DNA of 64,000 nucleotides from Pelagicoccus sp. SDUM812005 (GTDB taxonomy: Bacteria; Verrucomicrobiota; Verrucomicrobiia; Opitutales; Opitutaceae): assembly GCF_031127875.1 (NCBI RefSeq), contig NZ_JARXIA010000013.1, positions 62,001-126,000 on the forward strand. The letters run 5' to 3'. The position numbers and the translations under genes were made by a program. Positions 1-64,000 of the stretch are shown here, in pieces. The notes beneath the pieces are model-generated. The model made no database searches and was not told where the DNA came from. It was given only the letters and a program-made list of their open reading frames with translations. Numbering within the stretch: the first letter of the stretch is position 1; every line of letters starts with the position of its first letter.

Positions 1-375
1 CATCGCCATGTGGTCGGGCACTTCCTGCTGCACCACCGCGGCGCCGAAGTGGCTCCCGACCATCTCGTAAAGGTCGTCCAGCTCCAAGCCAACTTCTCCG
101 AGCTTGCTCAGGAAGTTCCCCTCCTCGTCCTCCGCCTCGATCAAGTCTTCGATGAAGTCCTTGTACTCGGCGATCTTCGCGTCGGAAAACAGGAGCCGTC
201 CGAGCTTCGTGTTTTCCACGTATTGGTCGAGCGTCTCGGGAGAGTTGTCGAAACGGAACGCCGCAACGGTCTCGGCCGGCAGCGATTCGAAGGGGGAGCG
301 GAGATCGGCCGCGTCGAGCGCTGCCGTGGCGGCTACGGAAACGATTCCGCAGAAGAGCTTACTTTGTATTTTCAC
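1..375 (-). CDS. Secreted protein of unknown function, N-terminal part (runs off the window)
   Basis: A leftward reading frame is open from a GTG at 375 to the window edge, giving the first 125 residues. It begins MKIQSKLFCGIVSV and continues through an Ala-rich stretch ending near ALDAADL, which looks like a signal peptide. The rest is acidic and helical, with no motif I recognise. The GTG lies inside the last codons of the upstream protease, whose TAA is at 359-361. The 17-base overlap suggests translational coupling, and both upstream genes also encode exported proteins. The other frames in this stretch are shadows. The start is inferred from the signal peptide and the overlap; the function is unknown. 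Confidence 0.6.
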   Translation of the reverse strand, partial: MKIQSKLFCGIVSVAATAALDAADLRSPFESLPAETVAAFRFDNSPETLDQYVENTKLGRLLFSDAKIAEYKDFIEDLIEAEDEEGNFLSKLGEVGLELDDLYEMVGSHFGAAVVQQEVPDHMAM

Positions 376-1336
376 TAGGGTTAGGTTGGGTTGAATCTGA
401 ATCGTCTTCCAATGACTTGCGGTAAGGCGGAGCCAAGTACTTGACCCCGTTTTGCGGGAAGGACGAATCGTAAAGGTAGGTTTCCTTGTTCTCCAGGAAG
501 CTGATCAGCTCCTGCACCGGAATGCCGAAGGCCAGCCCCGCGAACATGGCATGCCCCGCGCAGGCCACGCCGATAACCTCGCCGCGCGAGTTGAAAAGCG
601 GGCCGCCGGAATTACCGGGGTTGATCGCCGCGTCGGTCTGGATAAAGCGCAAGTAGCCGATGGAACGCGTGCGCGAAGATACGATGCCTTGGCTTACGGA
701 ACGCTCGAGTCCGAGCGGATTGCCGATCGCGAAAACCAGCGAACCTACGTCCACGCCGTCCCCTTCCGCCAGGACCACCGGCTCGATGGCGACCCCCTTG
801 GCCTCCTCCTCGTCGATCTGCAGCAAAGCCAGATCGCGCACCGGATGCAGGGCCACGATGCGAACCTTCTTGAGCTCCTTGCGCTCGTAGCCGGACTCCG
901 TCTTATTGAAAATGCTTACTGTGATCGCCGTCTCGCGCTCCACCACATGGTAGTTAGTAATCAAATACCCGGACTCGCTGATAAAGAAGCCGCTCCCCAA
1001 TCCACTGGGCGTCTTGACCATAACCACCGAATCTCCGTAACGCTTGACGAGCTCGTTGACCGGAGCAGCCTTCAGGCGTCCCGTCGTGTAGAGACCATTG
1101 CCCAAGTCCGTCGATTCCGCCGGATCCTCGTCCGCCTTCTCGATGGTCAGCACTTGGTCCGCCGGGATCTTCAAGACCTCGAAACCGAGATCCAGCACTA
1201 CGAAGTTGTCGTCTTTCTTGAGCACCTCCGCAACGATCTCCGTGCCGTTCTGGAACGTGAGACGGTCGAAGCCGACCGCGCAAAGGTGAGCTGACAAAAG
1301 GAATGATGCCGTGGCGACGGCTAGGCGTTTAATCAT
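359..1336 (-). CDS. Secreted trypsin-like serine protease (S1C/HtrA-like, no PDZ domain)
   Basis: A 325-residue protein with an N-terminal signal peptide (about residues 1-20). A short beta-rich region follows (about 25-70) before the protease domain (about 95-285). The chymotrypsin-fold triad is visible: His130 in TNYHVVE, Asp168 in VRDLALL and Ser243 in NPGNSGGP. Family knowledge: DegP/HtrA proteases carry one or two PDZ domains after the catalytic domain. Here the chain ends about 45 residues after the catalytic domain with a polar Ser/Asp-rich tail, so PDZ regulation is absent. It probably acts in the periplasm or outside the cell. Its ATG overlaps the TGA of the upstream VCBS gene as ATGA, and its 3' end overlaps the next exported protein, so the three genes form one coupled operon. 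The substrate is unknown. Confidence 0.88.
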   Translation of the reverse strand: MIKRLAVATASFLLSAHLCAVGFDRLTFQNGTEIVAEVLKKDDNFVVLDLGFEVLKIPADQVLTIEKADEDPAESTDLGNGLYTTGRLKAAPVNELVKRYGDSVVMVKTPSGLGSGFFISESGYLITNYHVVERETAITVSIFNKTESGYERKELKKVRIVALHPVRDLALLQIDEEEAKGVAIEPVVLAEGDGVDVGSLVFAIGNPLGLERSVSQGIVSSRTRSIGYLRFIQTDAAINPGNSGGPLFNSRGEVIGVACAGHAMFAGLAFGIPVQELISFLENKETYLYDSSFPQNGVKYLAPPYRKSLEDDSDSTQPNPSENTK

Positions 1337-3486
1337 GGTTTGGGATCCCTTGCTAGGTAGATTAATATTCGGTCGTGGCTCGCTAAAACTAAGTCCTGAA
1401 TGGAATCGCCGTCCAAATCCGCCGCGATCATGCGGTAAGGATTCACGCTGTTGCGATTTCCAGCGTCTTGGCCGTACGGATACTTGTCGTCGTCGTACAC
1501 CTTCCAGGAAATGACCTCCTCGTAACCGTCGCCACTTTCTCCATACACGATGATATCGCGCTGGGCGTAGTCCACGGTTGCGATTTCGTCGATGCCGTCT
1601 CCATCGATATCCACGTCGAAAAGCGTGCCGAGCGTCTTCTTCTCATAGTCGCGACCCGCGTGCTCGTTCGGGTCGACCGCGGAACTGAGCACCAGCTGAC
1701 GGGAGCGGCCGGGGCTGGGAACGTTGATCGCGTTGGAGCTGATCAGCGTCAATCCTAGCACAGAGTCCATCGAAAGGCTCATGGAGTACGGCACCATCTC
1801 TCGGCTAACCGTTTGGAAAATGCCGGACTTATCCATCTTCAGGTGGTGGATGTGCTCGCCGTCCGCCTCCAAGGCGTAGGCCTCGCGCTTCGAAACCGGA
1901 GCAAAGGAACGAATCGAGTAATCCCCCTCCAGCATGATCTGGTCGATCACCTCCAGCTTCTCGTCCAGCTTCTGCACCACTCCCCCTTCGGAGAGGTAAA
2001 GCGTATCCTCGTGCAGGCGAATGCGCCCGATCTCAGAACCCTTGAATCGCGACGTGGACAACACTGCCTTGCCATCCTCGCCCAAGGTGCAGAACGAGGT
2101 GGTCTTGGAGAACTTCTTCTTCACCAGCAGGCGCTCGCCGCCCAGCCAAACCGCGTTTTCGTAGTCGCCGTCGATTCCCTCGAAAACGATCTCGCGAGGC
2201 TCCTTCTCCTTGCTGTTCCAAATGGAGAGCACCAGTGACTTGCCCTTCTGCGTCACCCACCAGGTATCGGCCCCGAACTGGTCGAAGGAAAGGAGCTTCC
2301 AGTCGCCCGCCTCGATGCCAGCGTCGCCGAGACGCTTGGGGAACGTGAAACGGGCCCCGTCCCAATGGCTGCTATAAATCTGCCCTTCGTCCTCGACCTG
2401 GAAAAGCAAGGTCTTCGCCTTGTCCCCAACGGAACGGATCCTCTTGATGTTCTGCAAAACCGGATACGACTTGTCGAAGCTCCAAAACCCGTCCTTCTCG
2501 AAATAGACGTTCAGGATCGGCTTGCTGCGACCCAGCTCCACGATGCTCTTCTTGCCTTCGAGCTTGATCGAGGCCCAACCTCCCGCATCCGGCTGGGATA
2601 GCGGCAGCAAGTTACGCTTCCCGAACGGCGACTCCTCGCCTAGGCCGAGCTCGTAGAAGCTGATCGTGTTAGCTTGGTTCGCCCCCAGGAATGCGATCTT
2701 GGGCCCCGAGCTCGTCCGCAAGGTCCGGGCCACGTTGGTGTTGGTAATCTCCTCGGAGATGCTGACCGCAGGGCGAAACAGCTCCCCTTCCGCTTCGTAC
2801 CAACGAATCGGGGCCGTCACCGTATTTCGCGCCTCCACGATGTCCAAATCGTCGTCTCCGTCCAAATCGAGGAACCACCAGCGGTTGCGCTCGATGTCGC
2901 GCTCGCGCGGCTGCATCCACACCACTTCGTCCGGCTTGCCGTAGTCGATCATCTGGATCCCGTCGCTCATGCTGACCAGGATCTGCAGGTCCTTCTTGAA
3001 CTTGCGCACGATCACCGGCTGATGGGTGCTGAGCTCGGAATCGGCGATCTCCCACTCCTTGATCGGCTTCCACTCCTCCGCCTTGTTCTTCTTCAGCACG
3101 ATGAGCTTGCGCGGATCCGTCTGCACCAAAAAGATCTCGTCCACGCCATCTCCCTCGATGTCGTAGACCGTCGCCACTTGCGGCAAGCGCGAGAGCGGCA
3201 CTTCCACCTTCTCGAAGTCCTCCGCCATGGGCAGGTAGTTGGGGTTCTCTACGCTGGATAGATCCAAGCCATCCCCCTTGCCGACGTAACGATAGAAATC
3301 GAGGCGAGACTGACGGGTCTCCACTACCAGGAGGGAGTGGGCTCCGTCCTTCTTTTCCCGAATCGGCATCATTTTGTAGGCTCCGTTATCCGATTTGATA
3401 ACGCGAAAGCCTTGCCATCCGGGGAATACGCTAGCCGACGCCACAGCGGCAGTCGCGAGAGCAACCAAGGTCAAAAGGGGCTTCAT
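1333..3486 (-). CDS. Secreted VCBS/FG-GAP repeat protein
   Basis: About 717 residues from the ATG at 3486, which gives a clean signal peptide (MKPLLTLVALATAAVASA). A GTG six codons upstream (3504) is an alternative start; neither has a convincing Shine-Dalgarno. The mature protein has several calcium-loop FG-GAP/VCBS-type motifs, including DIEGDGVDE near the N-terminus, DLDGDDDLD in the middle, and DIDGDGIDE and DLDGDSIQD near the C-terminus. These point to a beta-propeller fold. Such proteins are usually extracellular and often act in adhesion or as scaffolds. It is the first gene of an operon with a PDZ-less serine protease (ATGA overlap) and another exported protein. A structural or cargo role with the protease is plausible but is inference. 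Confidence 0.8.
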   Translation of the reverse strand: MKPLLTLVALATAAVASASVFPGWQGFRVIKSDNGAYKMMPIREKKDGAHSLLVVETRQSRLDFYRYVGKGDGLDLSSVENPNYLPMAEDFEKVEVPLSRLPQVATVYDIEGDGVDEIFLVQTDPRKLIVLKKNKAEEWKPIKEWEIADSELSTHQPVIVRKFKKDLQILVSMSDGIQMIDYGKPDEVVWMQPRERDIERNRWWFLDLDGDDDLDIVEARNTVTAPIRWYEAEGELFRPAVSISEEITNTNVARTLRTSSGPKIAFLGANQANTISFYELGLGEESPFGKRNLLPLSQPDAGGWASIKLEGKKSIVELGRSKPILNVYFEKDGFWSFDKSYPVLQNIKRIRSVGDKAKTLLFQVEDEGQIYSSHWDGARFTFPKRLGDAGIEAGDWKLLSFDQFGADTWWVTQKGKSLVLSIWNSKEKEPREIVFEGIDGDYENAVWLGGERLLVKKKFSKTTSFCTLGEDGKAVLSTSRFKGSEIGRIRLHEDTLYLSEGGVVQKLDEKLEVIDQIMLEGDYSIRSFAPVSKREAYALEADGEHIHHLKMDKSGIFQTVSREMVPYSMSLSMDSVLGLTLISSNAINVPSPGRSRQLVLSSAVDPNEHAGRDYEKKTLGTLFDVDIDGDGIDEIATVDYAQRDIIVYGESGDGYEEVISWKVYDDDKYPYGQDAGNRNSVNPYRMIAADLDGDSIQDLVLASHDRILIYLARDPKP

Positions 3487-3772
3487 AAAACGAAATTTTC
3501 TCACAAGACGAAGTTCGCAGTAATGCGTAAGATCCCACGGGATTGGCCTAATGCAACCATCAAATCCGAGACTCTCAGGACCCTGCTGCGACCCGACACG
3601 CCCAGACTACGTTCCCAATCCCCCTCCAATTTAAGGAATTTCGCGACAACCGGCGGCCCTCCCATAAAAATCTCAGCAAAAAGCAGCAGGATCTATGCAA
3701 ATCTCCGATTAAAATGGTACAATCAGACGAAACGAACAGCCGTTTCTCTTTTAGAAAGGAAAACACCGTACC

Positions 3773-4876
3773 ATGCCCTTACTCCCCCTCTCCCCGCGCC
3801 GCCTCCTATGCTTCACCTTAAGCTTGGCGCTCACGGCGTTCTCGTTCGCCCAGGAGGAGGATGGCGAATGGTCGGAGTTCGACGCTTCCGTGGAGACCGT
3901 CTCCCCATCGGCCGAATACGAATCCCCCAGCGCGGTCTCAGCCGCCGTTGAAAACGTGCCTTTCCGCCGCCGCATCATGCGCGAGGACGTCACCATTCGC
4001 AGCAAGACCCTGCGCCTAGGTTCCGGCAAGAAGGTCCGCCTCGTCTACGGCATACCGAAGAAAGCGAAAAACGTGCCTGCCGTCTTCGTCCTGGACGTCG
4101 AAACCAACGCGCTCGCCAACGCCTCCAGCATTCGCAGCTTCGCGATGACCAAGAAGCAGCAGCGCGACTACCTGGAAGCCTCCTACCTGCTCCGCTCCCC
4201 CTTCGGCAGCAACATGCTCGGCAACGGCTTCGCGGTCGCCTACATCGTGGCGGACGACCTCGAAACCCTACGCTCCGCCCGGACCCCCGACTGGATCGGC
4301 ATATTCGACCGCGTGCGCGACCTCAAGGCCGTCGACGGGAACAACGTCTTCCTCTTCTCCACCCGCGAGTATGCCAACCTCTCCGTCTACCTCACCTCCC
4401 GCTACAACTTCTCCGGCTTCATCCTCGAGGAGCCCGGCTACCTGCTATTCTCCAACAAGACCCACGAGGACGTCATCAAGAAGTCGGAACGGCTCAGCTC
4501 CGAAGAAATCTGGAGAAGCACCGACCCGACCCGCGAATTCGTCTACGAACAGGTGTTCAGCCGCATCAACACCCCCATCATGCTGATTCGCAACCCCGAC
4601 TCCAACGGCTACGCCTTCAGCGAAAAGACCCTCATCTCCAAGCTCAACCAAACCCGCTCCTACTACGAAACCATCGAGGTCCGCGGCATCGGGCGAGACT
4701 TGACCGTTTTTGGCGGAAGCTCCGAAACCGGAGTCATCGACGTCACTCCCAAAGTCTCCTACTACGCGCCCACCGTCAGCAAGTGGGTCTCCGAAATTAT
4801 CGCCTACATGCGCATAAATTCCTCCGTGGACCCCGTCGCCCTGCGCGACCCCTCCAACATGCGAAGCTGGAAGTAG
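3773..4876 (+). CDS. Secreted alpha/beta-hydrolase-like protein of unknown function
   Basis: 367 residues with a signal peptide (MPLLPLSPRRLLCFTLSLALTAFSFA, then Gln-Glu). After an acidic low-complexity linker (about residues 27-60), the body shows alternating hydrophobic strands and helices: VRLVYGIPK, VPAVFVLDVE, NVFLFSTREYANL, FSGFILEEPG, TPIMLIRN. This is the order seen in alpha/beta-hydrolase proteins. I cannot see a GxSxG nucleophile elbow; the corresponding place reads STREYANL. It may therefore be a non-catalytic or diverged relative. AGAAAGGA lies about 14 bases upstream of the ATG. The gene is divergent from the VCBS operon across 286 bp and is followed by 231 bp before the elongation factor gene, so it is probably monocistronic. 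Confidence 0.65.
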   Translation: MPLLPLSPRRLLCFTLSLALTAFSFAQEEDGEWSEFDASVETVSPSAEYESPSAVSAAVENVPFRRRIMREDVTIRSKTLRLGSGKKVRLVYGIPKKAKNVPAVFVLDVETNALANASSIRSFAMTKKQQRDYLEASYLLRSPFGSNMLGNGFAVAYIVADDLETLRSARTPDWIGIFDRVRDLKAVDGNNVFLFSTREYANLSVYLTSRYNFSGFILEEPGYLLFSNKTHEDVIKKSERLSSEEIWRSTDPTREFVYEQVFSRINTPIMLIRNPDSNGYAFSEKTLISKLNQTRSYYETIEVRGIGRDLTVFGGSSETGVIDVTPKVSYYAPTVSKWVSEIIAYMRINSSVDPVALRDPSNMRSWK

Positions 4877-5107
4877 GCAGCCGCGCTGCGACGAGCCCCC
4901 TAGCCACGCAGGCCAAACGTCCTCCACCGGACCTTTGGCCTTCCTTTTTGCAAGTCGTTCCGCGGCCTCGGGATTCGCTTAAAAATCCCCCGTTCGGCGC
5001 CGTCTTTTTCCCCCTGATTCTATTATAGCATTGCCACAGGGCGAAGAATCCATACGCGACTTCCTTTCCGCGAGCGCTTTCGCCGCCAAATTTTAAGGAA
5101 TAAGACC

Positions 5108-7222
<2,115 letters not shown>

Positions 7223-7251
7223 TCACCGCTTCGATACAAAGCTTTCAAAGC

Positions 7252-7284
7252 AAACGCCCGGCTCTCACGAGCCGGGCGTTTTTC
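7252..7284 (+). terminator. Rho-independent terminator of the EF-G gene
   Basis: A perfect 13-bp stem (7252-7264 with 7269-7281) around a TCAC loop, followed directly by a T run. It lies 30 bp after the EF-G stop codon and reads rightward. Confidence 0.92.
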
Positions 7285-7299
7285 GTTGGCAAGCTACGC

Positions 7300-7328
7300 A
7301 AAGAAAAGGCCCTCGATCTTCGAGGGCC
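7300..7328 (-). terminator. Rho-independent terminator of the GH30 operon
   Basis: A 9-bp perfect stem (7308-7316 with 7320-7328) with a TCT loop. Read on the minus strand it is followed by TTTTCTTT. It lies just downstream of the GH30 stop codon, face to face with the EF-G terminator. Confidence 0.8.
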
Positions 7329-7336
7329 CGTATCGT

Positions 7337-8863
7337 TTAACGAAAGACCAAGGTCTGGATCGCTTGGCTAGGGATCGTAAGCCTATGCCGCTCCCCTTCC
7401 AGGCCTAGCTCGTAGGAAACCGGGCGATCGCCGGAGTTGAAGACCACCGCCACCACGCTACCGTCTTCGTTGATCGCAGCCGTGCTCATCAGCTCCTCGC
7501 TGGTCGTCTCGATCCCGATACGCTCCGCCCCAGGGCGAATGTAACGGGAGAAATGAGCCATCGCGTAATAGAGCGGCGTGTAAAAAACCGTCTGGGTTTC
7601 CCCATCGACGAGAACCGGAGCTCCGCAATAGTTCCCCACGTGGTTCGGACCTCCGCGAAAATCGAGAACCATGTTCCAGTCGATCCAACCATTCACCCAA
7701 TGGTTCATGCAACCGATCATGTCGCGAACATAACGGTTAACCGGGACATACACCGGGTGATCCGCCTTCTGCTCCTCAGCCGCCCACATAGGGCCCCAAT
7801 CGGTCGCTTCCTTTCTCCAATACCAGTCGCTCTCCAACCAAACGCCCAGCGGCTCGTCATCGCCTAGAGCATCGATACAGCCCTCGGACTGGATGATCTC
7901 GAAGTCGGGAAACTTCGCATGCACCGCGTCCAGAGTTTCCCCATAGTAGTCCACCGTGCTGGAATACCAGTGCACCGCCGTTCCGGCCACATACTGGGAT
8001 GCCTCCTCATCGCCCAGAATCTCATCGGTCCACTCCTGCACGTGATTGCGATTCTGGTCGAAGATATACACCTTCGTATCCAATTCTTCGTCACGCAAAA
8101 CGGGACCGAGGTGGTTCTTGATAAAACTGCCCATCTCCTCTGGACCAAAGTGCAAGCTTTCCCAGTTCGCATCGTTGCCCTCGGGTTCGTTCACCGGCGT
8201 CAGCCCCCAGATCTTCACCCCTTCCGCCTCGTAGGCTTTCAGATACTTCGCGATGTAGCGCGCAAAAGTCCTTTCGTGCTCCGGCTTCAACGATCCGCCA
8301 AACCAAGTCTCGTTGTCCTTCATCCAAGGCGGCGCCGTCCACGGGGAGGCAAGCAACTCGAACTGAGCTCCCCCCACCGCCTGGGCATCCTTGATCAAGG
8401 GCAACAGCAGCTTCCGGTCATGCTCGATCGTAAAATGCTCCAGATCGACATCGCCCGCAACGGGAGCGTAGCTGTAGCTGCCCAAGGAAAAGTCGCAGCT
8501 TCCGATGTGCGTCCGCATCAAGGAATACCCCGCTCCCTCAGGACTGAAGTAGGCGGACAATACTTCCGCCCGCTTTTCAGCCGGAAGCTGAGACAGAGCA
8601 AAGGCGGCGCTCTCCGTAAACGCCCCGCCGAAGCCCCGCATGCGTTGATAGCGGGCTTCGGGATCGAGACGGATCTCCAACGCGGCCGGCGCATCGCTGC
8701 GCAGGCTTTCGGCGGAACGCAAAGTCATGCTGTCGCCCGCTCGAGACGTCTGGTAGATTTCCAAGGAGCGGTCCGCAGCATCGGCTCGAACCGATCCCAA
8801 AGCGAAGGCTGCGCTCGCAAGCGCCAGCAACAGCCGGCTTCTATTTGCTCGTAGAATAGTCAT
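7337..8863 (-). CDS. Secreted glycoside hydrolase family 30 (beta-glycosidase)
   Basis: About 508 residues from the ATG at 8863, which overlaps the upstream TGA as ATGA. A second ATG at 8875 (MPNT) is possible, and the long N-terminal extension in this frame is not credible. A signal peptide is present (RLLLALASAAFALGSVRADA). GH30 landmarks: GFGGAFTES near the N-terminus, acid/base Glu226 in TPVNEPEG, nucleophile Glu327 in IIQSEGC, Trp-rich active-site segments such as WTAPPWMK, and a C-terminal beta-sandwich. Retaining GH30 enzymes cleave glucosylceramide-type or beta-1,6/beta-1,3-linked glucans. It is coupled to a large phosphorylase-like protein, so a pathway that trims a beta-glucan outside and phosphorolyses the products inside is likely. 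The exact substrate is not readable from sequence. Confidence 0.9.
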   Translation of the reverse strand: MTILRANRSRLLLALASAAFALGSVRADAADRSLEIYQTSRAGDSMTLRSAESLRSDAPAALEIRLDPEARYQRMRGFGGAFTESAAFALSQLPAEKRAEVLSAYFSPEGAGYSLMRTHIGSCDFSLGSYSYAPVAGDVDLEHFTIEHDRKLLLPLIKDAQAVGGAQFELLASPWTAPPWMKDNETWFGGSLKPEHERTFARYIAKYLKAYEAEGVKIWGLTPVNEPEGNDANWESLHFGPEEMGSFIKNHLGPVLRDEELDTKVYIFDQNRNHVQEWTDEILGDEEASQYVAGTAVHWYSSTVDYYGETLDAVHAKFPDFEIIQSEGCIDALGDDEPLGVWLESDWYWRKEATDWGPMWAAEEQKADHPVYVPVNRYVRDMIGCMNHWVNGWIDWNMVLDFRGGPNHVGNYCGAPVLVDGETQTVFYTPLYYAMAHFSRYIRPGAERIGIETTSEELMSTAAINEDGSVVAVVFNSGDRPVSYELGLEGERHRLTIPSQAIQTLVFR

Positions 8864-11800
8864 TGTGTTTGGCATAGGGTTTTTGAGGGAATCGACACCA
8901 GCACCTGCGCAACGGCTCCGGTTCGAGAAAAGAGGCTCGCAGACTCTTCCACGCTGAGCTCCAGCTTCGAACGCTGCGTCACGCGGCCATCCGAGAGCGT
9001 CAGGCTCACTCCCGCCTCCTCCGCGATCCGAAAGACAAAGGGCGTCTGGCAATAGGTGAACGCCAAGGTACCTGCCTCCAATTCGACAGACTGAACGCCT
9101 CCAGCGACATCGATATACTCAAACGTATCCACATCCTGAATAAACTCGGACTCCTTCAGCAACTTAGGATCGAAACGTATCCGCCCTTCCGATACTCGAA
9201 CGCCAAGCTCACCCCAGCGCGAAAGGATATCTTCCTTCACCTGTCCCGTCATCCCCGGTTGCTGAGCGCCCATATGCTTCGGCGTATGCGAGTAGGCATC
9301 GATTGGGAACGCTCCGTAGGCCGCCGGCGACTTGTCGAAACCTAAGCCACTCAAACACTCGAAGTAGTGGCCGACCAAGGACTCGTAGGCCGCCTTCCCC
9401 TCCGCCTTCAGGCAATTCTCCTGAATCGCCAACACCAGCTTCGAGACCATGTGCCAATAGACGCTGCCCAGACCTTCGTACGCGAAGAAGGTACCGGAGC
9501 GACCGGTAAAGCTTCGATGGTCGAAAGTCTCCTCGAACAACTCCAAAACCTCGCGTACCCTTTCCTCGTTCCCCAAGATTTCGTAGTCCGCAGCCAAGCG
9601 CCCTAGGGCCAACTCGACATCGCCCGCGTTCTTGAACGAGCCATTGAAGCGAAAGACGCCGCGACTATCCTGGGCGATAATCCTCTCGTCACCGCTAGCC
9701 AACATCGCCTGCAGCGCCGCGCAGCGCTCCACCTTCTCGGAAGACACTCGATTCTTTTCCAGGAATCGCGGCAGATCCTTGTCTGGATACAGCATGTAGC
9801 TCTGCACGTCCTCTCGGTAGAGTCGGCTCCGCCGCAAGCCATCCAGCAATTCCACAGCCGCTTCAGGCGCCAATCGATTGGAGCTCAACGCAGCCACCTG
9901 CCCTTCCAGCATCTCTGGCAAGCGGCCAATCTCGACAGCCTCCGCTCCGCTGGGACGCAACAAATTGTAGGAATGGTACATCGCGTCGGAACGGCGATTC
10001 GAATCGATCGAATGCCCGACGAACCGTTCCGCTCGCTTCAAGAAGCCGCGCAAAACGTCTAGCTTCAATTCTACCCGCGAAACGCCTAGCCGACCTCCGT
10101 ATACAGATTCCCGATACGCTTCGCCGGACTCCCCGAGAGCCTCCAACAATTGGTAACGCGTCTCGGCATCCGTCCCCTTTTCCAGAACCGGTTCGAAACG
10201 CTCGAAGATCCCATCCAGCTCCACCAAAAAGGTCGCCACCTTTTCATCGACGTTCAGCTCTCGCTCAGCAGGGATCGCATCCACGAGGGGCGCCAAAAAC
10301 TCGAGGTAACGATTCACATAACAAAGCGTCACCACCGAAACTCCGTAGCCCACCAGCGCATTGTTCGCATCATTCCACTCCGGCCGCTGCGTATTCATCC
10401 AAATACCACCGTCGAGGACGAAATTCGACAGCTTCGCCAACAGCGGAGAAAGCAGTTTCTCCATCAAATTCGCCCGCACGATTTCCCCTTCGTCGTTTCG
10501 CAAGAGCTTGCCGTCCGCTCCGATCTTTCCCTCTCGCTCGCCTAAGACTTCGGAGGCTGCATCGTCGTAGAAAACGGTTTGGCGAGGATCCTTCCAGATC
10601 GAAGCAAAGCCACGAATGCGATACGGCACGTGAGCATAGACAAAGAGTTCCTTATCGCAAAGTTCCACCAGTGCCGCAGGAGCGTGCCGGTGCAACGCTT
10701 CGAGCAGTTTGAGAAGGTAGATGACCTGATGGTCTCCCCAATACCCGATATTCGACCACGGCTCATTCGGATCCAAGGTTTCCCAATCGAACCCATCCCT
10801 CGTCACCCGGTAGGGATTGTAGCCGTCAGCCGTAGTCGCATTCAGGAAACGGAAGATCATTCCTGTCAGGTATTCTGGATACGCATACCCCAAGGGTTCC
10901 CAGTTTTGGAAGATATCGCGCCAGTTACCCTGATAGGCCAAGACTGGATTTCCTTCCTCGTCCTGCGTCTCGATGGAAAACTTGTTCCAAGGGCGGCTTG
11001 GATCGCCGTGACGCCTGCTGAACGAAAGCGGAAGGTACTCGCAGGCCAAGCGAAACAAGTCTGGATCTTGCCGCCCCTCGGCCCACTCCACAAGATCGCC
11101 GCGGCTAACGCTGGCTCCGAGCACCGTTTCTAGGGACGCGTACTTCTCTCCCAACGGCTTGTTCCAAGACCCGAGGTACCGACAGAAGTCAGCAACCGAA
11201 ATCCTGTAGCCGTCGTTGAAGACTCCGCCTCTCATAACGTTGAACAAGGTGTTGGAACGGTGCCGGGCGTCTCGAATGGGATTGGCCGTAAGCTGCAGTC
11301 CGTCGCTGGCGCCCACCTTCGAACGCAAGAGTCGCTGGTTTTCGAGAAAATCCTTCCTCAGTTCCTCAGCCAGGCTCGGGGCGCCGTTCAAGGTTTCGCG
11401 CAAGCGCTCGATCTGCCCGGCATCCTGCTCGATTTCCGCAGCCATCCACCATTGCCTCTCTTCGTTTCCAGCCAACTGGAAGGAGGATTCCACGAAGTAG
11501 GAACAGCGCTCTCCTCGCGTCTCCTCCTCGGCTACGAGCGCCTCCCCTTTGCGAAACGCCTCCAACTGCCTCGAGCAAAGCAACACGCAGTCACGGTCAA
11601 TTCCCGTTGACCACGCCACGCTGGCCTTCAGCCCCTCGCTCGGCTCCGCTCTATCGGTAGGAATCGAGCTGAGATAATAAATTCCCAGCCCTTCTTCCGG
11701 CAGCAATTCGTTCTTCTTGTACGCGTCGGCCAGATTGCTGAAGTGGCTAACGAAATTCTGGTCGAGGCCATAAGGTACCAAATTTTGGATACCATCGAGA

Positions 11801-12330
11801 ACGCGCACCGTGACCGGCTCCTCCGAAAGTCGCTCCAGCGACGCCTGGCGAATGAACCCGTACTGCTCCCCCATCATCCAAGAATAGCGAAAACGCAGGC
11901 CCAGCTCCGAATCCTCCTCCTCGAAGACCACCCGATTGCCGTCGATGCTCTTGTAGAGGTTGCGGCATCGCGCCGTACCACGAATTTCACTACGAAACGG
12001 TTCCCATAAGACCGCCCCCACCCCAATATCGACCCAAAGCAAGGTACAGCTCCCGACCGTCCGGAAGGACTCGAACAACTTGTCCTGCGTGCAATAAGGG
12101 AAAAGCGCGTGGTCCGCGTTCCGACGGCCCGCCGTGAGAGCGCCGTTGCTGGCGGCGAACATCCAGTGGTTCGTACCGCTTACCACATTCATCAGAAACG
12201 GATCCATGCGATCCACCTCCGCAATCCGGTAAAACGGTTCTCCTTCGATGACAACGAAACCGCTCTCCTCCGCGGCTCCCTGCGTTCCTTCGCGCTTACG
12301 CGCCTTCGATACGGGGTAATCTAACTGCAT
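8860..12330 (-). CDS. Large cytoplasmic glycoside phosphorylase-like protein (GH94/GH149/GH161-type)
   Basis: 1156 residues with no signal peptide. The plan matches inverting disaccharide and oligosaccharide phosphorylases: an N-terminal beta-sandwich with NGALTAGRRNADHALF (about residues 62-80), a large (alpha/alpha)6 region, and a C-terminal beta domain. In the helical region, WRD (470-472) within GNWRDIFQNW and WND (652-654) within RPEWNDANN resemble the catalytic-Asp and WND segments of GH94 cellobiose phosphorylases. The length exceeds typical GH94 (about 800) and fits GH149/GH161 beta-1,3-glucan phosphorylases (about 1,100-1,200). That assignment is inference. The downstream GH30 gene overlaps by 4 bp. 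Such enzymes release glucose 1-phosphate, which would link to pgi and glgB elsewhere in the window. The substrate is uncertain. Confidence 0.75.
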   Translation of the reverse strand: MQLDYPVSKARKREGTQGAAEESGFVVIEGEPFYRIAEVDRMDPFLMNVVSGTNHWMFAASNGALTAGRRNADHALFPYCTQDKLFESFRTVGSCTLLWVDIGVGAVLWEPFRSEIRGTARCRNLYKSIDGNRVVFEEEDSELGLRFRYSWMMGEQYGFIRQASLERLSEEPVTVRVLDGIQNLVPYGLDQNFVSHFSNLADAYKKNELLPEEGLGIYYLSSIPTDRAEPSEGLKASVAWSTGIDRDCVLLCSRQLEAFRKGEALVAEEETRGERCSYFVESSFQLAGNEERQWWMAAEIEQDAGQIERLRETLNGAPSLAEELRKDFLENQRLLRSKVGASDGLQLTANPIRDARHRSNTLFNVMRGGVFNDGYRISVADFCRYLGSWNKPLGEKYASLETVLGASVSRGDLVEWAEGRQDPDLFRLACEYLPLSFSRRHGDPSRPWNKFSIETQDEEGNPVLAYQGNWRDIFQNWEPLGYAYPEYLTGMIFRFLNATTADGYNPYRVTRDGFDWETLDPNEPWSNIGYWGDHQVIYLLKLLEALHRHAPAALVELCDKELFVYAHVPYRIRGFASIWKDPRQTVFYDDAASEVLGEREGKIGADGKLLRNDEGEIVRANLMEKLLSPLLAKLSNFVLDGGIWMNTQRPEWNDANNALVGYGVSVVTLCYVNRYLEFLAPLVDAIPAERELNVDEKVATFLVELDGIFERFEPVLEKGTDAETRYQLLEALGESGEAYRESVYGGRLGVSRVELKLDVLRGFLKRAERFVGHSIDSNRRSDAMYHSYNLLRPSGAEAVEIGRLPEMLEGQVAALSSNRLAPEAAVELLDGLRRSRLYREDVQSYMLYPDKDLPRFLEKNRVSSEKVERCAALQAMLASGDERIIAQDSRGVFRFNGSFKNAGDVELALGRLAADYEILGNEERVREVLELFEETFDHRSFTGRSGTFFAYEGLGSVYWHMVSKLVLAIQENCLKAEGKAAYESLVGHYFECLSGLGFDKSPAAYGAFPIDAYSHTPKHMGAQQPGMTGQVKEDILSRWGELGVRVSEGRIRFDPKLLKESEFIQDVDTFEYIDVAGGVQSVELEAGTLAFTYCQTPFVFRIAEEAGVSLTLSDGRVTQRSKLELSVEESASLFSRTGAVAQVLVSIPSKTLCQTQ

Positions 12331-12405
12331 AGTCTTGGGTCTCCGAGGGTTCCCGCCGCGAGAACCACTCCCGTAGCGAGCTAGGGAATATACGAAACCA
12401 TTAGG

Positions 12406-12419
12406 TGCACTTTAATGCA
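12406..12419. promoter_or_regulatory. Operator-like palindrome upstream of the glycan operon
   Basis: TGCACTTTAATGCA, about 75 bp upstream of the phosphorylase ATG. It matches 12 of 14 bases of the perfect dyad TGCACTTCAGTGCA at 52537-52550, upstream of a hybrid kinase. A shared regulator is possible, but two sites are thin evidence. Confidence 0.3.
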
Positions 12420-12643
12420 ATCATATTTTCGTTCAGTTTAGGCTTCTACGCATGCAGGTTCCTCATTATCCGAGAGTTAGGCTCGCCAAATTTTATGCGA
12501 TCGCCTGGGACTGGACCTGAATTCGCTCCAGCTTTCGACAGCATTCCCCGCTCGCCTAGGGACAAACCGGCGGGTGAAGAGACTGCCAACGTTAGCCCGA
12601 TATCCCACAGCCCGTTCCGTTAAACGTAGTCGCCCTCTCACTA

Positions 12644-12680
12644 CACGAAAAAGCGCCCGGCTCTCATAAGCTGGGCGCTT
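12644..12680 (-). terminator. Rho-independent terminator of the small binding-protein gene
   Basis: A 12-bp stem (12651-12662 with 12669-12680, one G-U pair) around CTCATA, followed on the minus strand by TTTTTCG. It lies about 45 bp downstream of the stop codon. Confidence 0.85.
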
Positions 12681-12724
12681 CGACTAGTGAAAAGAATTAG
12701 CCTGGAAGCCGGCGTTTCGCCTGC

Positions 12725-13189
12725 CTACAGCGAGGCGAGATTGACCGTGAACTGGGAGCGGCCCACGAGGCCCAACTCTATCCTACGCAGCGTTTCCACA
12801 TTGTTGGTCGAAGAGACGATGCCGATCGCGCCTTCATTGGTTTCGATGAACTTAACCAGGTCTTCCATGCTGGAAAACATCTTAGGCATCTTGCCTCTGC
12901 CACTGAAAGCGATCCGCTGCCAGTGGTTCTTGAACTTGTTGGTCGTCATTCCAGAATAGCGGGACAGCGCGTCGTCCACGCTCGGGTCAGACTTCAAGAT
13001 AGCGATCACTACCTCAGAGCCCGAGCTCCAAAATTTCTCCTTCCCGATCAACATCAGCTTGAGCGACTCCTTGTCGATCTGCTCATCGTTGCGAGGATTC
13101 GCCACAACTTCGGTGGCGACTGCGTTCGACGCGAAGCTGCAACCCAGTGCCGCACAGGCGAGAACGCTTAGAAAGTTTCGTAATTTCAT
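12725..13189 (-). CDS. Small periplasmic phosphate-binding-protein-like (PBP-like) protein
   Basis: 154 residues with a signal peptide ending near SNAVA. The body resembles the short PstS-like PBP-domain proteins: an early hydrophobic strand (EVVANP), a helix with LKLMLIGKEKFW, then KNHWQRIAFSGRGKMP and EGAIGIVSST. It is about half the length of a true PstS, so it represents one lobe or a minimal binding fold. No pstCAB genes are near. It lies 21 bp downstream of a porin-like barrel gene on the same strand, and the pair is divergent from a hybrid histidine kinase. The three may form a sensing and uptake unit for an anion, which is inference from layout. A terminator follows. Confidence 0.7.
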   Translation of the reverse strand: MKLRNFLSVLACAALGCSFASNAVATEVVANPRNDEQIDKESLKLMLIGKEKFWSSGSEVVIAILKSDPSVDDALSRYSGMTTNKFKNHWQRIAFSGRGKMPKMFSSMEDLVKFIETNEGAIGIVSSTNNVETLRRIELGLVGRSQFTVNLASL

Positions 13190-13210
13190 GTCCGTTCTAA
13201 AGGTTTCAGT

Positions 13211-14437
13211 TTAAAAGAAAAAGGTGCTCTTCGCCGCGAACAAGGTCCAGTTTCGTTCTGACCGGATCGGGTTCTGGTTGAACTCGTTGAAGAGCCGGCT
13301 CGTCCCGAAAAGGGAGTGGACCTCCGTTTTCAAGGTCCAGAAATCGGTCACGTCGTACCTTAGCGACAGCTGCATGTCCTCGGTCACGGAATCGGGCCCG
13401 CCCGACGACAACAAACCGCCGCCGTTCTCTTCCGAATAGGTAACAGCCGCTTCGAAACGGCCGAGTCGCCGCGCCAGGCTGGCGTACCAAGTTCTCGCCT
13501 TGGACTTGCCCGGCCCACCGGATACCACGGTACCGGCTATCGAGCTAACGGCGTCGTAACTCGTCGTCGATTCCGCGTATTCGCTGGTTAAATTCCACTC
13601 GCCCACGAAGTATTCCAAAGACAGCTGCTCGATCTTCAAGGTGAAGTCGCTGAACTCGCTTCTCAGCGGCAAGCCTGCAAAGTAGGGGTTCGGATGGTAC
13701 GCCGAAATGGAACCCGTGATCGCCGCTTCGACTTCTGACATTTCCGTCACGCCAAAGCCGATTCGCAGGCCGTCAATTCCAGGGCTCAACCAAAGCTGGG
13801 CTCCTCGATTGTCCGCTGCCTCGATATACTCGACCGCAAGGTTATCCGCAGCCTGCGACATCGCCGTCAAGGCCACTCCGCCCACGCCGCCATCCGGCTC
13901 GAGCTCGACCACGCCCCCATAGACCACATAGTCCAGGTAAGCGTCGTTCCAAAGATCTATATTGCCGTAAAGGGAGGCGCCGTCCAGTGCCGCGCTGATA
14001 TCACGGAATCTTTGGTCGTACATGCCGATAGGCAGCAGGATGCTCGTGCGCGACAGGTCGATATCCTGCACATGGGTGTAGATCCCCTGCTCGCGCTTCA
14101 CCCTTCCGAAACGTACGCCAAACTCGCGCTTCACGTTATAGTCCAGGAACAGGTAATCCACCATGGGATCGTAGTTCCCGTACGGACCGAGCTCGAACGC
14201 GAAAATCTGACCGTTCACCGTTAGACGGTCTTTCGGCGTCCAGGACGCATTGAGGCCGAGTTCGGAAAAAGCGGTCGTTCCACCCTCGGTGTCAGCAGGG
14301 TAGTTGTAGTGGGAGCTTTCCAAGTACCCCGTACTCACGAAGCCGCTCAAGCGGAGATCTGACTTCAGACCGCTCGACCAAACACTGGACGCAAGGAGCA
14401 AGCTGATTGCTGGTAAGGTAGCTTTTTTAAAGTTCAT
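13211..14437 (-). CDS. Porin-like outer-membrane beta-barrel protein
   Basis: About 408 residues from the ATG at 14437; a TTG four codons earlier is less likely. The signal peptide is MNFKKATLPAISLLLASSVWS. The mature chain begins with LRLSGFVSTGYLES, a typical first barrel strand, and continues as amphipathic alternating strands. It ends in FAAKSTFFF, with the C-terminal Phe that is the recognition signal for Bam-mediated insertion. I cannot assign a substrate. It is in one transcription unit with the small PBP-like protein (21 bp gap) and divergent from the hybrid kinase over 195 bp of AT-rich DNA. Confidence 0.75.
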   Translation of the reverse strand: MNFKKATLPAISLLLASSVWSSGLKSDLRLSGFVSTGYLESSHYNYPADTEGGTTAFSELGLNASWTPKDRLTVNGQIFAFELGPYGNYDPMVDYLFLDYNVKREFGVRFGRVKREQGIYTHVQDIDLSRTSILLPIGMYDQRFRDISAALDGASLYGNIDLWNDAYLDYVVYGGVVELEPDGGVGGVALTAMSQAADNLAVEYIEAADNRGAQLWLSPGIDGLRIGFGVTEMSEVEAAITGSISAYHPNPYFAGLPLRSEFSDFTLKIEQLSLEYFVGEWNLTSEYAESTTSYDAVSSIAGTVVSGGPGKSKARTWYASLARRLGRFEAAVTYSEENGGGLLSSGGPDSVTEDMQLSLRYDVTDFWTLKTEVHSLFGTSRLFNEFNQNPIRSERNWTLFAAKSTFFF

Positions 14438-14632
14438 TTTACGGATCAATCGATAGTAAACTCGAAGGTAAGGCAGTTCTGCTATCGGTCTCCTCCACCG
14501 AAAATGAAGCGAATCTTTTATTCCTCTTTCAAAAAGAAGTAAGGGAAACCCGCTCTAAATACGCGATTTGTAATATTCAGGGTAAAAATTAGATAAAGTG
14601 GGACGATAAATAAGATCTCCTTTATCACATCC

Positions 14633-17600
14633 GTGCAGATCGCCAAGAGACTCAGAATCGTTCCCACTCTGATCCTACTCCTGTTCACCCCGCATTCCAG
14701 CTGGGCGTTCAACGGAGTTGGGAAGCCGATCGTCGCCCGCATCCCAGCCGAAAGCATCTACGGAACCAACGAGTACCTCGCTCTCGAGGAAGACACCGCC
14801 GGTCGCCTCTACGCCATATTCGAAGACGCGGTCGTATTCTCCAACGGCGAGAAATGGCACCCCGTCGGAAGCGTACCTCCCGGCAAGATAAGCGGCACCC
14901 TCTTCGTCGATCCCCACCTCCTCTACATTGGCACCGATGACGACTTCGGCAGAATCGACACCCACCCGGACAACGCCTTCCAGTACCAATCGCTCGCGCC
15001 CCTGTTCGCTGCTCATGCACCGGACGCCGCCGGCTGGTCGCCCCAGCTCGTAGATGAGAGCGGACGCATCGTCGCTCTGGCCTCCACCGGCGAAGTCGCC
15101 CGCTTGGGAACGGACGATTCGCTCGAAATTTGGCCAACCGACGGCAAGCAGATCCATAGCCTGATCACCTTCCAAGAGCGCCTCTACGCGTTCACCGCTG
15201 ACGAGAAAATTGCGGAATTGAGCAGCGACGGCACCCTCGAATGGCTAGCTTGCGAAGGTCTGCCCTACGCCATCGATTCGCAGCTTCACCTTCCCGACGG
15301 CGACCTGCTCCTATCCGTTCCCCACGCCGGCCTCTATCGCTGGGACGCCCAGGACCTTAGGGCCTTCCCCGTCAATTCCCTCCTCAAGGACATTGCCCAC
15401 GAGGTGAAAAATGTCACCCGGATCGATGCCAACCGGATCGCGGCCATCACCCGCAACAACGGATTAGCCGTATTCACTACGGAAGGACACTTCGAATACG
15501 CCGTCACCGAACTCGCCAACATCCAAAGCAAAAGCATCCAGCGCATCTACCTGGCCAACGACAGTTCCCTTTGGGTTGCCCATAGCTCAGGCCTCTTCCG
15601 GGTCGACCTCAACTCCAAGCTCTCCTTGTTCGACCATCGCCACGGACTCGAAGGAGCCCCTATCCAGATCGAAAAGCACCAAGGCAGCACCTACTTCGGA
15701 ACCCAATCCGGACTCTACCAATACCACTCGAACTCCGCCAACATCAGCAATACCTTCGAGCTGGTAGGCTCCATCGAACGAATCCACCAGCTCCTCCCCG
15801 TTCCCGACGGCCTGATCGTCGCCGGGAAGGCAGGCATCCGCCTCGTCAAGAGCAAGCGAAGCGCTCCCCTAAGCGCCACTCCTACCCAACGCCTCATCCC
15901 TTCCCAAAGCGATCCGGAACGCATATACACACTCTCCCAAAGCCACCTCTGGCTCCTGCAAAAAGCCAACAAAGGTTCCTTTCTCCACGCCCCGATAACC
16001 GAGCTCCAAACCCTCCGCTTCACTACGCTGGAGCAGGACAAGTTCGATAACCTCTGGTTCATCGACGACCAAAGACGCGTGGGACGGATCGAAACGAGCG
16101 ACCCCGCGTATCCGGTCCACTACTACACCACCGTCGAACAAGAGACTCGGCTCCTCATCGTCGGAGCCGAAGTCGTCCTGCTCAATTCCCAAAACACCTT
16201 CAAAGCCTTCGATTCGGAAACCAAGACCTTCCAGCCCAAGGACGACTGGGACCTCCTCTCCGACAGCGCCTTCCTCTCATCCTTCACAACCCTCGTAGCG
16301 GACTCCGACTACAACCTCTGGGTCAACAAAGACGCCGTTTCCGGAACCCTAGCCCCATTGCCTCCCGGAGAATACTTCAAAGGACTCAAGAACCTCGCCC
16401 ACGGCTCCCACTACAAAGCCACCACCTTCGCAGTGGACGAACAAGAGCTGTGGATCGCCAACCCCTCCGGCGCCATCCTGACCAACATCTCCTACGACCC
16501 GCCTGAAATCCGCGAAGTCGATACCCGCATTACCAATATCCTAAACTTGGATACAGGCTCCAAAATTGTGGCCGACGCGAAAAGGAACGCGAACGCTGAC
16601 TCCCCCCTGAAGCTCCCCTACCAAAGCCGCTCGCTCCGCTTCGAGTTCACGCTGGAAAACTACGAGACGCCCCACCTGAACCAGTACCAAGTTCACCTGG
16701 AAGGCTACCAAAACGACTGGGGAAAATTCACGCGGGCCAACTACAAAGAGTATCCAAACCTTCCGCCGGGCAACTACACCTTCAAAGTCGTCGGCATGAA
16801 CGACTACGGCGAAAGCGGCGAAATAGAGTCCTTCGCGTTCAGCATCTCTCCCCCACTCTACGCCAACGCCTACGCCTACGCCCTCTACCTCGCTAGCCTC
16901 GGTTTCGCCGTCTCCATGCTCTTCCGGCTACGCAGCCGCAAGCTGCGCGAAAGCAACCTCGAGCTCGCCCGCATCGTCGAAGCCAGAACCGCCGAGGTCG
17001 AAAAGCAGGCCAAGGACCTAAGCCAGAAAAACCGGATGCTCGAGGAATCCCTCAACGAATCCGTCACCCTCGCCCGCCAAGCCCAAGCAGCCGACAACGC
17101 CAAGTCCGAGTTCCTCGCGAACATGTCGCACGAGATCCGAACCCCTATGAATGGCATCCTCGGCATGTGCAGCATGCTGCAGGATACCCAGCTCGACGAC
17201 GACCAAAGCTCCTTCCTCAACACCATCCAAAATTCCAGCGAGTCCCTGCTCACCATCATCAACGACATCCTCGACTACTCGAAAATCGAGGCCGGAAAAC
17301 TTGAGATCGAGGAACTCCCCTTCTGCCTCCGAAACTGCGTCGAGGAAATCGTCGAACTGCTCAGCCACTCCACCCGCGAAAAAGGCATCGAGCTCCAATA
17401 CCGCATCCATCCCGACATCGACACCACGCGCATCGGCGACCCCACCCGCATCCGCCAAATTCTCGTAAACCTCTCCGGCAACGCGATCAAGTTCACCGAA
17501 AAAGGCTCCGTCCGCATCGACCTCGACTCCGCTGGCGACGACCTCATCCGCTTCCGCATCACCGACACCGGCATCGGGATTCCCAAAGAAAAGCTCGGAA

Positions 17601-18625
17601 ACCTCTTCAAGGCCTTCACCCAAGTCGACGCTTCCACCGCCCGCCGCTACGGAGGTACCGGACTCGGACTCTCCATCTCGAAAAGCCTCGTCCAGCGCAT
17701 GGGCGGAGAAATTGGAGCCGAAAGCGAAGAGGGCAAAGGAAGCTGCTTCCACTTCACCATCCACTGCCCGCCCGCGCCCGCCAACAGCCCGAGCCAGCCG
17801 CTCCCCAGCTTTCCCGCCAGCACCGAAGCCCTGCTCATCCATCCCTCCGCCTCCGAAACCGAGATCCTGGCCGAACTCGCCCGGGCGAACAACATTCAGC
17901 TTCGTTCCGCCAGCACCCTCGAAGACGCCCTGCATATCCTCGAGAAACGCGCCCTTCCCTTCGACTTCATCTGGGCCCTCCATCCCATGGGCAACACCGA
18001 CGGCCCCACCCTCGCGGAGAAAGTCCGGACCCACCCCCTCTCCGCCCACACTCCCGTCATCCTCTTCGCGCACGAAACCGGCTCCGACCCACTCATCGCA
18101 TTTCGAAAAACCAAACGCAACGACTGTATCCAGATCCCCATACGCCAAAGCCTGCTTCTCAAGGCCAGCCACAACTCGATACAAGCGCACGTCGAAACCC
18201 CAGTTCCCCAAAAGTCGCAATCCAAGACGCCAGAAGCGAACCACCAGATCCGCATCCTCCTCGTCGACGACAATCCCATCAACATCAAGGTCGCCAAGCA
18301 CGCCCTCAAGAAAATTGGGTACACCGGCGACACCGCCTGCAACGGAATCGAAGCCCTCGAAGCGATGCAAAAGGCCAACTACGACATCATTCTCATGGAC
18401 GCCCAGATGCCGGAAATGGACGGATTCGAGGCCACGCGACGCATCCGCGAAGACTTCCCCCTCCATCGACAGCCGCGCATCATCGCCATGACCGCAGGCG
18501 CAACCGAACTCGATCGCAAGAAATGCAACGACTCCGGCATGAACGGATTCGTCAGCAAACCCATCAAACTCGACACCCTAAAGCAAGCGATCGAAACCGA
18601 GCTCGCCTTCCTCGACAAAAACTAA
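14633..18625 (+). CDS. Hybrid sensor histidine kinase with Reg_prop-like beta-propeller, Y_Y_Y domain and two receiver modules
   Basis: 1330 residues from a GTG start; a signal peptide follows it immediately. Order: periplasmic propeller region (about 30-620) with repeated LWxx motifs such as [20 protein letters not shown] and [12 protein letters not shown] domain (about 655-740) with [10 protein letters not shown]; one membrane helix (about 748-768); coiled coil (about 770-815); HisKA with phospho-accepting His833 in [11 protein letters not shown]; HATPase (about 935-1050) with DTGIGIP and GTGLGLSI; a degenerate receiver-like module (about 1063-1180) without a clear phospho-Asp; and a canonical receiver with DD near the start and phospho-Asp1256 in [11 protein letters not shown]. 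There is no DNA-binding domain, so it needs a partner for output. It is divergent from the porin/PBP pair, a likely target. Confidence 0.92.
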
Positions 18626-18727
18626 GCTCGCAACAGAGCGACGCCCGCGCGGCCCCCATTTTCCGAGACAGACGGCCCGCTTTCTCTTCGACAAGCCCCT
18701 CCCGATCTGGAATCTTCCCCCGATTCC

Positions 18728-19888
18728 ATGTACAAACGCACCATCCTCGTCACCTGTCCTAAAGCTTGCGCCGAATACTTAGCCGAAGAGCTAAAGTCCC
18801 TCGGCTACGAGCCCACTTCCCTCGTCTCCAACGGCGTTTTCATCTCCGGCACCTACGAAGACTGCATCCGCCTAAACCTCACCCTGCGCACCGGCCTGCG
18901 CGTGCTCTGGGAAGTCGACAACTTCACCGCCCGCGACGGCGAGGACCTCTACCACCAAGCCGTGCGCATGCCCTGGGAAGAATGGATCCCCGCCGAGGAC
19001 GCCTATATCTCCATCGTCTCCTCCGTTCGCAACGAAACCGTCGTCAATACCAACTTCCCCAACCTCCGCCTCAAGGACGCCATCGTGGACCGCATGCGCG
19101 AAGTCACCGGCGACCGCCCCAACTCCGGCAACGAGCGCGACCGCGGCGTCATCTTCCTCTACTGGCACGAAGAAGAAGTCTGCATCTACCTCGACACCTC
19201 CGGCATCCCCATCTCCAACCGCGCCTACCGCGCCATGCCCGGAGCCGCCCCCATGCGCGAAAACCTCGCCGCATCCGTCATCGCCGCTACCCGTTGGGAC
19301 AAGGCCTCCCCCTTCCTCAACCCCATGTGCGGATCCGGCACCCTCGCCATCGAAGCCGCCCTCCTCGCATCCGGCGTACCCGGACAACAACTACGCCACG
19401 AATTCGCCTTCCAACACTTTAAGCCCTTCGACAACGCGCGCTACCAGGAAATCCGAGCCGAAGTCCGCAAACGCGTGCCCGACTCCCTCCCTTTCCCCAT
19501 CATCGCCTCCGACATCGACCGCCAAGCCATCCGCGCCGCCGAGACCAACGCCAAGAAAGCCGGCGTCGCCCACCTCATCGACTTCCGCGTCTGCGACTTC
19601 CGCGAAGCCCCCATCCCCGAAGAATCCGGTACTATCGTATTGAATCCTGAATACGGCGAACGACTCGGAGAGCAACGCCAGCTCGAAGCCACCTACAAGG
19701 CCATCGGCGACCTCTTCAAACAAAAGTGCCCCGGCTACTGGGGCTACATCTTCACCGGCAACAAGACCCTCGGCAAACGCGTCGGCCTCAAGACCAAACG
19801 CAAGATAGAGTTCTACAACGGCCCCATCGAGTGCCGACTCCTCGAGTACGAACTCTACGGCGGCACCCGCAACCCCAAGTACCAGTAA
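18728..19888 (+). CDS. THUMP-domain RNA guanine N2-methyltransferase (RlmL N-terminal/Trm14 type)
   Basis: 386 residues. The N-terminal half (about 1-165) contains a THUMP-like RNA-binding region, and the C-terminal half is a Rossmann methyltransferase with NPMCGSGTLAIEAA as the SAM-binding loop. The catalytic motif, usually NPPY, reads NPEYGERL here (Asn306-Pro307-Glu308-Tyr309), followed by a long conserved tail (YIFTGNKTLGKRVGLKTK). This variant may be a subfamily trait. Family members modify guanine N2 in 23S rRNA (E. coli RlmL at G2445) or tRNA, so the target here is not certain. It probably forms an operon with the next methyltransferase, 18 bp downstream. Confidence 0.85.
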   Translation: MYKRTILVTCPKACAEYLAEELKSLGYEPTSLVSNGVFISGTYEDCIRLNLTLRTGLRVLWEVDNFTARDGEDLYHQAVRMPWEEWIPAEDAYISIVSSVRNETVVNTNFPNLRLKDAIVDRMREVTGDRPNSGNERDRGVIFLYWHEEEVCIYLDTSGIPISNRAYRAMPGAAPMRENLAASVIAATRWDKASPFLNPMCGSGTLAIEAALLASGVPGQQLRHEFAFQHFKPFDNARYQEIRAEVRKRVPDSLPFPIIASDIDRQAIRAAETNAKKAGVAHLIDFRVCDFREAPIPEESGTIVLNPEYGERLGEQRQLEATYKAIGDLFKQKCPGYWGYIFTGNKTLGKRVGLKTKRKIEFYNGPIECRLLEYELYGGTRNPKYQ

Positions 19889-19895
19889 ACCGTTC

Positions 19896-19901
19896 AGGAG
19901 G
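19896..19901 (+). promoter_or_regulatory. Consensus ribosome binding site supporting a GTG start
   Basis: AGGAGG five bases before the GTG at 19907. Most genes in this window lack a visible Shine-Dalgarno, so this site decides the start over the internal ATG at 19961. Confidence 0.75.
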
Positions 19902-19906
19902 GACCG

Positions 19907-20755
19907 GTGAACCTGTCGTTCACTCGGTACCACCCGGTCCGCTTGCGCGATCCAGCCCCCATGCAAGACCTCCTCTCCTACCAACGCGAAGCCTGGAACC
20001 GGCAATCCAAAACAGGCAGTCCTTGGTGCCAGCCAGTGAGCAGCGAACAAATAGCGGCCGCCCAAGTCGGCGACTGGAGCGTCATCCTCACGCCTAACAA
20101 GAAGGTGCCCGCCAAGTGGTTCGGCGAGCTCGCCGACAAAGACGTTCTCTGCCTCGCCTCCGGCGGAGGCCAACAAGCGCCCATCCTCGCCGCCGCTGGA
20201 GCGCGGGTTACCAGCTTCGACAACTCCGACGAACAACTCGCCAAGGACGCGTTCGTGGCAGAACGCGACGGAATCGCAATCCGCACCCTGCAAGGCGACA
20301 TGGCCGACCTATCCGCATTCGCCGACAATTCCTTCGACCTCATCTTCCACCCCGTCTCCAACGTATTCGTCTCAGAAATACGCCCCGTCTGGAATGAATG
20401 CTATCGCGTCCTGCGCCACGGAGGCCGCCTGCTCGCCGGCTTCATGAATCCCGTATTCTTCCTCTTCGACCACGAAGACGCCGCTCGCGACGGCAAGCTT
20501 GAGGTTAAGTACAAACTGCCCTTCGCCGACCTGCACAGCCTCCCGCCAGCCAAGCTCGCCGACATCCAAGCCAAAGGATACGCCTACGAATTCAGCCACA
20601 GCTTAGAAGAGCAAATCGGCGGCCAAACCAACGCTGGTTTCCTCATAGCCGACCTCTACGAGGACAATTGGAACGACCAAGCGAGCCCGCTCAACAAATA
20701 CTCCCCCATGTACATCGCCACCCTTGCCCGCAAGCTCGAGACAAGCTCTTCCTAA
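19907..20755 (+). CDS. Class I SAM-dependent methyltransferase
   Basis: 282 residues from a GTG placed by a consensus AGGAGG. The SAM-binding core is clear: DVLCLASGGGQQAPILAAAG (motif I), SFDNSDEQ (end of strand 2), LQGDMADLS (acidic motif II) and FDLIFHPVSN (motif IV). It resembles the UbiE/Methyltransf_11 group found across bacteria, often with the opening YQREAWNRQ. The acceptor substrate cannot be read from the sequence. It is 18 bp downstream of the THUMP methyltransferase, so the two are probably co-transcribed. Confidence 0.85.
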   Translation: MNLSFTRYHPVRLRDPAPMQDLLSYQREAWNRQSKTGSPWCQPVSSEQIAAAQVGDWSVILTPNKKVPAKWFGELADKDVLCLASGGGQQAPILAAAGARVTSFDNSDEQLAKDAFVAERDGIAIRTLQGDMADLSAFADNSFDLIFHPVSNVFVSEIRPVWNECYRVLRHGGRLLAGFMNPVFFLFDHEDAARDGKLEVKYKLPFADLHSLPPAKLADIQAKGYAYEFSHSLEEQIGGQTNAGFLIADLYEDNWNDQASPLNKYSPMYIATLARKLETSSS

Positions 20756-20815
20756 GCGCCGAAACGGTACCGAATTGAAACCCCAATTCGGTATCCAAAA
20801 AATATCGACGCCAAT

Positions 20816-21240
20816 CTATTCGCCTTTCTTGCGATTGGCTTCTTCGCGTTCCTCCAGATTCATCTCGCGCCACTGCTCGCGCTCGAGCACAGTCGCACCG
20901 ATGTGCTTGCGTCCGAGCGCTTTGCTGATTTCCACCTGCTTCTGGCGCTCCGCAGCGCGGATCCGTTGCTCCTCCGTCTGCGTATCGAAACAATGGGGAC
21001 AGCTAATCCCCTCCACGTACTTTTCCGACTGGGTCTCCTCCTCCGTCAGGGCATGACGGCTAGCTCCTTCCTCACGTATTCCGGAAACTCGCGAAACGAC
21101 TTCGTGTTCGGATCCAGAGCCCCCTTGAAGGTCCCGATCTCGTACTCGTAGTCGTTGCGGGTATCGATCAGGATCACGTCCGGATCCGGGATGAGCTCGT
21201 TACACTTTTCGGGCGGCACATACTCGCCCACTTGGGTATG
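20816..21240 (-). pseudogene. Truncated, internally deleted copy of trhO
   Basis: Two reading frames here encode pieces nearly identical to the intact TrhO at 22711-23703. Positions 20816-21060 match its C-terminal region (from about HALTEEETQ to the end), and 21061-21240 match its middle (GEYVPPE to KKELA). Compared with the intact gene, 244 bp are missing at the 21060/21061 junction, at a shared GGC. Since 244 is not a multiple of three, the reading frame is broken. The first third is also absent, including the N-terminal acylphosphatase-like domain. The rhodanese Cys falls inside the deletion. Nucleotide identity over the C-terminal part is about 93% by eye. This is a non-functional duplicate. 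Confidence 0.85.
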
Positions 21241-21266
21241 ATCCGAGGACATACCCTGTTCAACTC

Positions 21267-22256
21267 TTACGGCAGTTTCGGCCTCTCGAGGGTGGGTATG
21301 CTATCTAACAGATTCTTCTTCATATCGAACTCAAGACGACGGTCGTTAACCTCCGGATTGAAGTACAGCCCATCAAAGTACAGGTAACTACCATCGGGAT
21401 GGTAGCCGTAGAATCCGATGTCTCCATAAATTTTTGCGTAGTTCGCCTTCTCCACGCGACCCTCTTCGTCCAGTTCAGTACGGATTCTGAGTACATAGTT
21501 TGCATCACTTCTCTTTTCTCCGCTGGTGCTCCAGGCCTCGTTGAACTCATCGTCCACGGTCTTGATACGTGAACTGCTCCAACTCTTTTCTCGAATATAG
21601 CCCTCCGTAGGGGCCAACTGCGGTGAACGAAGAAAACTGCCGGAACCCTGATCGGCTTGGAACTCCCAAACACCGTCGCCTTCATTCGGAAAAGACATAA
21701 TAAGCAGCGCGCTTCGGTCATCGGGACCTTCGTAGTGTCCCCGCATCTCGAAGAACACGTCGGCAGACTTTCCACCGCCATAAGGTGCCACCCAGTCCAT
21801 AAGCATCAAGTCGAAGCCAACGCGCGCTTCCATTTCAAGCAGAGTAACTTCAAAATTTGCTCGTACGTACATAGCGACTGGATCCTCGATCTCCTTGAGG
21901 ACCAACTCGACCTGCGGGTCGTTTGGCGACATCTTCTGGCCATCGACGTGTGCGTAGGCCAAAGCCTCCTCACGGCTCTTATAGTATCCGTCCTTCTCCG
22001 CAGACACAAAAACCTCGTAATAAGCAATTCCCGTGAAGCGAAATAGACCTTCCGAATCAGTCAGACCTTCTCCCGTAACATATTTGTCTCCACGAAGCGG
22101 AGAATAGGTCACACCAACCATCGCTCCTTGGATACCTTCTCCATTCTCATCAACAACCCTCACTGTCGTAGTCGTCGAACGGGCCTCGTACGCCGACGAG
22201 CAATACGCGAGGGACGCGAACAAAGCCAAGGCAACCAAAATTCTACTAGTCATCAT
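21267..22256 (-). CDS. Secreted protein with N-terminal carboxypeptidase-regulatory-like (Ig-fold) domain
   Basis: 329 residues with a signal peptide ([19 protein letters not shown]-like, about residues 1-22). The first domain (about 28-120) reads as a carboxypeptidase regulatory-like/transthyretin fold: [18 protein letters not shown], then [12 protein letters not shown]. The remaining 200 residues, rich in aromatics and acids, match nothing I know. AAGGAG lies about 7 bases before the double ATG, stronger than for most neighbours. GC is visibly lower (about 50%) than in flanking genes. The gene sits between a broken and an intact trhO copy, so the region has been rearranged and the gene may be acquired. 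Confidence 0.65.
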
Positions 22257-22710
22257 CAGGATCTCCTTCTTCTACTAGTTTCTTAAAGCCCATATACATA
22301 TGCATAAGCAATTGTCTTCAAATCGCGAGGCCTCCCTTCCGAATCGGAGCCTCTAACAGAAGGCCAACCATTTCGTTATCCGGAAAGGCTTAAACAGTGG
22401 ACGCTCTCGGAGCCGAGAACTACTATTCCTTCCGTGTTCGACCTTCCCTATCGCTCGAGACGCGCGATCCGCCATCCTAGACCTCGGCGGCGCCACCATC
22501 GCTTTCCACCTCGTTTCGGGACGCTCCAACATGGCCGAGATCAGAGTGCTGGACCACAAGCTTCACAAAAGTCGCCGAGGAGAGCCCCATAATCACTCGT
22601 GGCATGCGCAACGTCTTCAAAGACAACGGCATGTCATTCGAAACGCCAGAACAGCAAAATCAGGCACGCCAGAACTAAAGAGCAGGAAGCGCAGTCCGCT
22701 GCATCGCTTG
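22257..22710. other. 454-bp region without an intact gene
   Basis: Left part (22257-22440) is the upstream region of the leftward secreted-protein gene. The right part carries a frameshifted gene relic at 22464-22678 and the 3' end of trhO follows. I see no RNA gene or clear terminator. Confidence 0.5.
22464..22678 (+). pseudogene. Frameshifted relic, possibly of a Ppx/GppA phosphatase N-terminus
   Basis: One frame without a start codon encodes SAILDLGGATIAFHLVSG and RVLDHKLHKSRRGE. This is the pattern of the N-terminal ATPase strand of Ppx/GppA proteins (IDLGSNxxHLLV, then a loop ending in RLGEG). Around 22573-22577 the sense continues in the next frame as ESPIITRGMRNVFKDNG and ends at a TAA (22676-22678). 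The match is short and visual, with no start codon, so it is only a candidate relic. Confidence 0.3.
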
Positions 22711-23703
22711 CTACTCCTCGCCGCGCTTCTCGTTCGCCTTTTTGCGCTCCTCCAGCTTCATCTCGCGCCATTGCTCGCGCTCGAGCACAGTCGCGCCGAT
22801 GTGCTTGCGCCCAAGCGCCTTGCTAATTTCCACCTGCTTCTGGCGCTCCGCAGCGCGGATCCGTTGCTCCTCCGTCAGCGTATCGAAACAATGGGGACAG
22901 CTAATCCCCTCCACGTACTTTTCCGACTGGGTCTCCTCTTCCGTCAGGGCATGACGGCAGGCCCGGCACATTTCGTAGTCGCCCTTCTGCAGCGAGTGAT
23001 CCACCGCAACCCGGTTGTCGAAAACGAAACAATCGCCCTCCCATAAGCTCTCCTTGGGATCAACCTTTTCGAGGTAGTTCAGGATGCCGCCTTCGAGGTG
23101 GTAAACCTTCTCGAATCCCTCCTTCAAAAGGTAGGAGGTCGACTTCTCGCAGCGGATGCCACCCGTACAGAACATCGCCACCTTCTTGTCCTTCTTGTCG
23201 GCCAGCTCCTTCTTCACGTATTCCGGAAATTCGCGAAACGACTTCGTGTTCGGATCCAGAGCCCCCTTGAAAGTCCCGATCTCGTACTCGTAGTCGTTGC
23301 GGGTATCGATCAGGATCACGTCCGGATCCGAGATGAGCTCGTTCCACTTTTCGGGCGGCACGTACTCGCCCACCTGATCGTTGGGATTCACCTCCGGCAG
23401 GCCAAGCCGCACGATCTCTTTCTTAAGGCGAACCTTCATACGATAGAAGGGGCATTCGTCCGCCCACGAACGCTTCACGGTAAGCGCGCCGATCGCCGGA
23501 TCGTTTTGCAAGTAATCGAGCACCGCTTCCACTCCCGCTTCCGGTCCCGCCATCGTCGAATTGATTCCCTCATGAGCGAGCAGGATCGTACCCTTCACCC
23601 CGTTGCGCTCGCAAACCTCCAGCAGCGGCTGCTTGCGGGCTTCGAAATCGGGCAGATCAACGAACTTGTAGTAAGCGACGACCAGTGACTTTTCCGTACT
23701 CAT
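22711..23703 (-). CDS. trhO: tRNA uridine(34) hydroxylase TrhO (YceA/UPF0176, rhodanese domain)
   Basis: 330 residues from the ATG at 23703; the reading frame upstream of it is not conserved-looking. The N-terminal acylphosphatase-like domain (about 1-95) contains GTILLAHEGIN. The rhodanese domain (about 115-215) carries [12 protein letters not shown] and active Cys179 in FCTGGIRCEKS. The C-terminal part holds the Cys-rich segments CRACRH and CPHCFD, then a basic, helical tail. TrhO makes 5-hydroxyuridine at tRNA position 34 in an oxygen-dependent reaction. The start matches the usual opening (VVAYYKFVDL). A broken second copy lies 1.5 kb away (20816-21240). Divergent from the Wzi-like gene over 145 bp. 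Confidence 0.93.
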   Translation of the reverse strand: MSTEKSLVVAYYKFVDLPDFEARKQPLLEVCERNGVKGTILLAHEGINSTMAGPEAGVEAVLDYLQNDPAIGALTVKRSWADECPFYRMKVRLKKEIVRLGLPEVNPNDQVGEYVPPEKWNELISDPDVILIDTRNDYEYEIGTFKGALDPNTKSFREFPEYVKKELADKKDKKVAMFCTGGIRCEKSTSYLLKEGFEKVYHLEGGILNYLEKVDPKESLWEGDCFVFDNRVAVDHSLQKGDYEMCRACRHALTEEETQSEKYVEGISCPHCFDTLTEEQRIRAAERQKQVEISKALGRKHIGATVLEREQWREMKLEERKKANEKRGEE

Positions 23704-23848
23704 GCTGGCGGGATAGCTCCAAGCTCCAAAAAGTCGAGATTTCATCCTAAACTTGAAACCGTTCTCCCCTCGCGATCGTGTACAGGAAACCATCAGCTGA
23801 AAAAACGCGCTTCCACTGAGCCGCCGAGTACTCTTTAACCGACCTCCT

Positions 23849-25339
23849 ATGATTTCCACAGCCGATACAATTCCATCGAGCGCCCGAACCCAATTCGCCT
23901 CCATCGCCGCCGCCTGCCTTCTGGCAGCCGCGCCCGCTCTGGCTCAAAATTCGATCGCCCCAGGCGACGAAGCCCTTCGCCATCACCTCCAGCTGCTGGC
24001 GGACGAAGGCATCATCGATACCCTCGGCACCACCTGGCCCCTCTCCGACAAGGAAATCGCTTTCAGCATCGCCAGCGTCAACGCGGACGAACTGAATCCG
24101 GCGCAATCCCATTCGCTCCAAGCCCTCCAGCAGCGCCTCGCCAACGCCGCCACCTCATCCATCGTCGTCCAATACGGCAACGACCGACAGGAGCTGCGCG
24201 GCTTCGCCGACGACTTCCGCGAACAAGGCGAACTGCGCTTCAAAGCCTCCGAACAGGTCGGCCTCTTCACCTTCCACCTCGAGGCCTCCGCCGTCGACAA
24301 GCCGCTCGACGACAAGGAGTTCCGCCTCGACGGCAGCTACGTTTCCATCGATTGGGAAAACTGGCAACTCGGGGCCGGCGCCGTAGACCACTGGTGGGGT
24401 CCCGGTTGGCAGAGCAGCCTCATCCTCTCCAACAACGCTCGCCCCAGCCCCGGCATCTTCCTCAACCGCAACACCACCCAGGCCTTCGACTTCCCCGTGC
24501 TGCGCAAGCTCGGCCCCTGGTCCTTCAGCGCCTTCGCCAACCAACTGGAAAGCGACCGCCACGTTCCGCACGCCAAGCTCCTGGGCGCCCGCTTCACCTT
24601 CAAGCCCATCGCCTCCCTGGAGGTCGGGCTCACCCGTACCGCCCAATGGGGCGGCGAAGGGCGACCCGAGTCGTTCGATAGTCTAGTCGACTTGATCCTC
24701 GGCAACGACAACGTGGGCGACGACGGCATCGAGCTCGACGGATCCAACGAGCCGGGCAACCAGCTGGGAGGTATCGACCTGCGCTGGACCACCCGCATCG
24801 CCGAGCAACCCGTCACCTTCTACGGCCAGCTCATCGGCGAAGACGAATCCGGCGGCCTGCCCTCCCGCAAGATCGCTCTCTTCGGCATTGAAACAACCGT
24901 CGCCAACGACTGGAGCAATGGCCGCGTCTTCCTCGAAGCCAGCGACACGACCATGGACTTCCTCGACGACCGCTTCGCCAACGGCACCTACAACCACAGC
25001 CAGTACCTGAGCGGCTACCGCTACCGGGGCAACGTGCTTGGCGCCTCCACTGACAACGATTCCCGAATGCTCACCTTCGGCGGCTTCCACGAGATCGGCG
25101 CCGCCAACTCCCTCACCTGGAAGGCGCAGTACGCTTCCCTCAACCGCGACGGCTCGCCCGGGCGCAACACCATCGCCAGCTCCCACCAGCAAACCGCCAT
25201 CCTCTCCGCCAAGATCGAGCGCAAGCTCAACGAGCAACTCAGCCTCGGCCTCAACGCCACCCACCTGCTCAAGGACGTCTCTCCGGATACCCGACTTCCC
25301 AAGTCGAGTATCCAGATCGCGCTTACGATTCTCAACTAG
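23849..25339 (+). CDS. Wzi-like capsule assembly outer-membrane protein
   Basis: 496 residues with a signal peptide (AACLLAAAPALA). An N-terminal helical segment (RHHLQLLADEGIIDTL, TWPLSDKEIAFS) precedes an 18-strand-type beta-barrel region. The signature GAGAVDHWWGPGWQSSLIL followed by NNARPSPGIFLNR is typical of the capsule assembly Wzi family, outer-membrane lectins that tether capsular polysaccharide. No other capsule genes are in the window, so here it may serve another surface glycan. The 3' end overlaps the convergent SRPBCC-VOC gene by 4 bp. Confidence 0.85.
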   Translation: MISTADTIPSSARTQFASIAAACLLAAAPALAQNSIAPGDEALRHHLQLLADEGIIDTLGTTWPLSDKEIAFSIASVNADELNPAQSHSLQALQQRLANAATSSIVVQYGNDRQELRGFADDFREQGELRFKASEQVGLFTFHLEASAVDKPLDDKEFRLDGSYVSIDWENWQLGAGAVDHWWGPGWQSSLILSNNARPSPGIFLNRNTTQAFDFPVLRKLGPWSFSAFANQLESDRHVPHAKLLGARFTFKPIASLEVGLTRTAQWGGEGRPESFDSLVDLILGNDNVGDDGIELDGSNEPGNQLGGIDLRWTTRIAEQPVTFYGQLIGEDESGGLPSRKIALFGIETTVANDWSNGRVFLEASDTTMDFLDDRFANGTYNHSQYLSGYRYRGNVLGASTDNDSRMLTFGGFHEIGAANSLTWKAQYASLNRDGSPGRNTIASSHQQTAILSAKIERKLNEQLSLGLNATHLLKDVSPDTRLPKSSIQIALTILN

Positions 25340-26190
25340 CCGACCAGCTCGGCGCCGGGCTCGCGAACGAACTGCTTGAGCGACTCGTCCATCTTGCCGT
25401 TCGGCTCGCTCAAATAGATCAAGATCCCATTGGGGTCGACCGTCACGCAGGTGCGTTCGCCCCATGGCTGATCTACCGGCTCCTCGCGAAACAACAGCCC
25501 CTCGCCCTTCAAACGCGCGAAGGCCGCGTCCACGTCGTCGATCGTCAGCGACAGCCAAACGCCCGCGCCCGAGGTCGCCGCCTCAAACTCCCGCTGCCCC
25601 GCCTCCGCCGAAGCCGCCATCACTCCGATTTGCTCCCCCTTCGGTCCGCTCAAATGCAGGTAGAAGGGAGAGTCGAACACGGCCTGGAAACCGAAGTAGC
25701 CGCAATAGAACTCACGCGTCGCTTCCAGCTTCTCGCTCACGATCCCCATGCAGAGAGCGCTCTCTTCCGGCAAGCCTGAGCTCACCTCGCCGCCGCCAAA
25801 TCGCTCAACCAAGCTAGCCACCTCCCGCACCAAGCTGCGAAAGTGAAGCTCGAAAAGCGCATCCGTCATCCCCGGTCGCTGCGACTTGAACATCGTGAAC
25901 GACGCCACCGTCTGCCCATTGTCCGCCTTGAAAACCCGAATCGGAAAACTCTCCATCAATTCCAAGGTCGGTCCCGCTAGCATCTCGATGCAACCGCTCG
26001 AGCGATCCGCATCGATCGCGAAGGCCAGCTCCGCGCCCTGAGGCGTCGTCACCAACCAGCGCTCGTCCTCCTTGCGGATCGACTGGCAGAAACTCACCGC
26101 CCAAAGCGGCAAGGTTTCAGGATTGGCGAGGAAAGAAAACGCTTCGTCAACCGAAGCGGAAACAGTGATAGTTACAGTGCGATTTTTCAT
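25336..26190 (-). CDS. SRPBCC-VOC fusion protein
   Basis: 284 residues. The N-terminal half (about 1-135) is an SRPBCC/polyketide-cyclase-type lipid-binding fold (TVTISASVDEAFSFLANPE-like opening, LPLWAVSF). The C-terminal half (about 143-265) is a VOC/glyoxalase-bleomycin-resistance domain (LEATREFYCGYFGFQ, then LTIDDVDAAFARL, WGERTCVTVDPNGI, and YLSEP). VOC domains are usually metal enzymes or binders of small electrophiles. With only one domain here, the partner half-site could come from a dimer. Both folds can bind hydrophobic ligands, but no substrate is evident. The gene is convergent with the Wzi-like gene; no operon partners. Confidence 0.8.
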   Translation of the reverse strand: MKNRTVTITVSASVDEAFSFLANPETLPLWAVSFCQSIRKEDERWLVTTPQGAELAFAIDADRSSGCIEMLAGPTLELMESFPIRVFKADNGQTVASFTMFKSQRPGMTDALFELHFRSLVREVASLVERFGGGEVSSGLPEESALCMGIVSEKLEATREFYCGYFGFQAVFDSPFYLHLSGPKGEQIGVMAASAEAGQREFEAATSGAGVWLSLTIDDVDAAFARLKGEGLLFREEPVDQPWGERTCVTVDPNGILIYLSEPNGKMDESLKQFVREPGAELVG

Positions 26191-26372
26191 AACCCCACCA
26201 CTCTAGCGCCTCCCACTGACAACCCTATGTCAGCAGACCCGAAGGAATTTGAAAAAACTTCAGCCGCACCTCGGAAGATGCCCTTTGGCCCAAACAAAAT
26301 TCCAGACGAGGGCCGAGCTTCCGCTCGCCTTCGAAGAAAGCCTAAACGCGCCGCCAGCCTGCGGCTCCGCGC

Positions 26373-27092
26373 CTAGATCTGGAAGTCCGATTGCCCCGAA
26401 AGCTCGTGCAAGCCACACTCGCGCTTCACGCCGCCGAAACGGGTATCCGCCTCCGTCATGCCGGGCATCAGCTTCGAAGTGCTGTGCCAGTCGCCCAAGG
26501 AAACATAGCCCTCGTCCCAAAGCGGATGGTAGGGTAAGTCGTTGGCAGTCAAATACTGGTGCATCTTGCGGTTGTCCCAGTCGATGATCGGGTACACCTT
26601 CGTCATCTTGTTCTGAACCTGCACCGCCGGACGCTCGCTGCGAGTCGCCCCCTGCGATCGGCGCAAGCCAGCCAACCACGCCTTGGCGCCAAGCTCGCGA
26701 ACCGCCCGATCCATCGGCTCAACCTTGTTGATCAAGCCGTACTTCTTCAGGCCCTCCTCCCCGTTTTCCCAAAGCTTCCCGTAAAGGGCTTCCTGCTCCG
26801 CCGCCGAAATCTTGGCCTGGTATTTCTTGATGTTCAGATTCAAACGCTCCGTCAGCTCAGCCGCGAATCGATAGGTTTCCGGGAAAAGGTAGCCCGTGTC
26901 GATGAACACCACCGGGATGTCCGGCACCACCGAAGTCACCAGGTGCAACATCACCGCCGAATGCGTGCCGAAGCTCGTCGTCATGATGAGCTCGTCGCCA
27001 AACGTCTCGGCAGCCCAGCGCACGCGCTCCTCGGCCGACGCCCCTTCGAGGTCGATATCCTTCAAGTCCATGGTCTCAGTTGCGGCACTCAT
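26373..27092 (-). CDS. cysH: Phosphoadenylyl-sulfate (PAPS) reductase
   Basis: 239 residues. The PP-loop-type core is present ([15 protein letters not shown], then [16 protein letters not shown]), as is [14 protein letters not shown], the sulfonucleotide-binding Arg segment. The catalytic Cys226 lies in the C-terminal ECGLH motif. The paired cysteines that bind [4Fe-4S] in APS reductases are absent, which points to the PAPS-using, thioredoxin-dependent type. It reduces PAPS to sulfite in assimilatory sulfate reduction. No cysDN, cysC or cysI is nearby. A short dyad and possible promoter lie upstream (27123-27136). Confidence 0.95.
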
Positions 27093-27122
27093 TGTCTTAT
27101 CTTTAGTAAATTGGTTATCTTA

Positions 27123-27136
27123 TGCATGTTTATGCA
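27123..27136 (-). promoter_or_regulatory. Dyad in the cysH upstream region
   Basis: TGCAT-N4-ATGCA lies 30-45 bp upstream of the cysH ATG. On the minus strand it is preceded by TTGATT and followed by GATAAC, roughly at -35/-10 spacing (17 bp), so it could be an operator inside a promoter. Visual evidence only. Confidence 0.3.
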
Positions 27137-27386
27137 AATCAAGCACGATTTCGAGGAAAGCTTGATTGCTAAACAAGCGCCCCAGCCATCCCTCGTCCCC
27201 TCCGAATTCCTCACCCCAGAAGCGACTAGGGACCTTCCCCTTGCTGATCTCCGAAAATTATGAGCGCTTTCCGCATAAAGACCTAGCCTCCGGCGCCGAT
27301 CTATACGCGAGGCCCGCTATCCTAGACAAAAGGCTGAACCCAAACCGAATCGCCAAACCGCGAACCCAAACGAAATCCCCGCTCCC

Positions 27387-28574
27387 ATGCTCAAAAACGT
27401 CTCCATCAGCGCCCGACTCTTCATCCTGATCGGCACTCTCAGCCTCTTCATCCTCGCTACCAGCGTCGTGAGCATAAACGGTTCGTCCAATATCGCCGCC
27501 GCCGCCGAAAAGGTCCAAGCCGCCCAAACCCTCGAGCAAGCCCAAGCCCGCGTCGCCGAACTCGCCGCCTCCGCCGGCAGCTATTCGACCGCTTCCATCG
27601 CCCTCCTCGCCCTCGGCCTCGCCTCCGGAGCCTTCTTCGCCTTCACCGCTATCGGAGCCATCACCAAGCCGCTCAACGAAGTCGAGACCACCCTGCTCGC
27701 CATGTCCCAGCAGACCGGCGGAGCCGCCGCCCAGGTGTCCGCTTCCAGCCAAGGCCTCGCCGACGGTTCCAGCCGCCAAGCCTCCTCCATCCAGCAAACT
27801 TCCGCTGCCCTATCCGAACTTTCCAGCACCACCTCGCGCAATGCCGACAACGCCGCCAAGGCTCGCACCATGGCCAACGAAACCCGCGCCGCCGCCGAAG
27901 ACGGATCCGAAGGCATGCACGAAATGTTCGAAGCCATGAACGCCATCAAGGCCTCCAGCGACAATATCGCCAACATCATCAAGGCCATCGACGAAATCGC
28001 ATTCCAAACCAACATCCTCGCCCTCAACGCCGCCGTCGAAGCCGCCCGCGCCGGCGAAGCCGGAGCCGGCTTCGCAGTCGTCGCCGACGAAGTGCGCAAC
28101 CTCGCCCAACGCTGCGCCGCAGCCGCCAAGGACACCGCTTCCCAAATCGAAGACTCCATCCAGCGCTCGGAGCGCGGAGTGGAAATTTCCAACCGCGTCG
28201 GCGAAAGCTTCGAGAACATCCTCGGCAAAGCCCGCAACGTGAACGAAATCGTCGAAGAGATTTCCACCGCCAGCCAAGAGCAAACCAACAGTATTTCCCA
28301 AATCAATACAGCCGTCAGCGAACTCGACCGAGACATCCAAGCCAACTCCGCGACCGCCGAAGAAACTGCCAGCACCTCCGAGGAGCTCTCCTCCCAAGCC
28401 GAGATGCTCCAGCAAACCGTGCTCGACCTGCAACGCATCCTCAGCGGCCAAAGCCATCAACCCAGCGCCACCTTCGCCAAGGCCGCCCGCAAAAAAAGCT
28501 CCCCCGCAAACTCCGACTGGGACAACTTCGACCTCGATTCAGACCGCTCCAAAACCGAAGTCCACTTCAACTAA
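27387..28574 (+). CDS. Methyl-accepting chemotaxis protein with minimal periplasmic loop
   Basis: 395 residues. TM1 is at about 10-30 ([18 protein letters not shown]), then only about 35 extracytoplasmic residues, then TM2 at about 66-92. The signalling domain follows, with the conserved hairpin tip [20 protein letters not shown] at about 207-226. There is no evident HAMP domain and no ligand-binding domain, so it may sense through the membrane or partners. Near the C-terminus DWDNF (377-381) fits the xWxxF pentapeptide that recruits CheR/CheB in proteobacterial receptors. No che genes are near. A bidirectional terminator lies 57 bp downstream. Confidence 0.92.
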
Positions 28575-28631
28575 AACCTCTTCGCTCAAGCGAGACCCCG
28601 CTGCAGCGCCAAAAATCACTTTCCTAAAAGC

Positions 28632-28664
28632 AAAGGCCGAACTCACCGGAGTTCGGCCTTTTCG
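28632..28664. terminator. Bidirectional terminator between the chemoreceptor and M64 genes
   Basis: A 13-bp perfect stem (28632-28644 with 28649-28661), ACCG loop, T run on the right and A run on the left, between two convergent genes. Confidence 0.88.
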
Positions 28665-28717
28665 TATCCAAGAAGCGGATTCACGAAAAAACGATCCACC
28701 CGACCGCAACCGATTGC

Positions 28718-30679
28718 TCACTCCAGCAACTCAACCTTGAGCCGAAAAAAGCCATCGCCATCGCCCTTTTTCACCGGATAGCTGCCCAGCCACTCCACGC
28801 TCGAGCCAGCCTTGCCATTGGCTTCGGATGCCACCGTATGCCACGCCGACAGGTCCTCCGAGCGCTCCAAACGGTAGGCGCGACCCGGCTTCACCCACCA
28901 AATCAAGCGCCAGACTTCTCCCGCCTCGTTCGACCTCAAACGAATCAGACCCAGACGCGAACTCTCATCCACGGGATCCGTACCCGCGATATACTCTTCC
29001 ACAGTCGAAACCCCGTCGCCGTCATGGTCCACCATCCCGCTCCGGTCATCGGTCGGCAAACCATGCTCCTCCAACCAAGCGATCGGTAGTTCAAAAAGGG
29101 ATACGCTCCAGCTGAATTCCCCGTTCGCGAGCTCCGAGCGCACCTTCGATTCGTCATAGCGAATCTCCACCCGAAGCTCGCCCGCCCCGTCCACCAAGTC
29201 CGCACGCCCCAGCTCCCACCACGCCTCCGTCGCGCCCTCGATGGCCTGCCCATCCAAATACCACTGCAAGGTCACCCCCTCGATCGCCGGCATCTCGACC
29301 TTGAATCTCAATCGATCGACCAGCTTCGTCCCCTCCGGATCAAACGGGCTTGCCGTATCGGAAAATGGCAAGAGCTCGAAATAGCGCTGCAGGTGACGCT
29401 CCACGCACACTCGGCAAAACGGATAGTCAAGCTCCCTCATCATGCAATTCCGCTCCGGTCGGTAAACTCCAAACTCCTTGTACCTCGCGCCTTCGAAAGC
29501 CCCGACCCGCCCCTGCCATTCGAGCGAATCCGGCGTCGGCAGCGGCACGCCTCCGTCCAGCCAAACCGCCCACTTCAAATTTTCCAAATCCGTATCCACA
29601 TTTACCTCACGCGGCCGCGCTCCCAGCCACGACTCGCCATTACCGTAATCGTACTCGTCCGCCAATCCGGCATAGGAATGCCCCACCTCGTGCACCGATA
29701 CCCGCGGCCCCCGCACGTTCATGGAGTGCACCGCCACCGAACCGCCCGAACCGCCATACTTCGTGGAATTCACCATCATAACGATCTGGTCCCAGGCCCC
29801 CACCCCCACCGCATCGTCCGCCGCCTGGCGGGCCAAGGCAATCCCGTCTCCCTGCGGATACAGCAGCCGTTCGATCCCCCCTTGGTAGAAGGCCGTCTGG
29901 AAATAGGTGTCCTTGATCGTTCCATTCGCTCCGTCCTCCCGCGACGCTCCACGTTCCGCGCTCGCCACCTCCACCACGTGCACGTTGGTACCTTGCAACA
30001 AGACACCCCAAGGCTCCACCTCCGCAAAGGCTGCTAAGGTCCGCTTCGCGTGATCCCGGTACAAGCCGCTATCAATGTCCTCGCGCAGATAGCCATCGCC
30101 CAAAATCACCATCACAAAGCGCTGCGAATCCTCGCCCGTGCTCCTCAGCAAGTAGCTCCCCACCGGCCCCGTTCCATCCGAAGCGAACAGGGACACCCGC
30201 TCCTCCGGCAACTCCAGCTCCACGCTCTCCCCCCATCCTGCGCCCAGCGCCGACGCCTCTCCAGACTCCAGCCGAACCCCGCCGATTCCCGACTGGCTTT
30301 CCGGCCCCACCACGCGAGCCGTAACCGTTGTCTCCTGCGGAAGCACCCACCCCTGCCGCTCCTCCCCGGCAACCGCGATCGGCACGCTCACCTGCAACGG
30401 CAGAAAAATCTCCGACTCCTGCAGCGTCGCCCCATCCTCGCCCAGCCAGCTCCACGCGAATCTCGTCGCGTGCCCGCCGGACGTGACCGATCCGGGCTTC
30501 GCGTCAGGCGCCCTTTCCAAGGCTAGCAGCTCCCACCGCTCGCCCTCCCCGAAACGAAGCGTCGCCTGCCACACCGCCCCTTCCAGCGAACAAGCCACAA
30601 GCAAGCACGCCCACGCCAGCAAGCGAACGGACGCGAGAGGCCGCCCAACTCGAAACCCTCTAAGAACCGACAAAAACAT
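28718..30679 (-). CDS. Secreted M64-family (IgA peptidase-like) metallopeptidase
   Basis: About 653 residues from the ATG at 30679; the open frame extends upstream, but this ATG opens a signal peptide (VRLLAWACLLVACSLEGA). A beta-rich N-terminal domain (about 25-185) precedes the peptidase domain, which carries HEVGHSYAGLADEYDYG with zinc ligands His330 and His334, catalytic Glu331 and a following acidic segment. Also present: RFVMVILGDGYL and DQIVMMVNSTKYGG, typical of M64. Near the C-terminus is a calcium-loop, type-3-repeat-like DHDGDGVSTVEEYIAGTDP, then a short sorting-like beta region. M64 founder ThomasA/IgA proteases are extracellular. It is monocistronic and divergent from the TPR-AAA gene. 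Confidence 0.88.
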   Translation of the reverse strand: MFLSVLRGFRVGRPLASVRLLAWACLLVACSLEGAVWQATLRFGEGERWELLALERAPDAKPGSVTSGGHATRFAWSWLGEDGATLQESEIFLPLQVSVPIAVAGEERQGWVLPQETTVTARVVGPESQSGIGGVRLESGEASALGAGWGESVELELPEERVSLFASDGTGPVGSYLLRSTGEDSQRFVMVILGDGYLREDIDSGLYRDHAKRTLAAFAEVEPWGVLLQGTNVHVVEVASAERGASREDGANGTIKDTYFQTAFYQGGIERLLYPQGDGIALARQAADDAVGVGAWDQIVMMVNSTKYGGSGGSVAVHSMNVRGPRVSVHEVGHSYAGLADEYDYGNGESWLGARPREVNVDTDLENLKWAVWLDGGVPLPTPDSLEWQGRVGAFEGARYKEFGVYRPERNCMMRELDYPFCRVCVERHLQRYFELLPFSDTASPFDPEGTKLVDRLRFKVEMPAIEGVTLQWYLDGQAIEGATEAWWELGRADLVDGAGELRVEIRYDESKVRSELANGEFSWSVSLFELPIAWLEEHGLPTDDRSGMVDHDGDGVSTVEEYIAGTDPVDESSRLGLIRLRSNEAGEVWRLIWWVKPGRAYRLERSEDLSAWHTVASEANGKAGSSVEWLGSYPVKKGDGDGFFRLKVELLE

Positions 30680-30851
30680 TCGTAGCAAACACCATCTCCG
30701 CAACGCCGACTTTGGCAAGGACACGCTCTCCTTCCACCCGCATCCACGTATCCTTCCTTCCATTACGGTCACGCCCCCTACCACTCCCCGAGCAAAAACA
30801 ATTGCTACCCGCCGCCCCACCCTCCCAATATCCGCCCCACTAAAATAAGCC

Positions 30852-32198
30852 ATGAGCGACGAACCACAGGAAATCCAAGCCCTCCGCCAAGCCCTCGCCT
30901 TCAGCCCGGACAACATCCCGCTGATCGGCCACCTCGCCAACGCCCTCATCAAGTACGGCCACTTCGCCGCCGCCGAACGCGAGCTCAAGTCCGGACTCTC
31001 CCAAGACCCCGGCAACCGCGACCTCCAGCTCGCCCTCGCCCAGGCCTACAGCCAGCAGGACAAGCGTTCCGAAGCCCTCGTCGTGCTCGAAAGCCTCGAG
31101 AAAAAAGACGAGCTCGGCGCCCCCGGCCACCTCCTTTTCGCCAAGCTCCTCAGCAACACCACCGAGCTGGTGCTCGCCGCCGAACACTACAAGAAAGCCA
31201 TCGCCCTCGACCCCAAGTGCGAGGACGAGGAAGTCGCCGCCGAGCTCGCCCCCTTCCTCATCGAAAGCTCCGATCCCCACCACCACCCCAACAAGCTCCC
31301 CGCCGGCGACCATCCGGGCGAGTTCGAGACCGACGTGCAAAAGCCCAAGGTCACCTTCGCCGACGTCGGCGGCATGGACGCGGTCAAGGAGCAGATCCGC
31401 ATGAAGATAATCCACCCGCTCAAAAACGCCGACCTCTTCAAAGCCTACGGCAAAAAGATCGGCGGCGGCGTGCTGCTCTACGGACCTCCAGGCTGCGGAA
31501 AAACCCATATCGCCCGCGCCACCGCCGGCGAAGTCAAAGCCAACTTCATCAGCATCGGCCTGCACGAAATCCTCAGCATGTGGATCGGCCAAAGCGAAAA
31601 CAACCTGCACGACCTCTTCGAGCAAGCCCGCCGCAACGCCCCCTCCGTCCTCTTCATCGACGAAGTCGACGCCGTCGCCGCCAACCGCTCCGACATGCGC
31701 CAAAGCGCCGGACGCCAACTCATCAACCAATTCCTCTCCGAGCTCGACGGCATCGACTACTCCAACGAAGGCGTGCTCGTGCTGGCCGCCACCAACGCCC
31801 CCTGGCACCTCGACCCCGCCTTCCGCCGCCCCGGCCGCTTCGACCAAATCGTCTTCGTCCCGCCCCCCGACCTCGAAGCCCGCACCTCCATCCTCCAGCT
31901 CATGCTCGCGGAAAAGCCGACCGAAGACATCGACTTCGCCAAGCTGGCCAAGAAGACCGAAGGCCTCACCGGCGCCGACCTCAAGTCCATCGTCGACGTC
32001 GCCGTGGAGGACACCCTCGACGAAGCCATGAAGACCGGCAACATCGTCCCGCTCCGCACCAAGGCCCTGCTCAAAGCCGCCGCCAAAACCAAGCCGAGCT
32101 CCAAGGACTGGTTCTCCTCCGCCAAAAACCACGCCCTCTACGCCAACCAATCCGGCCTCTACGACGAAATCCTCGACTACCTCAAGATCAAGCGATGA
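30852..32198 (+). CDS. AAA+ ATPase with N-terminal TPR domain
   Basis: 448 residues. The N-terminal TPR-like helices (about 8-125) are joined by a His/Pro-rich linker (140-160) to a classic AAA module. Walker A GPPGCGKT is at 211-218, Walker B VLFIDE at 266-271, the second region of homology contains ATNAPWHLDPAFRRPGRFD, and putative Arg fingers lie at 325-329. It ends with the helical lid and a short tail. It belongs to the Cdc48/spastin/meiotic-clade type, which remodels protein complexes. No protease domain is present. Its TGA overlaps the ATG of a TPR membrane protein (ATGA), so the two are translationally coupled and probably work together. The function is unknown. Confidence 0.88.
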   Translation: MSDEPQEIQALRQALAFSPDNIPLIGHLANALIKYGHFAAAERELKSGLSQDPGNRDLQLALAQAYSQQDKRSEALVVLESLEKKDELGAPGHLLFAKLLSNTTELVLAAEHYKKAIALDPKCEDEEVAAELAPFLIESSDPHHHPNKLPAGDHPGEFETDVQKPKVTFADVGGMDAVKEQIRMKIIHPLKNADLFKAYGKKIGGGVLLYGPPGCGKTHIARATAGEVKANFISIGLHEILSMWIGQSENNLHDLFEQARRNAPSVLFIDEVDAVAANRSDMRQSAGRQLINQFLSELDGIDYSNEGVLVLAATNAPWHLDPAFRRPGRFDQIVFVPPPDLEARTSILQLMLAEKPTEDIDFAKLAKKTEGLTGADLKSIVDVAVEDTLDEAMKTGNIVPLRTKALLKAAAKTKPSSKDWFSSAKNHALYANQSGLYDEILDYLKIKR

Positions 32199-33439
32199 GC
32201 AGCCCCAACATTGAACGCGCTCAGCTCCTGCTCGAGCAAAACCGCGGCAAGGACGCCGAAGAATACGCACGCCTCGCCATCCAGGAAAATCCAGACGCCG
32301 CCCTCGGCTACCTCTTCCTTTCCTCCGCCCTCATCCAGCAAGACAAGGACCGCGACGCCCTCGACCCGGCCCAACGCGCCCTCAGCCTCGAGCCCGACAA
32401 TCCCCACATCCACGCCCACCTCGCCCGCGTGCACTACCATTGCCAGGATTGGAAAAAGGCCGAAGCCTCCGCCCAGCAAGCCCTGCAAATGTATCCAGAA
32501 GATTCCGACATGTTCGGACTCCTCGCCTACCTCGCCGCCCGCAAGGCCGATTGGGAAAAGTCCCTCGAACTCGCCGAGACCGGACTCCGCTTCGACTCCG
32601 ACCACGTGCTCTGCACCAACGCTCGAGCCAACGCCCTCACCAAACTCAAGCGAGCCGACGACGCCCAAGACTCCCTCGACTACGCCCTCAAGCGCGATCC
32701 AGAAAATCCCTACACCCATTTCCAAAAAGGCAACACCCTCCTGGAAGCCGGCAAGTACGACGAAGCCGCCAAGCACTTTTGCGAAGCCCTCCGCCTCGCC
32801 CCCGACTTCGAAGAAGCCAAAGAAGGCCTCGTCGAAGCCCTCAAAGCCAAGCACTTCGTCTACTCCCTTTTCCTCAAGTACATCTTCTTCATGTCACGCC
32901 TCAAGCCAGGCGTGCAGATGGCGATCGTATTCGGAGGCTACTTCGCCCAACGCTTCCTCTCCGACAGCCTCGATTCCTCCGGCCAGCACGCCGCCGCCAA
33001 CGCCGTGCGCATTCTCTACGGAGTCTTCGCTTTCTTCACCTGGACCGCTAGCAGCCTCTTCAACCTGCTGCTCTTCATCCACCCCATGGGTCGCTTCGCC
33101 CTCTCCGGTCGCCAACGCAAAGTCGCCGCCGGCGTCGGCGCCTGCGTCCTCATGATCCTCGTTTCCCTCGGCGTCCACTTCACCACCCAGCTCGACGGCC
33201 TGCTGCTCAGCGCGCTCGCCTTCGCCACCTGCTCCCTCCCGGTCGCCGCCGCCGAACACACGACCACCCCGGGCAAACTGAAGCTGCTCGGCGCCATCAT
33301 CGTCGCCCAATCCCTCTGCGCCATCGGAGCCTTCGCGATCTACCTCGGCGGCAATCCCGACAAAGCCGACGGCCTCGCCTCCATCGCCATCCTCACCGGC
33401 GTCGCCTTCACTTGGCTCAGCGCCTTCTTTCGCAACTAA
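32195..33439 (+). CDS. TPR protein with C-terminal transmembrane region, partner of the AAA+ ATPase
   Basis: 414 residues from the ATG that overlaps the AAA stop. Residues about 1-215 are TPR repeats (several A..ALxxxPxxP-type units, including SLEPDNPHIHAHLARVHY, EDSDMFGLLAYLAARK and DPENPYTHFQKGNTLLEAG). A short basic segment follows, then about five hydrophobic helices from roughly 235 on (IVFGGYFAQRF, ILYGVFAFFTW, ACVLMILVSLGVHF, LLGAIIVAQSLCAIGAF, IAILTGVAFTWLSAFF). The N-terminus is predicted cytoplasmic, facing the coupled TPR-AAA ATPase. The arrangement suggests a membrane-anchored adaptor for the ATPase. Confidence 0.75.
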   Translation: MSSPNIERAQLLLEQNRGKDAEEYARLAIQENPDAALGYLFLSSALIQQDKDRDALDPAQRALSLEPDNPHIHAHLARVHYHCQDWKKAEASAQQALQMYPEDSDMFGLLAYLAARKADWEKSLELAETGLRFDSDHVLCTNARANALTKLKRADDAQDSLDYALKRDPENPYTHFQKGNTLLEAGKYDEAAKHFCEALRLAPDFEEAKEGLVEALKAKHFVYSLFLKYIFFMSRLKPGVQMAIVFGGYFAQRFLSDSLDSSGQHAAANAVRILYGVFAFFTWTASSLFNLLLFIHPMGRFALSGRQRKVAAGVGACVLMILVSLGVHFTTQLDGLLLSALAFATCSLPVAAAEHTTTPGKLKLLGAIIVAQSLCAIGAFAIYLGGNPDKADGLASIAILTGVAFTWLSAFFRN

Positions 33440-33479
33440 CCCGCCGGAACGAACGGGGACCATCCATCCAACACATACA

Positions 33480-34448
33480 ATGCCACACAAGATCTACATC
33501 GACTTCGCCCTCAACCCCGAACTCCTCGACCGTCTCCAAAAAGGAACTACCGGGCACGAGCTCGTCATCCCCGCCAAGCCCGCATCCGTTCTCTCCCTCG
33601 GCGAAATCGAACCCGCGTTCTACGACTGCGACATCGTCTTTGGCCAACCGCAAACCGACGCCGTCGAAAAGTCCGCATCCCTAAAGTGGATACAAGTCAG
33701 CTCCTCCGGCATCACCCGCTACGACACCCCCGCCTTCCGCCAGCTCATGGAGGAACGTGGAGTGCAAGTCAGCAACTCCGCCCACGTCTACAACGAAGCC
33801 TGCGCCGACCACGCTCTCAGCTTCATGCTCGCCCAATCCCGCCAGCTCCCCCAAGCCCTCGCCTCCCGAGCCCCCAACGGCTCGGAAGAATGGCTCGCCA
33901 TCCGGCGCTGCGGCATCCCCCTGCGCGGACAAAGCGTGCTCATCCTCGGCTTCGGTGCCATCGGCCGCCGCCTCGCCGAACTGCTCGCCCCCTTCGATAT
34001 GCAGCTCACCGCCTACCGCCGCTCGCCACGGGGCGACGAAGGCATGCCAGTCGTATCCGAATCCAACCTACACGAAGCCCTTGCCGCCGCCGACCACGTC
34101 GTCAACATCCTCCCCGACAGCGCCGCCACCCAACATTTCTTCAACGCCGAACGCTTCGCCCAACTCAAGCCCGGCAGCGTCTTCTACAACATCGGCCGCG
34201 GAACCACCGTCGACCAAGACGCCCTCGTCCACGCCCTCCAGAACGGCCCCCTCCGCGAAGCCTGGCTCGACGTCACCGACCCCGAACCCCTGCCCGACGA
34301 ACACGCCCTCTGGCAACAGCCCAACTGCTTCATCACTCCCCACACCGCCGGCGGCTTCTCGGGCGAAACCACCGCCTGCATCGACCACTTCCTAAAAAAC
34401 CTCGCCCGCTACGACGCCGGCCAGCCCCTCGACAACCGCGTCATCTAA
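33480..34448 (+). CDS. D-2-hydroxyacid dehydrogenase (NAD-dependent)
   Basis: 322 residues with the expected two-domain plan. The NAD-binding GFGAIG is at 157-162, and the catalytic triad Arg240 (NIGRG), Glu269 (TDPEP) and His288 (ITPHTAGG) is intact. It belongs to the glyoxylate/hydroxypyruvate/lactate dehydrogenase group; the substrate cannot be read. It starts 41 bp after the TPR membrane gene and could be co-transcribed. Its 3' end is 8 bp from the convergent recQ stop. Confidence 0.9.
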   Translation: MPHKIYIDFALNPELLDRLQKGTTGHELVIPAKPASVLSLGEIEPAFYDCDIVFGQPQTDAVEKSASLKWIQVSSSGITRYDTPAFRQLMEERGVQVSNSAHVYNEACADHALSFMLAQSRQLPQALASRAPNGSEEWLAIRRCGIPLRGQSVLILGFGAIGRRLAELLAPFDMQLTAYRRSPRGDEGMPVVSESNLHEALAAADHVVNILPDSAATQHFFNAERFAQLKPGSVFYNIGRGTTVDQDALVHALQNGPLREAWLDVTDPEPLPDEHALWQQPNCFITPHTAGGFSGETTACIDHFLKNLARYDAGQPLDNRVI

Positions 34449-34455
34449 ACGATCC

Positions 34456-36408
34456 TCAATCAGCGAGAGCAGCCATCACGGCCTGAAACGGCGCTGTCTC
34501 CAAGGCGCCGAACAACGGGCCCTTGCTTCCACGCATCCGGCTCGTCTTCGGGCTCGCGATTCCGCACAGGAAGCGCGCCCCTTCGCGGGCCGACTTAAAC
34601 CCAATCGGCCGCTCCTGCAAAAAGCGGTCGACCAGCGACTGCTCCGCTTCGCTCAACCAGCGATCGATCCCCTCGATCGCCTTTACGGTGCCGCTCTCGC
34701 AATAGCTGCAGTGACCGCAGGGCTGCTCCAAAACCTCGCCAAAGTACGCTAGCAAGCGCTGCGTCTTGCAGCCCTCGTGGTTGAGCAAATCCACCACCTG
34801 ACCGATCCGCTGCAAATTCCCTTCCTCGTTTCGCCTCACCTTTTCGACAAGCCCGAGCGTAACGCTCTCCGGACTGGGACGCGATACCATGCGCATGCCT
34901 TGCCGCAAGCCCGTCACCCCGACTTCCAGCATGCCCACCTCTTCCAAATGGTTGAACGCTTTCACGATCCGATTCCGATCCGCGCCAAGAGCTTCGGCCG
35001 CCGTATCCAAATTCAAGTAGCTCCACGTTTTCTTCTCGTCCACCTGAGCCAGCAAGCTCCGCAGGAATTCGCCGGGCTCGCCCTTGAAGGCCCCCAAGAC
35101 GCTCGCCTTTGCTCGCAAGTACTTGAACTTATATTCGCTGTAGAAAGGGGCGGTAAACTTGATCACGCCTTCCAGCTCCAAATAGGTAAGCAAGGTCCCT
35201 AGGACCAGCGGACGAATATCAGTCTGCTGCGACAAGTGATACATCGAAATGTCGAACTCGTCCTCGAGCGAAAGGATAAACGCCACGAATTCGCCGATAG
35301 CCTCTTCCGTCGGCGTATCGCCGAACACGAAATTCTCCAGCACTACCAGATCGTCCGCCGCCCCTAAAACCTCGCAGTGAGATTCCGTCCCGTCCCGTCC
35401 GGCGCGGCCCACCTCCTGCGAGTAGTTCTCCAAAGTCTTAGGCAAGTTAAAGTGAAAGACGCGGCGTATATCCGATTTGTCGATACCCATGCCAAACGCG
35501 ATAGTCGCCACTACGATCCCGTCCGCCGACGCCATAAACCAATCCTGGATCTCCGAACGTTGCTCGCTCTTCATGCCCGCATGGTATGCCTTGGCCGGAT
35601 AACCGTCCGCCACGAGCGACGCAGCCACCGTCTCCGCAGCCTTCTGCAAAGTCACGTAGACCACCGTCGGCCCAGCAGGCAACTCGTCCAGTCGCTTCTT
35701 CAAGACCTGCAGGCGCTGGGCTGCGGGCGTCGGCGAAAACGAAAGAAAGAGATTCGGCCGATGGAATCCCGTGTTCACGTACGCCTCCGGCTTAATCTCG
35801 AACTCCCGTATTATATCTTCAACGACAGCCGGAGTCGCCGTAGCCGTCAAAGCCAACACCCGCTCCACCTTCAGGGCCTTCGCCGCGATGGAAAGCTTCA
35901 GGTACTCCGGCCGAAAGTTATGCCCCCATTCCGAAATACAGTGAGCCTCGTCGATCACCATCAGCGAAATCGCGTTCCCCTCGATGGCTGCGAAAAAGCG
36001 CTCGTTGGAAATCCGCTCCGGCGCCACATACAACAACTTCAAGGCCCCCGACCGCACGTCGCTGTACACTTGCCGCGCTTCCTCGCCCGACAAGCTCGAG
36101 TCCAGCCGGGCTACCTTAACCCCCTTCGCCTGCAAGAAATCCACCTGATCCTTCATCAAGGCGATCAAAGGCGAGATCACAATGGTCAGCCCATCGAGCA
36201 TCAAAGCCGGCAGCTGATAGCAAAGGCTCTTCCCGCTCCCCGTCGGAAACACAGCCAAAGCAGAGTTCCCCTTAAGAACCTGCTGCACGATCGCCTCCTG
36301 CCCTGGGCGGAAGGAATCGAAACCAAACACAGAAGAAAGCACGTCTCGCGGATTTTGAACTGACACACCGCACGCTCTCAAGCCCTCGCTCCAGAAGCAA
36401 GAAGGCAT
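34456..36408 (-). CDS. recQ: ATP-dependent DNA helicase RecQ
   Basis: About 650 residues from the ATG at 36408 (AAGG about 8 bases upstream); the longer frame upstream starts with TTG and is not helicase-like. Helicase motifs are present: FRPGQ (motif 0), TGSGKSLCYQ (Walker A), DEAHCISEWGHNFRPEY (DEAH and aromatic-rich loop), LTATATP, ATIAFGMGIDK and QEVGRAGRDG. The RQC region contains a Cys cluster (PCGHCSYC) with a zinc-binding role. The C-terminus lacks a clear HRDC domain and ends in a short segment unlike E. coli RecQ. RecQ unwinds DNA 3' to 5' in recombination and fork repair. Confidence 0.93.
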   Translation of the reverse strand: MPSCFWSEGLRACGVSVQNPRDVLSSVFGFDSFRPGQEAIVQQVLKGNSALAVFPTGSGKSLCYQLPALMLDGLTIVISPLIALMKDQVDFLQAKGVKVARLDSSLSGEEARQVYSDVRSGALKLLYVAPERISNERFFAAIEGNAISLMVIDEAHCISEWGHNFRPEYLKLSIAAKALKVERVLALTATATPAVVEDIIREFEIKPEAYVNTGFHRPNLFLSFSPTPAAQRLQVLKKRLDELPAGPTVVYVTLQKAAETVAASLVADGYPAKAYHAGMKSEQRSEIQDWFMASADGIVVATIAFGMGIDKSDIRRVFHFNLPKTLENYSQEVGRAGRDGTESHCEVLGAADDLVVLENFVFGDTPTEEAIGEFVAFILSLEDEFDISMYHLSQQTDIRPLVLGTLLTYLELEGVIKFTAPFYSEYKFKYLRAKASVLGAFKGEPGEFLRSLLAQVDEKKTWSYLNLDTAAEALGADRNRIVKAFNHLEEVGMLEVGVTGLRQGMRMVSRPSPESVTLGLVEKVRRNEEGNLQRIGQVVDLLNHEGCKTQRLLAYFGEVLEQPCGHCSYCESGTVKAIEGIDRWLSEAEQSLVDRFLQERPIGFKSAREGARFLCGIASPKTSRMRGSKGPLFGALETAPFQAVMAALAD

Positions 36409-36658
36409 CGGTGCCTTAATCCCTTGCACTCCTGAATCCACAATATCTGTCCCTTTTCTCACAAAACATGTCGTACATTTTTTGCCAAATGCATCACCTC
36501 TTCGTTCATCCCTCAAACAAGAGAAAGCACACTACCCACTGAATCATAACACCTTACAAAAGCAAAACCCAGCGTCCCCTTCCGTTGGCATCGCCCGTGC
36601 AAAACTTGTGATCGAAAATCGGCAATCACGCCCTTCGAAAACACACAACCGCACGAAA

Positions 36659-37318
36659 ATGAAGAAACTGAAATACTGGACAGCAAGCATCGTCTCTGGA
36701 TTCGACTCCGTCATCAGCAAGGTAGAGAATCACGAGTCCGTAGTCGCAAACTCGATACAGGAACTGCAAACCGCTGCCGCGCACGCCAAGGTCAAGCTCG
36801 GCCGCCTGCAACAGGACATCAAGCGCATGCAGTCCAAGCTGCTAGACCTTAAGCAGAGCCGGGAACGCTGGAACGAGCGGGCCCTCAGCCTGCGCGACAG
36901 CGACAAAAGCAAAGCCATCGAGTGCCTGAGAAGACGCAAAAGCGTGGAGTCGGAAATCGCCCATCTGGAGAACGAACTTCCAAGCCACACGACCCTCGCC
37001 GACACCATCGAAGCGGACGTGCGAAAGCTCCAAAGCAAGATCGACGACCTCAAGCTGCGCAAACGCGCCTTCAGCACCCGAGCCAGCCGCGCCCAAGCCA
37101 TGAAAGTTTGCGGACAAACTACGGGCATCGCCGGCGACGACTTGGAAGACACCTTCGAACGCTGGGAACTTAAGCTGGCCGAGACCGAGATTTCCTCCCA
37201 CGTCTCCACCGACTCCCTCGAAGACGAATTCGCCCGCGAGGAGGAGTTCGCTGAACTCGAGGAGGAGCTCGCCCTCCTGAACAAGGCGGAAAAATCGAGC
37301 GCAGCCCCTCAAGACTAA
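36659..37318 (+). CDS. PspA/IM30-like coiled-coil protein
   Basis: 219 residues from the ATG at 36659; the frame extends upstream but that part looks non-coding. Almost the entire chain is predicted coiled coil: a central antiparallel pair (about 25-135) with heptads rich in K, E, L and R, a basic stretch, and an acidic C-terminal helix (EEEFAELEEELALL). This is the PspA/IM30/Vipp1 plan of membrane-remodelling stress proteins, although the usual amphipathic N-terminal helix is shortened to about MKKLKYWTASIVSGFDSVI. It lies 22 bp upstream of a polytopic membrane protein on the same strand. Envelope-stress protection is the likely role. Divergent from recQ over 250 bp. Confidence 0.75.
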   Translation: MKKLKYWTASIVSGFDSVISKVENHESVVANSIQELQTAAAHAKVKLGRLQQDIKRMQSKLLDLKQSRERWNERALSLRDSDKSKAIECLRRRKSVESEIAHLENELPSHTTLADTIEADVRKLQSKIDDLKLRKRAFSTRASRAQAMKVCGQTTGIAGDDLEDTFERWELKLAETEISSHVSTDSLEDEFAREEEFAELEEELALLNKAEKSSAAPQD

Positions 37319-37339
37319 CCTTCAGATCCAATCTCCAAA

Positions 37340-38698
37340 ATGAATCACGATACCTATTCAATTCCAGACGAAGAGCCGGCGCAGGCCGAAGAAACCGACC
37401 CACAAGCCGCTGAAGACCGCCGCATCTGGAGCCGCCTGCCGCAGCTTCTGCGCTGGATCGGCGGCATCTCTCTCGCGGGCTCGGCCATCACCTTCTTGCT
37501 CGGCGGCTGGATGGAGGCGGAACCGCTCATTCGCTACTACAGCTTCTTCGCCCTCACCAGCGCCCTTTCCCTGGCCGGCGTATTCTGCGGCCTGAAACTC
37601 AAGGAGGACAAAGGGGCTCGCACCTTCCTATCCTTGGGAACGGCCTTTATCCCGGTCCTGTTCTGCCAACTCGGAGCCATCGTCTACGCTCAGCTAAAAG
37701 GAACTACGTCCCAATTTTCTGAATACTTCGAGATCTTCCAGTTTTCTCCTATCGGCATTCCGCTTCTAGCCCTTACCGTCACCATCGCTCTGATCCTGCT
37801 GAGCGCCTACGCCTTCTTTGGCTTCTCCGCCATGGCGCGACCCGTCGCCAAAAAGCTGACCGCGCTCTATATCGCAGCCAACGCATGCTTGCTCATCCCC
37901 TTGCGCGAAGACGTTGCCATCGCCAGCATCGGATTCGTCCTGCTCGCCGCCCTCGCAGTCATCGATCGCAAAGATCTCTCAAAGATATCAGCCCTCAGGA
38001 CATGGGATGGCCGTGCCATGCGTTCGCTTCTCTTCGTTCCCTTCGCCCTACTCCTTTTGCGCAGCGTTCTCCTGTACCAAACCTCGAACCTGTTGGTCGG
38101 ACTATTCTCAGCCTCGATCGCTACCCTTTTCTTCTTCGGGCTTCCTCAAGCCTCGGATAGCATAGGCTGGAAACGCATCTTCCAGCACCTCAGCCTCCCG
38201 CCGCTCGCCATTGCCTGCATCAGCATCGGCCTCCCCCTCATCAAACGTATCAGCTTCTTCGGTACAGATCCTTTCGTTCCCTTGCTCGTCCTGCCGAGCG
38301 CCTTGCTCGTCCTTTTCCTCTCGCATCGTAGCGCCGCATCCGGACGTTCCTTCCGCTTCATCGCTATCGCGGCCGCCTTGACAGCGACGACCTTAACGAT
38401 GGCCGATTCCGACGGATTCGTGACCGCCTTGACCGCCCTTCTCGTTGCCATAGGCTGCACTATCTATTCCTACGCCATTCGAGAAAAGATCATACTCTTC
38501 ATGGGGCTTTGCGGAACCGCCCTCAGCCTCGCCTTCCACGTCAGCTTTGCGGCCGAACTCTACCGCAGCAACCTTTGGCTCTCGCTCGCCGCCACCGGCG
38601 TGGCCGTCATCCTCGCCGCCTCCTACGTCGAACGCAATTGGCAGACGCTGCTGGCTCAGGGCAAGGGCTTCCGCCACAAGCTCGACGACTGGAACTAA
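37340..38698 (+). CDS. Polytopic membrane protein of unknown function, neighbour of the PspA-like gene
   Basis: 452 residues with an acidic cytoplasmic N-terminus (about 1-28) and then about 12 hydrophobic helices, among them ISLAGSAITFLLGG, TALYIAANACLLIPL, IGFVLLAALAVID, SLLFVPFALLLLR and LLALTVTIALILLSAYAFFGF. It resembles the DUF2157-type membrane proteins in overall plan, but I cannot assign a family with confidence. The final segment is basic and polar (VERNWQTLLAQGKGF). The tight spacing (22 bp) to the PspA-like gene suggests a membrane partner that recruits or is protected by it. A terminator-like hairpin follows. Confidence 0.65.
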   Translation: MNHDTYSIPDEEPAQAEETDPQAAEDRRIWSRLPQLLRWIGGISLAGSAITFLLGGWMEAEPLIRYYSFFALTSALSLAGVFCGLKLKEDKGARTFLSLGTAFIPVLFCQLGAIVYAQLKGTTSQFSEYFEIFQFSPIGIPLLALTVTIALILLSAYAFFGFSAMARPVAKKLTALYIAANACLLIPLREDVAIASIGFVLLAALAVIDRKDLSKISALRTWDGRAMRSLLFVPFALLLLRSVLLYQTSNLLVGLFSASIATLFFFGLPQASDSIGWKRIFQHLSLPPLAIACISIGLPLIKRISFFGTDPFVPLLVLPSALLVLFLSHRSAASGRSFRFIAIAAALTATTLTMADSDGFVTALTALLVAIGCTIYSYAIREKIILFMGLCGTALSLAFHVSFAAELYRSNLWLSLAATGVAVILAASYVERNWQTLLAQGKGFRHKLDDWN

Positions 38699-38745
38699 AG
38701 GCAGCCGCACCTGTAAACTTTCCATCTTGGAGATTGGAAAACCAA

Positions 38746-38780
38746 GCGACGGGCTCCCAGCGAGCCCGTCGCCTTTCGTT
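38746..38780 (+). terminator. Rho-independent terminator after the PspA-membrane protein unit
   Basis: An 11-bp perfect GC-rich stem (38746-38756 with 38762-38772) with a CCAGC loop followed by CTTTCGTT. The T run is short, so termination may be partial. Confidence 0.7.
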
Positions 38781-38950
38781 CTCCCCCCCACCCTACGCTC
38801 AATAAAGTCACTCACAACTCCGCTCGCCAAGCGGCGTTTTCTTTGCATACAAAAACATTCCCAGTTTCTATCTATGCCTCAGAAAACGAACGGAATAACA
38901 GACTCCACCTCCACCTTGATCCGTTTCAGCCCTTCCCTTTCAAAACAAAG

Positions 38951-39379
38951 ATGTTCGCCCCACGACTAAGCTACCCGATCAGAAACGTACAAGATCCCGA
39001 TTCCACGAAACTGTACGCGATCAATGCCGAGAATGCCGCCATCGATCCTGCGACCTTTCTCCCTCGACTAGCGGAACTGAAACAAGCGCATGAGGTAGAT
39101 TGGCCCCAGACTCCCTCCTTCGCGATCTTCCACGAAGGCGCGAACCTTCGCTATCTCGTCCTCGCCTGGTGGGGCAACGATAACGAACTGTTCAATTCCG
39201 TATCCGTTGAATTCGACGGCCAATGGCTTTCCGATCCGAATCGATTTTCGTTCTGCCTTTGGGACCTCGAGGTCATCTGGCACGAACGAAACAGTTTCAT
39301 CAAGCACCTCTACTCCGGCACCTCGGACATCGCCGCCTACCGCAACGACCTGATGGAGCCCATCCAGTCAAAAAACTAA
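38951..39379 (+). CDS. Conserved-looking protein of unknown function
   Basis: 142 residues from the ATG at 38951, preceded by AAAACAAAG and no clear Shine-Dalgarno; the frame extends upstream but with poorer codon use. It starts MFAPRLSYPIRNVQDP and has a beta-rich middle with aromatic residues (ATFLPRLAELKQ, FAIFHEGANLRYLVLAWWG, NRFSFCLWDLEVIWHERNSF). No signal peptide or membrane helix. I do not recognise the family. GC is lower than in neighbouring genes. It is convergent with the PlsC-like gene (10 bp between stops). Confidence 0.5.
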   Translation: MFAPRLSYPIRNVQDPDSTKLYAINAENAAIDPATFLPRLAELKQAHEVDWPQTPSFAIFHEGANLRYLVLAWWGNDNELFNSVSVEFDGQWLSDPNRFSFCLWDLEVIWHERNSFIKHLYSGTSDIAAYRNDLMEPIQSKN

Positions 39380-39389
39380 TAGCCGCCGC

Positions 39390-40142
39390 CTAAAGCCGCG
39401 CTCCAGATTCGCTCAGGGCCAACACGTCTTGATACAGTTCGTTCGCGAGCAGCTTCCGATCCTCTCCCGGCTGTCGTTGCTGACCGAATACCACGCTGGC
39501 CTCCACACGCTTCACCTTGCTCATTCGCAGCAGGTGCTCCGCGAAGCCCATGTCGCCCCACCAGCATACGTCTTGCGCAACATCCCCTTCCTCGCATTCA
39601 TATTTCAAATACGCTGGCGTGATCGGCCAACCGTTCGCCACCAAAGGCTGCAGCAAGGAAGCCCGAAACGGCAGCACTGCCCGTCCGTCGGTTGAGGTGC
39701 CCTCCAAGAAAAACGTCATGTTCAAACCAGAGGCAATCACCTCGGCGAAGGCAGCTTCCTTGGTAGCCACGTCGGAACGGCGACGGCGATCGATATAGAG
39801 AGTCCCTGCCATGCGACAATAGGCGCCCACCACCGGCCAGGAATCGACCTCCACCTTCGACAAGAAAACCTGAGGCGCCACCGACGCGAGCACGATGATA
39901 TCCATATAGCTCAGATGGTTCGGGGCAATGAAACCGCCGCTCGGAACCTCGCCCCGAACCGTCACGCGAAACCCGACCGCCCGCAGCATCAAAGCCGCGT
40001 TGCGCTGCAGCCAAGCGGAGCGTTCCTTGCGGCTCGCGTTTCTCCCTACCCGGAACAGGAAATCCAGTCCTGCAATAATGAATACACCGGCCAAGGCGCC
40101 TAGGCGACGGACTTGACGGAGTTTGAGGACGAGGAACCGCAT
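39390..40142 (-). CDS. PlsC-like lysophospholipid/lyso-ornithine-lipid acyltransferase
   Basis: 250 residues. A short hydrophobic N-terminal segment (about 13-30) anchors the protein. The glycerol-3-phosphate/lysophospholipid acyltransferase motifs are NHLSYMD (HX4D, about 75-81), a Glu-Gly-Thr box reading EGTSTDG where most relatives have PEGTRS, and a later LVANGWPITPAYL stretch. It is 74 bp downstream of an OlsB-like N-acyltransferase gene. That pairing fits the O-acylation step (OlsA) of ornithine-lipid synthesis, though 1-acyl-glycerol-3-phosphate acylation is an alternative. Confidence 0.8.
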   Translation of the reverse strand: MRFLVLKLRQVRRLGALAGVFIIAGLDFLFRVGRNASRKERSAWLQRNAALMLRAVGFRVTVRGEVPSGGFIAPNHLSYMDIIVLASVAPQVFLSKVEVDSWPVVGAYCRMAGTLYIDRRRRSDVATKEAAFAEVIASGLNMTFFLEGTSTDGRAVLPFRASLLQPLVANGWPITPAYLKYECEEGDVAQDVCWWGDMGFAEHLLRMSKVKRVEASVVFGQQRQPGEDRKLLANELYQDVLALSESGARL

Positions 40143-40216
40143 CCACCTTTCAATGCGGACTCCCCTTCTCTTTTCAAGCTCCGAGCTTCGCTCCCAGCTT
40201 GCCCGCAGCGCTGCCT

Positions 40217-41011
40217 TCAGCCCAAAAACTTAGCCATGGCCCGCGGCCCCAGCGAACGGAGGTCGAGCAAGGTCAGGAAATCGATCGTCTTAAAGTCTTG
40301 GTCCAAGGCCGGCTCGCCGCAGATGCGGGCGCCCAAGGTCAGGTAGGCGCGCATCAAACGCGGGATGTCCACCGTACGCGAAAGAGCGATGATCTCCGAC
40401 TCGTCCGCGCCCGCGGCGCTGCAATCGTACCGTTCCGTCGGCTTGGTCAAAAACGGCTCCGCCGCAAGGTAGCGGGACAACTTACGGAAAGCAGCCTGCC
40501 CCTCCAAGGGATCGGTCGAAGTGATCGAGCTGCAGCCAATCAAGTAGCGAGCCTCGCACAGCTTCGCGTACTGGGCGATCCCCTTCCACAGCAACCCCAG
40601 CACCACCATGTTGCGATGCTCCTTGGCGATGCACGCCCGCCCGAGCTCGATGGTCTGCGAACGGATGGATTCGAAGGGCGAAAAGTCGAACTCCTGTTCG
40701 CTATAGTAACCTATATTAGCCAAGGCCGACTCGCCCGTCTGCAGACGATAGGTCCCGATGATCTCGCCCGAAATAACATGCTCTATCAAAAGATGGTCGC
40801 AAACGACGTCGAACGGGTCCGCGTCCTTGCCCGTCGCTTCCGACTCCACCAAGCCCTCGCCCAACTCCACGTTGAATACGCGATAGCGAAGGCGTTGAGC
40901 TTTGGCTACATCGGCATCGCTATCGGAGATGCGAACCTTGTATGCAGAAGTCGGTGACGGAGGTATGAATCGCTCGACGCGCTTTCTCCTATCGTTGGCA
41001 CTGATGGGCAT
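40217..41011 (-). CDS. OlsB-like GNAT N-acyltransferase (aminolipid synthesis)
   Basis: About 264 residues from the ATG at 41011; a GTG at 41053 is a weaker alternative. The family features are RYRVFNVELGEGL, DPFDVVCDHLLI, EIIGTYRLQTGESA, FDFSPFESI, then ELGRACIAKEHRN and LLWKGIAQYA, with LIGCSSITSTDP. This is the pattern of OlsB-type proteins that transfer 3-hydroxyacyl groups from acyl carrier protein to the alpha-amino group of ornithine. With the downstream PlsC-like gene it makes a two-gene aminolipid pathway, useful where phosphate is scarce. The amino-acid specificity (ornithine, lysine, glutamine) cannot be told. Confidence 0.8.
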   Translation of the reverse strand: MPISANDRRKRVERFIPPSPTSAYKVRISDSDADVAKAQRLRYRVFNVELGEGLVESEATGKDADPFDVVCDHLLIEHVISGEIIGTYRLQTGESALANIGYYSEQEFDFSPFESIRSQTIELGRACIAKEHRNMVVLGLLWKGIAQYAKLCEARYLIGCSSITSTDPLEGQAAFRKLSRYLAAEPFLTKPTERYDCSAAGADESEIIALSRTVDIPRLMRAYLTLGARICGEPALDQDFKTIDFLTLLDLRSLGPRAMAKFLG

Positions 41012-41180
41012 GGCTGTAAGGTAGTGAGGTGGTGAGCTAAACCTCTCGTCCACCTAGGCTGGGAATCATCTACTAGGAGACATGCGAGTCAATAGCGCCA
41101 CACGAACCAGCTCCCCTTTTAACGCCGGCGTCACCTGCCATTAACCTGACTGATACAAAACGCCTCGGCCCCAAGCTGCC

Positions 41181-42002
41181 TCAATAAAAGAAATCCTTGG
41201 CCTTCTCGTACTCGGCCAAAGCGTCTTCAAGGTAGCTGTGCAAAGCGTTCAAACGGTCCATGGAAGACGGATGTGTCGAGTTGTAGTTGTTGCCGCCCAT
41301 TCCGCCTTCCAGCTCTACCATGCGCTCCATCACGGTGATCGCAGCATTCGGATCATAGCCAGCCTTGGCCATGTATATAATTCCAATATGGTCGGCCTCC
41401 GCCTCCTTGCCCTGGTCCCAGGCCGCCGCCACTTGTCCGGCGCCCATTCCGTAAATACCCATGATCATCGGGGCCGCGTTGATGTATCCACCGCTGCCGA
41501 TCGCCGCCGTGCCCCCCAAGGCCGCAGCCACTCCGATCAGGGAGCTTCCCGCTCCTAGGACCATCTGCTGGGAAATCCTTTCGTGGGTGTGCCGCGCCGT
41601 GACGTGGGCGATCTCGTGGGCCACCACCGAAGCGAGCTCGTCTTCCGTCTTTACGATCTGGAACAAGCCAACGAAAACGCCAACCTTGCCGCCCGGCATC
41701 GCAAACGCGTTCACCTCCGGCTGGTCGAACACCACGAATTCCCACTCCGCCATCGGCATGTCCCAAAAGACCTGCTGGGAAATGCGTTCGCCCACGTTCT
41801 GCAGCATCTCGTTGTAGACCGCGTGCGTAGAGATCGGCATCTGCGCCTTCATCTGCTCGAAGGTCGCGATCGACATCTTGGCGACCTCCGTTTCCGAAGT
41901 CAGGTTCATCTGCTTGCGCCCTGTAACCGGAGCAGTACTACAAGCGCTAAAAAGAAGAGCTGAACTCAGCAGAACGGGGAGGCAATATTTAGAAGTCTTC
42001 AT
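41181..42002 (-). CDS. M48-family metallopeptidase lipoprotein
   Basis: 273 residues from the ATG at 42002. The signal peptide ends in a lipobox, LLFSAC, so the protein is a lipoprotein tethered on the periplasmic face. The protease domain carries HEIAH (His129, Glu130, His133) as the zinc site with EAEADHIG as the downstream ligand helix, and a mid-chain Gly-rich helical region. It resembles the LoiP/BepA/YcaL periplasmic M48 proteases that look after outer-membrane proteins, but it has no TPR region. It is divergent from the TPR-membrane gene of the following cluster across 374 bp, close enough for functional relation but only as inference. Confidence 0.88.
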   Translation of the reverse strand: MKTSKYCLPVLLSSALLFSACSTAPVTGRKQMNLTSETEVAKMSIATFEQMKAQMPISTHAVYNEMLQNVGERISQQVFWDMPMAEWEFVVFDQPEVNAFAMPGGKVGVFVGLFQIVKTEDELASVVAHEIAHVTARHTHERISQQMVLGAGSSLIGVAAALGGTAAIGSGGYINAAPMIMGIYGMGAGQVAAAWDQGKEAEADHIGIIYMAKAGYDPNAAITVMERMVELEGGMGGNNYNSTHPSSMDRLNALHSYLEDALAEYEKAKDFFY

Positions 42003-42376
42003 GGTTGGAGCGATCGAGTCTACACGGTACAAAAAACGAATACGTCCAGAAATCAAATTTGGTTTCAAAGACCCTCGCCTCATGCGACCCGTTTTGCAAT
42101 AGATAAGCCCAAGTCCCCGTCTTCCCATGCGTACGCCCTAACCCCTAGGCATGTCCTCACCGCTCCCTAGCTTCCAAACCATGCAAACAAATCCCGCGAA
42201 TCACGGTCCCAGCTACTTAAGCTGAATCCAGAACCTTAAGCTTTTCGTAATTTCCTTCGACGACGCTTCACTTGTACGCGCAATTAGCATAGTGTGTGAA
42301 TCATTCGTTCGTTATCTCTCTAACCAAGCAACCTGACCCCGCGCAAGAAGCGACCTCACAAAGGAGTTTTTAGACT
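42003..42376. other. 374-bp divergent intergenic region
   Basis: Between the M48 lipoprotein gene (-) and the TPR-membrane gene (+). No gene is supported. AAAGGAG at 42360-42366, about 10 bases before the ATG at 42377, is a good ribosome binding site. I see no terminator or RNA gene. Confidence 0.55.
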
Positions 42377-44089
42377 ATGGCAGATCTCCAAGATCCCTCA
42401 CAACAAACGCCCAAGAAACACAAGGTTATCCACTGGAACCCCGAAGAAGACGACCTCGGATCAAATGCGAAGCCTGCCGTTAAAGCCTACTTGGGCGGCG
42501 CCATCGTGGCGCTCGTAATCGTCGGGATCGGCGTGATCAGCTACTTCCTGTTCTACTACACGCCTCCCAGCTCCAACGCCGAAGCCATAGCCGCCGCCGG
42601 AGCCGCCGCCGAGGCGGACCCCCGCCGCGCCTTCGAAAGCGTTTCCCGCGCCCAAGGCGTCAAGGACTCGGTAGACCGCAAGCTCGAGGCCGCCCGCCAA
42701 ATGCCCATCACCGGCAACGAGGTCCTCCGCCAAAAGCTCATCAACATCGAGAAGGAAAAGATCGAAGCCGACGACCTGATGTCGAAGAACCGCTTCGCCC
42801 GGGCCATCGCCCAGTACAACAGCGTCGACGCCTTGATCGAGAATTTCACCCAAGAAGTCGAAAACAAGCAAAAGGCCCGCGGCCTCTACGACGACTTCCT
42901 CGTCCGCTCCGGCGAACTCGAAAACGCCAAGCACCTCAACGAAGAAAGCTTCGAAGCCGCTTTCGGGCTCGCCTCCGAAGGCAAGAAGTTCCTCGACTCC
43001 GGCAGCTTCACCCTCGCCCTCCAGCGCATGGAAGAAGCCTCCAACTCGCTCAACGCCGTACAAAAGGCCAAGCAGGACTACATCCGCAGCAACGCCGCCG
43101 AAGGCAACCGCTTCATCGCCCAAGGCAAGAGCGAGGAAGCCATCGCCGCCTTCACCAAGGTTCTCGAGCTCGATCCCGCCAACGAAGAGGCCCTCAAGCA
43201 GCTCGAACGCTCCCGCGTCGCGGACAAGGTTTTCGCCGCCCTCCAGTCGGCCAAGGAAAACGAGGACGCCCTCCAGTACGAAACCGCCCTGAAATTCTAC
43301 CGCCAAGCCGCCTCCATCGACGCCGGCTCCGCCAAGGCCCAGTCCGGCGTCTCCCGCGTGAACCGCAAGATCGCGGAACGCGACTTCGCCGCCGCCTACA
43401 CCGCCGCGCAAACCGCTATCGCGGAATCCCGTTTCCAAGACGCCATCGTCAACTACCAGGCCGCCCTCAAGATCTTTCCCGAGCGCACCGACATCGAGGC
43501 CGCTATCGAAAAAGCGGCTGCCGAAAAGCGCCAGAACGACATCGTCACCCGCATCACCCAAGCCTACGAGTACGAGCGCGTCTACGACTGGGAAAGCGCC
43601 CGCAACCTCTACCAGGAGCTCGTACAAATGGAGCCCGACCTCAAGGAAGCGAAGGACGGCCTGCTCCGGACCGGTCGCATGATCCGCAGCATCCTGCGCT
43701 ACGAAACCTTGATCGAAGTCGCCAAGGGCGAAGCCCAGCGCACCGAGTTCCAGCTCGCCATCCGCACCTTCGACGAAGCCATGAAGTCCAAGCCCGAGTA
43801 CCTCCCCCTCACCGAAGAAGGCGAACGGCTCCGCAAGTTCCTCCAGCTGCAAAGCCAGCCGGTCCGCGTCACCCTCATCTCCGACGGCTCCACCTGGGTC
43901 AGCGTGCAAGGCCCCACCATGCGCAAGCCTGAAAAGTTCGACAGCACCACCGTCGACCTCCTACCCGGCAAGTACTTTATCATCGGCCGCAAGAAAGGAT
44001 ACCAGGACGTACGCTTCGGCATTCAAATCCGCGGCGGCATGGCCCAAGACCCCATAACCGTATCCGCAAACGTCAAAAACGACTACTAG
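42377..44089 (+). CDS. Membrane-anchored TPR-like protein with C-terminal PEGA-like domain
   Basis: 570 residues. A short polar cytoplasmic N-terminus (1-36) is followed by one membrane helix (about 37-60, GGAIVALVIVGIGVISYFLF). The large exported part is helical, rich in A, E, K and Q, with TPR-like units such as EEAIAAFTKVLELDPANEEAL, YETALKFYRQAASIDAGSA, FQDAIVNYQAALKIFPERTD and ESARNLYQELVQMEPDLKEA. The last 75 residues are a beta-rich domain (LLPGKYFIIGRKKGYQDV) typical of PEGA-type surface modules. The strong Shine-Dalgarno suggests good expression. It is the first gene of a cluster of three exported proteins. The function is unknown; a surface scaffold is likely. Confidence 0.7.
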   Translation: MADLQDPSQQTPKKHKVIHWNPEEDDLGSNAKPAVKAYLGGAIVALVIVGIGVISYFLFYYTPPSSNAEAIAAAGAAAEADPRRAFESVSRAQGVKDSVDRKLEAARQMPITGNEVLRQKLINIEKEKIEADDLMSKNRFARAIAQYNSVDALIENFTQEVENKQKARGLYDDFLVRSGELENAKHLNEESFEAAFGLASEGKKFLDSGSFTLALQRMEEASNSLNAVQKAKQDYIRSNAAEGNRFIAQGKSEEAIAAFTKVLELDPANEEALKQLERSRVADKVFAALQSAKENEDALQYETALKFYRQAASIDAGSAKAQSGVSRVNRKIAERDFAAAYTAAQTAIAESRFQDAIVNYQAALKIFPERTDIEAAIEKAAAEKRQNDIVTRITQAYEYERVYDWESARNLYQELVQMEPDLKEAKDGLLRTGRMIRSILRYETLIEVAKGEAQRTEFQLAIRTFDEAMKSKPEYLPLTEEGERLRKFLQLQSQPVRVTLISDGSTWVSVQGPTMRKPEKFDSTTVDLLPGKYFIIGRKKGYQDVRFGIQIRGGMAQDPITVSANVKNDY

Positions 44090-44126
44090 TCAGCCCCACC
44101 GCCTGAAACCGCTAACCACTAAAACC

Positions 44127-45062
44127 ATGGCCAATTCGCACAAATTCCTTAGTCGCCTAGAACTTTTCTCTGTCGCGCTGGGCTTGAGCGTAGCCGCCGC
44201 GGTCGAAGCGCAGATCGATCCCGATCCCTCGATCTACGACGCAGTACAAAACGGAGCCAGTTCCAACGGCGGAAAAATCAAGGCCAACAATTCCCCGCTC
44301 GGCGGCAGCATTACGCCCGTCAACGAATCGCAACTCCCGCCCATCGATATCCAAACCAACATTCCCGGCATCAACGGAAATCCCATCAACATGCCAGGTG
44401 GCCTCCCCGGAGCCATCGCCCAAGCAGCAGGAGGTGGAAGCTCCGGCATGCCTCCTATCATGGGCGGCGGTGGAGGCGGCGGCCAAAGCGGAGGGCAACA
44501 AAGCCCCTTCCCCATGCCCTCCTCCCAAGGTCAAAGCCAAGGTCAGCAGGGTCAACAAGGGCAACAGGGTCAGCAAGGACAACAAGGCCAGCAAGGTCAA
44601 CAGGGTCAGCAAGGACAGCAGGGCCAGCAAGGGCAACAAGGTCAACAAGGTCAACAGGGTCAGCAAGGGCAACAGGGTCAGCAAGGACAACAAGGGCAAC
44701 AGGGACAGCAGGGACAACAAGGGCAGCAGGGTCAACAAGGCCAGCAAGGCCAGCAGGGACAAGCCGGCAGCCAGTCCTCTATTTCTAGCCAAATGCCGCC
44801 TCCTCCCGAGGAACAAGCCATCGGAAGCGAGGGCGAACAAATCGACCCCAATGGCGAACTCGCATCCCAGAGCGAAGGCGGCGAAGCCGGCGAAAGCGGT
44901 GAACAGCAAGCCAGCCGCAAGGGTCGCCAGAATTCCGGCGGCCAGCAAGACGAAGCCACCGAAGGCGACGGCCAAGCCATGCCGGAAAACATCGGCGGCT
45001 CCTCCGGCAGCAAACGCGGAAAAGGCACCATCGACGACGTCGCCGTTCCCTCCAACCTATAG
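44127..45062 (+). CDS. Secreted low-complexity protein with 24 Gly-Gln-Gln repeats
   Basis: 311 residues with a signal peptide (MANSHKFLSRLELFSVALGLSVAAAVEA). A beta-prone region (about 30-110) is followed by Gly-rich segments, then residues 139-210 are 24 uninterrupted GQQ triplets. The C-terminal 100 residues are acidic and polar (E, S, Q, G) and end in a short basic patch. Gly at every third position matches collagen-like Gly-X-Y, but Gln at both X and Y is unusual and no proline is present, so a polyproline/collagen helix is not assured. It lies 37 bp after the TPR-membrane gene and 21 bp before a small secreted protein. Likely surface or matrix role; inference only. Confidence 0.72.
   Translation: MANSHKFLSRLELFSVALGLSVAAAVEAQIDPDPSIYDAVQNGASSNGGKIKANNSPLGGSITPVNESQLPPIDIQTNIPGINGNPINMPGGLPGAIAQAAGGGSSGMPPIMGGGGGGGQSGGQQSPFPMPSSQGQSQGQQGQQGQQGQQGQQGQQGQQGQQGQQGQQGQQGQQGQQGQQGQQGQQGQQGQQGQQGQQGQQGQQGQQGQQGQAGSQSSISSQMPPPPEEQAIGSEGEQIDPNGELASQSEGGEAGESGEQQASRKGRQNSGGQQDEATEGDGQAMPENIGGSSGSKRGKGTIDDVAVPSNL
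44541..44756 (+). repeat. Tandem 9-bp repeat encoding 24 GQQ triplets
   Basis: 216 bases, 24 copies of Gly-Gln-Gln codons. The third positions vary (GGT, GGG, GGA, GGC; CAA, CAG), so the protein pattern, not the exact DNA, is kept. Copy number may vary between strains. Confidence 0.92.
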
Positions 45063-45083
45063 AAGAATAAGAATCTCCCACGC

Positions 45084-45524
45084 ATGAAAACCCTTCTCGC
45101 AATCGGCATCGCGCTCCTAGCCTCCTGCTTCGCCCAAGCCCAGCAAGAACGCGTCATCGTATACCCCGTCGAAGCCATCGCGGACGGAGCCCGCTTCTCC
45201 AAGCAAAAGTTCATGGAAACCTACCCCGGGATCGACGTCACCCAATACGGGCTCTCCGACGAAGGCTGGTACATTCGCTACAAGCACGAGCTGCTCACCT
45301 ACCTCTACGGCCCGATCGAAGACCTCACCTACGCCCGCCGCCAAAAGAAGCTGCTGGAAGAAATCCGACTTTCCGTCGTCCTGAAGAAGCCATCGCTGAG
45401 CAGCAGCACGGTGGACATCATACGCTTCGACTTCAATGCCACTCCCGAAAACATGGGAGTCGCCGAAGACGTGGACAACCCCTACCTCATTCCCGAACTA
45501 AGCGGCGAGAAAGAGGAGAACTAG
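45084..45524 (+). CDS. Small secreted protein of unknown function
   Basis: 146 residues with a clear signal peptide (MKTLLAIGIALLASCFAQA, then QQ). The body is amphipathic: VIVYPVEAIADGARF, SKQKFMETYPGIDVTQYG, DEGWYIRYKHELLTYLYG, LTYARRQKKLLEEIRLSVV, and the C-terminus is acidic (ELSGEKEEN). I do not recognise the family. It is the third gene of a cluster of exported proteins (21 bp after the GQQ gene) and probably shares its operon and fate. Convergent with the oxidoreductase gene. Confidence 0.6.
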   Translation: MKTLLAIGIALLASCFAQAQQERVIVYPVEAIADGARFSKQKFMETYPGIDVTQYGLSDEGWYIRYKHELLTYLYGPIEDLTYARRQKKLLEEIRLSVVLKKPSLSSSTVDIIRFDFNATPENMGVAEDVDNPYLIPELSGEKEEN

Positions 45525-45597
45525 CTCGTCTCCGCTCAACAAGAACGTCCCCGAGCTGCTTTTCAAACGGCGACAGCGACCGCTAGTCGCGACGATC

Positions 45598-46632
45598 CTA
45601 GAGGCTTACCCAAGCGGAGTCTTCCGCCAGCGACTTGATCGCCGCGTCGGTAAAGCGCATGTAAGCCAGCCCGTCCTCGAAATTCGTAAGCTCGATCGGC
45701 GCCCCTTCGCGAATGCTCTTCACGAAATCGGCTTCCACGTTCCAGTCCGCGACGTCCTCCGCAGCCGGTTCGACCACCGATTCCTTCCCGCCCAGCAACG
45801 TCTTGCTCAAAGTCCCCGCCTTCAAATCCAGGCGCAAGGTCCCCTTGCTGCCCGCGATCACGTAGCCGTCGCTGCCGGAACCCAACTCGAGCCCCGTCAT
45901 GCGACCCAGCAAACGCAAGCCGCTCTCGTATTCCGCGATCACGTCGATCGTCTCCGGAATCTCTACGTCCACGAGTTCGCCAGCCGCTCCCTTGCGTCGT
46001 TGCTTGGTGAATACAGCGCCATTCGCCAGCAAACGGTCCGGCTCCTCGCCAAGCCAGCGCTGCACCACCTCGTAGTAAATTCCCAGCATCAAGGTATTGT
46101 TGCCGCTCAAGCTTCGATCCTGCCTCCAGTTCAACGGTGCGTCGCTGTCCACGTTCAAGCCCAAGGCCTTACTGAAGGAAATCTCCCGCAAGTCGCCCAG
46201 CTCGCCGGAGGCCAAGATCTTCTTGATCGTAGCATCCCACTTCAGGGTAAACGGAGACGGCACGATCTGCGCCACCAAATCCGGCCGATTCAAGGAAGCC
46301 TCCACCATTGCCTCTCCTTCCTGCGTATTCATGGCCATGCGAGCCTCCGTCAGCACATGCTTGCCCGCCTCCAAGGCGGCGATGCTGATCTCCGCGTGCA
46401 GGTACGGCCAAGTGCCGATGCAGATGGCGTCGATCTCAGGGTCCGCGACCACTTCCTTCCAGTGCGACGCGATGCGCGGGATATTGAACGCATCCGCCAC
46501 CGAACGCGAAGACGCTTCGCTCCGGTTGCAAACCACGTCGACGCTTACGCCTTCGATCTCCTTAAATCCTGGGATATGACGCAAGCGCGTGTTCGATCCG
46601 GCACCAATAACACCAACCCTGAGCTGTTTCAT
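45598..46632 (-). CDS. Gfo/Idh/MocA-family oxidoreductase
   Basis: 344 residues. The N-terminal Rossmann fold reads VGVIGAGSNTRLRHI, and the C-terminal alpha/beta domain follows. The segment that normally reads EKP (residues 96-98) is EAR here (TEARMAM), so the usual catalytic/binding Lys is an Arg. Family members act on sugars and inositols with NAD(P). The shift from Lys to Arg suggests a subfamily with changed chemistry or cofactor handling. It is leftward, 71 bp downstream of pheA, and could be co-transcribed with it, though the functional link is not obvious. Confidence 0.85.
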   Translation of the reverse strand: MKQLRVGVIGAGSNTRLRHIPGFKEIEGVSVDVVCNRSEASSRSVADAFNIPRIASHWKEVVADPEIDAICIGTWPYLHAEISIAALEAGKHVLTEARMAMNTQEGEAMVEASLNRPDLVAQIVPSPFTLKWDATIKKILASGELGDLREISFSKALGLNVDSDAPLNWRQDRSLSGNNTLMLGIYYEVVQRWLGEEPDRLLANGAVFTKQRRKGAAGELVDVEIPETIDVIAEYESGLRLLGRMTGLELGSGSDGYVIAGSKGTLRLDLKAGTLSKTLLGGKESVVEPAAEDVADWNVEADFVKSIREGAPIELTNFEDGLAYMRFTDAAIKSLAEDSAWVSL

Positions 46633-46703
46633 GCGCTCGAAAATGGTGTATTCCGCAGGGGACTACAACATCGAACTAGCCTGCCCCTGCGAAATCCGGA
46701 CGC

Positions 46704-47771
46704 CTACTTCGCGTTCGGGTAGCTTCCCAGCCACTTGACGAAGGGGCAAAACTCCTTGAGCTCCTTGACCGCTTCCGCCACCGGCTCCTCTTCGAAATGA
46801 CCCAGCACATCGAGGAAGAAACAGTACTCCCAAGCCGTCTTGCCGCTCGGACGCGACTCGATCTTGCTCAGGTTCAAGCCGCGCGACGAGAACACCCGAA
46901 GCGCCTTCTCCAAAGCGCCCACCGTGTGGTCCACCGAAATCAGGAAGCTCGACTTGAACTCGACGCCGGACACGTATCCGCTCGACTCCTTGCCGATCAC
47001 CAGAAACCGAGTCGTATTGTCCAGGCGATCCTGTATTCCTTCCGCAACTACAGGAACGCCATAAAGATCGGACGCCAAGATCGACGCGATCGCCGCCGCC
47101 TTCGGGTCCTCCTTAGCGATCTGCACCGCCTTCGTCGTACTGTCGCAAGCTTGCAAGGACGCGTTCGGAAGATGGGCATGCAACCACTTGCGACACTGCC
47201 CGATCGCCTGATCCTTCGAATAGACGCGCTCGATGTCCTTGGGCTGCGACTGCGAGATCAAGCTATGCGAAATCGGCGTGAAAATCTGGGCGCAGATCTT
47301 CAGCTCCGACTCGAAAAACATGTCCATCGAATGCGAGACCGCGCCTTCCGTAGAATTTTCGATCGGGATCACGCCGTGATCCGCTTCGCCCTTCGCCACC
47401 AAATGAAACACATCCGGAATCGCCGGAGCCGCGATGTAGTCGATGCTGGCTCCAAACTTCTTGATCGCCGCTTGATGCGTATAGGTCGCCTCCGGACCGA
47501 GATACGCGATCCGCATCGGCTTCTCCAAAGCGATCGCCGCCGACATGATCTCGCGGTAGATGGCGCGGATCGCCTCGTCGCTAAGCGGACCCTGGTTTAG
47601 CTTGCCAAGCTTGCGCAACACCTGCTCCTCGCGACTCGCCACATAAATCGGCGAACCTTCCAGGCGCTTGACGTGCCCGATTTCAGCAGCTGTGCGAACC
47701 CGCTCGTTGAGCAGCTTGAGAACCTCTTGATCGATCTCGTCGATCTTCTTTCTTAGCGTATCCAGATCCAT
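46704..47771 (-). CDS. pheA: Bifunctional chorismate mutase-prephenate dehydratase (P-protein)
   Basis: 355 residues from the ATG at 47771. The N-terminal AroQ-type chorismate mutase (about 1-85) has LDTLRKKIDEIDQEVLKLLNE-type helix and NERVRTAAEIG. The prephenate dehydratase domain (about 88-265) carries YLGPEATYTHQAA, GVIPIENSTEGAVSHSMD and DNTTRFLVIG. The ACT regulatory domain (about 275-350) contains ESRPSGKTAWEYCFF, the phenylalanine-binding ESRP segment, so feedback inhibition is expected. It makes phenylpyruvate for phenylalanine. The ATG lies 1 bp after the scpB stop codon, a tight coupling seen repeatedly in Opitutia-like genomes. Confidence 0.95.
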   Translation of the reverse strand: MDLDTLRKKIDEIDQEVLKLLNERVRTAAEIGHVKRLEGSPIYVASREEQVLRKLGKLNQGPLSDEAIRAIYREIMSAAIALEKPMRIAYLGPEATYTHQAAIKKFGASIDYIAAPAIPDVFHLVAKGEADHGVIPIENSTEGAVSHSMDMFFESELKICAQIFTPISHSLISQSQPKDIERVYSKDQAIGQCRKWLHAHLPNASLQACDSTTKAVQIAKEDPKAAAIASILASDLYGVPVVAEGIQDRLDNTTRFLVIGKESSGYVSGVEFKSSFLISVDHTVGALEKALRVFSSRGLNLSKIESRPSGKTAWEYCFFLDVLGHFEEEPVAEAVKELKEFCPFVKWLGSYPNAK

Positions 47772-47772
47772 A

Positions 47773-48771
47773 TTACTCGGCAGGCTTTTCAGCCGCTTCG
47801 GACTCTTCTTCCAAATCGGTTGGCGATTCTTCTTCCTCAACGTCGTCTTCTTCAGACGCTTTCAATTCTTCGTCGGCTTCTTCAGCGGACGCACCTTCGA
47901 CTGCTTCTGCCGCTGCGTCCTCCTCGGGAACGGCCTCCTCCGCTTCCACCTCGTCTACAGCGTCCGCGTCCGACTCTTTCGAAACCGCTTCGGTAGCCTC
48001 CGAGGATTCCTCGTCCTCTTCAGACTCCGCTTGAGCGCCGGCCTCGTCCTTCTTGTCTCCCTCCGGCAAGCCCATTTCCTTCTCGGTCATCTCTTGCTGG
48101 TTCGAGACCTCGTGCAACCATTCGTCCAACTGCCCCGGCGACAAAACGTCCGAAGCGGGCAGCTCTTCGATCGATCGGATCCCGACGAACTCCAGAAACG
48201 CTTCCGTGGTTCCATATTGAATCGGACGGCCCGGCAAATCCGCCCGGCCTACCACTTGCACGAACTCCCGCTCGAGCAGCTTGCTCAAAGGCGAGTCGAT
48301 CGAAACGCCGCGGATCTTCTCGATCTCCGCCCGCACCACCGGCTGACGGTAGGCGATCACCGCCAAGGTCTCGAGAGCCGACTGGTTGAGCTTGATCGGC
48401 CGCGGCTCGTCGCGCAGTAGGCTGATCCATTCGCCCACCGTGGGAGAGGTCACCATCAAAAATCCGCTTGGGCGCTCGATCAGGCGATAAACCTCGTCCT
48501 TCTCGATCATCTCCGCCGCGATCCGGTCCATCGATTCGCGAATCTGCGTCGCGGTCACCAAGTCCGGCACTTCCGTGGTCGGCATCCCGTCTCCTGGCAA
48601 AAAGGGCTGCTCGGGCTCTTCGTAGTCAGGGTTCTCCTCCTCTTCCTCGCCTTCCGGAGCTTCCCGGGCCGCATGGTACTTCGTGAACACGCCTTGGATG
48701 TCCTTGACGCTCAAAGGTCCGGACGCGCCAAAAAGGAGGGCTTTTAAAACTCTGTCTAAGCTGAATGCCAT
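47773..48771 (-). CDS. scpB: Segregation and condensation protein B, with a long acidic tail
   Basis: 332 residues. The winged-helix ScpB core (about 1-225) contains LDRVLKALLFG, an acidic loop (GEEEEENPDYEEPEQPFL), ALETLAVIAYRQPVVRAEI and IDSPLSKLLEREF, with ATRADLPGRPIQYGTT-like strand. Residues about 230-332 are a very acidic, low-complexity tail (E, S, A, D runs). ScpB binds ScpA and SMC to form condensin for chromosome segregation. The pyrimidine-rich sequence right before the ATG (CCTCCTTCC) argues against a Shine-Dalgarno. It is the first gene of the scpB-pheA unit. Confidence 0.93.
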   Translation of the reverse strand: MAFSLDRVLKALLFGASGPLSVKDIQGVFTKYHAAREAPEGEEEEENPDYEEPEQPFLPGDGMPTTEVPDLVTATQIRESMDRIAAEMIEKDEVYRLIERPSGFLMVTSPTVGEWISLLRDEPRPIKLNQSALETLAVIAYRQPVVRAEIEKIRGVSIDSPLSKLLEREFVQVVGRADLPGRPIQYGTTEAFLEFVGIRSIEELPASDVLSPGQLDEWLHEVSNQQEMTEKEMGLPEGDKKDEAGAQAESEEDEESSEATEAVSKESDADAVDEVEAEEAVPEEDAAAEAVEGASAEEADEELKASEEDDVEEEESPTDLEEESEAAEKPAE

Positions 48772-48928
48772 GGGTGAAAGGAAGGAGGAAAAATCGTCGC
48801 TGAATTTGGGCCAAAGTATAACTTGATCGCAATCCAGCCCTCTGATGTAAAGGTTCTCTTTTTTCTGCAGAGACCGCTACGGGCTACGCGGAAGAAGGCA
48901 AATCAAACTTTCTCAACCAAAACTCCCC

Positions 48929-50623
48929 TTGAGCGACCAACCAAAAACAAACCGCCCTCACTCATCCGCGCTTGTCGACGGCAACGACCGCGCCCCCGCC
49001 CGCTCCATGCTCCGCGCCGTGGGCTTCACGGACGAGGATTTCAAGAAGCCGCAGATCGGCATCGCCTCCACCGGCAGCGACCTCACTCCGTGCAACATGC
49101 ACATCAACGAGCTCGCCACCCACGCCACCAAAGGCGCCGACGCCGGCGGAGCTAAGCCCGTCAACTTCTCCACCATCACCATCTCCGACGGCATCTCCAT
49201 GGGAACCAAGGGCATGCGCTACAGCCTCGTTTCCCGCGAAGTCATCGCCGACTCCATCGAAACCGTCGTCGCGGGCGAAAGCATCGACGGCGTCGTCGCC
49301 ATCGGCGGCTGCGACAAGAACATGCCAGGCTGCATGATCGCCCTCGCCCGCCTCAACCGCCCCTCCATTTTCGTCTACGGCGGATCCATCCTCCCCGGCC
49401 TCCACAAGGACAAGCCCATCGACATCGTCTCCATCTTCGAAGCGGTCGGCCGCCACGCCAAGGGCGAGATCGACGGCGAAGAGCTCAAGGAAATCGAGTG
49501 CAAGGCCATCCCCGGCGCCGGCTCCTGCGGCGGCATGTACACGGCCAATTCCATGGCCACCGCCATCGAAGCCCTCGGCATGTCCCTCCCCGGCTCCTCC
49601 GCCCAGCTCGCGGTCAGCAAGGACAAGCGCGACGACTGCTTCAACGCCGGCAAGCAAGTCGCCAAGCTCCTCGAGCTCGACCTCAAGCCGCGCGACATCA
49701 TGACCAAGGCCGCCTTCGAAAACGCGATCAAGACCTGCATCGCCCTCGGCGGCTCCACCAACATCATTCTCCACCTGCTGGCCATCGCCCACGCAGCCGA
49801 CGTCGACCTCAGCATCGACGACTTCGCGCGCCTCGGCGAACAGATCCCGCTCCTCGCCGACGTGAAGCCCTTCGGCAAGTACAACATGTCGCACCTCATC
49901 CGCATCGGCGGCATCCAACCGATGATGAAAATCCTGCTCGACCGCGGACTGCTCGACGGATCCTGCATCACCGTCACCGGCAAGACCATCGCCGAAAACC
50001 TCAAGGACGTGCAACCGTATCCGAAGGACCAGGACATCATCCGCGACTGGGACAACCCCATCAAGGAAACCTCCCACCTGCGCGTCCTTCGCGGAAACCT
50101 CGCCCCCACCGGCGCCGTCGGCAAGATCACCGGCAAGGAAGGCCTCTACTTCAAGGGCACCGCTAAGGTGTACGAAAACGAGGAAGACTCCCTCCAGGGC
50201 ATCCTCCGCGGCGACGTGGTAGCGGGCGACGTAGTCGTGATCCGCAACGAAGGCCCCGTCGGCGGACCCGGCATGCGCGAAATGCTCTCTCCCACCTCGG
50301 CCGTCGCAGGCCGCGGCCTCATCAAGGAAGTCGCCCTCATCACCGACGGCCGCTTCTCCGGAGGCTCCCACGGTTTCGACGTCGGCCACATCACTCCCGA
50401 AGCCGCTTGCGGCGGACCGATCGGCATCGTCAAAAGCGGCGACGAGATCGAAATCGACGCCGTCAAGAACACCATCTCGCTCAACATCCCCCAGGAAGAG
50501 TACGACGCCCGCATGGCCGCCTACGTTCCCAAGGGACCGGGCGAACGACGCGGCGTTCTCGGCAAGTACGCCGCCCTCGCCTCCTCCGCCTCCGAAGGCG
50601 GCGTAACCGACAAGAACCTATAG
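48929..50623 (+). CDS. ilvD: Dihydroxy-acid dehydratase
   Basis: 564 residues from a TTG start (giving MSDQPKTN). An ATG 23 codons later would cut into the conserved N-terminus, so the TTG is preferred. The [2Fe-2S] cysteines are in TPCNMHINELA, GGCDKNMPGC and GSCGGMYTANSM, and the C-terminus has the lid region ending with GHITPEAACGGPIG. It removes water from 2,3-dihydroxy-isovalerate and its isoleucine homologue in branched-chain amino-acid synthesis. It is divergent from scpB over 157 bp. The 130 bp downstream contains overlapping hairpins that could attenuate transcription into pgi. Confidence 0.95.
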   Translation: MSDQPKTNRPHSSALVDGNDRAPARSMLRAVGFTDEDFKKPQIGIASTGSDLTPCNMHINELATHATKGADAGGAKPVNFSTITISDGISMGTKGMRYSLVSREVIADSIETVVAGESIDGVVAIGGCDKNMPGCMIALARLNRPSIFVYGGSILPGLHKDKPIDIVSIFEAVGRHAKGEIDGEELKEIECKAIPGAGSCGGMYTANSMATAIEALGMSLPGSSAQLAVSKDKRDDCFNAGKQVAKLLELDLKPRDIMTKAAFENAIKTCIALGGSTNIILHLLAIAHAADVDLSIDDFARLGEQIPLLADVKPFGKYNMSHLIRIGGIQPMMKILLDRGLLDGSCITVTGKTIAENLKDVQPYPKDQDIIRDWDNPIKETSHLRVLRGNLAPTGAVGKITGKEGLYFKGTAKVYENEEDSLQGILRGDVVAGDVVVIRNEGPVGGPGMREMLSPTSAVAGRGLIKEVALITDGRFSGGSHGFDVGHITPEAACGGPIGIVKSGDEIEIDAVKNTISLNIPQEEYDARMAAYVPKGPGERRGVLGKYAALASSASEGGVTDKNL

Positions 50624-50631
50624 AGCTAACT

Positions 50632-50706
50632 CGTTCGGGCCGGCGCCCGGACGCTGCCAGTTTTTTTCAGGTAGAGCCCGGGCGCCGTCCCGGGCTTTTC
50701 CTTTTT
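50632..50706 (+). terminator. Overlapping alternative hairpins between ilvD and pgi
   Basis: Three mutually exclusive stems. H1 is 50632-50640 with 50645-50653 (CGGC loop), followed 6 bases later by seven Ts. H3 is 50675-50682 with 50689-50696, followed by TTTCCTTTTT. H2 pairs 50641-50650 with 50678-50687 (10 bp, perfect) and would disrupt both. Simple reading: tandem terminators; alternative reading: an attenuator-like switch. Confidence 0.7.
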
Positions 50707-50753
50707 AAACGCCAGAAATTTCATTCATCTCAAACGAGAAAACCACACATACT

Positions 50754-52334
50754 ATGTCTTGGGACACCTACAAAGCACTGACCTTCGATTTTCCCGAAGT
50801 GTCGCTCTCTCTTGATCTCAGCCGCCTGGGCCTCCCAGCTGGCTACATCGACAGCCAACGCGGAGCCTTCTCCAAGGCCTTCGCCGACATGGACGCCCTC
50901 GAAAAAGGCGCCATCGCCAACCCCGACGAAAAGCGCATGGTCGGGCACTACTGGCTGCGCGACGCCGACCTCGCCCCCACCGACGAGCTGAAGAACACCA
51001 TCAACTCCAGCGTCGCCCAGATCAAAGCCTTCGCCGCCAAGGTACACTCCGGCGAGATCAAAGGCGCCAATGGCACCTTCACCGACGTTCTCGTAATCGG
51101 CATCGGCGGCTCCGCCCTCGGCCCCCAATTCATCGCCCACGCCCTCGGCGTGCCTAGCGAAGACAAGGCCCAGGTCCATTTCTTCGATAACACCGATCCC
51201 GACGGCATGGACCTCGCCCTCAACGCCATCGGCGACCGACTCGGCAACACCCTCTCCCTCGTCATCTCCAAGTCCGGCGGCACCGCGGAAACCCGTAACG
51301 GCATGCTGGAGGCCCAAAAGGCCTACGCCGACATGGGGCTCGATTTCGCCAAGCACGCCGTAGCCATCACCGGCGTCGACTCCAAGCTCGACAAGGTCGC
51401 CGTATCCGAAGGCTGGCTCGAACGCTTCGAAATGTGGGACTGGGTCGGCGGACGCACCTCCGTGCTCTGCGCCGTTGGCCTCGTAGCCGCTGCCCTCCAA
51501 GGCATCGACATCCAAGCCCTCCTCGACGGCGCCGCCGCCATGGACAAGGTTACCCGCGCCAAGGAGATCGAAGAAAACCCAGCCGCCCTGCTCGCCCTCT
51601 CCTGGTACTTCGCAACCAACGGAAAAGGCGAGAAGGACATGGTCATCCTCCCCTACAAGGACCGCCTCCTCCTCTTCTCCCGCTACCTGCAGCAGCTCAT
51701 CATGGAGTCGCTCGGCAAAGAGTTCGACCTCGACGGCAATGTCGTCAACCAAGGCATCGCCGTTTACGGGAACAAAGGCTCCACCGACCAGCACGCTTAC
51801 GTGCAGCAGCTCCGCGAAGGCGTGCCCAACTTCTTCGCCACCCTCATCGAAGTGCTGAAGGACCGCAACGGCCCCTCCATCGAAGTCGAGCCAGGCGTCA
51901 CCGCAGGCGACTACCTGCAAGGCTTCCTCCTCGGCACCCGCGAGGCGCTCGCCGAAAAGGACCGCCAGTCCATCACCATCACCGTGGCCGACATCAACGA
52001 AACCACCGTCGCCAACCTCATCGCTCTCTACGAGCGGGCCGTCGGCTACTACGCCACCCTCACCAACATCAACGCCTACCACCAGCCAGGCGTGGAAGCG
52101 GGCAAGAAGGCCGCCGGCATCGCCATCGAGCTCGGTAAAGCCATCGTCGAAACCCTCGAGGCCAACAAGGGCGAAGCCCTCGACGCCCCCGCCATCGCCG
52201 AAAAGCTCGGCAAGCCCGAGTCCACCGAGCTCGTCTACAAGATCGCCCTCCACATGGCCGCTAACGCCAAGGCGGGCATCTCGAAGATCGACGGCGCGTG
52301 TTGGCACGAGGCCAAGTTCCTAGTGCTTGCATAG
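50754..52334 (+). CDS. pgi: Glucose-6-phosphate isomerase
   Basis: 526 residues. The phosphosugar isomerase motifs are present: [25 protein letters not shown] (sugar phosphate loop), [23 protein letters not shown] (catalytic His), and a C-terminal Lys/His region. It resembles the longer, non-archaeal Pgi family with SIS domains. It interconverts glucose 6-phosphate and fructose 6-phosphate, supplying hexose phosphates for glycogen and glycan routes elsewhere in this window. A strong terminator follows. Confidence 0.95.
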
Positions 52335-52358
52335 TCCGCGCTTATACGGTACCTTTTC

Positions 52359-52397
52359 AGCCTGACTTTCAGTATATCCTGAAAGTCAGGCTTTTTT
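52359..52397 (+). terminator. Rho-independent terminator of pgi
   Basis: A 14-bp perfect stem (52359-52372 with 52379-52392) around TATATC, followed by TTTTTTT. It starts 24 bp after the pgi stop codon. Confidence 0.95.
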
Positions 52398-52668
52398 TGG
52401 CTGCGGCTAAACCTCTCCCGACTCGCAGGCGCCTTTTTCCTCAAGGGTTCCCAACGAGACAGTCCTAGTGGTTAACCCCAAAACGTTCTTCATTGAAATC
52501 CATCTCTCGACCCAAGCCCACCCTTCCTCCATTCAATGCACTTCAGTGCAATAGAATGCTAAATCCATCACCCATTTCATTTCGGACGCCTAGCTCCAAT
52601 AACAGCGCTCTCAAGGAGCTAGGCTTACCGCGCCCGCTTGGCGGCATTGGCGTAGCCTTTTTGCTGCC
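52398..52668. other. 271-bp intergenic region with a perfect dyad
   Basis: Between the pgi terminator and the second hybrid kinase gene. It contains a palindrome at 52530-52558 (described separately) and no open frame. No RNA gene is visible. Confidence 0.55.
52530..52558. promoter_or_regulatory. Operator-like dyad upstream of the hybrid kinase gene
   Basis: The core TGCACTTCAGTGCA (52537-52550) has 6-bp arms around a 2-bp centre. Outer arms CATTC (52530-52534) and GAATG (52554-52558) also pair, with asymmetric AA/ATA between. A near-copy of the core is at 12406-12419. Likely a protein binding site; visual evidence only. Confidence 0.4.
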
Positions 52669-55017
52669 ATGACCCGCCTCGCCAAATCCCTCAAACGCCG
52701 CTTCTGGCAGGCATCGATCTCCAACAAGATCCTGCTCATCGTACTCGCCAGCAGCCTACTCTCTCTCGGACTGATAACCGGATCCAGCGTCCTGCGGGAA
52801 TTCCAGCTCGTTTCGCAGCGCGAGAGCGACAAGCTCAAATCCATCGCCGGCATCCTAAGCGGAAACTCCGTAGCGGCTCTGCGCTTCGAAGACGAGATCA
52901 CCGCCCAAGAGCACCTCTCCACCCTCCGCAGCGAGCCAAACATCACCGCCGCTGCCGTCTACACCACCGACGGCCAAGTCTTCGCCCAATACAAGCGAGA
53001 CCCCGACTCCCAGATCCCTCCCTACGGCGATCAATTCGGCACGCAAGCCACCCTCGCCTCCCTTTCCCATTTCCAAGAGATCGAGCTGAACGGAGTCGTC
53101 ATCGGATCCATCTACCTGAAGTCGGACACCTCGGAACTCGTCGGCCAACTGGGGACCAGCCTTCTCATCAACAGCATCATCCTGTTCGCATCCCTCGGAG
53201 TCTCCCTCCTCCTCGCCAAACGGCTCCTCCCTCTCATCACCCGCCCTATCGAAGACCTCGCCAACCTCGCCCATCGCGTCTCCGAAGAACGCAACTACCA
53301 GCTTCGGGCCAAAAAGCAGGGCTACGACGAGATAGGCATGCTGGTGGACAGCATCAACTTCATGCTCTCCACCGTCCGCCAGCGCGACCAAGCCATCAAC
53401 GAGACCAACCGCAACCTCGAGCAGCTCGTGGCCGACCGAACCGCCAAGCTCGTAACCGCCCGCGAAAAAGCGGAGAACGCCCTGGAAGCGAAGAGCGACT
53501 TCCTAGCAACCATGAGCCACGAGCTCCGCACCCCCATGAACGCCATCATCGGCATGAGCTCCGTCCTGCAAACCGAGGACCTCGACCCCAACCGAGCGCG
53601 ACAGATCGAGATCATCCAAAAAAGCGCCGTCAACCTGCTCGACCTCATCAACGACATCCTGGACTTCTCCAAGATCGAAGCCAACCGCCTCGAATTGGAA
53701 AGCGCCCCCTTCGACCTCGTCTCCTGCATCGAGGAAGCCATGGACATCTCCGCAGCGGCCAAGAAGAACAACCGCCTCGTCTACAGCACCAACTTCGACC
53801 CCGCCCTTCCTTCCCACATTTCAGGCGACGTCACCCGCCTGCGCCAAATTCTGGTCAACCTCCTCAGCAACGCTTTCAAGTTCACCGAACGCGGCTCCGT
53901 CACCCTGCGAGCCGAACACATCCCCGCCGACAGAAGCCGTGGCGAACGCATCCGTATCAGCGTCAAGGATACCGGCATCGGTATTCCCAAGCACCAGCAC
54001 CAAAGCATTTTCGAGTCCTTCACCCAAGCCAACCGCAGCACCTCGCGCCAGTTCGGCGGCACCGGACTTGGCCTCACCATTAGCTACCGGCTGGCCCTCG
54101 CCATGGGCGGGGACATCACGGTCGAGAGCGAACCGAGAAAAGGCGCCACCTTCCACCTCACCCTCCCGATCCGCCGTATCGAGAGCCTCAACGCCCCCGT
54201 TTCCAAACCGCTCGACGTCGCGAGCCCCGTCACCGTACGGCTCAAGGATCTCCCCTTCGCCCTGGAGGAATCCCTCGCCGAAACCCTCGGCGCCTGGAAC
54301 TGCCGCGTGCTCAGCGAAGCGGAAGCCAAGAGCATCCCAGCAGACCTGACCCTTGCGTCCGCTCTCTCCGAAGACGAATTTCGAGCCGTCGAGAAAGCCA
54401 CTCGCCTCGACAGCTACGAACGCGTCGTACTCGTAGCCCACGCCGACCATTCCATCCTCATTCGCAAGACGACCGCAGCGGCAGTACTGACTTTGCCAAT
54501 ACGCCATCGAGACCTGCGAAACATAGTCCTCAAGCACGCGGACAGCAGCGAGCCCCCTCACTACGATCCGACAAGCCCCGTCGCCTCCTATCCCACCGAA
54601 AAGTGGCGGAAGCTCAAAATCCTCCTCGCCGAGGACAATGAACTTAGCCGCAACGTCTTCATCCATCACATGGAGCTCATCGGCCTCGATATCGAGACCG
54701 CCTCCAACGGAAAGATCGCCTGCGAGCTCGTGAAAAACAACGACTTCGACATCGTCTTCATGGACGTGCGCATGCCGCTCAAGGACGGGCTTACCGCCGC
54801 TCGCGAAATCCGCGACACCTTGCCCAGCCAACGCCAACAACCCTGGATCGTCGGCTTCACCGCGAACACCGAGCCGGAAGCGCTGCTGGAAATCGAAAAG
54901 GCCGGCATGGACGACTACCTCGCCAAGCCAGCCCTCATCAGCGATATAGCCGACTCCATCGGACGCTTTACCTTCCAAAGGTCGAGTTCGGGGCCGACTG
55001 CCCTCTACGACGCTTAG
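52669..55017 (+). CDS. Hybrid sensor histidine kinase (CHASE8-HAMP-HisKA-HATPase-degenerate REC-REC)
   Basis: 782 residues with an N-terminal membrane helix (about 20-42), an extracytoplasmic sensor of the CHASE8 type (about 45-155, [20 protein letters not shown]), a second helix (about 163-183) and HAMP (about 185-235). HisKA carries His284 in [11 protein letters not shown], and HATPase follows with [17 protein letters not shown] and GTGLGLTI. A degenerate receiver-like module (about 520-630) lacks a clear phospho-Asp. The canonical receiver has Glu-Asp near its start and phospho-Asp699 in [11 protein letters not shown]. No DNA-binding output domain. An operator-like dyad lies upstream. The layout parallels the larger kinase at 14633. 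Confidence 0.9.
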
Positions 55018-55064
55018 TCGCTTGCCCAGCGCCGCATTAGGAGCATTGTTGCCGGAAATTCCCA

Positions 55065-55952
55065 ATGCGACTTTCCCACAAGATACAGTACCTGGCCCTC
55101 GTCTGCCTCGCTCGCTTCATCTGCATCCTTCCCCGGTCTTGGGCCCTCAGCCTGGGAGCCAGTGTCGGTTGGTTCGGCTGGACCATCGGCATGCGCCGCG
55201 AGCTCGTACTCTCGAACATCGCCAACGCCCGCCCCACCGCAAGCCAGGCCGAACTAAAGCGAATCGGCAAGCAAGCGGCCAAGAACTTCGGACGCACCAT
55301 CGCCGAATTCATCCGCTACGGCATCAAGGACCGCGATAGGCTGCCCCAACTCGTCTCCATCAAAAACCTCGAACTCCTGAGCGACGCGCTCAACCGCGGA
55401 AACGGAGCCATCCTGCTCACCGGACACTTCGGAGCTTGGGCCATCTACTTCGCCGCCATCGCCATGCGCGACGTGCCCCTCTCCCTGCTCGTCGGCAAGC
55501 AACACAACGCCAAGGTCGACGAATTCATCCACAAGATACCAGGCGACCGCGTGGAGTTCATCACCAAAGGACGCACCGCCATCAAATCCATCCTCGAAAA
55601 GCTGCAGGCTGGACGGGCCGTCGTCATGGTTGCAGACCAACACGCCGGAGCCGGCGGCATCGTCGTCCCCTTTCTCGGCAAAAACGCCTCCACCCTCCCG
55701 CTCCCCGGATCGTTTTCCGTCAAGTACAAGGTTCCTGTATTCATGATGTCAGGACACCGCGAAGCGGATGGTTCCCACACCGTAAACATCTCCGAGCTCC
55801 CCGTCCCCGCATGCGACTCGACCAACGAACAGAAGATCGCGGTGGTCAAAACCTACAACGAAGAGCTAGGAAAAGTCGTCGCGGAACGCCCCGAGCAATA
55901 CTTCTGGTACCACCGACGCTGGCGCGAAGAAAGCGAAACGCCGAGCTCCTAG
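55065..55952 (+). CDS. LpxL/HtrB-like lipid A acyltransferase family protein with altered catalytic motif
   Basis: 295 residues with an N-terminal membrane anchor (about 10-40). The family's acyltransferase motif, usually HX4(D/E), reads HFGAWA here: His121 is present but the acidic residue is Ala126 (codon GCC, checked). Later motifs are intact, including [10 protein letters not shown] and LPLPGSF and a C-terminal YFWYHRRWR. Family members add laurate or myristate to lipid A. Loss of the acidic residue suggests it may be inactive, or that this lineage uses another residue. It starts 47 bp after the kinase gene. The 3' end overlaps the convergent chemoreceptor by 4 bp. Confidence 0.8.
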
Positions 55953-57850
55953 TTGCGCGATACCGCGTGAACGCTCCAGTCCGCGCCTGCGCGAGTCGTC
56001 CGCCCGCCCGCGGCAAGCTGCGGCCGATCGAAGGGACCGCTTAGCGCGACGCTTTCGTCCTTCGCTTTCCCTCCGCTCAGCAAAGCGTTCAACTCGTCCA
56101 CCGCGTTTCGCAATCGCAAGGACTGCCTGTCGAGCGAATCCGCCGCCTCGGCCGTTTGCTGGGCGCTGTGAGCCGTGCTACGCCCCACGTCATCCATCTG
56201 CCGCATCGACTCCGTGGTCTGGGCGATGCCTGCAGACTGCTGCGAAGTCGCTTCCGCAATAACCTCCACGTAGCTGTCCGCCTCCCTGATCCTCGACACG
56301 ATCTCCTCCAACCGTTCCCGAGCCCGCACCGATATCCGAGCCCCGCGCTCCGAGTTCTCGATCGCTTGCTCGATCTTGGTCCCCGTTTCCTGAGCCGCTT
56401 TCGACACGCGCTGGGCCAAGCTCCTGACCTCGTCGGCGACGACTGCAAAGCCCGCCCCCGCATTTCCCGCTCGGGCCGCCTCGACCGCCGCATTCAGGGC
56501 GAGCAAGTTGGTCTGGAAGGCGATGTTCTCGATCGTTCCAATTATGTCAGCGGTCTCCGCGCTGCTCTGCTGGATGCGCCCCATGGCGCTTTCCAATTCA
56601 GAAATCTCGGCCACTCCATCCTCGGCCGTTTCGCGAGCTAAGCGAGTGGCCGACACGGTCTTGTCCGCATTGCCGATGTTCTCGGTCGAACGATTGGAAA
56701 TGTCCTGCAAAAAGCTAAACGTTTCCTCCAAGCTGGCGGCCTGCTGTTCGGCCCCTGCCGCAAAGACGCCGCTGGCCGACTGCACTTGCACCGAAGAAGC
56801 GCTCAACGCCGCCGTCACTTCTGACATCTTTCCCGAGGCGGAGAGCAAACGTCGATTGATCGATCTCGGTATCCAAACTCCCATCACAATAGACAAAACC
56901 ACCGCAACCCCGCAGATCCAAAGGATGGTGGAGCGGCCCGACCAAGCCCGAGCAACGATTCCTTCCAATTGCGCTTCCAAGTCAAAGACCATCTCCTGAG
57001 ATCGATCGATCGAGCCTTCTTGTATCAGCGAAATGGATGCATGCAGATTCTGCGACGCTGCATCGACAGAATTCGCCTTGATCGACAACTGCTCGAGAAG
57101 CTGCGATAGCCCTTCCTCGTCCACAAATCCAAGAAAGATCCCTCCGAACTTCTCAAACGCGTCTTCCGCGATCGCTTCTCCCGCAGTGCTGCCGGCCAAG
57201 CTTTCCTCCAAAACCGAAAAGCCATCTTGCGCTTCCACGATCGCTGCCATCACTCGCTCCTCGAATCGGCCAAAGGCCCCGTCGTCATGCGACAGGGCTA
57301 CCGTACGCTGCGCCTCGGAGACGATTTTCGCCCCCGCGTAGGCCAAGCGCGTGAGAGCACCGCTCGCGAGGGCCCGCTTCGAAACGTCCAAGCTGGAATC
57401 CGGCATAGCCGCCAAGCGGCCACGGAAGCTGCCATAAAGCTGGGAGCAAGTCGCATCGATCTCGTCCAACTCCCTCGGAAGCGCCTCCATCAACTCCAAA
57501 TAGTTCCTTCTCGCAAGGTGCAACTGGCCGACCTGGACTCGAATATTCTCCGGCAAACCATTCTCTGGCCCCGCTTCCTCCCCTAAGACTCTTGCCAACT
57601 CCGCTTCGGAATCGAAGCGCTCCAAGGCGGAAAACGATTTCATCGTCTGGATCCTACGGGAAATCGAAACGATCTGGTTCGCCTTCCCCACCAAAGCCGC
57701 ATCCTTGCGAAGATTCGCGACCACCCGGTCCTTTCCTAGCTCCATCTCGCCAGATAGTCGGCCAATGGTCACCACCGCAAAAGCGGAGAGGACCAAAACT
57801 AAAAGGACACACCCTAGGAAACCTAGGAAAATTCTGAACTTTAAACTCAT
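55949..57850 (-). CDS. Methyl-accepting chemotaxis protein with large periplasmic sensor
   Basis: 633 residues from the ATG at 57850. TM1 about 8-30 ([20 protein letters not shown]), a helical periplasmic domain about 31-285 (four-helix type by the heptad pattern), TM2 about 290-312, a short HAMP-like segment, and the signalling hairpin with [20 protein letters not shown] and DEVRSLAQR. The C-terminus has no clear CheR-binding xWxxF; the closest is [10 protein letters not shown]. No che genes are near, so coupling to flagellar or other machinery is elsewhere. It is the second chemoreceptor in the window and much larger than the one at 27387. Confidence 0.92.
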
Positions 57851-58153
57851 CGTATGGGTTTGCTTATCGGTTGCTGTTCTTCCGAACGGACCTAGCCCTA
57901 CGAGCCTAGCAATCCGCTGGAGCCCCACACCTCGACTCCCACGGCCACCCTCTTGAGAGCTATCTATGTTACATTTTAGCGACCCTAGGTTTCACCTAAG
58001 AAATACCCTATACCGAAAAGCGCAGTTTCTCGACATCGCTCCGCGCTCGCCCTGAAGCGCTAGCGGCAGGCGTCCTTCATTACCCTCGAGGAATGAACGA
58101 GGGTCCGAATCCCACAACCCAAACTGGATCGCCCCGCAGCGGGACGCAGTCCC
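57851..58153. other. 303-bp region between the chemoreceptor and gvpL/F-like genes
   Basis: No gene. It is the upstream region of the leftward chemoreceptor gene and the downstream region of the gvpL/F-like gene. A 7-bp inverted repeat (58082-58088 with 58098-58104) could be a weak terminator but lacks a T run. Confidence 0.5.
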
Positions 58154-58900
58154 TTACTTGTAGGATATCATGGTTTGGCTGCAGAAATTCTGCGGCGCCC
58201 AAGGTCCATTGTACGAAAAGCTGAAATGCGGAGCGAAGTGATCCCCGGCATCGTAGATCGACTTTTCGAATACCCGTAGGCGTTCCCGATTAACCAAGCA
58301 GTTAAACGTGACCACGTCTTCCTCCGAGCAAGGCAAGCGGCTCTCGCGGATTTCCGCGCACCAAGGACCGATCATCTCCTGTAGCTGGCTCTTGTAGATT
58401 TCCTTCTCCTTGGCCAAGGTCCGAGTGAATTTTTCCCCCTTCTTGGCCCGGTCGCCGAGGAAGTAAAGCAAGCGCCCGTTCAGCACCTTGCCCTTCTCGT
58501 CGCGAAGGTATGGATACTTCTCGATCAAGTGATCAAGCAGGTCGGGCACGTCGAAACGCATCGTCACTTCCATCTCCACCTTGCGGTAGATGCGAGTCAG
58601 CTCCTTCTCGAGGATCGCTTCGTTGTTGGAAAGCACCCGCTCCACCTGAGCCAAGCTCGAGAGCGTCAGGCCGTACTGCAGCGGGATGATCGAAGCCTGC
58701 GACATCAACAAGCGCTGCACGTGCTGGTGGGCAAAAATATCGTCCCCGCAAAGCGTCAAGGTCTTCTGACCGTAGGCGCTCACCACCGCCGAAACCTTCC
58801 CCACGGTCACCATGAAGAGGTTGCGCCCCTCCACGCCCGTCAGGTCCTCAAGATCATGAGGAGCGTCAGCCAATGTGTATGCGTATAGGAAGATGCTCAT
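58154..58900 (-). CDS. GvpL/GvpF-like protein, without other gas vesicle genes
   Basis: 248 residues from the ATG at 58900 (AGAGAG upstream). It reads as the GvpL/GvpF family: an N-terminal fold with FLYAYTLADAPHDLEDLTGVEG and KVSAVVSAYG, a coiled middle (EVERVLSNNEAILEKELTRIY-type), and the C-terminal signature FSFSYNGPWAPQNF, which family members share. GvpL/F proteins sit with gvpA, gvpN, gvpJ and others in gas vesicle operons. None of those is present in the 64 kb here. Some bacteria carry lone GvpL/F-like proteins of unknown role, so a gas-vesicle function is not implied. Confidence 0.82.
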   Translation of the reverse strand: MSIFLYAYTLADAPHDLEDLTGVEGRNLFMVTVGKVSAVVSAYGQKTLTLCGDDIFAHQHVQRLLMSQASIIPLQYGLTLSSLAQVERVLSNNEAILEKELTRIYRKVEMEVTMRFDVPDLLDHLIEKYPYLRDEKGKVLNGRLLYFLGDRAKKGEKFTRTLAKEKEIYKSQLQEMIGPWCAEIRESRLPCSEEDVVTFNCLVNRERLRVFEKSIYDAGDHFAPHFSFSYNGPWAPQNFCSQTMISYK

Positions 58901-59090
58901 TTCGTTCGGTCTCTCTTGCGAGCGGTAGATTCCAACTCGTAAAAAAGATGTGAACGCCTTCCAGCAGGCGAGTCAATCTGCCCCTTTTCGCTTTACGCGA
59001 GATCAGGGTTTCCTTGATGGGGCCCTTCCTCGACCCCTAGGATCCATACGCCAGTTCACCCGGCGCCATTCGCGCTCGGCCCCCAGTCGC

Positions 59091-60182
59091 CTACGCCAAC
59101 TCGTCCTTGAGCAACCAAGCCGCATGGGCAGCGCCGACCAGGGAAATCGAGTAGTCCTTAACGATGTAAACCGGGATCTTTCGCAGCACCTGCTTCACCT
59201 GCTCGCGGGCATTCTGCTCGAAAAAATAGATGAACTGGCTGCCGTCCAAGAAGTGACGCTCGTTCTTGCCCACAATGCCCCCGGCCAGGAAAAGCCCGCG
59301 TCGCGGCAGCACCGTCGCCGAGAAATCCGCAGCCACTCGGCCGTATACCTTCACGAACAGGCGAATCACGTCGCGGCAAACCGGATGGTTTTCCGCGTGG
59401 CGGGAAATCAAGGCCGGACGCTGCAAGGGCTCCGCATCCAAGATCTTGGCCAGCGTTTCGTCCACCTTCATGCCCCGCCTCACGATGAAGTAATCGAGGA
59501 TCGTATTCAGCCCGCGCCCGGAAAGCAGGTCTTCAATCTCCACGATCGTATTCGCCGCGCCCTGGGCATGGGTCCGCAACTCCTCCGTCTCCAAGTCGAA
59601 GGCCGCGAAACAGGCGTGGCCGCCTTCGGACGGGAGGGCGCGATAGCGATCCCCGTCCTTCACCAGCATTCCCACGCCGAGCCCCGTGCCCGCCCCGACT
59701 ATCAAGCTCACCGATCCGATCGGCTCCGGATCGCCGCCATCCGTGTGCGGCAAGTGCGTGACCTCCTCGGGATTGTTCAGGTCCAGCAAAGGCACGCCAT
59801 AGCTGATCGCCTCGAAATCGTTGATAATCTTGGTAGGAAAACCGAAAGCCATCTCGATCTCGGTCCCGTCCAGGTCCCAGTCCAAGTTCGAAAGGTCGCA
59901 GCGGTTTTTCGAGATCGGCCCCGCGCCGCTGATGCCGGCAACCGAAACCTTGATCTCGGGAAACTTCTTCGCCGCAGTTTCCAGAAGCAGTCGAATCGAC
60001 GGCAGGATGGAATCCACCTCCGCGCTAGGAACCACCGTCTCCAGCAAAATCTCGAACTTCCCCTCAGCCACCTTGACCAGCGCCATATTCGCGTTCGTGC
60101 CGCCAATATCTCCGGCGAGGGCGATCGGTTCACCGTTCCAGGATTCGCTGTGCCAAATGGTCTGAATTGTATTCGTTTGCAT
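59091..60182 (-). CDS. glk: Glucokinase (Glk family)
   Basis: 363 residues from the ATG at 60182. Signatures: GDIGGTNANMAL (phosphate-binding), GISGAGPISKNRC, LIVGAGTGLGVGML (adenosine region) and SEGGHACFAAFD (glucose-binding stretch), followed by the helical C-terminus. It belongs to the Glk (PF02685-type) glucokinases rather than ROK. It phosphorylates glucose to glucose 6-phosphate. It is divergent from a DUF1294 gene (115 bp). Together with pgi, gntK and glgB it forms the glucose-handling part of this window. Confidence 0.95.
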   Translation of the reverse strand: MQTNTIQTIWHSESWNGEPIALAGDIGGTNANMALVKVAEGKFEILLETVVPSAEVDSILPSIRLLLETAAKKFPEIKVSVAGISGAGPISKNRCDLSNLDWDLDGTEIEMAFGFPTKIINDFEAISYGVPLLDLNNPEEVTHLPHTDGGDPEPIGSVSLIVGAGTGLGVGMLVKDGDRYRALPSEGGHACFAAFDLETEELRTHAQGAANTIVEIEDLLSGRGLNTILDYFIVRRGMKVDETLAKILDAEPLQRPALISRHAENHPVCRDVIRLFVKVYGRVAADFSATVLPRRGLFLAGGIVGKNERHFLDGSQFIYFFEQNAREQVKQVLRKIPVYIVKDYSISLVGAAHAAWLLKDELA

Positions 60183-60297
60183 GATCGTTTTCTGGGGAAA
60201 AGGGGCGGAGAAAAAACAAATCCCCCTTGCGACTCCATAATAAAATCGCTCTTCCAAAACCACAACCACTCCGCCAAGTTACCCTCAAGAAGCAACC

Positions 60298-60570
60298 ATG
60301 CCCAACCCGAACCAACTGATTATCCTCTTCGCCGCGCTGAACCTGCTCGCTTTCCTCCTCTTCGGAATCGACAAGCTCTTTGCCAAGGCGAGCCGCAGCC
60401 GCATCTCGGAAAAAGCCCTGCTGGTCTCCTCCGCCCTGGCAGCATCGCCCGGAGCCCTGCTCGGCATGGTCGTCTTCAACCACAAGACCTCCAAGCCGAA
60501 GTTCCGCTACGGCGTGCCCGCCCTGCTGGTCGCGCACGCAGGGATCAGCTACTGGCTCTCCTACGCCTAG
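60298..60570 (+). CDS. DUF1294-family small membrane protein
   Basis: 90 residues with three hydrophobic segments (LIILFAALNLLAFLLFGIDKLF, LLVSSALAASPGALLGMVVF, VPALLVAHAGISYWLSYA) separated by basic turns. The pattern FGIDKLFAKASRSRISEK followed by an ALL-rich helix and NHKTSKPKFRYGVP is characteristic of DUF1294, whose role is unknown. Convergent with the SRPBCC gene (1 bp between stops). Confidence 0.85.
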   Translation: MPNPNQLIILFAALNLLAFLLFGIDKLFAKASRSRISEKALLVSSALAASPGALLGMVVFNHKTSKPKFRYGVPALLVAHAGISYWLSYA

Positions 60571-60571
60571 G

Positions 60572-61108
60572 CTACCCTTCCGCCGCTTCCGCCGCAGCTT
60601 TCAGCTTAGCCAAGCCGTGGTCGAACATCGGAGCGATCATGTCCGGCATCATCCAAGCCAAGTAACCGCCCACTACCGGAGCCGGCACCTCGCCCGCCAT
60701 CTGCCAGGTCACCACCAGCCCGTTCGGGCTCTTGTCATAGGTGATCGACGAGGTATTCGCAAAGGCGTCCTCGTTGAACAAAAGATCGAAGGTAACTCCC
60801 CTCTCCGGATCCGCTTCCGTAAACACCAAGCGTCCGTCCCCATCCGTTCCGACCCAACTCTGCGAAGCGCCCACACCCTTGGTCTGTTCGCCAAGCGTCA
60901 CTTGCAAGGCCTCGTCCGCATCCTTCCACGGTCCCCAAACCGGCCACTGCTCCAAGTCGCCGACCAGCGAATACACTTTCTCAGGAGAAGCCTGCACCAC
61001 GATCGAGCGCGAAACCGTAAACTCCTTCGAAAGGAAAAAACCGAGCACGATGGCGGCAACGAAAAGCAGGGAAAAAACGGAAAAAACGACGAGGAAGAAC
61101 TTTCTCAT
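60572..61108 (-). CDS. SRPBCC-family protein with N-terminal membrane helix
   Basis: 178 residues. A single N-terminal helix (about 5-28, LVVFSVFSLLFVAAIVLGFFL) anchors an SRPBCC/polyketide-cyclase-like domain with TVSRSIVVQASPEKVYSLVGDLEQWPVWGPW at its start and a C-terminal helix (MIAPMFDHGLAKLKAAAEAA). The fold binds lipids or hydrophobic ligands. The membrane anchor in front of an SRPBCC domain is common in bacteria; the role is unknown. It is 60 bp downstream of gntK on the same strand and may share its operon. Confidence 0.8.
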   Translation of the reverse strand: MRKFFLVVFSVFSLLFVAAIVLGFFLSKEFTVSRSIVVQASPEKVYSLVGDLEQWPVWGPWKDADEALQVTLGEQTKGVGASQSWVGTDGDGRLVFTEADPERGVTFDLLFNEDAFANTSSITYDKSPNGLVVTWQMAGEVPAPVVGGYLAWMMPDMIAPMFDHGLAKLKAAAEAAEG

Positions 61109-61168
61109 TCCTTCCGTTCTGGACGATTACGAAGCGCTAGCAATGCGAAACCGCCCCCTAGAAATTTT

Positions 61169-61681
61169 CTAAAGTTCCGCCAAGGCTTTCGCTACGATCT
61201 CTTCGATCGGTAGTCGAATATCCACTACGACCGCGTCCTCCGGCTCTTCCAAAGCCTCGAGCTGCGAATCCACCAAGCTCGTCGGCATGAAATGGTCCTT
61301 CCGCTGCCCCACCCGCTCGAGTATCGTGTCCCGATCCCCCTTCAGGTAGAGCCAACTCGCGCCCGGCAAGCCCGCCTCCAACGCATCGCGATACCGCTGC
61401 TTCAGGGCGCTGCAAGCCAGCACCACCGAATCGCCCTTCTCCAGACGAGAGCGGAGCTCGGCGTTCAAGACCTCCAGCCAGCCAGCCCGGTCCTCGTCGG
61501 TCAAAGGAATGCCGGCGCTCATCTTGTCGACGTTGCTTTGCGGATGGAAATCGTCCGCATCCAACATCTCGATATGCTTCGCCTTCGCGATCTCGATCGC
61601 GATCGTCGACTTGCCGCTGCCGCAGATCCCCATCACGAAATACGCGACAGGGCCGGATCCTTGAGAACCTACCCCTCCCAC
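61169..61681 (-). CDS. gntK: Gluconokinase
   Basis: 170 residues from a GTG at 61681; the ATG at 61633 would cut the P-loop strand, so the GTG is preferred although the first 12 residues are not conserved-looking. GICGSGKST is the Walker A, then IEMLDADDFHPQSN and CSALKQRYRD, typical of the gntK/idnK family. It phosphorylates gluconate to 6-phosphogluconate for the pentose phosphate or Entner-Doudoroff route. It overlaps the 3' end of glgB by 13 bp, so the two are coupled on one transcript. Odd pairing with glycogen synthesis, but compact. Confidence 0.9.
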   Translation of the reverse strand: MGGVGSQGSGPVAYFVMGICGSGKSTIAIEIAKAKHIEMLDADDFHPQSNVDKMSAGIPLTDEDRAGWLEVLNAELRSRLEKGDSVVLACSALKQRYRDALEAGLPGASWLYLKGDRDTILERVGQRKDHFMPTSLVDSQLEALEEPEDAVVVDIRLPIEEIVAKALAEL

Positions 61682-63879
61682 TTGAAAAACAAGGTAGAAA
61701 GCGGCGGAATCGTGAACTCGCCGGATTGAGGGAAGCTATCGTACTCCACCGGTTCCGAATTCACTCCGTTCACGTTGCCGATATTGGAACCGCCATAGAA
61801 GGACGAATCCGTATTCAAAATCTCACGCCAGTGTCCTGCGGACGGCAGGCCGATGCGATACTTCTCCCGCGTCATCGGGGTGAAGTGGCCGATCACCAAG
61901 ATCTTGCTGCGACCATCCGGAGAGGTGCGCACGTAGCTGATCATGCTCGAATCCGCATCCCAACAGGCGATCCAACGGAAGCTCTTGTCGTCGAAGTCAG
62001 TCAACGCCAAGGCCGGCTCGGACTTGTAGACTCGGTTCAGGTCCCGCACCAGCGATGCGATCCCGTGGTGGTCGGAGAACTCGTTGAGGTGCCACTGCAA
62101 GCTCTTGTCGTAGTTCCACTCCTCGGATTGGCCGAACTCGCTTCCCATGAAGAGCAGCTTCTTGCCTGGGTAGCCCCACATGTGACCGTAGAGGGAACGC
62201 AGCGTACGCGACTTGTCCGTGATCGAGCCCGCTCCCATCTTCATGAGCATCGAGCCCTTCCCATGAGTCACTTCGTCATGGGAGAAAACCGTCACGAACT
62301 TCTCCGCATACTGGTAAAGCATGCCAAAAGTCAGGTTGTTCTGGTGATGCTTGCGGTAGATCGGGTCCTTCTCGAAGTAGGACATGTTGTCGTGCATCCA
62401 GCCCATGTTCCACTTCAGGTCAAAACCGAGCCCGCCTTCCGCCGGCGACTTGGTCACACCGCCAAACGAAGTCGACTCTTCCGCGATCATCAGCGTGCCC
62501 GGGTAATACTTGTGCACGAGATCGTTGGTTTCCCGCAAGAAGGCGATCGCCTCCAAATTCTCGTTGCCGCCGTACTGGTTGGGAATCCACTGCCCTTCCT
62601 CGCGAGAGTAGTCGAGATAGAGCATGGAAGCGACCGCGTCCACGCGCAGACCGTCGATGTGATAGCGGTCCAGCCAGCTCAAAGCGTTGGCGACCAGGAA
62701 GCTCTTCACCTCATGGCGACCGAAGTTGAAGATCAAAGTCCCCCAGTCCATGTGAGCGCCCAGGCGCGGATCCTCGTGCTCGTAGAGACAGGTCCCATCG
62801 AAGCCGGGCAAGGCAAAGGTGTCGCGCGGGAAGTGGGCCGGTACCCAGTCGAGGATTACCCCGATCTCCCGCTGGTGCATGTAGTCGACGAAAGCCTTGA
62901 AGTCGTCCGGCGTGCCGAAGCGATGAGTCGGCGCGTAGTATCCGGTTACTTGATACCCCCAGGATCCGTCGAAAGGATGCTCCGCCACCGGCATCAGCTC
63001 GATGTGCGTGAAGCCGTGCTCGATCACGTAGTCCGCCAGCTCGACCGCAAGCTCCTTGTAGGTCAACGGACGATTGTCCTCCTCCCAGCGGCGCTTCCAA
63101 GAGGCAAGGTGCACCTCGTAGATGCTCATCGGCTGCTCGAGCGCCTGATGGTTGACCCGCTTGGCCATCCAAGCCTGGTCGTTCCAAGCATAGGAAGAAT
63201 GATCGAAAACGATGGAGGCATTGTTGGGCGGCGCTTCGAAGTAGCAGCCATACGGATCGGTCTTCAAGAAGACGTCGCCATTCTTGGCCCGCAGCTCGAA
63301 CTTGTAGACCTCGCCCGGCTCCAGACCGGGAACGAAGAGCTCCCAAACGCCGCTCGCCCCCAAGGAACGCATCGGATGGTAGCGACCGTCCCAATCGTTG
63401 AATACGCCTACCAGCGAAACCCGTTCCGCATTCGGCGCCCACACCGCGAACGACACCCCGGGAATCCCGTTCACCGTCTTCGGATGGGCCCCCAGCTTTT
63501 CGTAGATGCGGTGCTCGTTTCCTTGGTTGAAAAGGTACAGGTCCGAATCGCCCACCGTCGGCAAAAACGAATACGGATCGTAGAACTGGCGGATCTCGCG
63601 ATTGCGTTGCTCCGCCCGCAAGCGATACGGGAAAACCATGTCGCGATCCTCGATCAACACCTCGAAGAAACCGCTCTCGTCGACCTTCTCCATCGGGTAG
63701 CGCGGCCCCGCCTCGGTACCGGCGTCGACGACTTCGCACTTATCTACCCCACTGAGAAACGCCCGCACCAAGATGCCGCGCTTCTTGCCCTTTTGGAAAG
63801 GGTGCATCCCTAAAATATCGTGAGGCGTGCCGACCTTCGCGTCGACAAACCGTTTTAGATCCTGCTTCGAAGTGTACAT
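61669..63879 (-). CDS. glgB: 1,4-alpha-glucan branching enzyme
   Basis: 736 residues from the ATG at 63879, close to the E. coli GlgB length. The N-terminal part holds two beta-sandwich regions (the second a CBM48, FAVWAPNAERVSLVGVFNDW). The GH13 barrel follows with DWVPAHFP, GLRVDAVASML (nucleophile Asp414), AEEST (acid/base Glu467) and FSHDEVTHGKGS. The C-terminal beta domain ends in LSTLFFKWEG. It transfers alpha-1,4 chain pieces to make alpha-1,6 branches in glycogen. No glgC/A/P in the window. gntK starts inside its 3' end. Confidence 0.96.
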   Translation of the reverse strand: MYTSKQDLKRFVDAKVGTPHDILGMHPFQKGKKRGILVRAFLSGVDKCEVVDAGTEAGPRYPMEKVDESGFFEVLIEDRDMVFPYRLRAEQRNREIRQFYDPYSFLPTVGDSDLYLFNQGNEHRIYEKLGAHPKTVNGIPGVSFAVWAPNAERVSLVGVFNDWDGRYHPMRSLGASGVWELFVPGLEPGEVYKFELRAKNGDVFLKTDPYGCYFEAPPNNASIVFDHSSYAWNDQAWMAKRVNHQALEQPMSIYEVHLASWKRRWEEDNRPLTYKELAVELADYVIEHGFTHIELMPVAEHPFDGSWGYQVTGYYAPTHRFGTPDDFKAFVDYMHQREIGVILDWVPAHFPRDTFALPGFDGTCLYEHEDPRLGAHMDWGTLIFNFGRHEVKSFLVANALSWLDRYHIDGLRVDAVASMLYLDYSREEGQWIPNQYGGNENLEAIAFLRETNDLVHKYYPGTLMIAEESTSFGGVTKSPAEGGLGFDLKWNMGWMHDNMSYFEKDPIYRKHHQNNLTFGMLYQYAEKFVTVFSHDEVTHGKGSMLMKMGAGSITDKSRTLRSLYGHMWGYPGKKLLFMGSEFGQSEEWNYDKSLQWHLNEFSDHHGIASLVRDLNRVYKSEPALALTDFDDKSFRWIACWDADSSMISYVRTSPDGRSKILVIGHFTPMTREKYRIGLPSAGHWREILNTDSSFYGGSNIGNVNGVNSEPVEYDSFPQSGEFTIPPLSTLFFKWEG

Positions 63880-64000
63880 AAAACTGGCCAAAGAATGTGG
63901 CGATTGACTCTCGAACCCGATGCCAGCCCTGTCTCGAATAGACAAGGCAAAACCGGTCCAAGCTTGTGATAATCAGCAAGCTGTCCGCCAACATAGCCGC

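Follow-up and report, generated by a model that had tools for sequence, protein, structure and literature searches.

Three consecutive plus-strand genes (g1, g2 and g3) in the window, the 64,000-nucleotide stretch of Pelagicoccus sp. SDUM812005 DNA that was analysed, raise the question of whether they form an exported system and what this system does. A first-pass annotation had read them as a tethered TPR protein with a PEGA-like end, a collagen-like GQQ-repeat filament protein and a small secreted protein, together an undescribed surface assembly apparatus. ORF calling reproduced the proposed coordinates (Table 1) and the intergenic gaps of 37 and 21 bp. The last base of an AAAGGAG motif lies 10 nt upstream of the g1 start, and weak purine stretches at most precede the starts of g2 and g3. 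A promoter scan of the locus found none; a terminator scan gave no excess over shuffled sequences and no terminator on the plus strand. Gene maps were drawn with a simple ORF caller, and the start codons of g2 and several relatives were picked by pattern or as the first Met.

Table 1. Features of the locus, with positions in the window and the basis of each call.
Feature	Position	Strand	Basis
g1, N-terminally anchored TPR protein, 570 aa	42377..44089	+	ORF; TPR families above Pfam cut-off; AF2 model pLDDT 86.9
g1 transmembrane helix, residues 37–60	42485..42556	+	helix in AF2 model; hydropathy peak 41–59
g1 TPR array, residues about 89–492	42641..43852	+	helices in AF2 model; Foldseek
g1 C-terminal six-strand PEGA-like domain, residues 496–551	43862..44029	+	AF2 model; alignment; profile match
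g2, exported low-complexity protein, presumed tether, 311 aa	44127..45062	+	ORF; ends conserved in relatives; export read by eye
g2 motif DPDPSIYD (PDPDIFDG type), directly after presumed signal peptide cut	44217..44240	+	pattern search of order loci
g2 run of 24 GQQ, variable non-conserved spacer	44541..44756	+	sequence; congener comparison
g2 C-terminal tail VPSNL	45045..45059	+	pattern in order loci; comparable tail in named set
g3, small exported protein, beta-alpha-beta-beta-alpha-beta domain, 146 aa	45084..45524	+	relatives; AF2 model pLDDT 85.8; export read by eye
M48 metallopeptidase, divergent from g1, probable lipoprotein	41181..42002	-	Pfam Peptidase_M48 E 2e-35; start 42002 and lipobox read by eye

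The description of g1 as an N-terminally anchored TPR-like protein was borne out by a single hydrophobic segment (residues 41–59, mean hydropathy 2.5) and by TPR matches above the Pfam cut-off. Because the basic N-terminus KKHKVIHWNP precedes the helix, the sequence suggests an N-in topology; the TPR array is presumably periplasmic. The top Foldseek matches were TPR superhelices (E 4.5e-5), with low TM-scores. An alignment of 19 of the 24 g1 proteins of the order revealed seven invariant residues, five of them inside the C-terminal domain (D503, T506, P530, Y533 and G537). Calling this end PEGA-like is fair, because the model contains a six-strand domain and hhalign gave a 91.5% match over 35 columns to PEGA repeats picked by pattern, in a single comparison without a control run. 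Identity with PEGA proper is unproven, as Pfam PEGA is missing from the 24 Pfam families matched by the 19 g1 relatives.

The g2 protein contains 26 GQQ triplets, 24 of them in the one unbroken run that had been annotated. The codons of this run are synonymously mixed (GGT 10, GGG 5, GGA 5, GGC 4, with both CAA and CAG), and it is therefore a protein repeat encoded by varied DNA. Counts for the same gene in seven congeners were 23, 10, 20, 0, 7, 6 and 11, so that the genus ranges from 0 to 26, and across the order the middle of the protein is Gly/Ser-, Lys/Ser/Asn-, Pro/Gly- or Glu-rich instead. What is conserved is both ends, chiefly the C-terminal tail (IPSDL type): a pattern search recovered both end motifs in 16 of 21 order loci and the tail in 19. 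These loci, the one in the window and those of 20 relatives, represent 21 of the order's 24 g1-positive genomes (G064, G078 and G099 were left out). The Pfam Collagen match of the window's g2 lies above the cut-off (37.2 versus 27.2 bits), and its scores against the NCBIfam profiles for Scl collagen-like proteins are far below theirs. A conserved Gly-X-Y array, as expected of a collagen-like filament, was not found: one congener (G397) has no GQQ at all, and compositions differ across the order. The proposed Gln-rich filament fails because GQQ counts vary so widely within the genus while the ends stay, and by sequence comparison the repeat appears to be a variable spacer only. The signal peptides of g2 and g3, read by eye, are candidates.

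The g3 protein was rightly described as lacking a recognisable family: Pfam gave no match and NCBIfam one chance row far below its cut-off. Foldseek assigned no known fold (best E 2.1), and VIA-align reached a best Z of 3.3, matching RND porter pieces and RuBisCO small subunits, with no SPOR row. A PDB sequence search returned a single match (E 0.73). The alignment comprised 13 of 21 g3 proteins with spacers trimmed; SPOR is absent from the Pfam matches of these 13 members at E<=1, and its topology fits the model, with fold searches giving no clear match. On the other side of g1, an ORF with HExxH is divergently oriented in 7/7 congeners. Among the matches listed, M48-type genes, labelled by motif and clustering, close many proteobacterial operons of the set described below, and the metallopeptidase is a possible extra member.

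Do these genes travel together? Relatives of g1 were found in 24 of the 132 genomes of the order and in all eight of the genus. The search for g3 gave relatives in 21 order genomes, every one of them g1-positive, and for 18 of these 21 g3 genes g1 is no more than 3 kb away. The outcome that the annotation named as refuting the module, an absence of co-occurrence, did not arise. We conclude that g1, g2 and g3 are a real, conserved and co-inherited unit that includes a membrane-tethered TPR protein. In some relatives this unit adjoins an operon for one TolQ-like and one Hsp70/FHA-like protein plus a pair of VWA proteins (VWA1 and VWA2) anchored in the membrane. In the window's genome VWA2 is on another contig, and the VWA pair occupies L126:8215–9279 and 9276–10376. 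The expectation of an undescribed system was partly right: the literature searched, with subscription journals mostly outside its coverage, yielded one pertinent earlier prediction, of the motor pair (PMC12204202), and nothing that describes g1-g2-g3 or connects them with the motor. The unit is incomplete, being half of a larger set.

VWA2 is present in 18 of the 132 order genomes, and all 18 carry g1, versus 6 of the 114 others (Fisher p 2e-17, with genomes that are not independent). Strong TolQ-like matches (E<1e-70) occur in 19 order genomes, all g1-positive. In a phylum sample of 288 genomes, VWA2 was found in 18, and g1 in 17 of these and in three further genomes; G268 is VWA2-positive with g1 unmatched. 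Both genes are present in all eight genomes of the genus, and of the 25 family-f1 genomes in the phylum sample seven have both and 18 have neither. Genus g6 is patchy, with the set present in G266 and G378 and absent from G080 and G238. In G394, from the window's genus, g1 and VWA2 each occur a second time, as a linked pair. The g1 and motor genes are neighbours in families f1, f5, f8 and f49 and lie 9 kb apart in f11; in G008 all parts are present, spread over four contigs. VWA2 was unmatched in six g1-positive order genomes (G014, G064, G078, G099, G111 and G065), among which G014 is 82% complete and has a TolQ-like match, and the g1 of G065 (genome size 1.7 Mb) is interrupted by in-frame stops.

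Pfam MotA_ExbB scored above its cut-off in all three TolQ-like relatives scanned. The TolQ-like protein of the window's genome matched TIGR02796 (tolQ) with E 1.4e-6 and 28 bits, far below the cut-off of 221, and the family profile matched TolQ in the PDB (E 7e-4). We aligned 17 VWA2, 16 VWA1 and 17 TolQ-like sequences. Pfam VWA_2 was matched at E<=0.1 by 16/17 VWA2 and 8/16 VWA1; in the window's genome, VWA2 has a weak Pfam VWA match (E 0.07) and VWA1 has none. Where the VWA membrane helix begins, an Asp is invariant in 17/17 VWA2 and 16/16 VWA1. ExbD is absent from the Pfam tables of both VWA proteins of the window's genome, and neither is among that genome's 12 ExbD matches. Likeness of the VWA membrane helix to ExbD was rejected by profile comparison (hhalign probability 0.7%). 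The accessible text of a 2025 study in Mol Biol Evol predicts, by AF3 and free of any phenotype, a 5:2 complex for paired TPH-vWA proteins and a TolQ-like gene, with VWA replacing TolR/ExbD; that text describes a TPR partner for the other vWA family and names no partner genes for this one (PMC12204202).

In other phyla, among the matches listed, a single operon combines the motor with g1, a PEGA-FGE gene and the gene of a small protein that has FPVDI at its end. Our named scan kept 80 of at least 166 relatives. Among the matches listed, g1 is present in 47 of the 51 other-lineage loci that reach 7 kb or more upstream of VWA2, and unmatched in four; matches with E<1e-4 were counted wherever they fell in the locus, and shorter loci as well as 13 Opitutales-type loci (including L215, titled only Verrucomicrobia) were left out. 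In 44 of these 51 listed loci the corresponding position in the operon has a g2-like tail, mostly FPVDI. Of the ORFs that lie between PEGA-FGE and the TolQ-like gene, 44/135 forward and 0/137 reverse ones end in such a tail, against a background, the 44 included, of 66 in 15907 ORFs, again among the matches listed. The window's tail, VPSNL, differs from the proteobacterial one. Matches to g3 in the 80 named loci listed are confined to Opitutales-type ones. The PEGA-FGE gene, present in 48/51 testable listed loci of other lineages, also lies 3' of g1 in three f8 loci, 3/4 f44 g1 loci and the f49 locus; in the window's genome it was not found as such, with one partial match at C42. The copies read carry PEGA repeats and a membrane helix and no lipid site. 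The best match of the one protein scanned, from L254, is GldK (E 3.7e-26), at 92.4 bits versus a family cut-off of 350; L254 is Pseudoalteromonas denitrificans DSM 6059, a harmless cultured species that carries the complete operon.

We favour, with some confidence, a proton-driven machine in which a TolQ-like pentamer and, as its inner pair, the two VWA proteins form the motor, and g1-g2-g3 form the envelope half. It is probably a trans-envelope force apparatus that pulls on or moves something in the envelope. Co-inheritance, gene order and the invariant membrane-helix Asp of both VWA proteins are the direct observations behind it. The pentamer would enclose the two VWA proteins in the place of TolR/ExbD, following the 5:2 complex in the accessible text of PMC12204202. 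Anchored in the inner membrane, g1 would extend into the periplasm with its TPR coil and PEGA-like end and serve as the adaptor that connects the VWA heads to the remaining parts. The g2 protein may be a flexible tether: its free C-terminal tail would dock on a partner, with g1 as first candidate, and its other end would bind outward. As for g3, it may be a small binding domain in the periplasm that is peculiar to this lineage. Force from the inner membrane would thereby be transmitted to the cell wall or outer membrane. A periplasmic location of the g1-g2-g3 parts is more likely than the annotated surface one.

Few proton-driven envelope machines are known, to our knowledge: the flagellar stator, Ton, Tol, T9SS and Agl. 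What the present analysis adds is a conserved partner set for a predicted vWA motor, including a putative TPR adaptor and a short-tailed protein; this tail can be cleanly deleted, and the system therefore becomes testable in cultured, harmless bacteria. More speculatively, the set could be a separate class of proton-driven trans-envelope machine, in which a rotating unlike VWA pair pulls via the TPR adaptor on a disordered tether with a C-terminal five-residue plug and so moves FGE-fold or other surface parts; it would span Verrucomicrobiota, Gammaproteobacteria, Desulfobacterota, Myxococcales and an acidobacterial lineage. We regard this as possible and hold it tentatively.

The same genes might instead serve envelope upkeep, as a Tol-Pal-like outer-membrane or cell-wall tether with the M48 peptidase, involving neither movement nor secretion. 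The TolQ matches in TIGR02796 and the PDB, the M48-type gene beside g1 in every congener and in many proteobacterial operons, and the periplasmic look of the parts all fit. We consider it rather unlikely, given that the patchy distribution within genus g6 is unlike housekeeping and that a relative's FGE protein best matches GldK of T9SS/gliding. That match could in turn point to a T9SS/gliding-like machine, in which the motor moves a GldK-like FGE-fold structure carrying surface proteins. The PEGA-FGE gene follows g1 in f8, f44 and f49 loci and is nearly constant in the other lineages listed, and in Bacteroidota GldK is inferred, in the accessible text of PMC12635249, to belong to a moving track. 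The GldK score is far below the family cut-off, however, FGE domains are common, and the window's genome lacks the gene as such, and the copies read carry a membrane helix rather than a lipid site; this reading is unlikely. A search for SprA matched 0/132 order genomes, a zero that carries no weight because no control genome gave a match either.

It is very unlikely that g1-g2-g3 merely share ancestry with the motor genes and act apart from them. The motor is unlinked in the window's genome, and linkage is unseen in most motor-positive order genomes, many of them draft assemblies, yet presence and absence are joint down to the within-genus level, and linkage recurs in f1, f5, f8, f11, f49 and other phyla. 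A surface filament assembled from the GQQ protein by a TPR scaffold has the above-threshold Collagen match in its favour but is hardly credible when a congener lacks GQQ and the order keeps the g2 ends alone. Least probable of all is a Zorya-like anti-phage system: in PADLOC two TolQ-like proteins weakly match ZorA (E 3.3e-6 and 5.3e-4), but the remaining eight of ten scanned proteins are unmatched. Zorya was rejected as a candidate, no convincing ZorA or further Zorya protein having been found among the ten beyond these two weak matches.

The machine that we favour can be set against known systems. With Scl collagen-like proteins it shares the Gly-X-Y stretch of the window's g2, a repeat that is absent or of another kind in close relatives. 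T9SS/gliding GldKLMN is likewise a proton-driven envelope machine, as proposed here for the present set, which has an FGE-fold protein in many relatives; this protein differs in its PEGA repeats and membrane helix, and the L254 copy fails the GldK equivalog. Tol-Pal and Ton (TolQR, ExbBD) have in common with it the MotA/TolQ/ExbB domain and a membrane Asp in the partner, whereas the present set has a VWA pair rather than TolR/ExbD, and presumed TPR and tether proteins in the place of TolA/TonB. The paired TPH-vWA/TolQ-like system, as far as the accessible text describes it (PMC12204202), has the same TolQ-like gene, two unlike membrane-tethered vWA genes with the conserved Asp, no tolR/exbD neighbour and a distribution in Proteobacteria and Verrucomicrobia; to it the present set adds g1, the g2 tail, g3, PEGA-FGE and Hsp70/FHA.

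The three open reading frames of the first-pass annotation were found at their positions (table), separated by 37 and 21 bp. As it had described, g1 (570 amino acids) is a membrane-anchored TPR protein, with a single membrane helix and TPRs, and g2 (311 amino acids) carries a run of 24 GQQ triplets; this run is unbroken, and the total in g2 is 26. The family profile search gave no match for the 146-residue g3, in keeping with its description as a protein of no recognisable family. The proposed gene set also co-occurs: g1 is present in 24 of 132 genomes of the order (E ≤ 1e-8), and the 21 genomes with g3 (E ≤ 1e-3) are all among these. Judged from match positions, the two genes lie at most 3 kb apart in 18 of the 21 pairs, and they are on separate contigs in genomes G008, G011 and G089. 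All seven other genomes of the genus maintain g1, g2 and g3 in this order, together with a divergent M48-type gene. Elsewhere in the window, acyltransferase and GNAT (Acetyltransf_5) genes adjoin, which we take to be reminiscent of ornithine-lipid synthesis, and the gene for a PspA/IM30-like protein (Pfam E 7e-14) precedes one for a hydrophobic protein that matched no Pfam family.

Coordinates of the features discussed (window positions unless a contig or locus is named)
Feature	Position	Strand
PspA/IM30-like and hydrophobic proteins	36482-38698	
Acyltransferase and GNAT genes	39390-41053	-
g1	42377-44089	+
g2	44127-45062	+
g3	45084-45524	+
Motor, window's genome (L126)	G000:C53:197821-202375	
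g1 with in-frame stops (L063)	G065:C6:255287-258131	
Second system copy (L331)	L331 (G394:C85), 7991-20000	
Low-complexity protein (example)	L262:616-1479	

The ends of g2 were sought by pattern in 21 loci of the order (N-terminal DPxIFD type, C-terminal PSDL type): 16 had both, three only the C-terminal tail and two neither. The middle differs in composition among these loci (Gln/Gly, Gly/Ser, Lys/Ser/Asn, Pro/Gly or Glu), and GQQ counts in the seven congeners are 23, 10, 20, 0, 7, 6 and 11. A variable middle between kept ends marks the GQQ repeat as filler; judged from these sequences, selection in g2 maintains the ends, not the repeat. The g3 model (pLDDT 85.8) follows the signal helix with E-H-H-E-E-H-E, a predicted topology that is ferredoxin/SPOR-like, and fold searches with it gave no clear match. 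By pattern, 15 of 21 g3 proteins (the window's counted among the 21) carry an aromatic C-terminal helix such as WWEMIKGIFGG; a similar-looking end in G011 escaped the pattern. The helix is absent from the window's g3 and its congeners (L333-L339), and these eight proteins also lack the long spacer of most order relatives.

Loci L046, L050 and L062, from three families, have a convergent operon for a putative motor downstream of g3, adjoining it or one to two genes away. It encodes a MotA/TolQ/ExbB domain (TolQ-like) protein, a protein with an FHA domain and an Hsp70-like profile (PDB E 3e-9), and two proteins, VWA1 and VWA2. Both of the latter combine a helix at the N-terminus (FLDCICCGFGA) with a stretch resembling a coiled coil and a VWA domain. 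DTSGS is kept in 17/17 VWA2 proteins, and DxSxS is absent from 14/16 VWA1 proteins. VWA2 was found in 18 of the order's 132 genomes, all 18 g1-positive, and TolQ-like matches below 1e-70 in 19, every one g1-positive; weaker matches (1e-24 to 1e-30) in eight further genomes look like other ExbB proteins. Among 288 genomes sampled across the phylum, VWA2 occurred in 18, g1 in 20 and both in 17; the three g1-only matches were a degraded copy (G065) and two in which the TPR part alone matched (G287, G335). Some g1 matches in family f44 are weak (1e-17 to 1e-36), and PEGA-FGE, a gene accompanying g1 in other lineages, adjoins g1 in three of four f44 loci. The window's genome has its motor on a different contig from g1-g2-g3, and G008 holds all parts on four contigs (TolQ-like with Hsp70-like, the VWA pair, g1-g2, and g3). 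Because the g1 of G065, a 1.7 Mb genome, has in-frame stops and no VWA2 match was obtained there, the system seems to have decayed as a whole. Congener G394 carries a second, divergent copy as a single run on one strand, comprising VWA2, VWA1, TolQ-like, PEGA-FGE and g1.

A VWA2 scan of named genomes, of which the best 80 of 166 relatives were analysed, returned by title mostly Gammaproteobacteria, with Desulfobacterota, Myxococcales, Vicinamibacteria and Kiritimatiellae. Many of these 80 loci form a single operon of lipoprotein, g1, PEGA-FGE, small secreted protein, TolQ-like, Hsp70-like, VWA1, VWA2, two lipoproteins and M48-type peptidase. Of the matches listed, 51 loci lay outside the Opitutales type and extended 7 kb or more upstream of VWA2; g1 is present in 47 of these, PEGA-FGE in 48, TolQ-like in 49 and Hsp70-like in 46. 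In 44 of the 51, the small protein encoded between PEGA-FGE and TolQ-like has an FPVDI-type end. Across 50 of these 51 loci, this motif ends 44/135 forward and 0/137 reverse ORFs, against a background of 66/15907 ORFs that counts the 44 forward ones. Family f8, ordered g1, PEGA-FGE, g2 (ending FPADI), g3, bridges both layouts, which argues that the small protein of other phyla is g2; this identity is drawn from its position, its signal-like start and its tail, not from similarity over the whole length. At the operon start in L217-L284, a low-complexity, often Gly-rich protein is encoded 5' of the lipoprotein gene; its conserved C-terminus is of the type DDDVVARQLREAA..REKLWEEYRKYK, in a cluster of at least 21 loci among the matches listed.

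Joint inheritance, gene order, the conserved Asp and the conserved tails are what the sequences show; in the mechanism proposed from them, g1 would act as adaptor and g2 as a tether whose tail acts plug-like, with force transmitted outward. TPR grooves can hold C-terminal peptides, as Hop does with the EEVD of Hsp70/Hsp90, which makes g1 a candidate receiver of the g2 tail. The g1 model (pLDDT 86.9, pTM 0.54) has a helix at 37-60, a helical array up to 492 and six strands at 496-551; as this strand domain shows the strongest conservation, with 5/7 invariant residues, it may be the tail site instead of the TPRs. Against a single machine of g1-g2-g3 and motor stand six g1-positive genomes without VWA2, one VWA2-positive genome without g1 and, among the matches listed, four of the 51 non-Opitutales loci without g1 and the confinement of g3 to Opitutales-type loci. 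Further points against it are that PEGA-FGE as such was not found in the window's genome, that this genome's own VWA domains score poorly in Pfam and that our profile comparison of the VWA membrane helix with ExbD gave no similarity.

A published prediction places paired vWA proteins, which share a conserved Asp, as a dimer inside a TolQ-like pentamer, with no phenotype known for the complex (PMC12204202). Its text gives no partner of g1, g2 or FGE type for this family; neighbours may be drawn in figure 4c. The PEGA-FGE protein of a relative (L254) matched the GldK profile here, well under the family cut-off. The GldK fold is FGE-type. In Bacteroidota, there is evidence for GldK as part of a moving track (PMC12635249).
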